A DNA stretch of 64,000 bases from Apostichopus japonicus (taxonomy: Eukaryota; Echinodermata; Holothuroidea; Aspidochirotida; Stichopodidae). Below, piece by piece: positions 1-64,000 of the stretch (position 1 is its first letter; each line of letters opens with the position of its first letter). The stretch covers positions 12,239,213 through 12,303,212 of the forward strand of contig NC_092574.1 in assembly GCF_037975245.1 (NCBI RefSeq). Reading direction: 5' to 3'. Under the pieces are notes generated by a model that was not told the origin of the DNA, did no database searches, and worked only from the letters and a program-made list of their open reading frames with translations. The position numbers and the translations under genes were made by a program.

Positions 1-2425
1 AGTCCTGCACAAGTATCTGTGTGGTGGTTGTTGAAAATTACTGTACTATGGCTTGCTGATCTTGCTTGGAATACAAAATTAAAACATCTTAAAACATGAG
101 TAATGCATTTAAGAACAGTTAAAGCAAGGTAAGGCAGCAAAATATCCAGTAACCTCAACACTTAACCATCAGGACCACTTTAGTTGTATAACAAGTTCCA
201 TGTTCTTGACAAGCAGCTGCAAATGTTCCCTAATACTTACAAAAACATGTAGTGCCACAATGTCACCAAACTAAAATATTTCAAGAAGTACATTGCAAAT
301 GAATGAGTCCATTTATACAGTTAAATATGTAGAAGACTTCCCATGAAGACTGGTCTGCATTCTCTTGGTTCTGTCTGCTTGAAGCTTATAATATTAATTT
401 CCTCTATCTTTTATATGGTGTAACAGTGTAACATATCCTGGAACTAGTTAGTTTTCTGTTACTGCTACTACATTACTGTGCCAATCCAACAACTATTCCC
501 AGCAACTTCCTAACTCCATTGAAAGATGTGCTGTGTCCCAGAGGATATACATGAGATGTGTGAATCTACTTCGCGATTTACAGGACATACTTTTGCTTTG
601 CTTGGCATCGGCTTCTATGCAAGCTTTTAATTGATAAGCCCAACAAGGAGCTACTGTATACCACTATGTACAGCATGATGAAAAGCTTGGTTGATGATTG
701 TATTCATCCCACTGTAAACTGTGTGATAATCGTGCCTGGCATTTCTAATTAGAGCATATCCTTTGCTGTATTAGCCTGTAGATCTATCCATCTGTTGGTA
801 CAAAAAGAAAAGCTTTCTCTTAAAGATATGCTGATTTGGTCCCAATTATAGCACGCGCAATATAGCTTGGAATGTTTTGCGATTACCGAATAGACCTCAC
901 ATGACCTCACACTCTACAAATGAAGGAAACAATGAACTGCTTTACAAAACTAAATCTCCTGTAATTCAGCCAATATTTTAATCATCTCACAACCTTTCAT
1001 ATATACTATTTTCACTGTAAATTTCAATTCGTTTATCCATCCCATTTTGGGCCCATTAATTCTTGATTCATCTTGCCTTGTATACAACATAACACATTTT
1101 ATTTATGCAGCCATGCATTCAATTGGAGCTGAAACAGCTCCCTACCATAGCAAGTGCTTTTAAAAGTTGCAAGTCATTCAAGCTTTACCAATTGTAAAGA
1201 TTTCAAAATTTAAATATGCATGTACATTTTATGTGGACCTAGCCTGACAATTTGGTGTTGTCTTGCATTGACCTAAGATTAAAAACCAGTGAGTGGATAT
1301 AGCTCTAGTGTAGTTAAATACTATGGAGATAGAGGAAAAGATACCACCACATTAACCAGATCATACAAAAGTTTTCATCCCTTCTGATTGTTTCTTTCTT
1401 CATTCCATAACTTTGGAATAAATTACCTCAGATGTTACTCGTATTTGAGATAATAGAGTCCTATGGTATCAAGTTTATGCGATGTCAAACCTACAGAATA
1501 TTAACTTCTTTTTGGTTAATTCAGAAAATGTCTTCCATTTTGCTGTCAATGATGCAGTAGGTCACCACATCAGTCTGTCCCAGACGGCATCTGTGCTCTA
1601 GCTATGATTGCTGCCGTTCCAACATTGACTTTTTCACTGCATGGCAGCTACATCGTACAGTGTTATTCCCTTGGATAGTGGGCTGTTGTCATTCATCTTG
1701 AGATTGAGAATGTTGATCATCAAATTTGTCTGAGAAAACATTAACAGTGCCAATCAAATAAATATCAAATGGTCAGAGTGTAGATGTGCATTATTTCAAT
1801 TTTTATCGTACACTTCTCTCCAATATATTTTGGGCCAATACAGAGCTCAGATCTTTAACACTGAATATTGCACATTTAGTCAACTTGGTATTACTTATGG
1901 ATCTAAATAGACTTAACAAAATGACTTACAGTATATGCAAGGGAGGGGATAGAGGCTTTATCAAATTTTTGTGTTATATAGATTTTTGGAGGATGTTAAC
2001 CTTTAATTAGGTGCACTCAGCTTTTGTAATAGTTACATTATGGAAATGTACTGACTCAATAACCTTTTGGATGCATGGCATTGTTATTTTGTACAAATTT
2101 TGGCTAGTTATAAATAAGACACTTGAAACACAATGCATCACTTGAGAGACTTAGATTAAAGGTATTCTGCATTGGCCCAAATTTGATGCTGGATTTTCTA
2201 GTATTATATCCTTTAACTGTTTTTATTGATATCCTCACTGGGATATTCAGACATCTTACAGTACAGTGGTGTTTAGAATGTCTGAGAATATATTGGAGAG
2301 TAAAGACTTCCAAGAACTTTTTGAAAAGTTCTAGCAATTATAGCATCTTTTATTCAATACAAGCTACTTGTAAGTTACATTTGCATGGTGACTTCAGTCT
2401 ATAATAATCTAGGCATAGCTATTGT
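1..2425. other. No gene recognised (1-2.4 kb)
   Basis: AT-rich sequence with only short open stretches that lack convincing splice sites or family resemblance. It could be intron or 3' UTR of a minus-strand gene, because SUMO and a candidate leader exon near 3.43 kb both point this way. I searched by eye for the remaining SUMO exons here and did not find them. Confidence 0.4.
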
Positions 2426-2426
2426 A

Positions 2427-3037
2427 CAGTATAGTAAAGGCTTCATAATTGACGCACCCCCGTAATTGACGCACCTTAAATGATTACTAGCAACGATACA
2501 ACAGTCCACCTAAACTTTTTTGCAGCCAAACAAAATTACATATTTCATGAGTTTGAAATCCATTTGAGGTATTTGCTGACCAAATTGTGGTATTTTTTAA
2601 GCTTTTAACACCCCCCCCCCCAGTTTTGCACATTTTTTGGCCATTTGGAAATCTTACACCCTTAAAATACCCAACATTACCTCAATATGAGAACACTACT
2701 CTCTGGGACATGACCTGTCAGAGCTTAGAGGCTCAGAGCATAGCAAACAGCATCTAAAGTCAATGGATGTATACTAAGGCCTACACTACAGTTAGCTTAT
2801 CGACGAATGTGTCAATTTAGAGGTATGAAAGAACTTGACACGGCAGACATTTTGTGGTCAAATTCTGCTCAATTGTACGGTGCATAAGCACAGAACCTTA
2901 AATATTTTGAGATTAGAACATTTCTGAGGAACTACACATATGAAAAACACATACAGTTGAGTAATTTGGATTTTTCCTTGATAGATATCATTGATCAATT
3001 CCTTAAGTGCGTCAATTATAAGCCCACCATGCTACAG
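2427..3037. mobile_element. MITE-like inverted-repeat element
   Basis: The ends are imperfect inverted repeats that share the core ATAATTGACGCAC (left about 2445, right inverted about 3008-3022). Both termini can be read as starting TACAGTA or TACTGTA, which would fit a TA target duplication of the Tc1/mariner kind. There is no transposase frame inside. A poly-C run lies at 2610-2620. Exact ends are uncertain. Confidence 0.5.
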
Positions 3038-3425
3038 TATCTGGTCATGATTAGGGCAATGTACAGTAACATAATTGTCCAGCAAAATCTAAGGACATAC
3101 ATGATACATACATGCACAGTAGGCTAAGAAGTTAAGCTGACCTACTTGAAATCTAATTTATCTGGCAGTTGGTATTAATTTGTAGCTCAAACTACAGACC
3201 AGTTTACCCTTGACCCAATGCTAAGGTAGTGTTAGGACTTGGACTATGGCCCTAGGCTACAGCCGAACGTAGGCTAGGCCTTACAAGTTTTAGGCTAGAA
3301 GCTAGTCTAGACTATAGTATTGAAATATGGGTATGAACAAATAACGTGAAGCTGTATGCAACAACGTTATAATATCAACGTTATTAATATCACCAAACTT
3401 TATTGACTAATCTCATGGACCTTAC

Positions 3426-3600
3426 CTGAAGTTGTTGGTGAGACGTTTTCGTTTTAACGGTACTTTTTTAAGAAAAAGTCAACAAGGAAAGAACCTGGGC
3501 ACGAAAACCAAACTACCCGGCGAACGACTGACCCGATCTCAAGCCCAGTCTCCTTGCATCGAGAGGAAACAGGTACTACACATCATCTTATATTAGCCGA
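3426..3600 (-). other. Candidate non-coding first exon and promoter, minus strand
   Basis: A good donor (CTTCAG|gtaagg on the minus strand) sits at 3426. The sequence on its upstream side, to about 3.6 kb, is richer in CpG than the surroundings and has no ATG in the last 60 bases before the donor. This looks like a 5' UTR exon of a gene running toward base 1, but no coding exon was recognised downstream. Confidence 0.25.
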
Positions 3601-3989
3601 AACTGTTATTGGGTTGCATGCAATGCAGCCTACGGGTATGCTTTAGCGTTAGCCCTGGCGTATACAGTGTACACAGTGTAGAGCGTATACACTGAATACA
3701 GGCTACTGCCGCTGTCAAGAAAACTACGGATGCCTGTACGTCAGGTCAACTTATATACCAACTGGGGGATATACTTTGAGAGCAAGACTTAGGTTTACCG
3801 TAAGGGTTTGACCAATTGGATTTTTTCTTGCCAAATGACCCAAAAAGTAGTTAGCAACTTATAACGACTGATATGCAGTCCTAGTACCATAAGGTATACT
3901 GATGTAAAATTTCAAGTTGATCCAATCATTTCACCTCAGGTAAACCTAAGCACCAACTTGGAGAAGTAAACGTAAATACCAATCCAGTG

Positions 3990-3990
3990 C

Positions 3991-4056
<66 letters not shown>
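3990..4056. repeat. (TA)n microsatellite
   Basis: Long uninterrupted TA dinucleotide tract, directly followed by a partial SINE copy. Confidence 0.95.
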
Positions 4057-4062
<6 letters not shown>

Positions 4063-4069
4063 TATATAT

Positions 4070-4145
4070 TTCGAATCCCGGTGGAGGCTGAAAGTTTTTT
4101 CACTGTTCTTGATTTTCCAACTCATTACGATTTTCATTTATATAT
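4070..4145 (+). mobile_element. Partial tRNA-derived SINE (3' part)
   Basis: Starts at the B-box core TTCGAATCCCGG and runs through the same unique tail as the fuller copy at 4390. The tRNA 5' half is missing. It sits between a (TA)n tract and a TA-rich tail, so the copy may have been cut by slippage or recombination in the microsatellite. Confidence 0.65.
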
Positions 4146-4389
4146 ATTCATTTGCCTTTGTCGTTTACCTCCATTGCATTAACATAAAGTCTGTTCAAAG
4201 TATCTCTTTCGAGATCCGGCTTTAGGAATCACAAATGATTTTCGAGTTGGATAGCATCATGTTTGATCTCTAGAGTAGTGCAAAATATGTCACCAAAAAC
4301 AGAACTAGTATTGTTCGATATAGGTGACAAACGCCTACAGTGGAATTACGATCTTCCTTACCGGTTTCGAACCTCTGGACATACAATCA

Positions 4390-4510
4390 GCGTCCATAGC
4401 CTAGTGGTTAGGGTGTCCGCGTACAGAGCGGGAGGCCCGTGGTTCGAATCCCGGTGGAGGCTGAAAGTTTTTTCACTGTTCTTGATTTTCCAACTCATTA
4501 CGATTTTCAT
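4390..4510 (+). mobile_element. tRNA-derived SINE with intact A and B boxes
   Basis: Bases 4390-4461 fold like a tRNA. The acceptor stem GCGTCCA pairs with TGGAGGC at 6 of 7 positions. The A-box region is TAGCCTAGTGGTTAGG, the anticodon stem is TCCGC/GCGGG, and the B box is GGTTCGAATCC. The T stem has mismatches, so this is a tRNA-like head and not a working tRNA. A fixed tail follows and then a (TA)n run. The same head and tail occur in part at 4070 and 26565, which supports a SINE family. Confidence 0.75.
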
Positions 4511-4558
4511 TTATATATATATATATACACAGTATGTATATATATATATATATATATA
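4511..4558. repeat. (TA)n microsatellite with adjacent (TG)n
   Basis: TA repeats forming the tail of the SINE, followed by a TG-rich run to about 4582. Confidence 0.9.
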
Positions 4559-4826
4559 TGTGTGTGGGTGTGTGTGTGTGTGACCCATTTTGCAGTTTTT
4601 GGACTCATCAGGCAAAGGTAGGAATCTGACTTCAGACATTTGTGTCACAGACTGGACCACAGTGAGTGTACTGGTGTGTGAATGCGTATGAACTGGCTTT
4701 CTATCAACAAGATTAGAACAGTCAGTTTCTGAAGTAAATAGAGCATTTGTACCAATATTCTGAGATGATGCACTAAGGTTCATTGACTTTGGATTAACTT
4801 TAACATATTTCTAATACTTTTCTAGG

Positions 4827-4939
4827 AGCTACAGAGACTGGAAACGCAGATGGGCTGTAAAGTGAAATCTCTGGAAGTAGACATCATCTCTTTGAAGTCG
4901 CAGATTCAGTCGTTGGAGGAAGACAGAACGGGTTTGGGT
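4827..4939 (+). CDS. Orphan coiled-coil exon, possible HMMR exon 7 copy
   Basis: The acceptor tttctag is followed by a phase-0 frame starting ELQRLETQ and ending near SLEEDRTG, heptad-like with many Glu, Leu and Lys. The donor is either gtttggg or gtacttg a few bases later. The HMMR-like gene at 37.2-44.4 kb ends inside the window on a phase-0 exon finishing QLQSKTE, so this exon would join in frame as its next exon. It lies 39 kb upstream of that gene, inside a SUMO intron on the other strand, with no other HMMR exon seen nearby. It may be a remnant of another HMMR copy upstream of the window. Confidence 0.5.
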
Positions 4940-5439
4940 ACTTGATTTCTTTTTGTCTCGCTGCATTAAAGGACCTGTACTGCACTGTAAATGAACCTCA
5001 AGTTCAACCTCATCTTTGCAGCTCCCGAGTTCTATGCCTTGGGCACTGTGCCATGTAGATAATAAACACACACACATACACACAGAGCCCCAGTTAACTG
5101 TAGTGACCAGAAAATACCGGAAACTGTATCAACAATATCTATCCAGGCAGGCGAACTCCTTTCGCAGATAAATAGATACATCAAAATGTTTATTGGTAGC
5201 AAGAAGAGCCAGACTGATGAAACAGATCATTCAAACTTAGGAAGAAAAAGACAGACCAATACCATAACGGCTTCACTGTTGCTTGTTTGTTTTATAATCC
5301 ATCTTGGAAACTTGAAGGAAGTCGAATTGATCCTTAAAGTACGTTCACACTGTCAGGGTCTCGATAGGGATATGGCTTTTCTTTCCGGGTTCAAGCACTT
5401 TGAGCAGTCTGGGGCTTATGCAGACTAACATGATTTCAA

Positions 5440-5550
5440 TCACTCTTTTTACACCTGACGAAGGACCAGGGGTCCGAAAATTTGTGTAGTTATTTCTATT
5501 CTATTCTAAATATTATGTTGGATTTAAAGGCATTACATGTTGTCCTCTTC

Positions 5551-5553
<3 letters not shown>
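5440..5553. mobile_element. Retroelement 3' tail fragment (possible)
   Basis: Contains the phrase GACGAAGGACCAGGGGTCCG with a short hairpin and runs into a (TA)n tract, which recalls the 3' ends of invertebrate retroelements. Only a fragment is visible and no coding part was recognised. Confidence 0.3.

Positions 5554-5636
<83 letters not shown>
5552..5636. repeat. (TA)n microsatellite
   Basis: About 40 TA units. It creates long artificial frames of alternating Tyr and Ile on both strands, which are not genes. Confidence 0.95.
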
Positions 5637-5642
<6 letters not shown>

Positions 5643-5860
5643 TGCATTTGTTGTGAGCACTTACAAAATGTATTGGGTTAACATGGCTCATGACAAAGCC
5701 CTGACAGGCTCCTCTGAAAAATATTGTCAAGTACTGGAGCAGACTATACCAGCCTTGACTACAGGGCCCTTAACTCAGTCTCTTGGTGAGATCCAGGTCA
5801 AATATCTGTGGCCAAACTCTAATTTGGCTAGGTAGACTAAAAACGATCCTGCTTTCATAC

Positions 5861-5938
5861 CTGCTTATCACAGTATGCTTTCTTCAGCTTCCTCAAGGGT
5901 GTTGGCCTTTTGATTTTAAATTGAACGGTTGAACCTTC
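5861..5938 (-). CDS. SUMO2/3-like: SUMO-like exon 3
   Basis: 78 nt, phase 0 to 0, 26 codons from EGSTVQFK to AYCDKQ. Acceptor cttgcag and donor gtatga. It contains the beta-strand and helix start of the ubiquitin-like fold. It lies just outside the duplicated block, whose left edge is in the pyrimidine-rich tract before this exon, so it has no counterpart in block copy 2. Confidence 0.85.
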
Positions 5939-7580
5939 CTGCAAGAAAAAATATGTAAGATGGTGTTAGTAAACTAATTATCTCTCACAACATCCACTCG
6001 TACACAGGAAATTCTACTGTTTGGTACACATTAGTGATGGGAACAGGTACCAGGGGACCGACCGAAAAGAAATTACTAACCAGTACACAGTAGTACATAG
6101 TGCAAGTATGATATCGTGGAGTCGTACTTTAAAGGTGCCAAAACTGTCTTGTAAGAAATTGTAAATTGTCTTGCATCAAATTGCCTAATTTGAGCAATTG
6201 AATACAAGTATATCCCCACAAATGCTTCAAGGAATTCAATCACTCAAATCCCATTTTCACGAGTGCTGTGGTTGATGTCATTACCTCCTGATGTCAGCTT
6301 TGCATAAGTTATATTAGATATAGCTAAATAATAACTAAAATGAGTCAAACGTTGGAATGATCAGCAGGCAAATGGTTTGACAAGCTACAGTAAATGATGT
6401 TATGTTATTACATGTCTTTAATACAAAGAAAGATTGATACTCACAGAACCAATTACTCTCAGGGTGATGTGTTCTGATTCATCTTTCACATCCTACAGAC
6501 AAAAAGAAACAAATTGGAGAAAGTAACATTTTTGACAAAAAAGTCAGAAAAATTATATACGCAGGTTATATGTACGCCTAGCTCAGGTATGATAAATTGC
6601 AGTGCGGTATGAGTCCGGGAACTATTGGTTCACAAAATATACTGTCATACCAGAACTTAAATTCATCACAGGGCAATGCTAAGGGCAATACAAATACAAA
6701 AAATGATATGACCGAAAGGACTGAACCCCATTTTCCACTAAACAATTCCATTTAAAGTTGAAGGGTAGGGCGTTATTTGTCAGTTCTGTGTGCCGTGTAC
6801 CAGTGTCTTTCCATAAGAATCCCAAGATCATTAAAGGGCTCGAGTAGTGAGAGATGGTTTAGGAACTAGTTTGTAGATTACTTTACATTAAGTACTTTAA
6901 AAAGGAGAGAAATTACTTCATGTCAGATACAAAAAAACAAAAAGAAAGAAAAAAAAGTTAGTATTACTCTAAAACGGAGAGACAATACTCCATTACTCTT
7001 TCGGCCATGGCGGAAAGGTACATTTAAGGTATGGATTTGACCTTGGTGTACAGGCATGTATCAGGGAAGCTTTCTCTGATAAGGAAAGTATACACTGCTT
7101 CAAATGTGAAGGTTCGCTGGGTAGCCTGAATTGTAGTTAAGACAATATTAGGGAGTAGATGCACTGTACATGTTGATTGAATGAATAGTTTGAATTGTAA
7201 GTTCATAAGTGTTGATACATGATTGTCTTCAAATATATAATAGTTAGTTGAATAAATCGAATTAAATAAGGCTGATAGTTTATTAAAAAGTGCGATTCTG
7301 ATTGTAGGTTTAAATGACTGATTTTGTGGATTTTTCGGGGCTTGGTATAGTTGGCATGTTCGAGCCCAACGGCAGGTTATAGGCTTCCTAGCCTATAGGC
7401 CTATATCATTGTGACTAATCGGTTAGGCCTAGCCTAACTTTTGTTAGCTTTGTTTACAAGGAACAATAAAAATATTGTTCTCGATGTTTGGTGTAGGAGT
7501 TAGACTCATATATCACATTGGGTGGTGAACTCCTCAACAGCACATGCATGGTGATACATTACCTTTTTCTGCTCAGACAT
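5861..7580 (-). CDS. SUMO2/3-like: SUMO-2/3-like ubiquitin-like modifier, first three coding exons
   Basis: SUMO is conjugated through a C-terminal diglycine to lysines of target proteins, mainly nuclear. Three minus-strand exons join in frame: 7563-7580 (MSEQKK), 6445-6492 ([16 protein letters not shown]) and 5861-5938 (starts [11 protein letters not shown], ends KKAYCDKQ). All junctions are phase 0 with GT/AG sites. The order matches the SUMO N-terminus and first half of the beta-grasp fold. The stretch VQFKIKR-TPL-KL-KAYC is closer to SUMO-2/3 than SUMO-1. The exons encoding the second half and the GG tail would lie at lower coordinates and were not found in the window. A fragment of the same gene recurs near 45.09 kb. 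Identity is well supported; completeness is not. Confidence 0.82.
6445..6492 (-). CDS. SUMO2/3-like: SUMO-like exon 2
   Basis: 48 nt encoding [16 protein letters not shown], acceptor ctgtag, donor gtgagta, phase 0 on both sides. The HI-L-V pattern is the first beta strand of SUMO. A near-identical copy lies at about 45066-45113. Confidence 0.85.
7563..7580 (-). CDS. SUMO2/3-like: SUMO-like exon 1 (start codon)
   Basis: 18 coding nt: ATG, then SEQKK, then donor gtaatg. The start is chosen because it opens the frame that continues through exons 2 and 3 and gives the usual short acidic/lysine-rich SUMO head. The matching part of block copy 2 is deleted. Confidence 0.8.
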
Positions 7581-7740
7581 TTTGACAGGATAGATGAAAT
7601 AAACGCCGGCGGTTGGTTGACTGCGTGCTGACTTCCCGCACTTCGTCTTCAGGGCATACACTAGCAAGTACCAATGCCGCTTCACATGCAATAGGTCGGA
7701 TCCGATCTTCGCGGTACTAGAGTATGGCGCGCCGTATGTA
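7581..7740 (-). promoter_or_regulatory. SUMO-like 5' UTR and promoter region
   Basis: Directly upstream of the SUMO start codon on the minus strand. It is clearly richer in G, C and CpG than the surroundings (for example GCGCGCC, CGCCGGCGG). No TATA box was identified. Bases 7569-7739 are exactly what block copy 2 lacks. Confidence 0.4.
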
Positions 7741-7879
7741 CTACTTTATTTATGTTGTCGTCGCGGAGACTTAGGTAGTCATATTGAAGTGATCTGGATA
7801 AATCCATGTAGATTAGATTCATAGCATAAAACGGGAAATGTCATGTCAGATGCATGCTCTCTAATACGAATATGTAAGA

Positions 7880-8350
7880 AAGACGATAATCCAAGGTCAA
7901 CGATGATATTCCGAGTTTTTAGAGCGATGATACAGGTTTATCGTTGAGGAACCTGGATTTTCGACCTGTAATACAAGTTAGGTTTAGCGGTTGATGCTAC
8001 AGATTTCGCGACCGATAATCCAAGGTTTTCCATTGATAATGCAAATGTATATGGACGATAAACCTTCTTTCTTTCTTTTTTCCTAACGACAATCCAGATT
8101 TATCGTTTTTGTTGAAAACCTGAGAGATAAATTTATTGGTATATATGTCCGGGTTTTTCTACCGAAAATCGGTTTATCACCAGATAATCTTAGATTATCA
8201 GTCGAAAGCCTGGATTTTTGGCGAAAATTTTCGATGAAAAGCTGGATTATCGGCAAATACCGTTATTAACATCGTAATCCTGATATATTCGAGATATTCC
8301 AGGTTCATGGGTTGGTAATCAGGGGTTTAAACTGAAAACCGGGAACATTC
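7880..8350. repeat. Degenerate CCTGGATTTTCG / CGATAATCC repeat cluster
   Basis: Many short imperfect copies, on both strands, of a motif like CCTGGATTTTCG with CGATAATCC or GGTTTATCG between them. Spacing is irregular. It is intergenic, between SUMO and the C3-like gene, and is kept in block copy 2 at 46680-47180. Confidence 0.7.
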
Positions 8351-9251
8351 ATTATTAGGCATTTGACTTGCCATATGAGTATCAAGCGTAATAGATGTTC
8401 CTTCCATGGGATTCGTGATTCACATTTAAAAGGAAAGGGGACTGGGGTTGCGAATGAATTAGTTAGAATTCGTGCCCAGGCTATATATTGGGTGACTTAT
8501 CCTTAAAAGTATCACAAATATACATCATGACACAAACACACTTACACACGCATGAGAGCCAAAAATACGCGACGCATCGTCAAATTGATAATAGAAATTT
8601 TTGTATATTTCTGAAACAAACAACTGTTGAACATTTAAACTATAACTGTCCCAAGATTATCAGTTTAGGAGCATATTGCGCTTAAGTATCATCCCTGCAT
8701 ACCATTAATTATGACCCGTTAGCTGCTCAAATTAAACATGCACCTAACATATTTTGCGCGAAAATCGTGTCGAATGTTACAAATTTAGCAAAATGATGAA
8801 CGTTCTCGTCAGCAAAATGGCTAAGTATCTAACGATAAGTCATATAAACGTTATCTGTATTTCATATGTATTGTTCATGCATAAAGGTCACGTTGGGCTG
8901 CCTCAGTACTGCGCAATAAGTGTTAATTTTCGGAATTACTGACCACCCCTTATACTGTTCTAGTGTGCGAACGCCGTTTGATGCACACATCAGTCGCACA
9001 TGTTCGGTTTATAGGTTTATAGGCTCCAGTTTGGCGACTACGGTTTGTCCTTAAGTTGCCAAATGGTTTCCGTTTGCTCCTTGAATCTCAAACATCGGTT
9101 GTTAAAACTTCTACCCAAATATGCTAGGTAACTCACACAATATTTGTCAGCCATATATAGTCCTTTACTGCCTCATGATTTTTGTTGACAAACTACGGTG
9201 CAATTTTACTGTTTTAAAAACTTTCCTGCATTTAAATACAGAATTTGCCCC
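8351..9251. other. No gene recognised (intergenic)
   Basis: Sequence shared with 47181-48474. A 65-codon open stretch at 8488-8685 is kept in the other copy with one residue changed. It has no recognised family, and such conservation is expected between recent duplicates anyway. Confidence 0.5.
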
Positions 9252-9253
9252 TA

Positions 9254-12200
9254 CACTGAAAAAATAAACTAGTCAATATTGCCACGGACTAACGTTAAAT
9301 TAGTCTGTAACGTTAGTCAATGCACACGGACTAGCAAAAATCTTCGTTTCATCGCTGCTTCTTAGTTAGTTTACACTGACTAAGGAAAATATAATCGCAG
9401 CTTAGTCGGTGGGGACGGACTAAGGTATTTTAACCCATGGACTAAGAACGATACGGACACCCGATTTACGCCATAATCGTAGCTTAGTCGGTGTCGACGG
9501 ACTAATGTATTTTAACCCAATTCGATTCACTTCAATTTGGAAACCGAGAGGCAACGGCAGCTTGCTGGGCTTGGTATAGTTTCATACGATCACTCTAAGC
9601 AACTTTCAACCGTAAATCACCCAAGAAGGTCTTTAGAAGAATGGAGGTATTAACTGCATCATCGGCCTACCTGTTATTCCTTTAAGTTGAAGGTAAAATT
9701 AAAGTTAATTGTTAGGCCACTGGCACTAGTACTGTATTATGGTTAGTGTAACGCTACCGTTGTCACGTTGGCGTTTCGCAATACACAAGTGCAATGACAG
9801 TGAGTAGCCTATAGGCTTCTACTGGGTACTGCAGTGCATTCTCAACACTAAAGTGTGCATCCTAAACACCAATTAACAATGTGTTATGTGTGTATTGGGC
9901 TAGATTGAACAGTGGCACATAATCTTCTTATTTATTCCCAAACAAATGCTGGAACTATAAGGCTCAATAGTTTATTTGAAGTCTACACTCATTTGGTAAA
10001 GATTTCCTGTAATTTCCCATGTGAATCTAAATGGGTAGGCTTTGTGATATTGAATAAGCAAGGCTAGACCTTCAAACGTACAGTCACAGTAGGCTGAACA
10101 AATTATGTTGGCTAGTCAACGGTATTATATGTTGCGAGCAGTCAGGATGCACGCTTCAGTTCTATTTAACCTTTTCATTTATCATTTTTTAGTATTTAAT
10201 TTCCGGTCACGCCCAGGAAAAAATTGCGACATTCCTTCACGGTCGACTTGCTTACTGTAAGAAGTATTAACCGTTTTTCCCCAGGAAAGCTTGATAGTCT
10301 GAAGTTATTATAACATGTGCTTTTAGTATACTGCCAAAAGAGTAAGTTGTTGTATTTGTATTGATATTTTATGTAGAAGTAACGGAAAATTTAGTATGTT
10401 TAGTTTGGTCTAATTGCACGTTTTTTTTCTGTCCAATGTAGTGCAGGGTTCACTTGCGCGAATTCAAATTATTCTGTTTATGTATATATGTATATGCATC
10501 GATTCTTAGATTCTTATGTTTTTTGACATTTATTTGTAATTCAAGCATATCTGTTTAGTAGCAAAGTTTAAAGGTTAAGATTAATTAGTTTTCTCTTTTT
10601 GATCCTAGATTGAATGAAACTCATTGGCGTAAATAATAGATCAGATGATACAGTTTAACGCAGTTGCTAAAACTCTGGGTATTCTCTAGTCTTCGCCGGT
10701 CCATTATATACTTTAGTACTACTAGTAAGACTATATCAAAACGACCGAAGACAAACTTAGTGTAACAAAGTACTGATTCTCCTCTAGCCTAGGTCTAAAC
10801 AGGCTTGTTATGTGAGCAAGCAAAATAACAACTAAAAACGATTAGGCCTATAAATAAGTTGGCTCAGTGCATTTCTGTTTCTAAAATTTTATATTTTTAA
10901 AGATCATAAAAACAAACAAAGATTTAGCCCATGTTTAATTATCTCTGTATTCTGGGCATTTGATTCTGGTTGCAATGGTGATGACACTCTCGTTCAAATT
11001 TTCAGCTTTATACAGTCTGCTTCAAACTTTGGGATTGTTTTTAGAGACTATAGTGGAAGCAAATCTCACATAACTTTGTGGTGACAACTTTATTTTATTT
11101 TTTTTCAAATGATGAATACTTTGCTGTTTCTTTCTTCCAGCAGGAATTGAAAAGCCAAATATCTAAGTCAAGGGTGAGCTTTCCTGTGATGTACGACACC
11201 AGTGTGGAGGCAACAACAGAAGAGGAGAACTGTGTTATATATGGCTTAAAGACATGTTTTAAGATGATATATTGGTACCCTTCGCAGAACAAAAGAGTTT
11301 ATCCAAGAGTCCAAAAAGCAAAGGAACAAGTACCATAGAGAAAAAAGATGGAAGAGTGAGTTTAACTATTGTACCCAACTGTTTAATGATATTTAAGATA
11401 CTTTTCATAACCTGTTTTAAAAAAAAACCAGTCTAGTATATCATTTACGTGCAAGCTTCATAAGTTTGGTCAAATTTTCACTAATCTGTAGAGCGGGAGT
11501 CCAGAGGGTTTGGTTAGCTGGGAAGGTAACCAATGCCTGGTACATCACAATGTTCACAGTGCATTCCTGTATATGAAACCTGATGACTGGCAAACCGACT
11601 GTGGTGGATGTGGCTGGGAGAGCAATTTTAAAGTCACCTAATAGCTAACCTAGAGCAGCTTTCATGGTAACCACATCAAAGTAAGAACAATGTGTCAGGT
11701 ATGGCCCCAAGAGCAACAAATGGCCATTGCCAGTAATTATTGGTGGTGGGGTACCCCTGCCAGTGATCTATAATTGACCCCTCACGGCTGACCTAGGTCA
11801 GCTCATGAGGTAACCACTTGAAACCTACTGGAAAATGTTGGTTAGGACTTCAGATACAAGGGATGGGCATTGCCAGTAATTTTTATTGGTGGGGTACCCC
11901 TGCTAGTAGACCCCCAATATGCCCATCCCCTCATTGACCTAGGTGAGCTCATGATTTGACCAGTTGAAACCTACAGGAAAATGATAGGTATCACTTCATA
12001 TGTAAGGATGGGCATTTCCAGTATTTTATATTGGTGTCCGCCCATCCCTTACATATAGAATCCTGTCAATAATTTTCCAGTAGTTTTCAACTGGTTAAAT
12101 CATGAGCTGACCTAGATCAATGAGGGGGGGGGGCTTTTTGGGGGTCTACTGGCAGGGGTACCCCACTAATATAAATTACTGGAAATGCCCATCCCTTACA

Positions 12201-14024
12201 TATATATAGAGTCCTGCCAATCATTTTCCAGTAGTTTTCAACTGGTTACCTCATGAGCTAATCTAGGTCAATGGGGGATGGGCATTTTGGGGGTCTACTG
12301 ACAGGGTTACCCCACCAATGTAAATGACTGGAAATGCCCATCCCTTACATATGAAGTGATACCTATCATTTTCCAGTAATTTTTCAACTGGTTATCTCAT
12401 GAGCTGACCTAAGTCAATGAGGGAATGGGCATTTTGGGGGTCTACTGGCAGGGGTACCCCCCCCCCCAATATAAATTACTGGAAATTCCCATCCCTTACA
12501 TATGAAGTGATACCATTTTCCCGTAGTTTTCAACTGGTTACATCATGAGCTCATCTAGGTCAATGGGGGATGGGCATTTTGGGGGTCTACTGGCAGGGGT
12601 ATCCCACCAATAAAAATTACTGGCAATGCCCATCAGTTGTATCTGAAGCCCTAACCAACATTTTCCCGTAGGTTTCAAGTGGTTACCTCATGAGCTGACC
12701 TAGGTCAGCCTTGAGGGGTCAATTATAGATCACTGGCAGGGGTACCCCACCACCAATAATTACTGGCAATGGCCATTTGTTGCTCTTGGGGCCATACCTG
12801 ACATATTGTACTTACTTTGATGTGTTACCATGAAAACTGATCTAGGTTAGCTATCAGGTGACTTTAAAATTGCTCTCCCAGCCACACCCACCACAGTCGG
12901 TTTGCCAGTCGTCTGGTTTCATATACAGGAATGCACTGTGAACATTGTGATGTACAAGGCAATTGGTTACCTTCCCAGCTAACCAAACCCTCTGGGATCC
13001 CGGTCTATTGGGATCATTATTAACATGATTAACATAATTATTAAGCTTTGAGAAATAACTTGGTGTTATGCTGTGCAAAGCTAATAATAATTTGGTAAAG
13101 CTGCTATTCCTGGCTTATAATTTGAGGGACCTAGATTTAAATGTATACCTCCCAATATGTTATAAAATTTTAATGTAAATGTATGTTTATGATAATGTGA
13201 GTTATCATGTGCTATATCTGTATCTGTGCTTACACGTATATCATATTTTCTGTTCACAGGTCAATAATGGTGCAGATTTTGGCTTCCTGAAGACAAGTGG
13301 GAGGCCATTTGTAGTTAAGAGAAACACTCTTTGTTCGTGAAGACTTAACTGGTGTCGATTTGGGGTACCACTTTAAAACGAAAGTCATGAGGAACCCTTG
13401 CCCAAGATTCAACTTTGCATTATTGTGCAGTGCTATACTTTTGCGATTCATGTTTGATCCATTAACTTGTCTTAACTTTGTTGGAAAAAAAAAATCAGAT
13501 TTTCAGATTTTATTTACAGTGATTTCTTCTCTATCTGTCGAAAGTCAGCCTTTTGTAGACATCAGAAGTTTTATCAGAAATAAATACTGCCAACGTACAC
13601 ATTATTTGTGTTTCTTCTGCTCTCTTTTCTTTCAGTGATACTAGTCAGTGAAACTAGTCGGGTTTAATTCTTTCAGTGAATTTAGTCAGTGCAACTAGTC
13701 AGTCGATACCGACTAAGAAAGGTTAGTCGGGAGAGGCACCATCCTGACTAATGTAAAACCTGCTATAAACTAGTCGGTGGCTCATATAAATTAGTCGGTA
13801 AAGACCGACTAATGTCACCAACTAATGTAACTGACTAATATACATTTACCAACTAAGAAATTGTTGATCGACTAAGCTTACGGACTAAGATGACCGACTA
13901 AGAAATCCAACTGACTAAGGAATAAATTAGTCGGTATAGCAACTGACTAAGGCTATGTTAGTCGGGAGAGGCACCAGATGGACTAACGTTTTGTTAGTCG
14001 GTGAACCAATTTAAGTTTTCAGTG
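9254..14024. mobile_element. 4.8 kb CACTG-ended DNA transposon, non-autonomous
   Basis: Perfect terminal inverted repeat CACTGAAAA / TTTTCAGTG with a TA target duplication at 9252-9253 and 14025-14026. The empty site is seen in block copy 2 near 48474. About 280 bp at the left end and 380 bp at the right end are packed with short inverted copies of TTAGTCGG / CCGACTAA. Dense subterminal motifs and a CACTG end recall EnSpm/CACTA elements, while the TA duplication would also fit Tc1/mariner. I found no transposase. A 1.5 kb inverted repeat is nested inside. Confidence 0.85.
11491..13012. repeat. 1.5 kb foldback palindrome with internal tandem repeats
   Basis: The left arm from about 11491 (GAGGGTTTGGTTAGCTGGGA) returns inverted up to about 13012. 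The arms match over several hundred bases. The core, about 11780-12720, is built from roughly 140-bp units carrying phrases such as GGGGGTCTACTGGCAGGGGT and GAAATGCCCATCCCTTACAT, so it is both palindromic and tandemly repeated. It sits inside the CACTG element and looks like a nested foldback element. Confidence 0.8.
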
Positions 14025-14026
14025 TA

Positions 14027-15740
14027 CTTGATACTACAAGTCATGATAGTTTTACTTAATCAACATGATTAAAGTAAAATCCAAACCCCTCTTTAATCGC
14101 ATTCACCCTAGTTAGTAATCCTTTTAATAATGTTTAGAGAACAAGTTACAAAACTGGTATAAAAAGGTGAGTTTTGATGTTGATCTATTTCCCCATATTA
14201 ACCTGTCAGCCCATTCACCAGCTGTTGTGAGTTTCGTCTCAGATGACGTGGATTCAGCATTAAGTTGAAAATGTATACTTTTAAAGTAAATTTTATTTGT
14301 AAATATGTGAAATAATTAAGTATTTTGTTAATTAATTAATGAAATGTCTTCTTTGTCGTCTATATGTAGACCTAATTCGTTTTAAGAGCCATCTAAAATA
14401 ACAAAGACGCCTTTATATCATGAAAAGTTCATATTCGCGTATTTATTGTTATATAAATCGGCACATCTTAAATGTTTCTATATTCTTCGTCAACTTGCAT
14501 TCTCAAAGAAGATTTTTAGTACATATTCTTATATTTAGTACATGATCATAGAACCATCTCCTAAGAGCGTATATGCCCAAATGCTAAAGGATAGTTGCGA
14601 CATATTGCTAATAATTTAAGTAAAGTGTAGCATAAGTTAATCTTCGTTAGCCAAAGTAAAGATAAACTTCATATTGAAAAAGAAATGCGCTTCGTAAGAA
14701 CACCAAAACATGCATACTTTGGTCTCGTTCTGCCAACACATACTTTCAATTGGTCGTTCTGCGTTCAAACGGATAGGTACAGAGTGCGTCAAAACAACGG
14801 ATGCTCCTCTTGCAGTTTTTTGTTGTTGAAGATATTACTCTGTTAAAATTCTTTAAATAATTGAAGTTAACTTCTGAAGTAATTTACGCGTCACATTCAG
14901 TTTTTAAATACGAAATCCGGCAGAGAGAAACAGATCTCTTAAATTGTTTAGGAAATGAAAACTTTTTAAAGATTCTTTTGAAGTCTTATTGTCACCTTAT
15001 TATGTATTGGACTTTTATACAGTACATAGGTTGTATTAGAGAACGTGTATGTATATACGTTTATGTAATATCCGGTGCGTTTGTTAATGCAGTATGCATG
15101 CGTAAAGCTTAACCAGCTCGCTTTCAAGTATATAAGGGTAGAATTAACAGGAAAGCTACCAACTCATGTTAATCAGCACTTTTGAAGCATTCAGTGCAAG
15201 GCATACAGAATTTGCTATCTGCAGGTTAATTGTGACGAATGACGAGGAAAGATATGAGGATTGAGGCTTTCGGGGCGTTTGGGCCTTGATAGATACGGGG
15301 AAAGGAAATGTCGGTTCCTGCCTGGAATCATGGAAATTTATATTTACCCCTTTTGCAGTTTGTTTGGAAAAAAAGAAGCTCATAGAAAATAGTTTTGAGA
15401 AACATTACTTTATTGTCAAAGACTAAGCTATATAACTATAGCACTGTTCATGAGATGTTTAGCTACCCACTCTACTACCACTTACACATTTAAAAAAGGT
15501 CGATTAATAAGTTTTCAAAAAATCATCGAATATCAACTTCAAACTAATAACTAGAAGTATAGTTAATTGATGGCGAATCACTTCATTAAAATTCTTTAGG
15601 ATGTCTCTTGTTCCAAAGATTTCCACCTTCCGGTTGCAGTTTGCAATCTCGCTCATTGGTCCCAAATTGAAAACAAACGACAAAACGACATATTGATTTA
15701 TAGCATGGCGACATTAGACTTAAAACAAAACTGCAGATTA
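14027..15740. other. No gene recognised; downstream of C3-like gene
   Basis: Shared with 48475-50190. It is probably 3' UTR or flank of the minus-strand C3-like gene plus intergenic DNA. Possible minus-strand polyadenylation signals (AATAAA) read at 15741-15746 and 15409-15414, 220 and 550 nt beyond the stop codon. Confidence 0.4.
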
Positions 15741-15746
15741 TTTATT
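15741..15746 (-). terminator. Candidate polyadenylation signal of C3-like gene
   Basis: AATAAA on the minus strand, about 220 nt after the inferred stop codon. Another lies at 15409-15414. The choice between them is not settled by sequence. Confidence 0.3.
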
Positions 15747-15966
15747 GAAAGCAATTCTCCGTTCTCTTGTTATAGAAGGAAAAGGAAATAAAATGAAATC
15801 TAGGAGAAGTTGTAAGACATGCTACCCGACTAAGTTTAACTCTAAAATTATGGATAAAAGTGATTGGAAAAATAGATTATTAATAGCAATACCAGCTGCC
15901 ACATATTCTCTAAATAATTTGAATTCCAAGTTGCTGCTTCAGGAATTAAAATTCAACGCGTTTCAA

Positions 15967-16012
15967 TTAGTTGCAGCCACTGTTACCATCACGGATAGGT
16001 ATTCGGACTTCC
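15967..16012 (-). CDS. C3-like: C3-like terminal exon k
   Basis: 46 nt, acceptor tatcacag. Completes a split Gly codon and encodes [14 protein letters not shown] then stop. The near-terminal Cys fits the C-terminal Cys of C3. It was chosen over an acceptor near 15222 because that one would bring a stop codon at once. Copy 2 encodes the same peptide. Confidence 0.7.
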
Positions 16013-19000
16013 CTGTGATATTTATTTCTCCAACGTGTCATAATTGAATTGTTGTCAATGACGTAGCGATACCTACAGATAAATAAAAACAGAGGTTTAG
16101 ACGGTTGGTGGTAGTATAATGAGATGTTGTGATACTGGACCTAAGCATTTGTACTATACACCCAATAAGTAGTGATTACCATCCACAAAAGTATATATAT
16201 ATATATTGCAGACAACGCTTACATTTCTAACCAATTAGTGAGCTGTTGGCCTTAAAAATAACTGCAGACATGTTCGGCTAATTTTATTACTTTTGAAGCT
16301 AAAGGAAAGTTTTCTCTTCATGATATCAAAATCTCATGTCTTATTAAAGTAAAGCACGTAAAGATATAGCCATGTTACACTGAAAAAGAACCACTTGCGT
16401 ACCAGCATTGAAGACCACACTGTATTCATATTATTCGTGGTAATTCTGGGAACAAGGCAATTTTCCTATGTGTGATTTAACTGTTAGTCGAAATGTTACT
16501 ATCACAAGCATTATATATAGTCATGACTTATTTCACAGAGTATCCCAGTGATAGAAACTACGACATGTAAATTGTTATCTTATTATCACATATATGAAGA
16601 TTTTGTTTGAAACACTAGACATTGTTGATGGTTACTTATTCCCACCAGACAAACTGTATACTTTACTCAAATACATTTATCACACGCCTATATCTTTTCT
16701 ACTAAAATGTTAGCGGGTTGTCCTTGAAATGTTTCAAAAAAAGTTCACAATTAGACATCATAAATTCAACAGACAGACAAGATTAACTAGTATGGTATTT
16801 CCCTAATGTTGCGGTTCATTAATTAAGTAACATAATAAACTTACAATTTATACCAGTATTTTGTCCATTATGCCTGTCTATTTGCAAGAAAAGTAGCTAC
16901 AAATATAGACATGTCTTCGCAAATGTGTAAAACAAATTCAGTTTTGTCAACGGACAACCCATCTAATGAAATTCAAAGTTCGCCTCTTCTCATCGTTATA
17001 TATATGTTACAGTATTACGTAACATAACATATCATGTTATGCTTCGTTGGAATCTACATACACTCACCCTTTAACCGCACCATTCCCGTCTGGTTCTGTA
17101 TACTCCAATGTATTACTGCCAATTAACAAGTACCGCCTAAGTCTTATATTGGGACAACGACAAGCTCTGCTGAGCCAGAACTCACGAGAGTCATGCATAT
17201 GGACATCTCTTTCATCACCTTTGGAATCGAAAGAAAGGCTTGTAATTAGATATCGTTTTCTATGGAATACTGGAAACATCATACAAATGGCAGCATTAGT
17301 TTAAACCCTTGATGGTTGAAATGTATAAATAAATGTCTTCAAATATAAACAGAAAGTTAAGTTGGCGCACGTTTTGGACATCATGAGATATCGCAGAATT
17401 AATTTAAAAAAAATTGTGTTGATTCTGTGCAGCTTCGATACTGTTATAAAAACTAAAATCGGACAAATCGTAAATCGTACCAAAATCAGACAATTTCGAT
17501 AGCAATAAGTGTAGCAAGTCAACACATGGGCTGCCATCGTTTATAACATCTGTTTTTTTGGTTCCTGTGCGATTAAAGTCTTCTTTTTAATCTTTTGTGC
17601 TTATTTAATGTTCTTGGTTTCCATTTAAGGCTATTGATGTCAAGACCACAACTATACTCACTGCTACGTGGAATCCATCACAATGTTCCCTAATTCTGAC
17701 TGCAGATTGAAGTTTACAGAATGTTTGGTATCTGTCGGTTGTTTCGTACAGTATTTCTATAGTATAGTCGTTGCTGACTATTACAGAGGACCATCCAACA
17801 AACAACAAATTAATACGTTGAATGGCAGCGATTAGTAACCATATTATACCAGCAAGTCTATTTTTGAACTGTACAAATGGGGTTACCACGACTAGCATTT
17901 TATAACACAATATATATAGCATTTATATTGTTGTAGTAATGTTGAAGTTCCTCCATAAATCCGTCTGCAAATGTCTTTTTAATACTGCATAAACATTCAA
18001 ATTATTAATTGTCGGCACAGCGAGTGGTAAGTCATAGCCTTTATACTTTCTGGTTTATTTTCAAGTAATTCGACGTTTGAATAATGCTGTGTCCAAAAAT
18101 GTCAAGGCAACGAAAGTTTCTCTTTCGAATGTAACTTAATTAGTGCTATCTAAAGATGTTCATTTGGTGAACGAAACTATATATTTCGTACTATTTTTAA
18201 CGTATATTTCCTCCATTTGTCATTACCTTTCTTAATTGGATGCAAAATAGTTGCGTTGACGACTTTGTATCCGTCTTCCTCTCGTATGTTCGTTACCTGC
18301 AAATGATAAACTAAACGAAGAAGAACAAAAGACATCGAAATATTATGAAAAAATATCTTGGACATGTTTTGAATAGACTGCAGGATAAACAAACACCATG
18401 GTACTGTGATAATTGTCAATATTTTGTGTATAAAGTCAAAACGCTAATAATTGCTAGTCAAACTAAAGTGTGCGCTACCATGCTATTTGTTGCATCATCA
18501 CTACTTGCAAGCATCGAACTAAAGGATAAACTTTAGACAGAATTTTAGTATGGATGGTTGATAATCCAACAAGAAATGCAATAATTTCAACGGCTGGTGT
18601 TAATGTTATCGGTTTTCAAGAAGTTCACTTTTAAAATATTTTGAAATGACCAGAATATATCATTTGCATATTCTGAAGACTCAACCACTATAGCAGTTAT
18701 GTATCTGAGACCATATCTCCTTGAAAAATTAAGTCGTACATTCTGATGACTCAACCTCTATAGCAGTAATGTATCTGAGATCCTAATTTCCTTGATAAAT
18801 TAGGTCGTACATTCTGATGACTCAACCACTATAGCAGTTATGTATCTGAGACCATATCTCCTTGAAAAATTAAGTCGTACAATCTGATGACTCAACCTCT
18901 ATAGCAGTAATGTATCTGAGATTCTAATTTCTTTGACAATTAAGTCGTTCATTCTGATGACTCAACCACTACAGCAGTAATGGATCTGAGACCATATCTT

Positions 19001-20703
19001 CTTGAAAAATTCAGTAGTACATTCTGATGACTCAACCTCTATAGCAGTAATGTATCTGAGATCCTAATTTCCTTGATAAATTAGGTCGTACATTCTGATG
19101 ACTCAACCACTATAGCAGTAATGTATCTGAGACCATATCTCCTTGAAAAATTAAGTCGTTCATTCTGATGACTCAACCACTATAGCAGTAATGGATCTGA
19201 GACCATATCTCCTTGACAAATAACCTGTGAGTATCTTCTCGCTCACTGTAAGGTGCTAGTGAGAAGTTGCTCACTGTCATACTCATGAGAAGTTGCCCAC
19301 TGCCTTAATGCTTTCTACTAATTAGGGATTTCGATTACTCACTGTTGGAACAAAAGAATTTACTCGGGAGGAATCTTAATTTTCTCACTTGCTCATAGTT
19401 GTGCAGTTGAGTTTGTGTTGAATACTCAGACTGCTCACTCTTTAGTAATGTCAAGTTAATCTAGTTGGTCACTATGCATTTAGCAAATTAGATTAATGGT
19501 AAGGTATTGCGGCCCGTTTGCAGACTCGTTCCTCGCGTATATATCTCTCACTGGTCCAACCATTAAAGGTATCTCCACTCTTTTCTGGTTTCTCACATGC
19601 GCTGTGTTGAAACTGTTGACTATCGGCGAGCGTTGCAATACCAACGTCCACTTGGAGATTGTTTTCATTAGTAGATGATGATAATGAATAGGATATATTA
19701 GTATTTTGAAAATTCATATCAGATGTTTAATACTGCTGTGTAGCCTACGGCCAATGTCGATGCTGTGAGGATTGCACACAACGTCTTCAGTGATGATGAC
19801 AATTAAGGCATATCTGTGACAGATGAAAAGATCTTATGTCAAAATATACTTACCATATGTTTGAGCACTAACACACGCAGCGATCAATAGTTCACCACTA
19901 TCCGGACTATCAAAACAAGGAGGGCATTCACCTTGAAAGAAGATAGAAAAAGGTGATGTAAACACACGTATTGTCAAAGAACGGTTCCGTGCCAAGTTAG
20001 CTTCATACCTAATGAATGAATTCACTCCAAGAAAAGATTGATCACTCCGAACACTTTCAATCGATTTCTCACGTGTTTGCAGTTAAGAATTTATTTTATA
20101 TTTATAAAGACATATTAAAACTGAAGAAGTTAACTCATAAACATCTGTGCAGAAGTTTTACTTTACACCGAGTATAGCAGTTTACTTCGATCATTTCAAA
20201 TGTTTAGCTTTGATGACAGAATGATATTCTTATCACTCTTCATTTGCAAAGCTTTGAGAATTAGAATAATCTTGTTGGTTCAATTGATCGATTCAGCTCT
20301 AAGGAGGCATTAGCTGATGTTAAAGAATGACCTTATGCCTAGAATGACCTAAGAATGACCTTAGGCAGAATTTAAAAGACTCGAAATGTTATAGTCAAAG
20401 ACAAATTATTATATGTTACATTTAATGCTGAAACTTTGCAATACTCCTTTAATGGTATATATGATGACTTCAGCTCCTCAGTCCGCACTGTAAGCCTAAC
20501 TTTTAATATTTATCCATTGCTTTAAAAATTAGAAAAATATTCTAGATTTCTAATGTACCATTAATACGCTTTTGTGTCCATATGGATGTTTTCATTTTGA
20601 ATCTTGTGTTGCATCTGAGGTACTAAATTCGACACAATGGTCGCTGTGTTACACTAAGTAGTCCATGCTCATTAAATTGATGAATTCAGATGTTTAAATG
20701 GTC

Positions 20704-20778
<75 letters not shown>

Positions 20779-23700
20779 GTGTATATGTGTGTTTGTGATG
20801 GTGTAGACATTCATATGGACAGATAGAACTATTTTGTAACGGTCTACAAGATGTCAAAAGTAGCTTTGTTTTGTAGCTAGGTCATCCTTCAAAAGAGAAT
20901 ACTCCTCCTGAAAAATGGAGTAATTTGCTTTGTTATTGCACTACTGAAAATCTGTTTTGAGATAACCAAGTTAAGAATGTCTGTGTGGTCTGATCTGCAT
21001 TGTCATGCCATGTTGTGGATTATTGCCCCAATATTGTCTCTTTGCTTGTAGGTATACCATTATTGTATACAAGTATAGATAATACAATGGAAGTATGTAC
21101 ATCTCGTAATTAATCTACCAATTATGTTAATGACTTGAATTGTATTTCTTCAGGTAGATATAAAAGAGATCGTGGTACATTTAAATGAAGCACACTGTTC
21201 CAGTTTTCCTTATGTTTTAATGTGGTTGCGTTACAAGTCATGATAAAAAGAAGTGTGACAAACTGTAGTCTAATGAAATGTTTTTATTACGGGATGAACA
21301 TTTACTCCGAGAAGGTATCTTTGCCTAGGTACTAAACTGATGTGGTGATGGTGCAGGGCTTTCCGCGAGAACTCTATTCGAGACAACCCCGCTCCCATTT
21401 CCTCCTTCCGTGCCCGCCTCCATCATAACAGATGCAACCGGAAATATTACTTTCATGGAAAATAACCCCTGAATGATACAATAATAAAACATATTTGATT
21501 ATATTTTAAACTGTAAGAGATTATAATGACTTGAACGGTTTGCATCAGGATAGTGCCAATTAAACTGAGCCAATTAGAAGCACAATGGACTATTCATAGA
21601 ATCGATTTACCTCCATACAACCGGACTAATTATTCACTAGTGTAGAAAATGACGTGGGAATGGCTTTAACCTGCCGGTTAGGATAGTCAGTTGATCCCAT
21701 GAGGATGTTTTATATGCCTACTGTCATACGAGGGGTACAAACCTGACTTTTACATCACACATGAAATAAATTTCTATCAGCTCAGCTTTTATGACATGGA
21801 TCGACTTACTTGAAATACAAGTACATTCGTCATCGTTACACAGCGTCTGTACTACATTTGAACCTTCCCCTGTATAGAATTGTATGCACTCCTCATCTAT
21901 AAAAGAACAGATTGAAAAGATCATAAATAAAAACAATTGTGAAAACTCACTTCGAAACTAATGTGTGATATTTAAATATGCCTATATGATATGAACTACA
22001 TGCTGTTAATTGTTGACATAAGTTGCCAGTTTGAGCATGATTAAACGTTAAATAGCGAAGATGCTTTGCGCAGGCTATGCAACTGAACAAATCATGATCA
22101 TTATTCAATGCTATAGCCCGATTCAAGTCCTATATAAGACCCTTAGACGTCTGAATAATTTATGTAACAGCTGCAATGGACATTGCAAAGGTACACCTGT
22201 GATATCATCATATACGATGTGGAGTAATGATATGAGGCATCCTGTCTCTTAGAAGGGGGACATCTCCTCACGGACAACCAGACAGTCCAGATATGGGTAT
22301 CCCTGGGCAATTTATGACCCGAGAGCAATAAAATTAAGGAAATACTAAGGGGTTTACGAGGCGAACCCCGGAGCTCTGCAGAGACGCTGCTAGAAATCAT
22401 CGCAGCGTGTACAGAACTGAAAACATACGTGCAAAAGCTATGTGCACAACTAACGCTACATACAGCCTATTACGTAACAACCCATAAATATGCATAGGGT
22501 GCAAACCACAAAATTTGAATTTACTACAGTATTCTTGGAGTAGAATATTGAGAAGTTGGGAAGTGCATGGATAGAAAGTTTAAAAGACCATGTAAGGTTA
22601 TATGCAAATGTGAACTCGAAAACTTATGCCTGGCAAGTTGTGGCAACCGTATACATGTATAACGATTTAATACATTGGCATTGTATTCCATGTGTAGCCT
22701 ATAGGGTAGATACTGAGGAACAGAAGCAATTTACAGATACGTTTAACTTAAAATCAGGAAAATCATCACGCTTTATAAGAATTATTAGTTACTAACCTGG
22801 ATCGTAATAGTCATACACTCTAACAGCTGCGTGATGAATGTTGGTGACGTTGAATGCACACTCAGCCAGAAATTCAAAGCTTATAGAGCCTTCGCGTTGT
22901 ATGGGAAAGTAATCAGTATAGAAAATAACTGAATGGTCTGAAGATTCATATCTTGCTACAAGGCTATTGTCTTCTACGACCTGTAATTGGTTAAAAAGTT
23001 GCATGGATGAAGTTAACATATAACTCAGATAATGCGATCACGTGTTATAGCTGTATCAATAAATACTTACACAAAAACTTATTAATAATAATTATTACAG
23101 AGATAATATTAGTACCACGAAAGAAATTATTAACGAGTGTTAGCCTGAAAGTTGGTATATGTATTACACGAAAGAAATAATTGACAAAATATTAACCACT
23201 TGTGCAGATGTGTGATTTGATTTTTAAAATTATTATCACATTTTCAATTATAGCAATCATAATATAAAACAAAAACAAATATAGAAATGCCACTCAATAA
23301 CTGAAACTAGAGCCGTTCCTGCGTAGCTGTCCATGAGTTACAGCAATTTGTCAATGAGTTGAAGTTTGTTTGATAACTTATTGGAAAAGATGGAATGTTT
23401 ATGGTATGACTATAGGCAGTCATATGTCCTATCGATAATATCGTTAAATGTACGAGAAATCGATTTCTGATGAGTTGCGCACAACTGACAGTTCCGTTTT
23501 CTCGTTGTTTCATTCAAGTTCTATGATTGTGATTTGACGAAATCGGCATATGTCAAAATTGACACCTGACATCTGGTTAAAAGGACTTTATCACATGTCA
23601 TCCCGGTTACGCTTTAGATTGGAAGATATCGCATATCGAACAAAGACATGCTAATATGTACTATACGTAGCCTAAAGGTTATCTGTGTTTGTTGTTATGT

Positions 23701-24728
23701 GTTTGTTGTCGATATTTTAAAACCCTTGTCATGCAAAAAGAAATTTAAACGTAAAACATCATGAGCATAGTCTTTGCTCCAGCAACTATAGTTCAAAGAC
23801 GGTAAACGTTTTAAAATTGTAGGTTTTGTGATTTATTCATATTTCTGTAGTTTGAGGAAACTGCTGAGGATGTTCTTAAAACAGGCTTGTCTAAATATGG
23901 ACTACGGTATACTCTCACTATTATTGAGATGTTTTAAACATATACGTTGGTAAAAACATGATAGCTACCTCGTTCATGCAGTCATTAATCAAACAATGAT
24001 ATCAATACTACTGACACATACTGAACTTCATGCCTCCGAATAAAATATTACAAAAATAAATTGACATTGGTAGATTTTGTCACAACGAGTAAATGATCAA
24101 CATTACCTTTTCGCAGCTCGTCTTATTTGGAGTAAAACCTGTGAATAGTCCAAAATCTATAATACCCATGCTGGTGTTGGTGTCGCCCAAATAGCTACAA
24201 AAATCAGAACGTGCAGGTATATGTACGATTTAGTTGGAGGAAGTAACTTGTTTATAATTAACACCGCTATACACAGAAACAATAGAGATTTGCAATGTGT
24301 CAAATTTAGTCCAGGTGATGTCGGACTGGATAGTATAGGCTAACTACTAATTTTATCAACTAAATGAGCCTTAACCGAACAAATCATTTGTCTCTCAACA
24401 AAGACACCTAATGCTTTGAATTCTTACCATTCGAGAAACGGGATTACATTCTACTAATTGCAATGTGAATTAAATATTCCCAAACAACTGAATACGTAGT
24501 TTTCTATTCCACAACCATCATGTACAATTTTATCGTTTCTTCATGTGCCATTCAAAAGTAATTTTTACCTAGCTATGCACGTCAAGTTGTCATGTTCGTG
24601 TCCGATATACCTCTCGTTTTAAATATATATTTTGGAGGCTTTCCTTTCACAGAAATCAACTCGATTTTTCTTCAGTGAAACTCGTTAGCATGTTTTAAAA
24701 GAGTAATGAAGTCAATTTCACAAGGAAA

Positions 24729-24799
<71 letters not shown>

Positions 24800-25025
24800 G
24801 GATGTGCCCAGGATTTTCTGAGTGCCGGGTATACTGATCGCCGTCCTTTAGTCGATTTTTGAAGGTGATCAGATGCCAAATGCTGGCACTTGTGTAGCTT
24901 TATATAAATGTATATAAATATATATATATATTATTTATATATTTATATAGTAATATATATATATTACTTAAATATATATATATTTATTTATATTTGAATG
25001 TATATACATTTATATAAAGCTACAC

Positions 25026-25065
<40 letters not shown>

Positions 25066-26655
25066 TTTTATTTTATTTATTTACATATGTCAATGACTTA
25101 CGAAACTTCAATGTTAATTAAAAGCTTGTCGCCCATATTGTATCGTATTTCTTCATCGGGGTCTTGATCCGGGTTTTTATCGGGGGATTGTTCCTTTTTA
25201 ATTCTCACGGTAGAGATGACCATATTAAATGGACACAGTTCTCTTCTATCGTTACTATTTTCGTTGTATTTCACTTCGACCTATAGTGGAATATATTTGT
25301 TGATAATCAATCCAACACGCACAATAATATCATATTCACCAAGGAAGACAGTAGTTTGGATAGACAAGGAATGATGCCTTAAGCTACAATAGAAAATCTT
25401 TGAGGCTTTCCATCATCGCCGTCATATCGTTCCTAACAGAGCCGTATAGATACAGCTCTAGATAATATTGAGCGTCATTATACTATTTACAGATCATTTG
25501 GAAAGCGCTGTAACATACCTCAACCTATGTGATGGTTGTGAAAATATGCTTGAAAAGATGTCGTCTTGTGATCAGCGGAAGTGATTAGTTTCGGGAAACT
25601 AGAAAGGGCTCATATGACAGAGCCCTATGTTAATTAAGGACGTGTCTGGAGATCCCAAGGTTTGAACAAGAGCGAAAAACATAAACAACATGTTACGTAA
25701 TACGCAGCACACCTATACATACAGAACCTGAGAGCCTAAACGTCATATCGTCTTTATATGATTGACGAAGTTATAGCAAGTTTTCTTTCAACTAAGTATC
25801 ACCAACTGTGATTTATGGAGCTCCATTTCAATTCGATAGTAGATGATAGAACATGGTCCAAAGAAGTGGAAACAAATGATATAGCTGCAACATGCATTTT
25901 TAATATGACGGTACGTATACATTATATTTGATGCGACGCCGTCTTCTCTCTATTGCAAAATATTAGTTTTATCTTAAAATTATCATCAAGTGTGCAGTTT
26001 ATTAGAATAGATTACTTGTATCATACGATGATGTATAACCTCCACTCGGACCAATCTAATTTAACGTGCTAAAATACTTTCCAAAAATATATCTGCTAAC
26101 GTTAACCTCCAAATGTGATGTTTACACAGTGTATTTTTACGCCACAGCATGCTCTGGTGTTCAAAATGACGTGATATGGACTTTAGACATAACCAACATA
26201 GTACAAGTCTTTCCATTGTATCTCAGGCTAATGCAATTAATATTTTTTCGGGATTGGTTAAATCTGATAGAGCTGTCTATTTATTTACAATGTCGATTTT
26301 TGTTAAGGCTGTTCGTTCTTATAAATTACAAGTTAAAAATGAAATTCTTGCCGTACATTTAATGTTCCAATTCCCACTCCTTGCGTTTCCACCAAAAGTT
26401 GGTCTCTAATGTTCCCTTTCGTTACCTTAAAATAAATCAAGACAATCAGTTATTACAATTAACATTGATATAAACTATATATCCTTTGATAAGTCACCTG
26501 ATTTCCACGATATATATTATATAATATATATATAATATATATATAAATATTATATAATATATATACAGAGCGGGAGGCCCGGGCTCGAATCCCGGTGGAG
26601 GCTGGAAGTTTTATCACTGTTCTCGATTTTCCAACTCATGACGTATACATGAATG

Positions 26656-26743
<88 letters not shown>

Positions 26744-29700
26744 GTTGAGTGGTTTTTACCTTGGCGTATCGTGCTCTGTATGTACGCGTGTGTGTGTGTG
26801 TTAGATGTACGAATTCCGTAAATATGATTATTATATATAATTAACATATTCTTATTATAATTTATATATATTAATACCAATATAAAACACTAATAACATA
26901 TATACCTCTACTGTCTTCTGAAGTAAGGTGTCTTCATTTTCCAACCGAAATATTGTCTTGAAGCCACTCGCACTTGATATGTTGCAGTGAAGATTCAAGT
27001 CACCTCCTACGGTGAGGGCTGAAAACTCCGAAAGAGATTGCAGGGCGATGACCGTGTCCTGGAAAATAAGCAGATGAATTTGATCATTAAATCCTGGCAT
27101 TATGGAACGCTCAATGTACATGTTTAGTATTATCAACAGCAAATGGACAGACATAGTTTGGGACCGACAAGACTCGTTTTGTTTACTTCACAAAACGTCT
27201 ATTTTTCGCACTATTTTCACAAGTAGTCGAAAGTTTGTCGTAACAAGTCACAATTTCGATAAAACACTGAAAATTTATAGCTTGCTACGCCTCTTCCGTG
27301 TAAATGTCTGCATGTTTTCAACACAACCCAAACATTTAGTCAAGCCATTCCTCTTAGTTTAACCTATATATGTTGCCTATAAGAATGAGCTCTGTCGTGG
27401 TATGAACCGTATCGAGACAAATTGCTAACCAGCTGTGACTTTTTGCAGGAAAAGAAAAGGCCACGTTAAGAACATTTCAAGTAGATGTGATAAACTCAGT
27501 GAAAGTGATGAAAAAACGGAATAATTAGGAGGTTTCCAGTTAAAACATGGGAACTCTTGAATCGATCATCTTACTTGTGTAGAAACAAATCCTCCACCAT
27601 AATTTTGTTGCGTCGATAACCAATTTGCAATTTCTGCAGCATATGTGAGTTCACGAAGTTTGATCTGTGCCAAGAGAGCGTACCCGGTCGTCTCGACGGA
27701 AAGAGCTGAAGGACGGCGTTGAATCCAGAATGGTCGCCCATCTTGTTGCTGGTTGCCTGCACCCCAGGCACGAGAATTCGTAACTTATAAAAATATAGGT
27801 CGAAAGGAAAATTGTTCTGGGTAATTAAAATGCCGTGGAAGACGTCTTGGAAAAATGCAAGTATTACCAGGGTGTTTACTGGTTACAATTGTTTTATTTT
27901 CTTCTTATGTAATTCTGTCTCCATTTTTCTTATTTCTCACTTTTTAACGCGTTTCTTTAAAGTTTTTAATACTAATTCTTGTAGCTTGATTAATTAAACT
28001 CAAGCAAATACTTGTTTTCTCAACGTCCACCTATTTTGAATAAGAGTTCTCCAATGGGTTGCGATAGACGTTTGGGTTTAATTTTTTCTTATAACACAGA
28101 TAGAAAATATCAGGTAAGTGTTCGTCTTACTGCAAAATCACGATATTGAAGTTCACTGATATTCCGGGAAGTGGGGGGGGGGGGGGAGAGTATTGATGTT
28201 GTTTCGTAATTAATGATGTAAGTAGACTCCTCCCCTTATAGTATCATAATATTATTTTGTGTTTTCGCGAGGGTACGTTTCTATCCTTACTTGGGTATAT
28301 GGTTGGTGGTGCTGGTGACGTATGATCCTACAGGGTGTGGACGACACAAAATTATGGGATAGGTGATGGGGAATATGAGACCCATAGGATAGGAAGCAAG
28401 AAGGGGAGAAACAGGGGAGGGTGTCAAACAAATTGAGAGAGTTTAGAGTGTCGGCAAGAGAAAGAGAGAGTTGTTAGAAGAGGAGAGAGCAGAAGAGGTA
28501 CATATGAGGAGGGAGAATTGTTGGGGAGAGAGAGAGGTGGAGTGACATGGGGGTCTGGAAAGGGGGAGAGCTACATCAGTATTATTCTTTTACGAAAGGA
28601 GTTTTAAATTCCGTTACGACTTTTTAGCTCCCGAATTCTTACAACGAAGGAACCGCTGTTGAACACCATAATACTTTTAATATCATAAAATTTCATCATT
28701 AAATCTACGAAGGAACCATTGTTGGATACCGTATTCATTTATATCTTATTGTCATTATTCAATCCATTCTTTCATGGAGCACCTTATATATTTTCTTACA
28801 TATTACATTAAATGTTCGATTAAGTCGTCTGAAGTTAGGGCAAAACCCTTCCCAGCTTAATACTTTTAATATTTCGAGGAAGCTCATGACTTCTTCTATA
28901 CCATCTAAAAACTCATATTCATATAATCTGGAATTAGACTGTACAAGTATAATAGTGTGATGGGACTACGAGATCGTCGACGCTAACTTCCGGAAACGGA
29001 GAAAAACTCTTTGAACTCTTAACCTAAACAACTGTTGGACATGTTACTGTTACCATTTGTGCGTGTGGTTGCGTGTCTGCGTGTGCGTGTGTTTGTTTAT
29101 TCTGATAGTTTATATCTTCTTTGTCTTTAGAGTAAACCTGGGATAAGTATAAGGAGTCTCCCGTGAGCAGGTAATGTGTGAGTTCGTTATACCTTTGTTT
29201 CATATAATTATTTCACTTTAATATCATTAGTTACAAGTCAGTATTCGGACAAGTTCAACTTACTATCGATACAGTTTGTAAACTGGAAAACGGTTCCAGT
29301 CTTTGCTTGAGTCCTCTTGTGTCACTGCTTTCTTATCATCCCCGTGATTCTACAGTGATAACTTCACATTTTCACGTAATACGGTTCAAAGTCACCTACA
29401 CTTTCTTAAAAATTTACCAGTCTGAGCCTTACGGCGTACAATTGTTAAGATGCTTTCATTGTTTCTCAGGGTTTACCGGCTACATTGAGCAAAGCACATT
29501 CCAACAGAAGGTGTGAGCATGATACCGAAATTTTGAATTCACATATTTACAAGAACCTGAATTAGACTGTATTCCACATAATTATAATGTTCTCTGCTGC
29601 TCACAAATTCTTTTTCCTTTTCTTATAATTGCTATCTTACCTGGATCGTGGACGGAGTGAGATCTTAGCTTAATATTGGCATCGGCACGCCTGTCACTGT

Positions 29701-29806
29701 TCATTAGAGCTAAGGCATATGTCACCACAGCAATTACATATGGTCGTTGAAGTCCATCAAGTTGACTCTCCAAGTAAGAAATGGCACTGTTCTTAGCAGC
29801 TGGGTT
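15967..29806 (-). CDS. C3-like: Complement C3-like thioester protein, C-terminal part (copy 1)
   Basis: Complement C3 binds targets by a thioester and is cleaved by convertases. Only the C-terminal part is here. Eleven minus-strand exons run from 29641-29806 down to 15967-16012. In order they give the end of the thioester domain ([11 protein letters not shown], then GGGFVSTQ), the CUB strands, the receptor-binding MG8 domain (start [15 protein letters not shown], end AVRVYDYY), the EECIQFY...CTC anchor, and a C345C/NTR tail ending in a short Cys-containing peptide. The C345C tail favours C3/C4/C5 over alpha-2-macroglobulin or insect TEPs. Phases close at every junction except between 19854-19931 and 18227-18296, where a microexon seems to be missing. 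No exon upstream of 29806 was found before the SAM-like gene, so GCGEQ, the catalytic His, ANATO and MG1-7 are absent. It may be a truncated duplicate. Confidence 0.85.
17068..17269 (-). CDS. C3-like: C3-like exon j: C345C core
   Basis: 202 nt, phase 1 to 2, acceptor tttccag, donor gtgagt. Contains [37 protein letters not shown] and ends GNGAVKG. This matches RTFISPIKC ... YLMWGLSSDFW ... YIIGKDTWVE of C3. Reading past the donor adds residues that are not conserved. Confidence 0.85.
18227..18296 (-). CDS. C3-like: C3-like exon i: C345C strands
   Basis: 70 nt, phase 0 to 1, acceptor tttgcag, donor gtaatg. Encodes [20 protein letters not shown] then IKKG, equivalent to VKVQLSNDFDEYIM..IKSG in C3. 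It joins in phase to the next exon. Confidence 0.82.
18661..19221. repeat. About eight 70-bp tandem repeats (copy 1)
   Basis: The unit contains CATTCTGATGACTCAACCAC, TATAGCAGTAATGTATCTGA and CATATCTCCTTG. Copies differ by a few bases with an alternating pattern (GACCATATCTCC versus ATCCTAATTTCC), which suggests growth by two-unit steps. It lies inside the C3-like intron with the phase problem. Copy 2 has about seven units at 54448-54946. Confidence 0.92.
19854..19931 (-). CDS. C3-like: C3-like exon h: start of C345C/NTR domain
   Basis: 78 nt, phase 1 to 1, acceptor ttcaag, donor gtaagt. Encodes [19 protein letters not shown] then VSAQTY. The Cys before VSAQTY aligns with the Cys of ACEPGVDYVYK in C3. 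It leaves one base (G) that the next recognised exon, which starts in phase 0, cannot complete. Confidence 0.82.
20706..20775. repeat. (TA)n microsatellite
   Basis: TA tract in a C3-like intron followed by a short TG/TA-mixed run. The corresponding site in copy 2 (57627-57723) is longer and interrupted. Confidence 0.95.
21810..21896 (-). CDS. C3-like: C3-like exon g: anchor before C345C
   Basis: 87 nt, phase 1 to 1, acceptor tttatag, donor gtaagt. Encodes [12 protein letters not shown] then [11 protein letters not shown], corresponding to the ESC--FYHP ... LCR--LCRC segment of C3. The cysteines are kept. Confidence 0.88.
22797..22980 (-). CDS. C3-like: C3-like exon f: MG8/receptor-binding domain
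   Basis: 184 nt, phase 0 to 1, acceptor attacag, donor gttagt. Starts [15 protein letters not shown] and ends [11 protein letters not shown], equivalent to the A2M receptor-binding fold closing strand (VKVYAYY in C3). Copy 2 differs at about ten residues but stays open. Confidence 0.88.
24107..24194 (-). CDS. C3-like: C3-like exon e: start of MG8/receptor-binding domain
   Basis: 88 nt, phase 2 to 0, acceptor tttgtag, donor gtaatg. Encodes [20 protein letters not shown] followed by TPNKTSCEK, matching the SM-I-D-S--TGF strand of the C3 receptor-binding domain. The protein is identical in copy 2. Confidence 0.88.
24730..25080. repeat. (TA)n tract plus AT-rich palindromic insertion in copy 1
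   Basis: A (TA)n run to 24796 is followed by sequence absent from copy 2. It starts CAGGGATGTGCCCAGGATTT, like an hAT end, then has an inverted pair GTAGCTTTATATAAATG (24894) and its complement near 25008-25024 around an AT-rich centre. It is probably one or two small nested elements next to exon d. Confidence 0.6.
25102..25280 (-). CDS. C3-like: C3-like exon d: CUB end
   Basis: 179 nt, phase 0 to 2, acceptor actatag, donor gtaagtc. Starts [18 protein letters not shown] and ends LLINIEVS. It includes a polar stretch with [17 protein letters not shown]. Copy 2 (62339-62493) has lost 24 nt from that stretch in frame. Confidence 0.85.
26510..26745. mobile_element. (TA)n tracts flanking a partial tRNA-derived SINE
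   Basis: The partial SINE at 26565-26640 holds GAGCGGGAGGCCCG, the B box region CTCGAATCCCGG and the same tail as the copies at 4.1 and 4.4 kb, with a few changes. TA repeats lie on both sides. Block copy 2 has only a TA tract at this site (63872-63920), so the SINE is present in one copy only. Confidence 0.75.
26906..27058 (-). CDS. C3-like: C3-like exon c: TED-CUB linker
   Basis: 153 nt, phase 0 to 0, acceptor ttccag, donor gtatat. Begins [15 protein letters not shown], equivalent to the last TED helix after GSTQ in C3, and goes on into CUB strands. Its counterpart in copy 2 would fall just beyond base 64000. Confidence 0.82.
27575..27756 (-). CDS. C3-like: C3-like exon b: end of thioester domain
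   Basis: 182 nt, phase 1 to 0, acceptor gtgcag, donor gtaaga. Contains the family signatures [11 protein letters not shown] and [12 protein letters not shown]. The frame is the one that continues from the preceding exon through a split Gly codon; other open frames here are shadows. Confidence 0.9.
28174..28187. repeat. Poly-G run
   Basis: About 14 consecutive G in a C3-like intron, a likely sequencing-error and G-quadruplex-prone site. Confidence 0.9.
28360..28575. repeat. GA-rich low-complexity tract
   Basis: Purine-rich on the plus strand with repeated GAGAGAGA and GGGGAGA runs, in the intron between C3-like exons a and b. No coding signal. Confidence 0.8.
29641..29806 (-). CDS. C3-like: C3-like exon a: thioester-domain helices
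   Basis: 166 nt, phase 0 to 1, acceptor attttag, donor gtaaga. It encodes [16 protein letters not shown] through [17 protein letters not shown] to HSVHDP, which matches alpha-helical hairpins of the TED. It is the first C3-like exon seen. No exon feeding its phase-0 start is visible up to 31 kb. Confidence 0.85.
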
Positions 29807-29809
29807 CTA

Positions 29810-31072
29810 AAATATATAACAAAAACAAACAAGTAAACTATGTTTTAACTTGTTAAGATTTCCTTATTTTGTTAGGTACTATAGCATTACGGCATTTGTA
29901 TAATGACACCATTACATAATATATTGATGAATGTCACCATTGACTACCGAAAACAACAACAATTTTAAATTAGTTAACCACACGTTTTCGGTCATTTTGG
30001 TATACGTGCTCAAGTTTGGCAAAGTCTGAAGCTTTGCCGCCTATAACTTTTGCCTTTTACCGTACATTAGTGCACTGAAGGCATACAGAGACTAATATTT
30101 TGCATTTGCTGTCAGGAAAGAGATACTACGCCTATTCATATATATTATTATTCAACGACTAGTTGAATACGCTGGTTGTGGTTCGCCAGCATCGGTTTGA
30201 ACAGAAGTTAGCATTCGTCGAAACGATCGTCTCGCAAGGATCTCAAAGGATCTCAAAGGCGCTACCAGAAGATCTACAGACCAACCCTTACGTTGGTCTT
30301 TAGTATGATAGTAAGGTACATTTAATGATATAACGTATCCTGTAGCTAAGCTTAAGTTAAGTGTCAAAGTTTTAACCCCTGCAATTAGAAATGTACAGAT
30401 TGATGAAAGATGGTGATTGAATGAGAATTATATTTGATCGATACATTCCATTCCATTTATTGTCTTCCTGGATACGTAAAGTATTTGCAGGTTTTCTTTC
30501 TGTTGTCATTCCATAACAGTAGAGAGGAAAGCACTAGCCCTAGTAGTTATAAGTGTAAATTTTTGATTACCTGCTTCCCTTCTCAAGAATAGTCAGATGT
30601 GTACATTTGACTTAAAAAAGACCCTCAACTGTGTCATAAGCAGGATCAAAACAACATCAATGTGTACACGTTATGGAAAAAATGATAAGATGAATTTGAT
30701 AAGCAAACGTATACAAACATTTTTTCCCATGAAGACACATAAAGTCAGTGCATGTTTATGAAAAATGATAACATGCAAAGAAGTAAAAGAATTTTAAGTT
30801 ACAAAAACCAACTTAAGTATTGAACCAATAAAATGATTAAAAGCAGCAAGGTCCGGATCCAAGAAGTCATAACTTTTTGTTTAAAGAAAAACTGTAACAA
30901 AGAGAGATGTCCATCGCTGTATCGTTTATACACTGTGCTGTGGGTATTGACTGCAGCTGTTTGTACTGACTGTATACTAGTGTATATTTACTGACGGTAG
31001 CAAGCTGTGTTTGTATTTTCTGGGATCGATGGTGGTGCCTAACACTTCTGTTACACCTCAGTCAAAACTAGG
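29810..31072. other. No gene recognised; unit boundary region
   Basis: No further C3-like exon can be found upstream of 29806 on the minus strand here. A 71-codon open stretch at 30152-30367 resembles no family I know. The region is where the C3-like gene stops abruptly and the SAM-like gene begins, so it is the likely rearrangement or assembly junction. Confidence 0.5.
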
Positions 31073-31291
31073 TCAGATTTCCGGCATTAGACGTTTCTTT
31101 TTGCGCGAGTCTTCACACCCTTTAAAGCAAACACCTATTGCTTTCAGTAGGGATGGTTGTGGCAGAGCATGTCTCTCGAGAATAACATAGGCCTGGGATG
31201 GTGTTAGGTGGGTGCCTCTGCACACTACAAAGGGCTGTGGCGTCATGTCCACATTGATAGTCCTTGCGTATTCTTCTATGTCAACATCCTC
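31073..31291 (-). CDS. SAM-like gene terminal exon 4
   Basis: 219 nt with stop, phase 0, acceptor actgtag. Runs EDVDIEEYARTINVDMTPQP, then TPSQAYVILERHALPQPSLL and KAIGVCFKGCEDSRKKKRL. Family members often continue for about 60 residues after CFK; here a basic tail ends it early. Confidence 0.7.
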   Translation of the reverse strand, partial: EDVDIEEYARTINVDMTPQPFVVCRGTHLTPSQAYVILERHALPQPSLLKAIGVCFKGCEDSRKKKRLMPEI

Positions 31292-34200
31292 CTACAGTTA
31301 TAAAAGAAAAGGTACAATTTATTCCTGACTGTTACTGTAATTTATTCCTAACTGTGAGAGGGACATTTCAAATAAAAAAAAATGCAATGCAGAATATGAC
31401 CGTGACACCTTCGTACTGAGTAGTACTAACCTTAGTTAGACAGAACAAGAAAGAATGTAACTGCTGACTGCTGAGCACACACAGCTAACAGCATCTCTGA
31501 CCAGATTCCAGAATAGACAAATTATGTGAACTTGGAATTTCCGTCACATGAAGCACGAGATATTTTCTCTCATAATAGCCATAAATTCACATTCATAACA
31601 TAGGTGACCTTGCAACTTTACACAGATTCAGAATAATCTTTTGGTCATGATGCCCTTTTAGTATTTATTTCATGTAGCAACTTTGAACATTCATACATTA
31701 CAGTAATCTTACTAGTGTTTCCTCAACCAAATACTTAGACTCTGCAGTGAAGGTCAAGCGAGACATCAACATGCCTAACAGTTTTGGTATGACACGGCTG
31801 GGATTAGAAATCGAGCCCCGCCTCCTGGATGGCTCTGACCACTCATTTTTTTCCATTATGTAGCTTATATAGGTGAGCGTGGGACATGATAAATATTTTG
31901 GTGGGGTGGGGGCGGGGGGAAGGTTTCCCAGCATTTCATGACAACAAAGTTCCCTGATGAATTTTCAAAATTCCCTGATGATTAGTTCAACCTATTTCTA
32001 GTGTGATATGTCTTTGCACATTTTGGACATGAGCCAATATATAAGACTGACTGCTCTCTTGGGCCAATCAAATTCCCTAGCTTTTCCCTGATTTTTGAGA
32101 CATTTTTCTCAAATTCCCTAACTTTCCCTGACTGGAAAAAGGGAAACTAATTTTCAAGGTTCTGCTTCCATTTTCCAGGATGGCTGGCAACCCTGCTAAC
32201 CAATCTGCCCTCACAATCCCCCCCCCCCCCCCCAACACCCAGGAAAATAATTCTCAATGACCTTACGGTTGAGAAACTATGATTTAATTGTTGTGTCTGT
32301 TTATTCACCTCTCAAAAGTGGATGATTTGTACAGTTTTTAGACCCTCTAATGTGGAGAAGTTTCTTAAAAGTTAGTCATGAAAGGGAAACACAAATAACA
32401 TAAAATTTATTACTAGTTGACTACATGATCTCTGTCAAATTAAATGTACCTTATTTGCAATGGGAATCAGATTATGAAGCAATTCCAAATTAAGATCACA
32501 AAATTCATTGATTCATGCATGATTCCAACAAATTTTACCTTTTTGAATAAACTACTTACCGGCTGAACAGTGATGAAGCTTTTCACGGATTGCTGTGCCA
32601 AGCTATGGCCCCTTTTACCCTTCACACCTCGTAGTATTACTGATAGCATGAAGACTGCAAGGTTCTTCTTTTGATCTGTGAATTAGAGCATATCATACTA
32701 CCAGTGTTTGTAGGTAGGTACTTAAGTTTTATGGGTAATTGTTCTCAACAAAGGTTTAATACTGCCATCCACAGCTTTTCATCCAGGTTTGGAGTGCTAA
32801 AATAGGTTTCCCTGTTACTTATTTCCTTTTCCCTGTTCCAGTTAGTGTGTATTACGTAAGAACATGTAACATTTCTCAAAAGAGCATTGCATGTACATAA
32901 ATCGGAGCATGGTACCTGTAATGGGAATTTAAATTTAAATATAAAACCTAGACATTTTGTAATTCCTTGGGGACCTTGGCACATAAAATGGGTTATTTAC
33001 TCTCTTTTTTTAAGTAAGAACATTCATCACTATAAAAAGAATTAAGTCCTAATGTTGCCATCTACAACCCTGAGACAATTGAAAAATGTATATCCCATTT
33101 AGTTTCTTTAAAGTACCTTCTGTCACTAACCCTTCAAAAATGTCATCCTGGTGTCAATCTTTGGTATGAGCTCCTTCATAGTACTTTCATGATTCATCCA
33201 ACAAGGACAACGCAGCATTGTCTATCTCATTCTCTGAAATAACAACAACAAAAAACTAGCATTTAAAGAAAGTAGCATAAAGTTTTAAAATCAAAACAGT
33301 GCCAAAAAGGGAGGGGAGAATTCATTAAAAAAATTGTTGCACCTTCGTCAAGTAGTGATTTTTTATGTTTTTACTGTAAGCAGATAGAGTCTTAAAATCT
33401 ACATGGTTGTATGTGGTTATCGTGAAGAAAGTTACAACCGTTTTTGATACCAAAATGACACAGTTTGGGCCAAAAATGTTTTATTCAAAGAACTACATTA
33501 CCCTCCATGACACCCTACTAAATGGAAATGGTTTTTTTCATTTCTTGAAAATGATACATGATTACCACGGGTCAGATATTTGGCTGTGAGCCAGCAAAGT
33601 GATGATATATATAATATATTATAAATCAATGCAAAATTACCAAACATTTTTTTTTATTATGCCACACAACTTGGTTAACCAAACCAAAAGGTCATCGAAA
33701 GTTCATTATGGTTTTAATATTTTGGATAAATGCATACACCTAGCCTTGGCATAGGCCCCTTTAAGTTTTATCATTCAATTTATTTATACCTGAAAAAGAA
33801 AATGATAGAAGGAAGAGACATATTTTTACATGTCAAAATCTTGTCTTTCTGATCACATAGTCTCGGGCCTACAGATACGCCTACTGTACCAGTTTTGTGG
33901 AAATTTTGCAGACGTAGGATCTACTGTACACTTAAAGTTAAACCATAAATTTATGAATATTGTGAGGCTGAGCCCCAATAAAAATCAACATTTGTAATAC
34001 TGAGGCGAGGTATAAATTAGTAGTTTCTTGTCCTGCCTGCATCCTTTTGCCCACTGGGTCAATTTCCTTCCCTTTTTTAATTTTCAAATTTGAACAACCA
34101 ATTTACCCAAATTATACCACAGAAATTCCCCTTCTGATCACACTCTCTGTAGGTTAATTGCCTGCACCCTCACTTTTTCTGAACAGTTAGGAAAAGAAAC

Positions 34201-34794
34201 TATTTTATTTATAAAAATGTGATCAATATGGCCCAGGCAATACTAGCATTTATTTAAGTTATATTTGTAATATATGACCCAACTATATTTGTAATAGTAA
34301 GTAATATATGACACTCAAACTAAGAAGTTTTCCAAAACAATTTTCAGTAAGCTAGTATGAAGGTGACTTAGTTAAGCCTATCCTTAGTGACATCTTAATA
34401 GTTTTCTTAACTTTCTTCAGAAAACTGAAAAATGTGAGCATAGGACTGGTGAAGTGTCATCAACATTACTTATCCCACGCCAGACACAAGCATAACGTTA
34501 TACTCCGTAGCCTAACGTATACGCAAGCGCGCTCTATCTTGTGCAGCAGAGTTAGGCCTAGCCTACGCACGGGCTACGAACACAATATATACTCTTGAGT
34601 CTTGACCTAACGTTTGGAAATTGCCAAGTCTGTAGGCGGACACAGCCTAACGTTAGCTAGGCCAAGTAATATTCTAGCCAATCCGTTTGGGGTATGAATA
34701 CTATACCTTCAAATGATTCCTTCAAGTCTTCTACCCCCCAACTTCGATAAAGTGTCAACACATCACCATCATCAACCGGGAACGAGGAAGACAT
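31073..34794 (-). CDS. SAM-like uncharacterised family protein, four exons, frame broken
   Basis: Minus-strand exons 34707-34794, 33131-33233, 32560-32654 and 31073-31291 have GT/AG sites, and phases close if a 7-nt excess in exon 2 is ignored. The start MSSSFPVDDGDVLTLYRSWG with EDLKESFE looks like the first helices of a SAM domain. The later exons carry VILRGVKGKRG, SFITVQP and ERHALPQPSLLKAIGVCFK. I recognise these as a recurrent uncharacterised family of fish and marine invertebrates with SAM-like N-termini, often with a longer middle region. About 165 residues would result, shorter than usual. Exon 2 has an in-frame TGA before MKELIPKI, so it is a pseudogene, a polymorphism or a sequencing indel. 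Function unknown. Confidence 0.62.
31930..32210. mobile_element. Possible hAT-type MITE remnant
   Basis: Several copies of TTCCCTGA-like phrases and a right end GGATGGCTGGCAACCCTG, which in reverse reads CAGGGTTGCCAGCC, a common hAT-type terminus. No matching left end was found, so it is a fragment at best. It is inside an intron of the SAM-like gene. Confidence 0.35.
32218..32235. repeat. Poly-C run
   Basis: About 17 consecutive C next to the MITE-like remnant. Confidence 0.9.
32560..32654 (-). CDS. SAM-like gene exon 3
   Basis: 95 nt, phase 1 to 0, acceptor ttgcag, donor gtaagt. Encodes FMLSVILRGVKGKRGHSLAQ then QSVKSFITVQP, typical for this family just before its C-terminal module. Confidence 0.65.
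33131..33233 (-). pseudogene. SAM-like gene exon 2 with stop and frameshift
   Basis: Acceptor atttcag, donor gttagt. Reads ENEIDNAALSLLDES then TGA. After about 7 extra bases the expected helix MKELIPKIDTRMTFLK continues in another frame. Removing 7 nt would restore both the domain and the phase needed by exon 3. Confidence 0.55.
34707..34794 (-). CDS. SAM-like gene exon 1
   Basis: 88 nt from ATG, phase 0 to 1, donor gtatag. Encodes MSSSFPVDDGDVLTLYRSWG then VEDLKESFE. The ATG is chosen because it opens the domain and sits beside a CpG-bearing region. Confidence 0.65.
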
Positions 34795-35640
34795 AATTCA
34801 AAATATACTCATGAATGTACCAAAGAATATTCTACTGCACATCGATCGTATGTACCGTATCTAGTAGAAGTGTGCTGTTATCACGTCGCAACGCGCAACA
34901 TGCCTTCACTAGTACTCCAGCGTAGTTAGTATACGAATGTACGTTCACAATGATCACATTGCAGTTCGAATTGTACGACAATATTTTGGAGGGAACATTG
35001 CCCAGACGTTGGGCAAATGGACTCGTATATATACAGGATAAACGTTGGATAATTGTTTCCAACACCATTTTACCCATAATGGTTAAAGAATTAACCAACA
35101 TTTTCTTAAAACATCTCTACCCAACAAATTTTTGTTGACCAGAATGTAAGTCGCTTTCGTCCAATCAGAGCGCTAGAAAATAACATGCGACACTGGTCGT
35201 TAAATGAGAGCACAAGAAGCTGAGATATGTCAACTTAATTCGACATATGTCGATTACAGGACTAATGGCACACTATATGCGCACCATATATGTCTCTAGA
35301 TCATAACGATTCCCACAGCTGCTCGAATGGGCTTATTTCATGTTGCTATCGTTGGAAATAATATCGTTGGAATACTTTGAAAGCCTTGGTTTAGTTTGAA
35401 AAGGATGATTATGATGACACCTACGACAAATGTGGTAACAGGTGCTTGATTTATGGTATTAGGGAAGTTAAAGGGGAACAAAAGGTAATTTGACTTCGGT
35501 TTACTAGAACCAGTGTGTCTTTATAATGAAATATGGAAACGGTTGCAGCAAAAATAAAAGAAACAAGAAACAAGGCAAATGACATTCTAGGATTAGTGTG
35601 AAAATGTATATAAAATTTTACAGACAAGTATGTACAATAG

Positions 35641-35727
<87 letters not shown>

Positions 35728-36069
35728 AGATACTGCCTAGCCAAAGGTCGTGTTCAAAATGTCAGTATCTCAGTGGCCTTATTCCAGTTTAGGACAGGAG
35801 AAGAAAATATAGATCTTTGTGCATATTTTTTATGTTTCCACCCTTGCATAGTTTCATCACTGATATTGTAGTTAGACAACATGCAGTATAAGATCGAGGG
35901 AATTCAGTTACTATAGCACCGTCTCACTTCTTATCATTTTGTTGACTAATTTTTTGTTGTCTCTTCATCTCCCTGTACCGTATCACTTATTGTGTGTTTT
36001 CTGTTCGTTTCATTGAAATGTCCCTTTTTTTGGTCAACTCTTGTAAGCTTTTAGTTCGTTTTTTTCTTT
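34795..36069. other. Intergenic region between divergent SAM-like and HMMR-like genes
   Basis: No exon recognised. It contains the presumed promoter of the minus-strand SAM-like gene and a long (TA)n tract. Open stretches near 34.83-35.14 kb lie on both strands and resemble nothing known. Confidence 0.5.
35642..35725. repeat. (TA)n microsatellite
   Basis: About 42 TA units, intergenic. Confidence 0.95.
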
Positions 36070-36077
36070 GTATATAC

Positions 36078-36495
36078 CAAGGTTGTCCAACCTTTTGCAG
36101 AGGATCGAGGTCACATGGAATGGTTATGATGAAGGAGGGGCCGCATGAACCCTACGCTCGTTTTTTCGATTTTTTTGCGCGAAGCCCAAGGCAACAAAAT
36201 GTGAGCACTGCGCGCGGAGTGCACTGATATATTTTCCTTCCTGATAAAACAGATAAATTAAGTCCAGCCGGCAACCCCCCCCCCCTCCCCTCCGCTGAGA
36301 GAGTGTCACACAAACTGACCCGTATGCAGTTTTTTGGACCCAGAAGGTTCGAATGATTGATTATATAGCTTCAAATTGTTATCAATAAATCTGCTCACTA
36401 AATTTTACACCGTAGAGCATCTCTGGCGGGCCGCACGCATCCCTGCGTTGGGCCGGACTGTGGCCCGCGGGCCGTAGGTTGGACATGCAACCCTG
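36078..36495. mobile_element. 418-bp hAT-type MITE
   Basis: Inverted ends CAAGGTTGTCCAACCT and AGGTTGGACATGCAACCCTG, flanked by an 8-bp duplication GTATATAC at 36070-36077 and 36496-36503. The interior has GGCCGCATGA and GGCCCGCGGGCC phrases typical of hAT-derived MITEs. A poly-C run is near 36276. It is non-coding and lies upstream of the HMMR-like gene. Confidence 0.88.
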
Positions 36496-37029
36496 GTATA
36501 TACGGTACTGTTCATATTTTTGTCACTACGTTTTGATGCCCCTTTTCCGACTTTGTATGCTTTACGTTCTCTTTCCTATGCATAAACTGCTCGTTTACTG
36601 TCTAACTTTCAACCATCGACGTACTGTATACTCATTTTGTAACTCAAAGCCTCTGGGAACATTCGCCCGGTTGCGATTTTTTTTTCTCCAAAACTGAACT
36701 GACCACTGACATTTCCTCGATTCTGATTGGCTGATCAAAATCGGAACGGTAGTCTGCGTTTATCAATGAATCCGAAGTGATCCTTAGGGCATGGGTTCGA
36801 GTCCTATTTAGGTGGTAGGCCTATTTTTAATTATATATTCTTTATTTATTTTTTCTCCAATTCTTTTTCTTCCCATGTTTCTTCCCATTTTTATTTTATA
36901 TGATCATTTTCAAATTTTAACCGAGTTACCACCTTCTATGCAAAAAGTTATAAATAAATCAGTTACAACCGATTATACTGTGTACAGCAAAGCAAAGCAA
37001 ACAGCGTTCCATAACAGCTTGTGGCCTTC

Positions 37030-37085
37030 CTTTACTATTGGCCGAAGTCAGCTGGCGCTGGATATTTAAATCTAGCAATCTTCAA
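37030..37085 (+). promoter_or_regulatory. Candidate core promoter of HMMR-like gene
   Basis: ATTGG (inverted CCAAT box) lies at about 37037 and a TATA-like ATATTTAAAT at about 37062, 120 bp before the start codon. The positions fit a promoter, but both motifs are weak evidence in AT-rich DNA. Confidence 0.3.
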
Positions 37086-37180
37086 ATTAAAAGCTACATA
37101 TCAGCCGCGACAAGTAGAGTTCGAATTACGAACAAATATTGACATCGGCTGGCAGTTCGTAAGGTTATCATCTCTACATT

Positions 37181-37220
37181 ATGTCCTTTCCAAAAGCTAA
37201 GAGATTTCTAGAAGTTAAAG
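37181..37220 (+). CDS. HMMR: HMMR-like exon 1
   Basis: 40 nt, start ATG, MSFPKAKRFLEVK, phase 1, donor gtaatg. MSFPKA is the hallmark HMMR N-terminus. Confidence 0.65.
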
Positions 37221-40200
37221 GTAATGATAGATCTCGAAAAGTCGAAATTTGTAGCCATAACGCAGACCGATGATAGGCACAGGCTAAGCCTAACGCTAGT
37301 AAAACCTTTGCCTAACGCTAGTAAAACCTTTGACCGACATTTACTCTTCGCAACTACGCCGAAACCCACACATTAACAGTAGCCTACTTTGAGGCTAATA
37401 AAAAGCAAGACTAGGCCTAGGCTAGCTGTAGTAGTGGGCTAGTAGTAGTACTACTTAGTAGTATTTTGTTAGGATTATCGCAACTTCTCGATGCTAAGCA
37501 AACTTACTTTTAAATTAAAGCCTAGGCCTAGGTAAATGATAATATCTTTGGACTTTAAGACTAGGCTACAGTCATATGATTTCACAATTCCTTTGATCAA
37601 ATTCAGCAAAGGGCATTGCTGTGAAGTTTCAACTTTAGTTTAGGCATAGTGCTAGAGCTTGGATGCTATGTAAGTGAACAGTAATAACATGTATAGGCAT
37701 ATAGGCTAAGCCTAGAATAACCAAAATTTCGATTTCCCTTAGGCCTAGGCCTATGCAGTTTGTATACAATTTATTGTCAGATTGTATAAACAAGTTTTCT
37801 ACCCTTTTAAAAAGTACCTTACGTTATTGATTTATATATCATGTTCGTATGTATTTTACTGTAAAGCGCCTTAGAACAAATTCTGATTGGATAAGGCGCT
37901 ATAGAAATTTTATAAAATAAAATAAATAAATAAAATACATGGCCGTGGCTATTCTTACGACTAGTCATAACAATTATTTATAAACTATTCTTACGACAAA
38001 GGCGAATTCAAGGGCAGTAAAGTAAATAAAGCTAAACCCTAACCCTAAACATAACCCTAAACCTCAATCCTAACCGAAAATTATTGTTACTCCTCGTCGT
38101 AAGAATAGTACTCCTGGTCATAAAAGTAGCAACTGCGCATGCGTAGTCGGAAATTATTCTTACGACTAGTCGCAAGAATAGCCACTTTGATACTACATTC
38201 ATACTACTGTACATTATAGGCTAGGCCAGGCTATGTAGCAACTGTCTTCATGTGAGTTCTCATAGATGATATATATACAGAAATCATCTAAATTTCATAT
38301 AAATTGATATGTGGTTGCTTTATTAGTTGCAGTCTAGGCTAGACCTAACCGGTTCCAGTGCCATTCCGCCATTGGTACTGTACATACCGCCATACCATCC
38401 CGTCATAAGTTTCGATCCTTTATGCCATGGCGGAAAGGATCGAGATATATGACAGAAAGCTACAATTTCTAATTTGATTTTCGTAGAAGGATAGGTACAC
38501 CGTCTTCAAATGAAATGGTTCACTGGATAGACTTTAATTGTAGTTAAGACAAGATTGAGAATAGATCTATAGTCTTTAACGTACAGGTTGAATGAAAAGT
38601 TTTAATTGAAAGTTTGTAAGAGTCAATACACTGTCTTCAAATATCATTAAACTGCAGAATGAAGAAATTGACTGACAGCTGACAGTCTTACTGACCAGTG
38701 TGAATAGCGAGTAACCAGTTGTGATTGTAGGCCTATTTTGAAAGGAGATGTAAAATATATAATATATTGTACACCTTCCTAAGCAGCCCTGATATTCAAA
38801 AATTGGTTCTGTTTGTTTGTAGATACAACCCCTGCCCCAGACCAGTACAATGTCAGTGCATCAGCTAAGCCACAGGGTATGGCTTTGCCAACTACTGAGA
38901 GATTCAAGGAGCCAAAAGGTACAGTTTACACCTAAGGCTTCTGGGCAGGGATGCACCACATGCTTTTCTTCATGCCCCCTCAGGCAACCAGAAATTGGTT
39001 TCTTTCAAGTTTAAAACTTAAGTTCCAGGTTGTTCACCTATGGCAGACTTATACAGTATGTGGTGGAAGGCGAGGCCTTAACTGGGTGCTTGTACGGGAA
39101 GTACACTGATTGTGCAGTACCTACTGTAGCTGCCTACCTTAGTAGACCTGCAGTAGATTCTAGTACAGGGCAGGTCCAAGCTATTTGCACTGTGACGTAC
39201 GGGACATTTCAGAGACTTAAATGTGTCTAAAAGTTATAAAATATCTATTTTCCAGAAACTTTTTCAGCTTTTCATATTTGTTATTGCTGCTACTTTATTA
39301 CAAACTCATGAAGATTTCCTACACTTGCTTTAATTAGGTCCCATCTTAATTAATGTACAGTGTGACAGAGAATTTTGGACCAGAGAATTTTGTGTTTTTT
39401 TTTTACTAAAGAGCAAAGCTGAAATCCCTATGAAATTAGGAGGGCAGTGATCAAGCTGTTTTAACTAGTGAATAGCCTAACCTTCCAAGGAGTAAACTGT
39501 AACAAATTAGAAAAAAAGATGAAGCCATTCCAGTTCAGTGATTACACAAATGAAAATTGTCCTGTGACGTACGGGACATGTGACGTACGGGACAATTTGT
39601 CCAAATAAAAATTGACTATGAAAACTCATAGTTTTATTCCTGAATATACCATAACAAGCTGATTTCTACATAAAAACATTCATTTGGATATGCCAGAACA
39701 ATGTCATTGGTAATTTAATGCCATATTTCCTTCTTTCGGGGATCGAAAAGAGCAGTGACTGTACTTGTGAGATCATTCCACTACATAAAACATGGAATGC
39801 GTAAAGTATAAATCTACTCTACACATTCATCAAATACTCATAACATCAATTTTAGCTTTGTTAGACCACAAATGATCCAAGATGCAAAGTTTTGATGCAA
39901 AACTGTTTCGGTATATACTGTACAACACTGTATCATACTCCCCACTATTGACCCTCAAGTTGAAATATGATCCATCCCATTCAAAACATATCAAAATGTC
40001 CACAGTAAGGTCCACATAATGTCCATCTATGAAACTAGTACAACAAAGAAAACTCTATAGACCTAATACTGGTTACCAGACCAAATACTCATAACATCAA
40101 TTCTAGCTTTGTTAGACCACAAATGATTCAAGATGCAAAGTTTTGATGCAAAACTGTTTCGGTATATACTGTACAACACTGAATCATACTCCCCGCTTAT

Positions 40201-43200
40201 GACCCTGAAGTTGAAATATGATCCATCCCATTCAATACATACCAAAATGTCCACAGTAACATCCACATAATGTCCATCTATGAAACTAGTACAACAAAGA
40301 AAATTCTATAGACCTAATACTGGTTACCAGACCAAATACTCATAACATCAATTCTAGCTTTGTTAGACCACAAATGATTCAAGATGCAAGTTTTGGTGCA
40401 AAACTGTTTCCGGTATATTCTGTACAACACTGTATCATACTCCCCACTATTGACCCTCAAGTTGAAATATGATCCATCCCATTCAAAACATACCAAAATG
40501 TCCACAGTAACGTCCACGTAATGTCCATCTATGAAACTAGTACAACAAAGAAAATTCTATAGACCTAATACTGGTTACCAGACCAAATACTCATAACATC
40601 AATTCTAGCTTTGTTAGACCACAAATGATTCAAGATGCAAAGTTTTGGTGCAAAACTGTTTTGGTATACTGTATATACTGTACAACACTGTATCATACTC
40701 CCCACTATTGACCCTCAAGTTGAAATATGATCCATCCCATTCAAAACATATCAAAATGTCCACAGTAAGGTCCACATAATGTCCATCTATGAAACTAGTA
40801 CAACAAAGAAAACTCTATAGACCTAATATCGGTTACCAGACCAAATACTCATTCAATGTCAATGTTGAATAGCATTGTAGATGATTCTGTATCCCCCCCA
40901 CACACACACAATTGACTTCCGATAGTATATTGAACAACACCTGGCCGTTGGTGGTCATCAGTCAATGGTTTATTTGAAGCCATGTTGTGCTCTTCAGGCA
41001 TGCAGGGATTATAAGTTGCAACTACCATCTTTCAACAAAATAAATTTGTAAGCATTGGAAGGTTTCCAGTAAAGGTCCCCATTGGAGCCCATGCATGTTT
41101 ATTATGTATAAATACAGGGTTTCCCCCACACTATGTCCCGTACGTCATATTTTGTCCCGTACGTCACATTTTTAATTTTGATAATTAGATTTGCTGTGAA
41201 TATTTTTTTCAATTTTTTTTGGGATGGATTTTGTTGAACAATGTTCTTAATTAGATCTTTACAGAATATCACCAAAAAAAAATTGTTCGTCCATATCAAA
41301 ACTTGAAAAAAAAAGTGCTGAAAATTGTGACGTATGGGACATCAGTATTTGGACACTAGCTAATTAGCATATTTAATTGATGAAGCCCTAAACATATGTC
41401 AAAATTATTGGAAGGAATGTTGTATCATGTCCCACATAACTTATATTCAATAAGTTCATATTGCTGGCAGGGAAATAGTATTCCAAATGTCCCGTACGTC
41501 ACACTGCAATTTGAATTTATGCAAATTAGTCGGCTGTAATTGTTCGAATAGGCAAAACAATTAAAACAAATTATGAAAATCTGAAACTTCAATAATTCAG
41601 CTTTAACATGACACCAAATTTAGGGTGCTTCAGTAAAGTTTGAAATTTGGCTTCTAGGGATACAATAGCTTGGACCTGCCCTACAGTGCCTATTCGTGAT
41701 GAAAGCTTTCAAATATTAAATTACATTGAACATTTCCCTTACATTATGTTACTGAAGCAATGAAACATGTTAATGTGTTGTTTGTGTTTTTGGTGGAAGG
41801 CGAGGCTTAACTAGGTGCTTGTACGGGATGTACACTGATTGTGCAGCACCTACTGTAGCTGCCTACCTTAGTAGACCTGCAGTAGATTCTAGTACAGTGC
41901 CTATTAGTGATGAAAGCTTTCAAATATTAAATTACATTGAACATTTCCCTTACATCTACAGTATAGTTTTTGTAGTATGTTACTGAAGCAATGAAACATG
42001 TTCATGTGTTTTTTGTGGCCTTTGATTATATATTGTACATAGTGTTTCTTACTGGAGCCATGAAACATGTTTCTTGTGGCCTTTGGTAATATATATGCGA
42101 ATAATATAGTGTTTGTTACTGGAGCAATGAAACATGTTATAAGTTTCTTGTGGCCTTTGGTAATATTTTGTATGGGAATAATATAGTGTTCAAGTTGTTG
42201 TTCCGCAGCTATGTAGGCTCTGAAATTTGTCTCAGTTTAATTACTTGATCGGTTCTTGTATTACACATGTATATCCACACTTACATAGCAACTTGATCGA
42301 CTGGCATCTTTGCGATGCAGTACTAGTCCGATACATTTTCCTTGTATACTTTGTCCACACAGTGTGCCTGTTAAATACTGTTTATTCTCATTTTCTCTTT
42401 AGATCTGGCACCAAAGTCTCTTAACAACACGTTGTTGTTCATGTCACCTTTAAGAAAAGTATCATCTACTGAGTCTCTCGTAAGTGAAGCATACATCAAA
42501 TAATGCATTGTCAAACAACTTTGGATGTTTTTTTTAATGAATTTGTTTAACACAGCCAGGTTCTCTACTTACTCTATCAGGAGAGGCATGAAAGTTCTTC
42601 CCAAAATAGCAAAGTAGTTTCTTATAGAAAAGTAGTTTCAAATAGAAAAGTAGTTTCTTTCTGCTTATTTAAGTGTAATTATTTACCCTCATTTTAGTTC
42701 AGTAGCCGTTTCTGATGTGCCCATCGATGTGGAGTGGCATGATAAAAGAAGCACAAGTCCTATCTAGATATCTTTATCATCTTATATATGAACTAATATA
42801 TATAAAAAATAAATAACTGCTGATAACTTACTATTAATGTCAGTTTAGAGGTGACAGAACTTTGGCAATGGGAGGGGGGAGGAGAAGGATCATGTGTGTC
42901 TTACTTTCTATGCCACTCCATGGTCTGACTGACATTCTAGTTTTTAAAAAGTGAGCAGTAGAGATAAATGAGAATTGTGATTATTACTGACAATTGATGT
43001 CAGAGCTGATGTAAGACTGCTGTTGTTGAAATGTCTGGATTTTGGAACATGCATCTTCATTTGCTCCACATCCTCCATCTGGAAGTACACAAACAAAGAG
43101 GAGAGTTTCTCGCAGTCAATATGACAGAAGACTCAAGGAACTGGAATCAGAGGTTAGAAGAAAACTTGTCAAATAAGTTTGTTACCTGGTGGTAAAATGT

Positions 43201-44433
43201 ATTTCAGAATTCAATTAACATCTAGAACAAAGTGAACAAGTTTGCAAAGTTCCTTTGTTGTTAATATTTCCAACACATTAGATTGATTTTGTCCATTTCT
43301 GCAGAAATTTGATAACATTTAGTGGGTAACTTCCTACTTCTAGTACTACGGAAAATCATAAAACCAAGTTCTCCGTCTATATATACTCCAAACTTATTGC
43401 AGTACAGGTTTTAAATCATAGATATATATGTGGCAAAATGTTTAGTATTCTCTACATTTTCAATCTTAATCATTTATCTCTGATGACCATGATTCAATTG
43501 TTGTGGCATATTTGAAGAGCTAGATCTTTGTGGATTATGTTACGTAAACAACATGATCTTGGTGTACACTTTATTTTCCTTGCTTTGAAAGGTACAAAGA
43601 TTGGTCAAATACCAGGCTTACTTGGATCGTCAACGGCAGCAAGAGAAAGATGAAGTTACAAGACTGGAGGGTAATCTTCAGAGAACACCAAAAGAAAAGA
43701 CTGAAATACAGGCAACTCTGGCCAAAACCGAGAAACAACTGCTTGACATTACCAAAGCAAGAGACACCCTGGAAGCTAAGGTAACAGATTATACCTTTAG
43801 CGATAGAAACTAACATCTATAGTCTAGAATCTAGACTATAGATGTATCAATACTTCTAGACTCCTACATGTTAGGCATTTGTTCATTTAAAAATGCAGAA
43901 AGGTAGATAATCCGAAAACTGTAATAGCTAGAGAAACATTTCTTGCACTTGGAATGTTCCTGTTTTTGTTGGAACTAAGCATTTCCAGACTAAACTTTTT
44001 GCTTAATCTCATCCTTTAAAAGTGATCTTGTAAGTTAACTTTTGCAATTACAACTTCCTTTACTTTACGATGTACAGAATGTGTGCTTGGTATACAGCGC
44101 CTACTGAAAAGTGGCCTATATTTATTACACACAACTGTTCAGGCAGTGACATTCGGCTGTAACTAATGCAATATGCCCCCTTTAACTGTTTGGCTTTAGA
44201 GAATTTACAATTACACTGAACATGAAGAAAAAAACCTGTGTAACAACTCATGTAGACTAATTCCAACTTTCCAAGTGAAGATTGAAGATTAGTAACCATG
44301 AGTTCACTGAATGATACAAATCCATCTCTTTCTTTTACAGCTGGAAGGAATAGAAATATCTCAGAAGCGACATGACGGCCAGCAAAACAAAGAAATGCAC
44401 CTACTGCAGGACCAGCTGCAGAGTAAAACTGAG
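37181..44433 (+). CDS. HMMR: HMMR/RHAMM-like gene, 5' exons
   Basis: HMMR is a long coiled-coil protein that binds microtubules, acts in spindle assembly, and is also reported at the cell surface binding hyaluronan. Six plus-strand exons are seen: 37181-37220 (MSFPKAKRFLEVK), 38823-38918 (TTPAPDQYNVSASA...TTERFKEPK), 42403-42479 (LAPKSLNNTLLFMSPLRKVS), about 43086-43152 (RRVSRSQYDRRLKELESE), 43592-43780 (VQRLVKYQAYL...) and 44341-44433 (LEGIEISQKRHD...). The MSFPKA start, the Pro-Ser-Pro style head, a Ser-rich linker and then heptads match HMMR layout. Phases close except between exons 3 and 4, where a small exon must be missing. The gene is cut 130 bp after exon 6 by the start of block copy 2; the long coiled coil and C-terminus are not here. 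Confidence 0.65.
37857..37940 (+). mobile_element. Non-LTR or SINE 3' end fragment
   Basis: GTAAAGCGCCTTAGA is followed by AAGGCGCTATAGAAATTTTA and an AATAAATAAATA run. This stem-loop plus A-rich tail is the shared 3' end of many invertebrate LINEs and SINEs. Only the end is present. Confidence 0.6.
37945..38185. mobile_element. 241-bp MITE with telomere-like core
   Basis: Terminal inverted repeats of about 22 bp with one mismatch (core GGCTATTCTTACGACTAGTC). Further inverted copies of TATTCTTACGAC lie inside. The centre, 38032-38072, has CCCTAA-like repeats. No clear target duplication. It lies in HMMR-like intron 1. Confidence 0.75.
38030..38072. repeat. Interstitial telomere-like (CCCTAA) repeats
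   Basis: Four or five imperfect CCCTAA/CCTAAA units in a row inside the MITE at 37945-38185. Confidence 0.7.
38823..38918 (+). CDS. HMMR: HMMR-like exon 2
   Basis: 96 nt, phase 1 to 1, acceptor gtttgtag, donor gtacag. Encodes DTTPAPDQYNVSASAKPQGM then ALPTTERFKEPK. The PAPDQYN stretch aligns with the PSPGAYD region of vertebrate HMMR. Confidence 0.68.
39168..41681. mobile_element. 2.5 kb DNA transposon with TACA target duplication, family unassigned
   Basis: Termini GGGCAGGTCCAAGCTATT and its exact inverse (18 bp). Target duplication TACA at 39164-39167 and 41682-41685. The empty site is seen at 41893-41896 in the neighbouring duplicate. The 15-mer GTGACGTACGGGACA or a one-base variant occurs at 39192, 39564 and 39580 (forward), 41134, 41153 and 41488 (inverted) and 41327 (forward). 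A 251-bp tandem array fills the middle. No transposase was recognised. It lies in HMMR-like intron 2. Confidence 0.88.
39830..40850. repeat. Four 251-bp tandem repeats inside the TACA element
   Basis: Units begin near 39831, 40082, 40332 and 40583, with a short fifth start at 40841. All carry CAAATACTCATAACATCAAT and TTGAAATATGATCCATCCC. Three of them keep a minus-strand open stretch of 61-67 codons starting MD(V/L)TVDIL. Confidence 0.92.
40850..42402. other. No exon recognised (HMMR-like intron 2)
   Basis: Right half of the TACA element, then repeated stretches at 41960-42190 with phrases such as TGAAACATGTT and TTGTGGCCTTTG that form a short irregular repeat. Nothing coding. Confidence 0.5.
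42403..42479 (+). CDS. HMMR: HMMR-like exon 3
   Basis: 77 nt, phase 1 to 0, acceptor ctctttag, donor gtaagt. Encodes DLAPKSLNNTLLFMSPLRKV then SSTESL, a Ser-rich linker with an SP site. Confidence 0.6.
43086..43152 (+). CDS. HMMR: HMMR-like exon 4 (5' edge uncertain)
   Basis: The frame TQTKRRVSRSQYDRRLKELE then SE ends at donor gttaga, phase 0. The only acceptor after the upstream stop is ctggaag|, which needs phase 2, whereas exon 3 ends in phase 0. Either an extra exon lies between 42480 and 43085 or the true acceptor differs. Confidence 0.5.
43592..43780 (+). CDS. HMMR: HMMR-like exon 5, coiled coil
   Basis: 189 nt, 63 codons, phase 0 to 0, acceptor tttgaaag, donor gtaaca. From VQRLVKYQAYLDRQRQQEK to DITKARDTLEAK it is a continuous charged heptad region. 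Confidence 0.7.
44341..44433 (+). CDS. HMMR: HMMR-like exon 6, coiled coil
   Basis: 93 nt, 31 codons, phase 0 to 0, acceptor tttacag, donor gtcagt. LEGIEISQKRHDGQQNKEMH then LLQDQLQSKTE. Last HMMR-like exon seen before block copy 2. Confidence 0.7.
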
Positions 44434-44512
44434 GTCAGTTATAAACCCTAATAAATAATGTCTGTTTTAACATCCTTTCCTAACATGCTACTTTCTGACA
44501 TGCTGGGTAACA

Positions 44513-44565
44513 TATATATATATATATATATATAGATATATATATATATATATAATATAAAAAAT
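44513..44565. repeat. (TA)n tract at the junction of HMMR-like gene and block copy 2
   Basis: TA repeats broken by GATA, then an A-rich run. Similarity to 5943 onward starts immediately after it. Confidence 0.9.
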
Positions 44566-45065
44566 AAAAAAATATGTAAGATGGTGTTGGTAAACTAATT
44601 ATCTCTCACAACATCCACTCGTACACAGGAAATTCTACTGTTTAGTATACATTAGTGATGGGAACGAGTACCAGGGGACCGACCGAAAAGAAATTACTAA
44701 CCAGTACACAGTAGTACATAGTGCAAGTATGATATCGTGGAGTCGTACTTTAAAGGTGCCAAAACTGTCTTGTAAGAAATTGTAAATTGTCTTGCATCAA
44801 ATTGCTTAATTTGAGCAATTAAATACAAGTATATCCCCACAAATGCTTCAAGGAATTCAATCACTCAAATCCCATTTTCACGAGTGCTGTGGTTGATGTC
44901 CTTACCTCATGATGTCAGCTTTGCATAAGTTGTATTAGATATAGCTAAATATGAGTCAAACGTTGGAATGATCAGCAGGCAAATGGTTTGACAAGCTACA
45001 GTAATTGATGTTATGTTATTACATGTCTTTAATACAAAGAAAGATTGATACTCACAGAACCAATT

Positions 45066-45113
45066 ACCCTCAGGGTGATGTGTTCTGATTCATCTTTCAC
45101 ATCCTACAGACAA
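45066..45113 (-). pseudogene. SUMO2/3-like: SUMO-like fragment, exon 2 only (copy 2)
   Basis: Same 48 nt as 6445-6492 with one base changed (GTA to GTA-like GGG context before the donor), encoding [16 protein letters not shown]. Exon 3 is not included because the block begins after it, and exon 1 with its promoter is deleted, so this copy cannot make SUMO from its own start. Confidence 0.8.
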
Positions 45114-45983
45114 AAAAAAAACAAATTGGAGAAAGTAACATTTTTGACAAAAAAGTCAGAAAAAATTATATACGCAGGTTATATGTACGCCTAGCTCACG
45201 TATGATAAATTGCAGTGCGGTATGAGTCCGGGAACTATTGGTTCACAAAATATACTGTCATACCAGAACTTAAATTCATCACAGGGCAATGCTTAGGGCG
45301 ATACAAATACAAAAAATGATGTGACCGAAAGGACTGAACCCCATTTTCCACTAAACAATTCCATTTAAAGTTGAAGGGTTGGGCGTTATTTGTCAGTTCT
45401 GTGTGCCGTGTACCAGTGTCTTTCCATAAGAATCCAAAGATCATTAAAGGGCTCGAGTAGTGAGAGATGGTTAAGGAACTAGTCTGTAGAATACTTTACA
45501 TTAAGTACTTTAAAAGGAGAGAAAACACTTCATGTCAGATACAAAAAAAAGGAAGAAAAAAAAAAGAAAACATTAGTATTACTCTAAAACGGAGAGACAA
45601 TACTCCATTACTCTTTCGGCCATGGCGGAAAGGTACATTTAAGGTATGGATTTGACCTTGGTGTACAGGAATGTATCAGGGAAGCTTTCTCTGATAAGGA
45701 AAGTATACACTGCTTCAAATGTGAAGGTTCGCTGGATAGCCTGAATTGTAGTTAAGACAATATTGGGGAGTTGATGCACTGTACATGTTGATTGAATAGT
45801 TTGAATTGTAAGTTCATTAGTGTTGATACATGATTGTCTTCAAATATATAATAGTTAGTTGAATAAATCGAATTAAATAAGGCTGATAGTTTATTAAATA
45901 GTACGATTCTGATTGTAGGTTTAAATGACTGATTTTGTGGATTTTTCGGGGCTTGGTATAGTTCATATACAAATTAATGGCGG

Positions 45984-46323
45984 AATGGCACATTTTCTAT
46001 GGCGAAAATAGCACATTTTCTATGGCGGAAAGTACCGATGGAGGAATGACACGTCCCCCGCCTATAGTAGTACAGGCAAAGCAGTTGTAAATTGCTCAAT
46101 CATTGATGCTATGTGCCTACTTTCGTGAATTCATTTAGGCCTACGTTACTATGTCTGTGTCTAGATAATAACCTTGCGTTTGGAGAAAATTCATTTCAGT
46201 TCAACTTATATTTCCGAAAGGCATGGAATCGAGGTTATTGTTCTGGAAATGCTTATTTCGATTCGCGAATTTCGGATCGCTGCTGTGTGCATGTTGTAAC
46301 GCTAGGCCTGTGTTCCTACCGTT
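45984..46323. repeat. Insertion unique to copy 2 with ATGGCGGAA repeats
   Basis: Absent from copy 1 at about 7352. It starts with short repeats of ATGGCGGAA and GCACATTTTCTATGGCG, then unique sequence to TACCGTTGGG. ATGGCGGAA also appears near 38430 and 45623. It may be a small element; ends and target duplication are unclear. Confidence 0.5.
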
Positions 46324-46679
46324 GGGCATGTTCGAGCCCAATGGCCGGTTATAGACTTCCTAGCCTAGGCCTATATCATTGTGACTAATCGGTTAGGCCT
46401 AGCCTAACTTTTGTTAGCTTTGTTTACAAGGAACAAAAAAATATTGTTCTCGATGTTTGGTGCAGGAGTTAGACTCATATATCACATTGGGTGGTGAACT
46501 CCTCAACAGCACATGCATGGTGATACATTACCTTTTTACTACTTTATTTATGTTGTCGTCGCGGAGACTTAGGTAGTCATATTGAAGTGATCTGGATAAA
46601 TCCATGTAGATTAGATTCATAGCATAAAACGCGAAATGTCATGTCAGATGCATGCTCTCTAATACGAATATGTAAGAAA

Positions 46680-47180
46680 GACGATAATCCAAGTTCAACG
46701 ATGATATTCCAAGTTTTTCGAGCGATGATACAGGTTTATCGTTGAGGAACCTGGATTTTCGACCTGTAATGCAAGTTAGGTTTAGCGGTTGATACTACAG
46801 ATTTTGCGACCGATAATCCAAGGTTTTCCATTGATAATGCAAATGTATATGGACGATAAACCTTCTTCCTTTCTTTTTATCCTAGCGACAATCCAGATTT
46901 ATCTTTTCTGTTGAAAACCTAAGAGATAAATTTATTAGTATATAGATATTCCAGGTTAATCGTGTCGCTCATCCGGGTTTTTCGACCGAAAATAGGTTTA
47001 TCACCAGATAATCTTAGATTATCAGTCGAAAGCCTGGATTTTTGACGTAAACCTGGATTTTCGATGAAAAGCTGGATTATCGGCAAAAACCGTTATTGAC
47101 ATCGTAATGCTGCTATATTCGAGATATTCCAGGTTCATGGATTGGTAATCAAGGGTTTTAAACTGTAAACCGGGAACATT
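46680..47180. repeat. Degenerate CCTGGATTTTCG repeat cluster (copy 2)
   Basis: Counterpart of 7880-8350, with one extra unit near 46946-46990 (ATTCCAGGTTAATCG) not present in copy 1. Confidence 0.7.
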
Positions 47181-48023
47181 CATTATTAGGCATTTGGTCT
47201 GCCGCATACGAGTATCAAGCGTAATAGCTGTTCCTTCCATGGGATTCGTGATTCACATTTAAAAGGAAAGGGGACTGGGGTTGCGAATGAATTAGTTAGA
47301 ATTCGTGCCCAGGCTATATATTGGGTGACTTATCCTTAAAAGTATCACAAATATACATCATGACACAAACACACTTACACACGCATGAGAGCCAAAAATA
47401 CGCGACGCATCGTCAAATTGATAATAGAAATTTTTGTATATTTCTGAAACAAACAACTGTTGAACATTTAAACTATAACTGTACCAAGATTATCAGTTTA
47501 GGAGCATATTGCGCTTAAGTACCATCCCTCCATACCATTAATTATGACCCGTTAGCTGCTCAAGTTAAACATGCACCTAACATATTTTGCGCGAAAATCG
47601 TCTCGAATGTTACCAAATTTAGCAAAAGGATGAACGTTTTCGTCAGCAAAATGGCTAAGTATCTAACGATAAGTCATATAAACGTTATATGTATTACATA
47701 TGCATTGTTCATGCATAAAGGTCACGTTGGGCTGCATCAGTACTGCGCAATAAGTGTTAATTTTCGGAATTACTGACCACCCCTTATACTGTTCCAGTGT
47801 GCGAACGCCGTTTGATGCACACATCAGTCGCACATGTTCGGTTTATAGGTTTATAGGCTCCAGTTTGGTGACTACGGTTTGTCCTTAAGTTGCCAAATGG
47901 TTTCCGTTTGCTCCTTGAATCTCAAACATCGGTTGTTAAAACTTCTACCCAAATATGCTAGGTAACTCACACAATATTTGTCAGCCATATATAGTCCTGT
48001 TTTACTGCCTCATGATTTATCTA

Positions 48024-48405
48024 ATCTCACAATCATATCGAGGTAATAAACGGATGATTTGGATTCACGAAGAGCAATGAAAAAGGAGGCAATATGTTTG
48101 TATCAATTCACCTAAATATTTGATTATACAATTTCACATGTAGTTTAGGCCACCTTGCTTAAAGTCTCTTAGTGAACCATTCACCTTGCAGTAGCTGTTG
48201 TATAGTGAAATCGTTATGACGATCTATTGTTTCATATCAAAGATTTATGGTTAATGTTTATTTCCAGTTGCCATCGGAATTTGATTTTGCGTAATATATC
48301 AATCAGAAACTAACATTGAAATATGTCATATTATTTCAGAGGTCTTTCTTAATTGTTTCATTGCAAGACGTTAGGTAAATAACACACCTCGTATTATGTT
48401 GACAA
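48024..48405. other. 390-bp segment unique to copy 2
   Basis: Between CTCATGATTT and TTGACAAACTC, where copy 1 has no such sequence. It has no coding signal, terminal repeat or clear target duplication. It may be a deletion in copy 1 instead of an insertion here. Confidence 0.5.
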
Positions 48406-50416
48406 ACTCCGGTGCAATTTTACTGTTTTAAAAACTTTCCTGCATTTAAATACAGAATTTGCCCCTACTTGATACTACAAGTCATAGTTTTACTTAATCA
48501 ACATGATTAAAGTAAATCCAAACCCCTCTTTAATCGCATTCACCCTAGTTAATCCTTTCAATAATGTTTAGAGAACAAGTTACAAAACTGGTTTAAAAGG
48601 TGAGATTTGATGTTGATCCACTTCCCCATATTAACCTGTCAGCCCATTCACTAGCTGTTGTGAGTTTCGTCTCAGATGACGTGGATTCAGCATTAAGTTG
48701 AAAATGTATACTTTTAAAGTAAATTTTATTTGTAAATATGTGAAATAATTAAGTATTTTTGTTAATTAATTAATGAGATGTCTTCTTTGTCGTCTATATG
48801 TAGACCTAATTCGTTTTAAGAGCCATCTAAAATAACAAAGACGCCTTTATATCATGAAAAGTTCATATTCGCGTATTTATTGTTATATAAATCGGCACAT
48901 CTTAAATGTTTTTAATATTCTTCGTCAACTTACATATTCTTATATTTAGTACATGATCATAGAACCATCCCCTAAGAGCGTATGTGCCCAAATGCTAAAG
49001 GATAGTTGCGACATATTGCTAATAATTTAAGTAAAGTGTAGCATAAGTTAATCTTCGTTAGCCGAAATAAAGATAAACTTCATATTGAAAAAGAAATGCG
49101 CTTCGTAAGAACACCAAAACATGCATACTTTGGTCTCGTTCTGCCAACTCATACTTTCAATTGGTCGTTCTGCGTTCAAACGGATAGGTACAGAGTGCGT
49201 CAAAACAACGGATGCTACTCTTGCAGTTTTAGATATTACTCTATTAAATTCTTTTAATAATTGAAGTTAACTTCTGTAGTAATTAACGCGTCACATTCAG
49301 TTTCTAAATACGAAATCCGGCAGAGAGAAACAGATCGCTTAAATTGTTTAGGAAATGAAAACTTTTTAAAGATTCTTTTGAAGTCTTATTGTAACCTAAT
49401 TGTGTATTGGACTTTTATACAGTACATAGGTTGTATTAGAGAACGTGTATGTATATACTTTTATGTAATATCTGGTGCGTTTGTTAATGCAGTATGCATG
49501 CGTAAAGCTTAACCAGCTCGCTTCCATGTATATAAGGGTAGAATTAACAGGAAAGCTACCAACTCATGTTAATCAGCATTCTTGAAGCATTCAGTGCAAG
49601 GCATACAGAATTTGCTATCTGCAGGTTAATTGTGACGAATGACGAGGAAAGATATGAGGATTGAGGCTTTCGGGGCGTTTGGGCCTTGATAGATACGGGG
49701 AAAGGAAATGTCGGTTCCTGCCTGGAATCATGGAAATTTATATTTACCCCTTTTGCAGTTTGTTTGAAAAAAAAGAAGCTCATAGAAAATAATTTTGAGA
49801 AACATTACTTTATTGTCAAAGACAAAGCTATATAACTATAGCACTGTTCATGAGATGTTTAGCTACCCACTCTACTACCACTTACACATTTAAAAAAGCT
49901 CGATTAATTAGTTTTCAAAAATTCATCGAATATCTACTTCAAACTAATAACTAGAAGTATAGTTAATTGATGGCGAATCACTTCATTAAAATTCTTTAGG
50001 ATGTCTCTTGTTCCAAAGATTTCCACCTTCCGGTTGCAGTTTGCAATCTCGCTCATTGGTCCCAAAGTGATACATATCCTTAATTGACCTTACTTCTCTT
50101 GATATATCCTATTCATGGGATCAAACAAACGACAACACGACATATTGATTTATAGCATGGCGACATTAGACTTAAAACAAAACTGCAGATTATTTATTGA
50201 AAGCAATTCTCCGTTCTCTTGTTATCAGAGGAAAATACATAAAATGAAATCTAGGAAAGTTGTAAGACATGCTACCCGGCTAAGTTTAACTCTAAAATTA
50301 TGGATAAAAGTGATTGGAAAAATAGATTATTAATAGCAATACCAGCTGCCACATATTCTCTAAATAATTTTAATTCCAAGTTGCTGCTTCAGGAATTAAA
50401 ATTCAACGCGTTTCAA

Positions 50417-50462
50417 TTAGTTGCAGCCACTGTTACCATCGCGGATAGGTATTCGGACTTCC
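50417..50462 (-). CDS. C3-like: C3-like copy 2 terminal exon k
   Basis: 46 nt, acceptor tatcacag, encodes [14 protein letters not shown] and stop, the same as copy 1 with one silent change. Confidence 0.7.
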
Positions 50463-53400
50463 CTGTGATATTTATTTCTCCAACGTGTCATGATTGAATT
50501 GTTGTCAATGACGTAGCGATACCTACAGATAAATAAAAACAGAGGTTTAGACGGTTGGTGGTAGTATAATGAGATGTTGTGATACTGGACCTAAGCATTT
50601 GTACTATACACCCAATAAGTAGTGATTACCATCCACAAAAGTATATATATATATATATGTATTGCAGACAACGCTTACATTTCTAACCAATTAGTGAGCT
50701 GTTGGCCTTAAAAATAACTGCAGACATGTTCGGCTAATTTTATTACTTTTGAAACTAAAGGAAAGTTTTCTCTTCATGATATCAAAATCTCATGTCTTAT
50801 TAAAGTAAAGCACGTTAAGATATAGCCATGTTACACTGAAAAAGAACCACTTGCGTACCAGCATTGAAGACCACACTGTATTCATATTATTCGTGGTAAT
50901 TCTGGGAACAAGGCAATTTTCCTATGTGTGATTTAACTGTTAGTCGAAATGTTACTATCACAAGCATTATATATAGTCATGACTCATTTCACAGAGTATC
51001 CCAGTGGTAGAAAGTACGACATGTAAATTGTTATCTTATTATCACATATATGAAGATTTTGTTTGAAACACTAGACATTGTTGATGGTTACTTATTCCCA
51101 CCAGACAAACTGTATACTTTACTCAAATACATTTATCACACGCCTATATCTTTTCTACTAAAATGTTAGCGGGTTGTCCTTGAAATGTTTCAAAAAAAGT
51201 TCACAATTAGACATCATAAATTCAACAGACAGACAAGATTAACTAGTATGGTATTTCCCTAATGTTGCGGTTCATTAATTAAGTAACATAATAAACTTAC
51301 AATTTAATCCAGTATTTTGTCCATTATGCCTGTCTATTTGCAAGAAAAGTAGCTACAAATATGCTGTTAAGAGACATGTCTTCGCAAATGTGTAAAACAA
51401 ATTCAGTTTGTCAACGGACAACCCATCTAATGAAATTCAAAGTTCGCCTCTTGTCATCGTTATATATATGTTACAGTATTACGTAACATAACATATCATG
51501 TTATGCTTCGTTGGAATCTACATACACTCACCCTTTAACCGCACCATTCCCGTGTGGTTCTGTATACTCCAATGTATTACTGCCAATTAACAAGTACTGC
51601 CTAATTCTTATATCGGGACAACGACAAGCTCTGCTGAGCCAGAACTCACGAGAGTCATGCATATGGACATCTCTTTCATCACCTTTGGAATCAAAAGAAA
51701 GGCTTGTAATTAGATATCGTTTTCTGTGGAATACTGGAAACATCATACAAATGGCAGCATTAGTTAAAACCCTTGATGGTTGAAATGTATAAATGTCTTC
51801 AAATATATACAGAAAGTTAAGCTGGCGCACGTATTGGACATCATGAGATATCGCAGAATTAATTTCAAAAAATTGTGTTGATTCTGTGCAACTTCGATAC
51901 TGCATATAAACTAAAATCAGACAAATCATAAATCGTACCAAAATCAGACAATTTCGATAGCAACGAGTGTAGCAAGTCAACACATGGGCTGCGGTCGTTT
52001 ATTACATCTGGTTTTTTGGTTCCTTTGCGATTAAAGTCTTCTTATTAATCTTTTGTGCTTATTTAATTTTCTTGGTTTCCATTTAAGGCTATTGTTGTCA
52101 AGACCACAACTAAACTCACTGCAACGTGGAATTGATTTCAATGCTAACTTCTGGCTGCAGATTCAAGTTTACAGATTGCTTTGGTATCTGTCGGTTGTTT
52201 CGCACAGTATTTCTATAATAGTCGTTGCTTACTATTACAGAGGACCATCCAACATACAACGAAGTTAATACGTTGAATGGCAGCAATTAGTAACCAAATT
52301 ATACCAGCAAGTCTAGTTTTGAACTATACAAATTGGGTTACCACCACTAGCATTTTATAACACAATATAGCATTTAAATATTGTTGTAGTAATGTTGAAT
52401 TTCCTCCATAAATCCGTCTGCAAATGTCTTTTTAATACTGCAGAAACATTCAAATTATTAATTGTCGGCACAGCGAGTGGTAAGTCATAGCCTTTATACT
52501 TTCTGGTTTATTTTCAAGTAATTCAACGTTTGAATAATGCTGTGTCCAAAAATGTCAAGGCAACGAAAGTTTCTCTTTCGAATGTAACTTAATTAGTGCT
52601 ATCTAAAAGATGTTCATTTGGTGAACGAAACTATGTATTTCGTACTATTTTTAACGTATATTTCCTCCATTTGTCATTACCTCTCTTAATTGGATCCAAA
52701 ATAGTTGCGTTGACGACTTTGTATCTGTCTTCCTCTCGTATGTTCGTAACCTGCAAATGATACACTAAACGAAGAAGAACAAAAGACAGCGAAATATTAT
52801 GAAAAAATATCTTGGTCATGTTTTGAATAGACTGCAGGATAAACAAACGCCATGGTACTGTGATAATTGTCAATATTTTGTATATACAGTCAAAACGCTA
52901 ATAATTGCTATAGTCAAACTCAAGTTCGGAAAACTATTCAACTATTCAACTTATCTTGCAGCTATCGACTATATCATGTGGCTTAGATAAAAAAAATGTC
53001 TACTGTTGGTATTTTTATTGATTTATCAAAGGCTTTCGATACCATTGATCATTCTAGTTTATTAAAGAAGCTTCTTGCTTATGGGGTACGTGGAATTTCC
53101 TATAACTGGTTTCAAAGTTATCTAAGTAATCGTATAAACTATGTATATTATAACGGAGTTACATCTGCAAGGTCCATTTGTAATGTTGGTGTTCCACAGG
53201 GTTCTATTTTAGGCCCACTTCTTTTTCTTATATACATTAATAATATTTCTCATTCTTCTACTAAGGGAAACTTTGTTTTATTTGCTGATGACACTACAAT
53301 CTTATTTCAGAAGGATAACATAACTGATGCAATTCTAGAAGCCGAAAAAGAGTTTACTCATATTATTAACTGGCTTAATGCAAATAAGTTGTCTGTGAAT

Positions 53401-56400
53401 TTATTAAAAACTAATATTCTTATATTCGACAATAAATTACATGATACTACTAATATTCCCATCAATATTGATGGCACTATTGTATTAACCACAGCAATTA
53501 CTAAGTTTCTCGGTACTATTATCGATTGTAACCTTCACTGGAAAAATCATATTTCATATATCTGTAGTAAAATTGCCGGTGCAAATCGAATTATTTATAG
53601 ATTAAAACAAAACTTTATATAATACTCTAATACTTCCACACCTGAATTATAATTTACTTGCTTGGGGAGGTGCAAATAAATCACTGTTGCATAATTTATA
53701 TAAACTGCAAAAACGTGCAGTTCGTAACATTTGTATTGCGCCGTATATTGCTCACTCGGGTCCTCTTTTTAAGAGTCTGAACGTCTTAACTATGTTTGAT
53801 TTATTTGATTATCAGCTAGGTATTTTTATGTTTAAGTTTAATAATGGAAATCTTCCTCCTATTTACAACTCATATTTTCATTATAGATATAATATGCATC
53901 ATTACAACACGAGATCTATGTATTCTCTAAACATTCCATATTCACGAACTAGACTTAGACAGACCCAGATTCGCTCAAGTGGTGTTACTCTCTGGAATTC
54001 ATTCTCATCTAATCTCACTGAATTGAATATTACTTTATATACTTTTAAAAATAGGTTGAGGAAAAAAATGATGTCGACATCATATTACATATAATTACAT
54101 GCATATTTAGACCATTCTTTAATGTTGCTGTTATTCTTTTGTAATTAGCACATTGCTAATTATTTTCTTTATTTCTTTTCCTTCTCTTTTTGTAAGGGGT
54201 CAGACTCGAAAAGCTTTGCTTATTCTGACTCCTCTACCCATCATATGTATATTTATATATACTGGTTTTTGCATATCATTTATTATATGTAAGTATATTA
54301 ATTTACTATTAATCATGTTATAAAATATAAATTAATGATGATGATGATGGTACAAATAAACTTGAACTTGAACTTGAAGTGTGAGCTACCATGCTATTTG
54401 TTGCATCATCACTACTTGCAAGCATTGAACTAAAGGATAAACTAAAGGACAACTTAAGTCGTACATTCTGATGACTTTACCACTATAGCAGTAATAATCC
54501 GAGACCATATCTTCTTGATAAATTAAGTCATACATTCTGATGACTCAACCACTATAGCAGTAATGTATTTGAAACCATATCTCCTTGATAAATTAAGTCA
54601 TACATTATGATGACTCAACCACTATAGCAGTAATGTATTAGAAACCATATCTCCTTGATAAGTTAAGTCATACATTCTGACGACTCAACCACTATAGCAG
54701 TAATGTATTTGAAACCATATCTCCTTGATAAATTAAGTCATACATTCTGATGACTCAACCACTATAGCAGTAATGTATTTGAAACCATATCTCCTTGATA
54801 AATTAAGTCATACATTCTGATGACTCAACCTCTATAGCAGTACTGGATCTGAGACCATATCTTCTTGACAAATTATTTTGTGCATTCTGATGACCCAACC
54901 ACTATAGCAGTAATGTATCTGAAACCATATCTCCTTGACAAATAACCTGTGAGTATCTTCTCGCTCACTGCAAGGTGCTAGTGAGAAGTTGCCCACAGGC
55001 TTAATGCTATCTACCATGGGCGGCGATCATGGGGGGGACGGGGGGGACATGTCCCCCCCCCCCAATATTTTAGGTGGGGGGATATGGTATCTAATATCCC
55101 CCCCCAATATTTGGTGGCATAGTTTTTTTGAAGCATTTGTTTTGTATTTTTTTATGATATCGCTAGTAATTTCAAAATAGGAAATGCTTAGATGCAACTT
55201 ACAAGGCCTGGGAAGTGCCATTTCCATTGATCTGGGAGGCATTTTCGGCCAAAATTTTCTTTTGCGCTTCGCGCCAACTTATGGTGGCGCTACGCTTAGA
55301 AAGTCTGGGTACAAGCTTTGCCCCTCCCTTGGCAAATTCCTCGCAAGGTGCCTGTCTAACCGTGTCACAATTTGTTACTATATGACCGAAAGTAGTTTTT
55401 ACTTCTTTTTTTTCGAAATGAATAGCTAGACGGACCGCTTCCGTAATGAAATTTGGTTTGACTCTTGTGTATGAGTGTCAGTACGTACAATCATATATAT
55501 GATCCACATCGATATGGATTCACTGGGTTTCCATTTGCCCTGTTTCCTACAAGATTTCTAACCGCAGGTGCGTAGCCAAGGGAGGGGGGCGAAGGGTGGA
55601 AACTGCCCCTCCCCCTCAAGCATATTTTTGGGGTATTTTCTATGATATCTAAGTTTGATAGTAGCCGTTATAAGAGGTTTTAATATTTGTACACCAATAA
55701 TTTAACTGTGTCTGAATTTTCGAAAATTCCTTGACCAACATTCTTCATCATATTTCCCTCTACTCGTTCAATTTTGACCGGTCTGTTAGGGGTTGAGGTT
55801 TTTTTTTATATTGGTTGTCTATAGATAGAATTTTTTGCAACATTATGGATATGTTTTGAAGTGAATTTATTATTCAAATTCTGAACAAATAATGGGCTTA
55901 ATACCTTGAAAATCGGGGCTGACGGGTATTGTGGGGCGTTACGTAGAATTACCTACAAAAGCAATGATCCACAGGAGATGCAATGAGGTCGAACATGATG
56001 TGTGACTGGTGACAATCTTGAAAAAAGGTTATAAATGAAAAAAAACTTGGTTCTCAGGCAAAAGTGTACATTTGGTTGGCCATTTTCAAGCCCGAGAAGT
56101 GCCATTTCCGGTGATCTGGGGGGCTATCAAAACCAGAATTTTTCTTGTACGCTGCGCGCCAACCAATGGTGGCGCTCCGCTTTGATAGTAATTCGCCTGC
56201 ACCCAAGCAAATGTCCCCCCAATATTTGAAACAGATCGCCGCCCCTGCTATCTACTAATTAGGGATTTCGATTACTCACTGTTGGAACAAAAGAATTTAT
56301 TCGGGAGGAATCTTAATTTCTTGCTCATAGTTGTGTAGTTGAGTTTATTTTGAATACTCAGACTGCTCACTCTTTAGTAATGTCAAGTTAATCTAGTTGG

Positions 56401-57625
56401 TCACTATGCATTTAGCAAATTAGATTAATGGTAAGGTATTGCGGCCCGTTTGCAGACTCGTTCCTCACGTATATATCTCTCACTGGTCTAACCTTTTAAG
56501 GTATCTCCACTCTTTTCTGGTTTCTCACATGCGCTGTGTTGAAACTGTTGACTTTCGGCAAGCGTTGCAATACCAACAACCACTTGAAGATTGTTTTCAT
56601 TGGTATATAATGATAATGAATATAATATATTATAAGTTTGAAATGAGAATTCGTATCAGATGTTTAATACTGCTTTTTCACCCACGGCCAATGTCGATGT
56701 TGTGAGGATTGCACACAATGTCTTCAGTGATGATGACAATTAAGGCATATCTGAGACAGATAAAAAGATCTTGTGTCAAAATATACTTTACCATATGTTT
56801 GAGCACTAACACACGCAGCGATCAATAGTTCACCAGTATCCGGTCTATCAAAACAAGGAGGGCATTCACCTTGAAAGAAGATAGAAGAAGATGATGAAAA
56901 CACACGTAATCCCAAAGAACGGTTCTGTGCCAAGTTAGCTTCATAATTAGTGAATGAATTCATTCCAAGAAAAGACTGATCACTCCGAACACTTTCAATG
57001 GAATTCTCACATGTTTGCAGTTAAGAGTTTATTTTATATTTATAAAGACATATTAAAACTGAAGAGGTTAACTCATAAACATCTGTGCAGAAGATTAACT
57101 TTACGGCGAGTATAGCAGTTTACTTCGATCATTTCAAATGTTTAGCTTTGATGACAGAATGATATTCTTATCACTCTTCATTTGCAAAGCTTTAAGAATT
57201 AGAATAATCTTGTTGGTTCAATTGATCGATTCAGCTCTAATGGAGGCATTACCTGATGTTAAAGAATGACCATATACCTAGAATGACCTAAGAATGACAT
57301 TAGGTCGATATGTAATAGCCAAAGACAAAATTATATTTTACATTTAATGCTGAATCTTTGCAATACTTCTTTAATGAAAAGTATATATATGATGACTTCA
57401 GCTCCTCACTGTAAGCCAAATTTTGAATATTTATCCATTGCTTTAAAAATTAGAAAAATATTCTAGATTTCTAATGTACCATGAACACGTTTTTTGTGTC
57501 CATATGGATGTTTTCATTTTTAATCTTGTGTTGCATCTGAGGTACTAAATACGACACAATGGTCGATGTGTTACACTAAGTAGTCCATGCTAATTAAACT
57601 GATGAATTCAGATGTTTAAATGGTC

Positions 57626-57671
<46 letters not shown>

Positions 57672-57675
57672 CATA

Positions 57676-57728
<53 letters not shown>

Positions 57729-57804
57729 TGTGTGTATATGTGTGTGTGTGATGGTGTAGACATTCATATGGACAGAAAGAAGTATTTTTAGTAAATGCAA
57801 CATT

Positions 57805-57868
<64 letters not shown>

Positions 57869-60800
57869 GCTACTTAACGTTGTTGTTATTGGATGTCAGT
57901 ATCAATAGAGTATAGATTAATTTACATCAACTGGAAAATCTGTTCTGAGATAACCAAGTTAAGAACGTCTGTGTGGTCTGATCTGCATTGTCATGCCATG
58001 TTGTGTATTATTGCCCCAATCTTGTTTCTTTGCTTGTAGGTATACCATTATTGTATACAAGTATAGATAATACAATGGAAGTATGCACATCTCCTAATTA
58101 ATCTACCAATTATGTTAATGAATTGAATTGTATTTTTCAGGTAGATATAGAAGAGATCGTGGTACATTTTAATGAAGCACATGCACTGTTCCAGTTTTCC
58201 TCATTTTTAATGTGCTTTCGTTACAAGTCATGATTAAAAGAAGTGTGACAAACTGTTGTCTAATGAAATGTTTTTATCACGGGATGGACATTTACTCCGA
58301 GAAGGTATATTTGCCTAGGTACTAAACTGATGTGGTGATGGTGCAGGACTTTCCTCGAGAACTCTATTCGAGACAACCCCGCTCCCCCTTTCCCCCTTCC
58401 GTGCCCGCCTCCATCATAACAGATGCAACCGGAGAAATTACTTTCATGGAAAATTTCCCCTGAATGATACAATAATAAAAACATTTGATTATATTCAAAT
58501 CAGGAAATCCGATTCAACTGAGCCAATTAGAAGCACAATGGACCATTCATAGAATCGATTTACCTCCCTACAACCGGACTAATTATTCACTAGTGTAGAA
58601 AATTACGTGGGAATGGCTTTAACCTGTCGGTTAGGATAGTCAGTGGATCCCGTGAGGGTGTTTTATAGGCCTACTGTCACACGAGGGGTACAAACCTGAC
58701 TTTTACATCACACATGAAATAAATTTCCATCAGCTCAGCCTTTATGACATGGATCGACTTACTTGAAATACAAGTACATTCGTCATCGTTACACAGCGTC
58801 TGTACTACATTTGAACCTTCTCCTGTATAGAATTGTATGCACTCCTCATCTATAAAAGAACAGATTGAAAAGATCATTAAAAAATAAAATTATGAAAACT
58901 CACTTCGAAACTAATGTGTGATATTAAAATATGCCTATATGATATGAACTACATGCTGTTAATTGTTGACATAAGTTGCCAGTTTGAGCATGATTAAACG
59001 TTAAATAGCAACCATCATGATCATTATTCAATGATATAGCCCAATTCAAGTCCTATTAGACTCTTGGAGACGTCTGAATAATTTGTGTAACAGCTGCAAC
59101 GGACATTGCAAAGTTACACCTGTGATATCATCATATACGATGTGGAGTTATGATATGAATTAATATAGCATACGATATGCATATGATATGATTCGCCGCC
59201 TAGAAAATAATACATTAAATGTGTTTTGTGGAGTATATGTCTACATAACTCACATATGCAAGGAAACCAATGTTCACACACACGGTTAACCTAGCCGAGT
59301 TTGTACACGTGCGTCATTACAATTTTACAGAATGCAGGCCTATATACTTCCCTATACGTCAGAACGCTATACATAAACTTACATATCTCCGTATATAAAT
59401 GCGGGTCGCTTGCGCGGCCCAATATGGAAGGACCTTTCGTTATATTTTATGAACACAATGATGTATATAAGGACAAAAATAGTTCTTCTTGCATTTGGCA
59501 GAGTCGGTCGGAAATAAATGAAACATTTACTGAATTGGATTTGATCATTTGAACGTGAAAAGCTACTACTGTTATTACTCAAGACGACATATTTGCATTT
59601 TATGGGATTTCTCGATTGTGGTTTTCGTATTGAAACGTGGCTTCTCGTCTGAAGCCGAAACCCGAGGCATCCTTTCTCTTAGAAGGGGGACATCTCCTCA
59701 CTGACAACCAGACAGTCCAGATATGGGTATCTCTGGGCAATTAATGACCCGAGAGCAATCAAATTAAGGACTAAGGGGTTTATGAGGCGAACCCCGGAGC
59801 TCTGCAGTGACGCTGCTAGCCATCATCGCAGCGTGTACAGAACTGACAAACACACGTGCAAAAGCTATGTGCACAACTAACGCTACATACAGCCTATTAC
59901 GTAACAACACAAAAATATGCATAGGGTGCAAACTACAAAATTTGGCTTCACTACAGTATTATTGGATTAGACTATTGAGAAGTTGGGAAGTGCATGGATA
60001 GAAAGATTAAAAGACCATGTAAGGTTATATGCAAACGTGAACTCGAACCTTATGCCTGGCAAGTTGTGGCAACCGTATACATGTTTAACGATTTAATTCA
60101 TTGGAATTGTATTCCATGTGTAGCCTAGTGTAGATACGAGGAACAGAAGCAATTTACAGATACGTTTAACTTAAAATCAGGAAAATCATCACGCTTTATA
60201 TGAAGTATTAGTTACTAACCTGGATCGTAATAGTCATACACTCTAACAGCTGCGTGATGAATGTTGGTGACGTTGAATGCACACGTAGCCTGAAATTCAA
60301 AGCTTATAGAGCCTTCGCGTTGTATGGGAAAGTAATCAGTATAGAAAATAACTGAACGGTCTGACACTTCATATCTTGCGACAAAGCTATTCTCTTTTAC
60401 GACCTGTTATAGGTGAAAAAGTTGCATGGATGAAGTTAACATATAACTCAGATAATGCGATCGCGTATTATAGTTATATCCATGAATACTTACACAAAAG
60501 CTTACAAATATTAATTATTACAGAGATATCGGCATATATTAGTACCACGAAAGAAATAATTTACTAGTATTAGCCTGAAAGTTGGTATATGTATAACACG
60601 AAAGAAATAATTAACCACTTGTGGCGATATGTGATTTGATTTATAAAAGTATTATCACATTTTCAATTATAGCAATCATAATTAAAACAAAAACAGATAT
60701 AGAATATGCCACGCGCCGTTCCTGAGTAGCTGTCCATGAGTTGCAGCAATTTGTGAATGAGTTGAAATTCCTTTGAAAACTTATTGGAAAAGATGGAAAG

Positions 60801-62252
60801 TTTATCGTATGACTATAGGCAGTCATAAGTCGTAGATCGACAATATCGTTAAATGTACGAGAAATCGATTTCTGATGAGTTGCGCACAACTGACAATTTC
60901 CGTTTTCTCGATGTTTCATTCAAGTTCTATGATTATGATTTGACGAAATCGGCATATGTCAAATTAAATTGACACCTGACATTTTCTAGCAACTGTGAAA
61001 AAAAGCCTCCCAGATTGCAGGAAATGGCCCTTCCCGAGCTTGAAAAAAAAGACTTCTGTGCGTTCTCCCTTGTCTGTTTGTGTACCCGATTAATCTTCTG
61101 AAAGACATTTTTGAAGTATGTTTCATTTTGGTTCTTATTTTTTGCCATTTTTTTTCCTTAGTCCTACTCCTTTTTTTTTTGGCGCCGTGAATATTGGTCC
61201 GGCGTTCACCGGACCTGCCGTACCTGCTCCGACGCCCCTGGTTTGTTGTCGATATTTTTAAACCCTTGTCATGCAAAAAGAAATTGAAACGTAAACCATT
61301 ATGAGTAATAGTCTCTGCTCAAGAAACTAGTTCAAAGACGGTAAACGTTTTAAAATTGTAGGTTTTGTGATTTATTCATATTTCTGTAGTTTGAGGAAAC
61401 TGCTGAGGATGTTCTTAAAACAGGCTTGTCTAAATATGGCCTACGGTATACTCTCACTATTAATGAGATGTTTTAAACATATACGCTGGTAAAAACATAG
61501 CTACCTCGTTCATGCAGTCATAAATCAAACAATGATATCAATAATACTGACGCATACTGAACTTCATGCCTCCGAAGAAAATATTACAAAAATAAATTGA
61601 CATTGGTTGATTTTGTCATAACGAGTAAATGATCAACATTACCTTTTCGCAGCTCGTCTTATTTGGAGTAAAACCTGTGAATAGTCCAAAATCTATAATA
61701 CCCATGCTGGTGTTGGTGTCGCCCAAATAGCTACAAAAATCAGAACGTGCAGGTATGAACGATTTAGTTGGAGGAAGTAACTTGTTTATAATCAACACCG
61801 CTACACATAAACAAAAGAGATTTGCAATGTGTCAAATTTGGTGCTATAGTTTGGATATTATAGTCTAACTGCTCATTTTATCAACTAAATGAGCCTTAAC
61901 CGAACAAATCATTTGTCTCTCAACAAAGACACCTAATGCTTTGAATTCTTACCATTCGAGAAACAGGATTAAATTGTACTAATTGCATTGTGAATTAAAT
62001 ATTCCCAAACTACTGAATACGTAGTTTTCTATTCCACAACCATCATGTACAATTTTATCATTTCTTTATGTGCCATTCAAAAGTAATTTTTACCTAGCAT
62101 TGCATGTCAAGTTGTTATCTTCATTTACTTCTCATTTTAAATATATATTTTGGAGGCTTTTCTTTCACAGAAGTCAACTCGATTATTCTTCAGTATAACA
62201 CGTTAGCATGTTATAAGAGAGTAATGACGTCAAGTTCACAAGGAAATATATG

Positions 62253-62283
<31 letters not shown>

Positions 62284-62493
62284 ATATATTTATATATTAT
62301 TTGTTTGTTTGTTTGTTTTGTATATCTCAATGACTTACGAAACTTCGACGCTAATTAAAAGCTCGTCGCCCACAAGGTACCGTATTTCTTCATCGGGGTC
62401 TTGATCCGTTTTAATTCTCCTGGAAGAGATGACCATATCAAATGGACACAGTTCTCTTCTATCGTTACTATTTTCGTTGTATTTCACTTCGAC
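50417..62493 (-). CDS. C3-like: Complement C3-like thioester protein, C-terminal exons (copy 2)
   Basis: Eight minus-strand exons matching exons d to k of copy 1: 62339-62493, 61643-61730, 60220-60403, 58763-58849, 56792-56869, 52681-52750, 51532-51733 and 50417-50462. All are open, all AG/GT sites are kept, and lengths are equal except the first, which is 24 nt shorter, in frame. The exons cover the CUB end, MG8, anchor and C345C domains. The same one-base phase gap exists between the fifth and sixth exons. Upstream exons would lie past base 64000, so this copy could be the tail of a full-length gene. Two large elements sit in the intron 52751-56791. Amino-acid changes from copy 1 concentrate in the first and third exons listed. 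Confidence 0.85.
51532..51733 (-). CDS. C3-like: C3-like copy 2 exon j: C345C core
   Basis: 202 nt, phases 1 to 2. Same frame as 17068-17269 with [13 protein letters not shown] in place of [13 protein letters not shown] and TEPHGNG in place of TEPDGNG. A longer open stretch runs through its acceptor to 51983, but the part beyond is intron. Confidence 0.85.
52681..52750 (-). CDS. C3-like: C3-like copy 2 exon i
   Basis: 70 nt; [20 protein letters not shown] then IKRG. Three replacements relative to copy 1 (G to R, H to D, K to R). Confidence 0.82.
52996..53622 (+). pseudogene. LINE reverse transcriptase, partial
   Basis: 208 codons from an internal Met. Shows [16 protein letters not shown] (catalytic Asp of RT block A), [18 protein letters not shown] (block B) and [10 protein letters not shown] (FADD block C), with thumb-like sequence after. 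The fingers, endonuclease and ORF1 are missing by 5' truncation, and the stop at 53622 is a frameshift: the frame goes on as [13 protein letters not shown] in +1. It cannot retrotranspose. Confidence 0.9.
53625..54094 (+). pseudogene. LINE ORF C-terminal part after frameshift
   Basis: Continues the RT protein in another frame: [12 protein letters not shown] (about 53710), [13 protein letters not shown] and [10 protein letters not shown] near the end. This is the usual thumb and tail of CR1-clade ORF2. Confidence 0.8.
54196..54231 (+). other. Hairpin in LINE 3' UTR
   Basis: GGGGTCAGACTCGAAAAGC and GCTTTGCTTATTCTGACTCC form a stem of about 8 bp (GGTCAGA/TCTGACT) with an inner AAAGC/GCTTT pairing, a likely reverse-transcriptase recognition structure for this LINE clade. 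Confidence 0.5.
54448..54946. repeat. About seven 70-bp tandem repeats (copy 2)
   Basis: Same unit as 18661-19221. Copy 2 units are more uniform and mostly end TTGATAAATTAAGTCATACA, which suggests local homogenisation after the copies split. The LINE inserted just upstream and the hAT element just downstream. Confidence 0.92.
55015..56247. mobile_element. 1.2 kb hAT-type non-autonomous element
   Basis: Ends CATGGGCGGCGATC and GATCGCCGCCCCTG with an 8-bp target duplication CTATCTAC at 55007-55014 and 56248-56255. Copy 1 has the empty site near 19312 (CTTTCTAC). Inside, two related segments near 55205-55300 and 56085-56180 share GAAGTGCCATTTCC and TGGTGGCGCT. Poly-C and poly-G runs are present at the ends. 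No transposase. Confidence 0.92.
56792..56869 (-). CDS. C3-like: C3-like copy 2 exon h: C345C start
   Basis: 78 nt; [19 protein letters not shown] then VSAQTY. The donor is gtaaag here against gtaagt in copy 1, a weaker match. Same one-base overhang as in copy 1. Confidence 0.82.
57627..57865. repeat. Two (TA)n tracts around a copy-2-specific segment
   Basis: TA tracts at 57627-57723 and 57811-57865 with a TG-rich spacer. The sequence after the second tract (to about 57935) differs from copy 1, as if recombination between TA tracts replaced it. Confidence 0.85.
58763..58849 (-). CDS. C3-like: C3-like copy 2 exon g
   Basis: 87 nt, same encoded anchor [12 protein letters not shown]...CTCIS as copy 1, phases 1 to 1. 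Confidence 0.88.
59156..59667. other. 510-bp segment unique to copy 2
   Basis: Lies between GATGTGGAGTTATGATATGA and GGCATCCT, which are adjacent in copy 1 (22237). Contains an open stretch of 83 codons (59301-59552) without recognised family. No terminal repeats seen. Confidence 0.5.
60220..60403 (-). CDS. C3-like: C3-like copy 2 exon f: MG8
   Basis: 184 nt, acceptor ataacag, donor gttagt. Starts [20 protein letters not shown]. Changes against copy 1 include ED to KE, L to F, S to V, H to R and LAE to QAT, without any indel. Confidence 0.86.
60985..61240. mobile_element. Truncated hAT-like element end
   Basis: The right end reads in reverse CAGGGGCGTCGGAGCAGG, a common hAT-type terminus. 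The left part has GCCTCCCAGATTGCAGGAAA and GGCCCTTCCCGAGCTTG, similar to phrases in the 55.0-56.2 kb element, which suggests a related family. The left terminus is missing, and about 130 bp of copy 1 sequence at this site (23573-23705) is absent. Confidence 0.6.
61643..61730 (-). CDS. C3-like: C3-like copy 2 exon e
   Basis: 88 nt, same protein sequence as 24107-24194 ([15 protein letters not shown] core), splice sites kept. Confidence 0.88.
62246..62276. repeat. Short (TA)n tract
   Basis: TA tract beside exon d of C3-like copy 2. In copy 1 the same place holds a much longer TA tract with an AT-rich palindromic insertion. Confidence 0.85.
62339..62493 (-). CDS. C3-like: C3-like copy 2 exon d: CUB end, 24 nt shorter
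   Basis: 155 nt, phase 0 to 2. Ends [20 protein letters not shown] then LISVEVS. Against copy 1 it lacks eight residues of the [11 protein letters not shown] stretch and has several replacements around the gap (NMGDK to LVGDE, NIEVS to SVEVS). Confidence 0.82.
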
Positions 62494-63496
62494 CTATAGT
62501 GGAATATATTTGTTGATAATCAATCCAACACGCACAATAATATCATATTCACCAAGGAAGACAGTAGTTTGGATGGACAAAGAATGATGCCTTAAGCTAC
62601 AATAGATTATCTATGAGGCTTTTCATAGCTGTCATATCGTTCCTAACAAGCCGTATAGATACAGCTCTAGATAATATTAAGCGTCACTTATACTATTTAC
62701 AGATCTCCAAAGATTTTGGAAAGCGCTGTAACATATGATACCTTAACATATGTGATGGTTGTGAAAATATGCTTGAAAAGATGTCGTCTTGTGATCAGCG
62801 TAAGTGATTAGTTTCGGGACACTAGAAAGGGCTCATATGACAGAGCCCTATCTTAATTAAGGACGTGTCTGGAGATCCCAAGGTTTGAACAAGAGCGAAA
62901 AACATAAACAACATGTTACGTAATGCGCAGCACACCTATACATACAGAACCTGAGAGCCTAAACGTCATATCGTCTTTATATGATTGACGATGTTATAGC
63001 AAGTTTTCTTTCAACTAAGTATCACCAACTGTGATTTATGGAGCTCCATTTCAATTCGATAGTAGATGAGAACATGGTCCAAAGAAGTGGAAACAAATGA
63101 TATAGCTGCAACATGCATTTGTACGTATACATTATATTTGATGCGACGCCGTCTTCTCTCTATTGCAAAATATTAGTTTTATCTTAAAATTACCATCAAG
63201 TGTGCAGTTTATTAGAATAGATTACTTGTATCATACGATGATGTATAACCTCCACTCGGACCAATCTAATTTAACGTGCTTAAATACTTTCCAAAAATAT
63301 ATTTGCTAACGTTAACCTCCAAATGTGTTTACACAGTTTACAAAGTGTATTTTCACGCCACAGCATGCTCTGGTGTTCAAAATGACGTGATATGGACTTT
63401 ACACATAACTAACATAGTGCAAGTCTTTCCATTGTATCTCAGGCTAATGCAATTTATATTTTTTCGGGATTGGTTAAATCTGATAGATTGGCACTT

Positions 63497-63640
63497 CTCT
63501 CATGTTCCGTGAACATTGGTGTCTTGTTAATGAAGAAATCCAATTCATGATTTGGTTGCTGAACTCAGTCTTGTTCACAATTTAACTATCCTAAATTTGA
63601 TAAATCGTTTCAGCAAAGCTTACCTCTGAAATGTGTCTAT
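63497..63640. other. 145-bp segment unique to copy 2
   Basis: Between CTGATAGA and TGTCTATTTG, which are adjacent in copy 1 (26275). No structure recognised. Confidence 0.5.
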
Positions 63641-63871
63641 TTGTTTACAATGTCGATTTATGTTTAGGCTGTTCGTTATAATAAATTACAAGTTAAAAAT
63701 GAAATTCTTGCCGTACATTTAATGTTCCAGTTCCCTCTCCTTGCGTTTCCACCACAAGTCGGTCTCTAATGTTCTCTTTCGGTACCTAAAAATAAATCAA
63801 GACAATCAGTTATTACAATTATCATTGATCTGAACTGTATATCCTTGATAAGTCACCTGATTTCCACGATA

Positions 63872-63873
63872 TA

Positions 63874-63907
<34 letters not shown>

Positions 63908-63920
63908 ATATATATATATT
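63872..63920. repeat. (TA)n microsatellite
   Basis: TA tract with one TTTA break. Homologous to 26510-26745 but without the SINE. Confidence 0.9.
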
Positions 63921-64000
63921 TGGTTGGGTGGTTTCTACCTTGGCGTATCGTGCTCTGTACGTGTGTGTGTGTTAGATGTACGAATTCCGTAAATATGATT

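Follow-up and report, generated by a model that had tools for sequence, protein, structure and literature searches.

Palindromic targets are typical of PIF/Harbinger elements, and hAT elements are marked by duplications of 5-8 bp and YARNG ends. For PIF/Harbinger, the preferred target extends to 9 or 15 bp (PMC2836001), and the duplication types of the PHIS group (Pangu, NuwaI, NuwaII, ISL2EU, and Spy) are TWA, AT, ANT, CWG, and TNA (PMC4482050), with TIRs that usually start with AG or GG in Pangu and with GGG in NuwaI (PMC4482050). For NuwaII, the published account leaves it undecided whether the duplication measures 3 bp or 5 bp (PMC4482050); in zebrafish Harbinger3_DR, a Myb-like protein binds a 9-bp subterminal motif (PMC9710019). 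KolobokP has 5'-RR..YY-3' ends, 11-18-bp TIRs, and non-TTAA duplications of 3-5 bp (PMC9587614), and the size of MITEs is given as 100-500 bp (PMC2836001).

Here, we analyzed a 64,000-nucleotide stretch of Apostichopus japonicus DNA (contig NC_092574.1), called the window throughout. What fits the locus best, and what we hold with reasonable though not full confidence, is a pair of non-autonomous cut-and-paste DNA transposons, with a MITE of about 200 bp holding a 2.3-kb non-coding element.

The insertion and its empty site

A transposon-type insertion at 39168-41681, with one of two 211-bp direct repeats as its target, is supported by the following features.

39164..39167, + strand: left outer target duplication, TACA
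39168..41681, no strand: whole insertion, 2,514 bp (about 200 bp of outer element after removal of the proposed inner element)
39168..39185, + strand: left outer TIR, GGGCAGGTCCAAGCTATT, exact inverse of 41664-41681
41664..41681, - strand: right outer TIR, exact reverse complement of the left outer TIR
41682..41685, + strand: right outer target duplication, TACA
41786..41996, + strand: uninterrupted neighboring direct-repeat unit, the paralogous empty site, with TACA at 41893-41896

The 18-bp ends, which an earlier note on this DNA had called exact inverses, are confirmed at 39168-39185 and 41664-41681, and a search of the window that tolerates up to three mismatches finds GGGCAGGTCCAAGCTATT at these two places alone (expectation 0.03). 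TACA, claimed as the target duplication, does flank both sides; by itself it is weak evidence, because direct repeats of at least 4 bp at one of four boundary registers occur in 2.8% of random position pairs (200,000 drawn). The paralogous empty site, on the other hand, is strong evidence for insertion. Over 171 alignment columns, the insert-free target and the neighboring repeat unit share 164 identities, with six mismatches and one 1-base gap, and the junction is free of differences; 20 extra bases are found in one of the two units, just past the aligned part. The alignment also fits a duplication of 2 bp (AC), in which case the TIR gains one base, measures 19 bp, and starts AGGGCAGG. Likewise, the uninterrupted target reported in a nearby direct repeat is borne out as a 211-bp unit with a clean junction, though it is a paralogous repeat copy and not an empty allele. 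TIRs, target duplication, and empty site mark the insertion as a non-autonomous cut-and-paste DNA transposon, as seen in one copy and against a paralogous empty site.

Inside the insertion, the longest listed ORF has only 67 aa, there is no stop-to-stop ORF of at least 110 aa, and the six read-through frames gave no Pfam match at the curated cut-off; a transposase was not found.

A repeated motif and a second pair of boundaries

Allowing up to three mismatches, the motif GTGACGTACGGGACA has seven matches in the 64 kb, all of them in 39192-41502, against an expectation of 0.40, and this number was reached in none of 100 shuffles. The earlier note had counted at least seven copies, one with a single change; the seven are there, but two of them (the other five being exact) have one change. 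The orientation it described, mostly forward on the left and inverted on the right, holds, with three forward copies on the left side and three inverted plus one forward on the right. Placed among the proposed inner boundaries, the copies are as follows.

39188..39192, + strand: left CACTG direct repeat, the proposed inner target duplication if the elements are nested (5 bp, or ACT alone at 39189-39191)
39192..39209, + strand: left proposed inner TIR, GTGACGTACGGGACATTT, exact inverse of 41485-41502
39192..41502, no strand: proposed inner non-autonomous element, 2,311 bp (2,309 bp under a 5-bp duplication), one copy
39192-39206, + strand: motif copy 1, exact, inside the left inner TIR
39564..39578, + strand: motif copy 2, exact
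39580..39594, + strand: motif copy 3, exact, paired closely with copy 2
39831..40852, + strand: tandem array inside the element, 4.0 copies of a 251-bp period with 94% matches, free of motif copies
41134..41148, - strand: motif copy 4, one change
41153..41167, - strand: motif copy 5, exact, paired closely with copy 4
41327..41341, + strand: motif copy 6, one change
41485..41502, - strand: right proposed inner TIR, inverse of the left, including motif copy 7
41488-41502, - strand: motif copy 7, exact, inside the right inner TIR
41502..41506, + strand: right CACTG direct repeat (or ACT alone, 41503-41505)

As these positions reveal, the motif itself forms a second inverted repeat, which ends at 39192/39193 and 41501/41502, matches exactly for 17-18 bp, and has an exact CACTG on each side. 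A boundary scan of the window for inverted repeats of at least 12 bp and their flanking direct repeats gave 120 pairs, and among the four with a direct repeat of at least 4 bp, two are the outer (TACA) and inner (CACTG) boundaries. When the inner part and one CACTG are deleted, exactly 200 bp are left, and, boundary bases aside, these contain no motif copy. Since the inner target is an 11-bp palindrome, TTGCACTGCAA, the sequence allows three lengths for its duplication: 5 bp (CACTG), 3 bp (ACT), or 1 bp (C).

In the remainder of the window, no copies of the outer TIR or the motif were found, and blastn within the window, outside the element, gave nothing better than two short matches at E 0.47. 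Past the right end of the window, a segmental duplication may reach as far as another copy of the insertion site. Exact patterns of the outer TIR, the motif, and the tandem motif had no matches in IMG/VR. Among GTDB genomes, the 16-bp motif has 16 matches at 15 loci, all in bacterial or archaeal records, and the 45 bases on each side of these show no resemblance to the element. In published text, 127 papers contain one or more of five short strings; the 20 of these that were listed have titles on other subjects, and among these 20 one contains tgacgtacggga and none the full motif. Rfam, run over the whole window at gathering scores, returned one tRNA and nothing else, and an exon-like stretch to the left of the element matched nothing in Pfam at 0.001 and had no relative of use in the PDB. 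The boundary scan also gave two other TACA-ended inverted-repeat pairs, both in repeats at 11858-12346, which we provisionally take as part of a repeat-rich foldback structure.

A probable nested insertion and its rivals

Nesting is the simplest reading of the two inverted-repeat sets. By this account, the outer MITE (GGGCAGG...CCTGCCC, TACA), only about 200 bp long, would have entered one of the two 211-bp direct repeats, and later a 2.3-kb non-coding element with motif ends, (G)TGACGTACGGGACATTT, would have inserted 20-25 bp from the outer left end, with the 11-bp palindrome as its target and CACTG, or just the central ACT, duplicated. Both elements would be moved by proteins encoded elsewhere in the genome. 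The five other motif copies (one standing alone and, on each side, a close pair at a distance of 336-403 bp from the inner end) are predicted to be extra binding sites for the transposase that moves the inner element or for its DNA-binding partner, and the central 251-bp array would have been enlarged by tandem amplification. Nesting would explain the unequal distances between the motif and the outer ends, 24 bp on the left and 179 bp on the right. Moreover, distances of 373-403 and 336-369 bp separate the close pairs from the inner ends, which makes the motif layout symmetrical with respect to these ends and not to the outer ones. Nonetheless, nesting needs a lucky or preferred target, since palindromes with this arm length are found at only 109 of 63,960 window positions. 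Counting against it as well, a 5-bp inner duplication would turn the TG before internal motif copies into an accident.

The foremost rival, which is possible but which we rate clearly lower, is a single 2,514-bp non-autonomous transposon with 18-bp TIRs, whose inner 25-bp motif-bearing repeat would provide putative subterminal transposase-binding sites, and in which one end would have been shortened or lengthened by about 155 bp. This 25-bp inverted repeat, with one mismatch, arises when TTGCA[C/G]TG in the inner flanks lengthens the inner TIR, and it would suit a single element better than nesting. TG precedes four of the five internal motif copies and both end copies (six of seven), and the 21 bases upstream of copies 2 and 7 are identical at 14 positions; the latter agreement would weigh against nesting, under which the upstream sequence of copy 7 would be outer DNA. 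The single element has its own costs, as one end must carry the indel of about 155 bp, and both the exact CACTG repeat and a boundary falling at the motif become accidents (a direct repeat of at least 5 bp at one of four registers is found in 0.8% of 200,000 random pairs). Compared with shuffles, the joined 200 bp fold with a z of -5.2 with the TIRs and -0.6 without them. That the part without TIRs folds no better than shuffles counts against nesting; the folding signal comes from the TIRs only and so does not help to choose between the nested and single readings. What the earlier note had described as one 2.5-kb element with subterminal motif sites is retained as an insertion with an empty site, while the motif copies at its edges are likelier to be the termini of an inner element, given CACTG and the symmetry.

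Much harder to credit is the reading that a single element represents an undescribed superfamily, whose ends would be GGGCAGG..CCTGCCC, whose duplication would be 4 bp long and of the TNNA type, and whose transposase-binding sites would be an array of a 15-bp motif with a CGTACG core; the first site would lie at unequal distances from the two ends, as though the transposase could distinguish left from right. Nothing observed requires a new superfamily. The little-described family suggested earlier is not supported, as the 4-bp duplication is ambiguous and comes from one copy, and a similar KolobokP pattern is already described (PMC9587614). Slightly less credible still is an origin of the outer element in a known superfamily, KolobokP-like or other, of which it would be an unusual form (e.g., a solo end repeat); it would have arrived joined to the inner part, and the two end sets would never have been separate insertions in this genome. 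While the outer GG..CC ends, 18-bp TIR, and 4-bp non-TTAA duplication do match the KolobokP end pattern, though not specifically (PMC9587614), the long terminal direct repeats described there (about 450 or 660 bp) are absent from the insertion, where the central array forms the longest direct repeats, and an outer element of 200 bp is far smaller than a 450- or 660-bp solo end repeat (PMC9587614). That there is no transposon, only an inverted repeat arising by chance in a region where tandem repeats are many, has next to no probability, since perfect inverted repeats of at least 17 bp whose starts are separated by 100-4000 bp were absent from 30 dinucleotide shuffles of the window, and the paralogous empty site is exact.

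If the two elements are indeed nested, the locus shows how one insertion can be mistaken for a transposon of unknown kind; its outer duplication and its inner motif array would come from different elements, and a family based on both would be chimeric. With its terminal motif recurring at five further places, the inner element would lend itself to testing the role of multiple transposase-binding sites, and the 251-bp array at its center might seed satellite DNA. For a single element, the unequal ends and TACA duplication would instead merit a family description.

Comparison with known superfamilies

As the earlier note had held for the 4-bp duplication and its terminus, the duplications and ends fit neither hAT nor Tc1/mariner. 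For hAT, the outer duplication is at most 4 bp, though the ends could be accommodated as CAGGG...CCCTA if nothing were duplicated, and the inner ends misfit; for Tc1/mariner, a TA duplication is expected, where the outer is TACA or AC and the inner is CACTG, ACT, or C. The outer TACA or AC with GG..CC ends also departs from piggyBac, for which a TTAA duplication and CC..GG ends are expected, as well as from ordinary Kolobok, which requires TTAA (PMC9587614), and from Sola2, with its 4-bp AT-rich duplication, AWWT in described families (PMC3627910). Two other starts for the inner element were rejected: TGT, in keeping with the TG conserved before the motif, leaves only a 1-bp duplication, and CAC, of the EnSpm/Transib type with published CA..TG ends, gives a right end of CAG with no duplication after it.

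Partial likenesses are found to several described elements. Galileo, of the P superfamily, has near-end repeats with secondary binding sites (PMC3573991), comparable to the sites predicted here, but its TIRs are long and its duplications 7 bp (PMC3573991), whereas at this locus the TIRs are short and no duplication exceeds 5 bp. Similarly, the non-coding transposon Tetris from Drosophila virilis contains tandem repeats of about 220 bp in its interior (PMC4079207), against 251 bp here, yet it is a foldback element with repeats within its TIRs and 8-10-bp duplications (PMC4079207), whereas our array is central. The outer element of the proposed nested pair, known from one copy, resembles MITEs in its 200-bp size, lack of coding sequence, and short TIRs (PMC2836001).

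For the proposed inner element, the PHIS group is unlike in that the element holds neither a transposase nor the Myb-like gene that members of the group generally have as their second gene, its target matches none of TWA, CWG, and CTNAG, and its TIR begins GTG or TGA, which differs from the starts given for Pangu and NuwaI (PMC4482050). On the side of likeness, the 3-bp reading ACT would match the ANT of Pangu (PMC4482050), with CACTG and C fitting the sequence equally, and the same ambiguity between 3 bp and 5 bp is described for NuwaII (PMC4482050). By analogy, then, a 3-bp ACT duplication, the extended target, and the subterminal repeats would together resemble PIF/Harbinger-type (PHIS) elements, and such an origin of the inner element is our first guess, at about one in three.

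The insertion and its empty site

The stretch at 39168-41681 is a real insertion, as follows from its exact terminal inverted repeats (TIRs), the TACA flanking it left and right, the clean junction of its empty site, and the lack of inverted repeats of at least 17 bp in 30 shuffles of the window. Its outer ends are:

39168-39185, left outer TIR, GGGCAGGTCCAAGCTATT
41664-41681, right outer TIR, the exact inverse

Within the 64 kb, GGGCAGGTCCAAGCTATT has just these two matches when up to three mismatches are allowed. The insertion's flanks form one unit of a 211-bp direct repeat, the other unit of which is uninterrupted, and the empty site is therefore a paralogous repeat unit. Across 171 alignment columns, the insert-removed unit and this empty site are identical at 164 positions and differ by 6 mismatches and a single 1-base gap, the junction itself being free of differences. 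Here, the exact 18-bp inverted ends and the uninterrupted neighbouring target described in the earlier note are both borne out. Its TACA duplication is indeed present on both sides, but AC with a 19-bp TIR (I6, the inverted-repeat pair at the outer ends) fits equally well as notation.

The repeated motif and probable nesting

A scan of the window located seven copies of the motif GTGACGTACGGGACA, all inside 39192-41502; the earlier count of at least seven stands, but two copies rather than one carry a single change, the other five being exact. The first motif lies 24 bp from the outer end on the left and 179 bp on the right, whereas, measured from the inner ends, the close motif pairs lie at 373-403 bp and 336-369 bp. 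By the same scan, the outer 200 bp is without a motif of its own, and a 251-bp array (4.0 copies, 94% matches) is likewise motif-free.

Inverted repeats of at least 12 bp were sought window-wide, and then direct repeats of at least 4 bp at or near their ends. Such a direct repeat accompanies four of the 120 inverted-repeat pairs, two of them here: the outer boundary, and the motif boundary with CACTG on each side. The remaining two, likewise with TACA, fall at 11.5-13.0 kb, among the repeats of a foldback-like structure. Read literally, the two boundaries here place a 2.3-kb element, ending in (G)TGACGTACGGGACATTT, inside a 200-bp element with GGGCAGG ends. Nesting accounts both for the unequal distances from motif to outer end, set against the spacing of the close pairs, and for the motif-free outer 200 bp, which a single element leaves open. 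As a matter of judgement rather than computed odds, we regard a nested pair of elements as probable.

That there is one single element instead seems, on a similarly uncomputed judgement, rather unlikely. Since the inner flanks are palindromic (TTGCACTGCAA), the same letters allow a second reading, that of a longer inverted repeat containing one mismatch (pair I5, at these flanks), as a single element would have it. Moreover, TG directly precedes the motif at four of the five internal copies and at both ends, and 14 of the 21 bases upstream are identical between copies 2 and 7, which leans the same way. However, a single element additionally requires one of its ends to carry an indel of some 155 bp, and makes the CACTG direct repeat a coincidence. 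Random pairs show a direct repeat of at least 5 bp at one of four registers in 0.8% of cases, and 109 of 63,960 positions hold a palindrome with arms as long as those of the inner flanks, so that each reading requires one coincidence. The one required by nesting would be eased if the transposase favours symmetrical targets. The TG counts against a nested pair, being accidental under a 5-bp duplication, though a 3-bp duplication (ACT, with the TIR from 39192) makes this objection milder.

The surrounding window

With a GC content of 32-40% (2-kb steps), long TA arrays and a reverse transcriptase, the window has the look of nuclear DNA from an animal or a comparable eukaryote. It contains a large direct segmental duplication (93% identity over 15,415 aligned positions), interrupted by many insertions and deletions that provide further paralogous empty sites.

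5946-26829 and 44567-64000, segmental-duplication copies
18670-19221 and 54454-54943, tandem repeats, counterparts within the duplication
6141 and 44762, 22-bp pairs, counterparts within the duplication
45964-46324, 361-bp stretch in one copy only, the other lacking it at 7352; it may be a small mobile element
11489-13007, foldback-like structure, lying in a stretch found in just one copy
52987-53619, reverse transcriptase (Pfam RVT_1)
4389-4463, tRNA-like sequence (ARAGORN tRNA-Cys, anticodon ACA; Rfam tRNA, 47 bits); a tRNA-derived SINE may begin with it
38823-38920, exon-like stretch preceded by AG and followed by GT, having a single open frame (TTPAPDQYNVSASAKPQGMALPTTERFKEPKG)

The element sits in the interval that separates the two copies, so that within the window their duplication provides it with no other empty site, though one might exist if the duplication continues beyond the right end. 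The foldback-like arms (11489-12034 and 12466-13007; about 546 bp, 93.6% alike) are packed with repeats of about 145 bp. Two inverted-repeat pairs (AAGGGATGGGCATT) within this structure, at 11858-12346, share terminal TACA with the outer element, which may reflect chance or a common target preference. For the exon-like stretch, no relatives were found in Pfam or the PDB; were it a real exon, the insertion would be intronic or just downstream.

Mobilisation and known families

No coding capacity was found inside the insertion: the longest listed ORF has 67 aa, and the sole Pfam match of the six read-through frames (19 residues) falls below its cut-off. Both elements would be mobilised by proteins encoded elsewhere.

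PIF/Harbinger targets are generally palindromic, and the ACT of the inner element, itself inside a palindrome, is similar to PHIS and PIF/Harbinger targets. The PHIS duplication is absent or 1-4 bp (PMC10045372); it is ANT in Pangu and CWG in NuwaI, with TNA or CTNAG left undecided in print for NuwaII (PMC4482050), and the PIF/Harbinger target preference reaches 9 or 15 bp (PMC2836001). However, with its GTG or TGA start, the inner element matches in full none of these group patterns. The outer ends may be compared with KolobokP, for which RR..YY ends, 11-18-bp TIRs, and 3-5-bp duplications are reported (PMC9587614), but the long direct repeats of KolobokP are missing here. Neither element is assigned to a superfamily. 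The likeliest role of the repeated motif is that of additional putative binding sites for the transposase of the inner element, or for a partner of that transposase; as parallels only, it recalls the secondary binding sites noted for Galileo (PMC3573991) and the 9-bp subterminal motif noted for Harbinger3_DR, which is bound by a Myb-like protein (PMC9710019).
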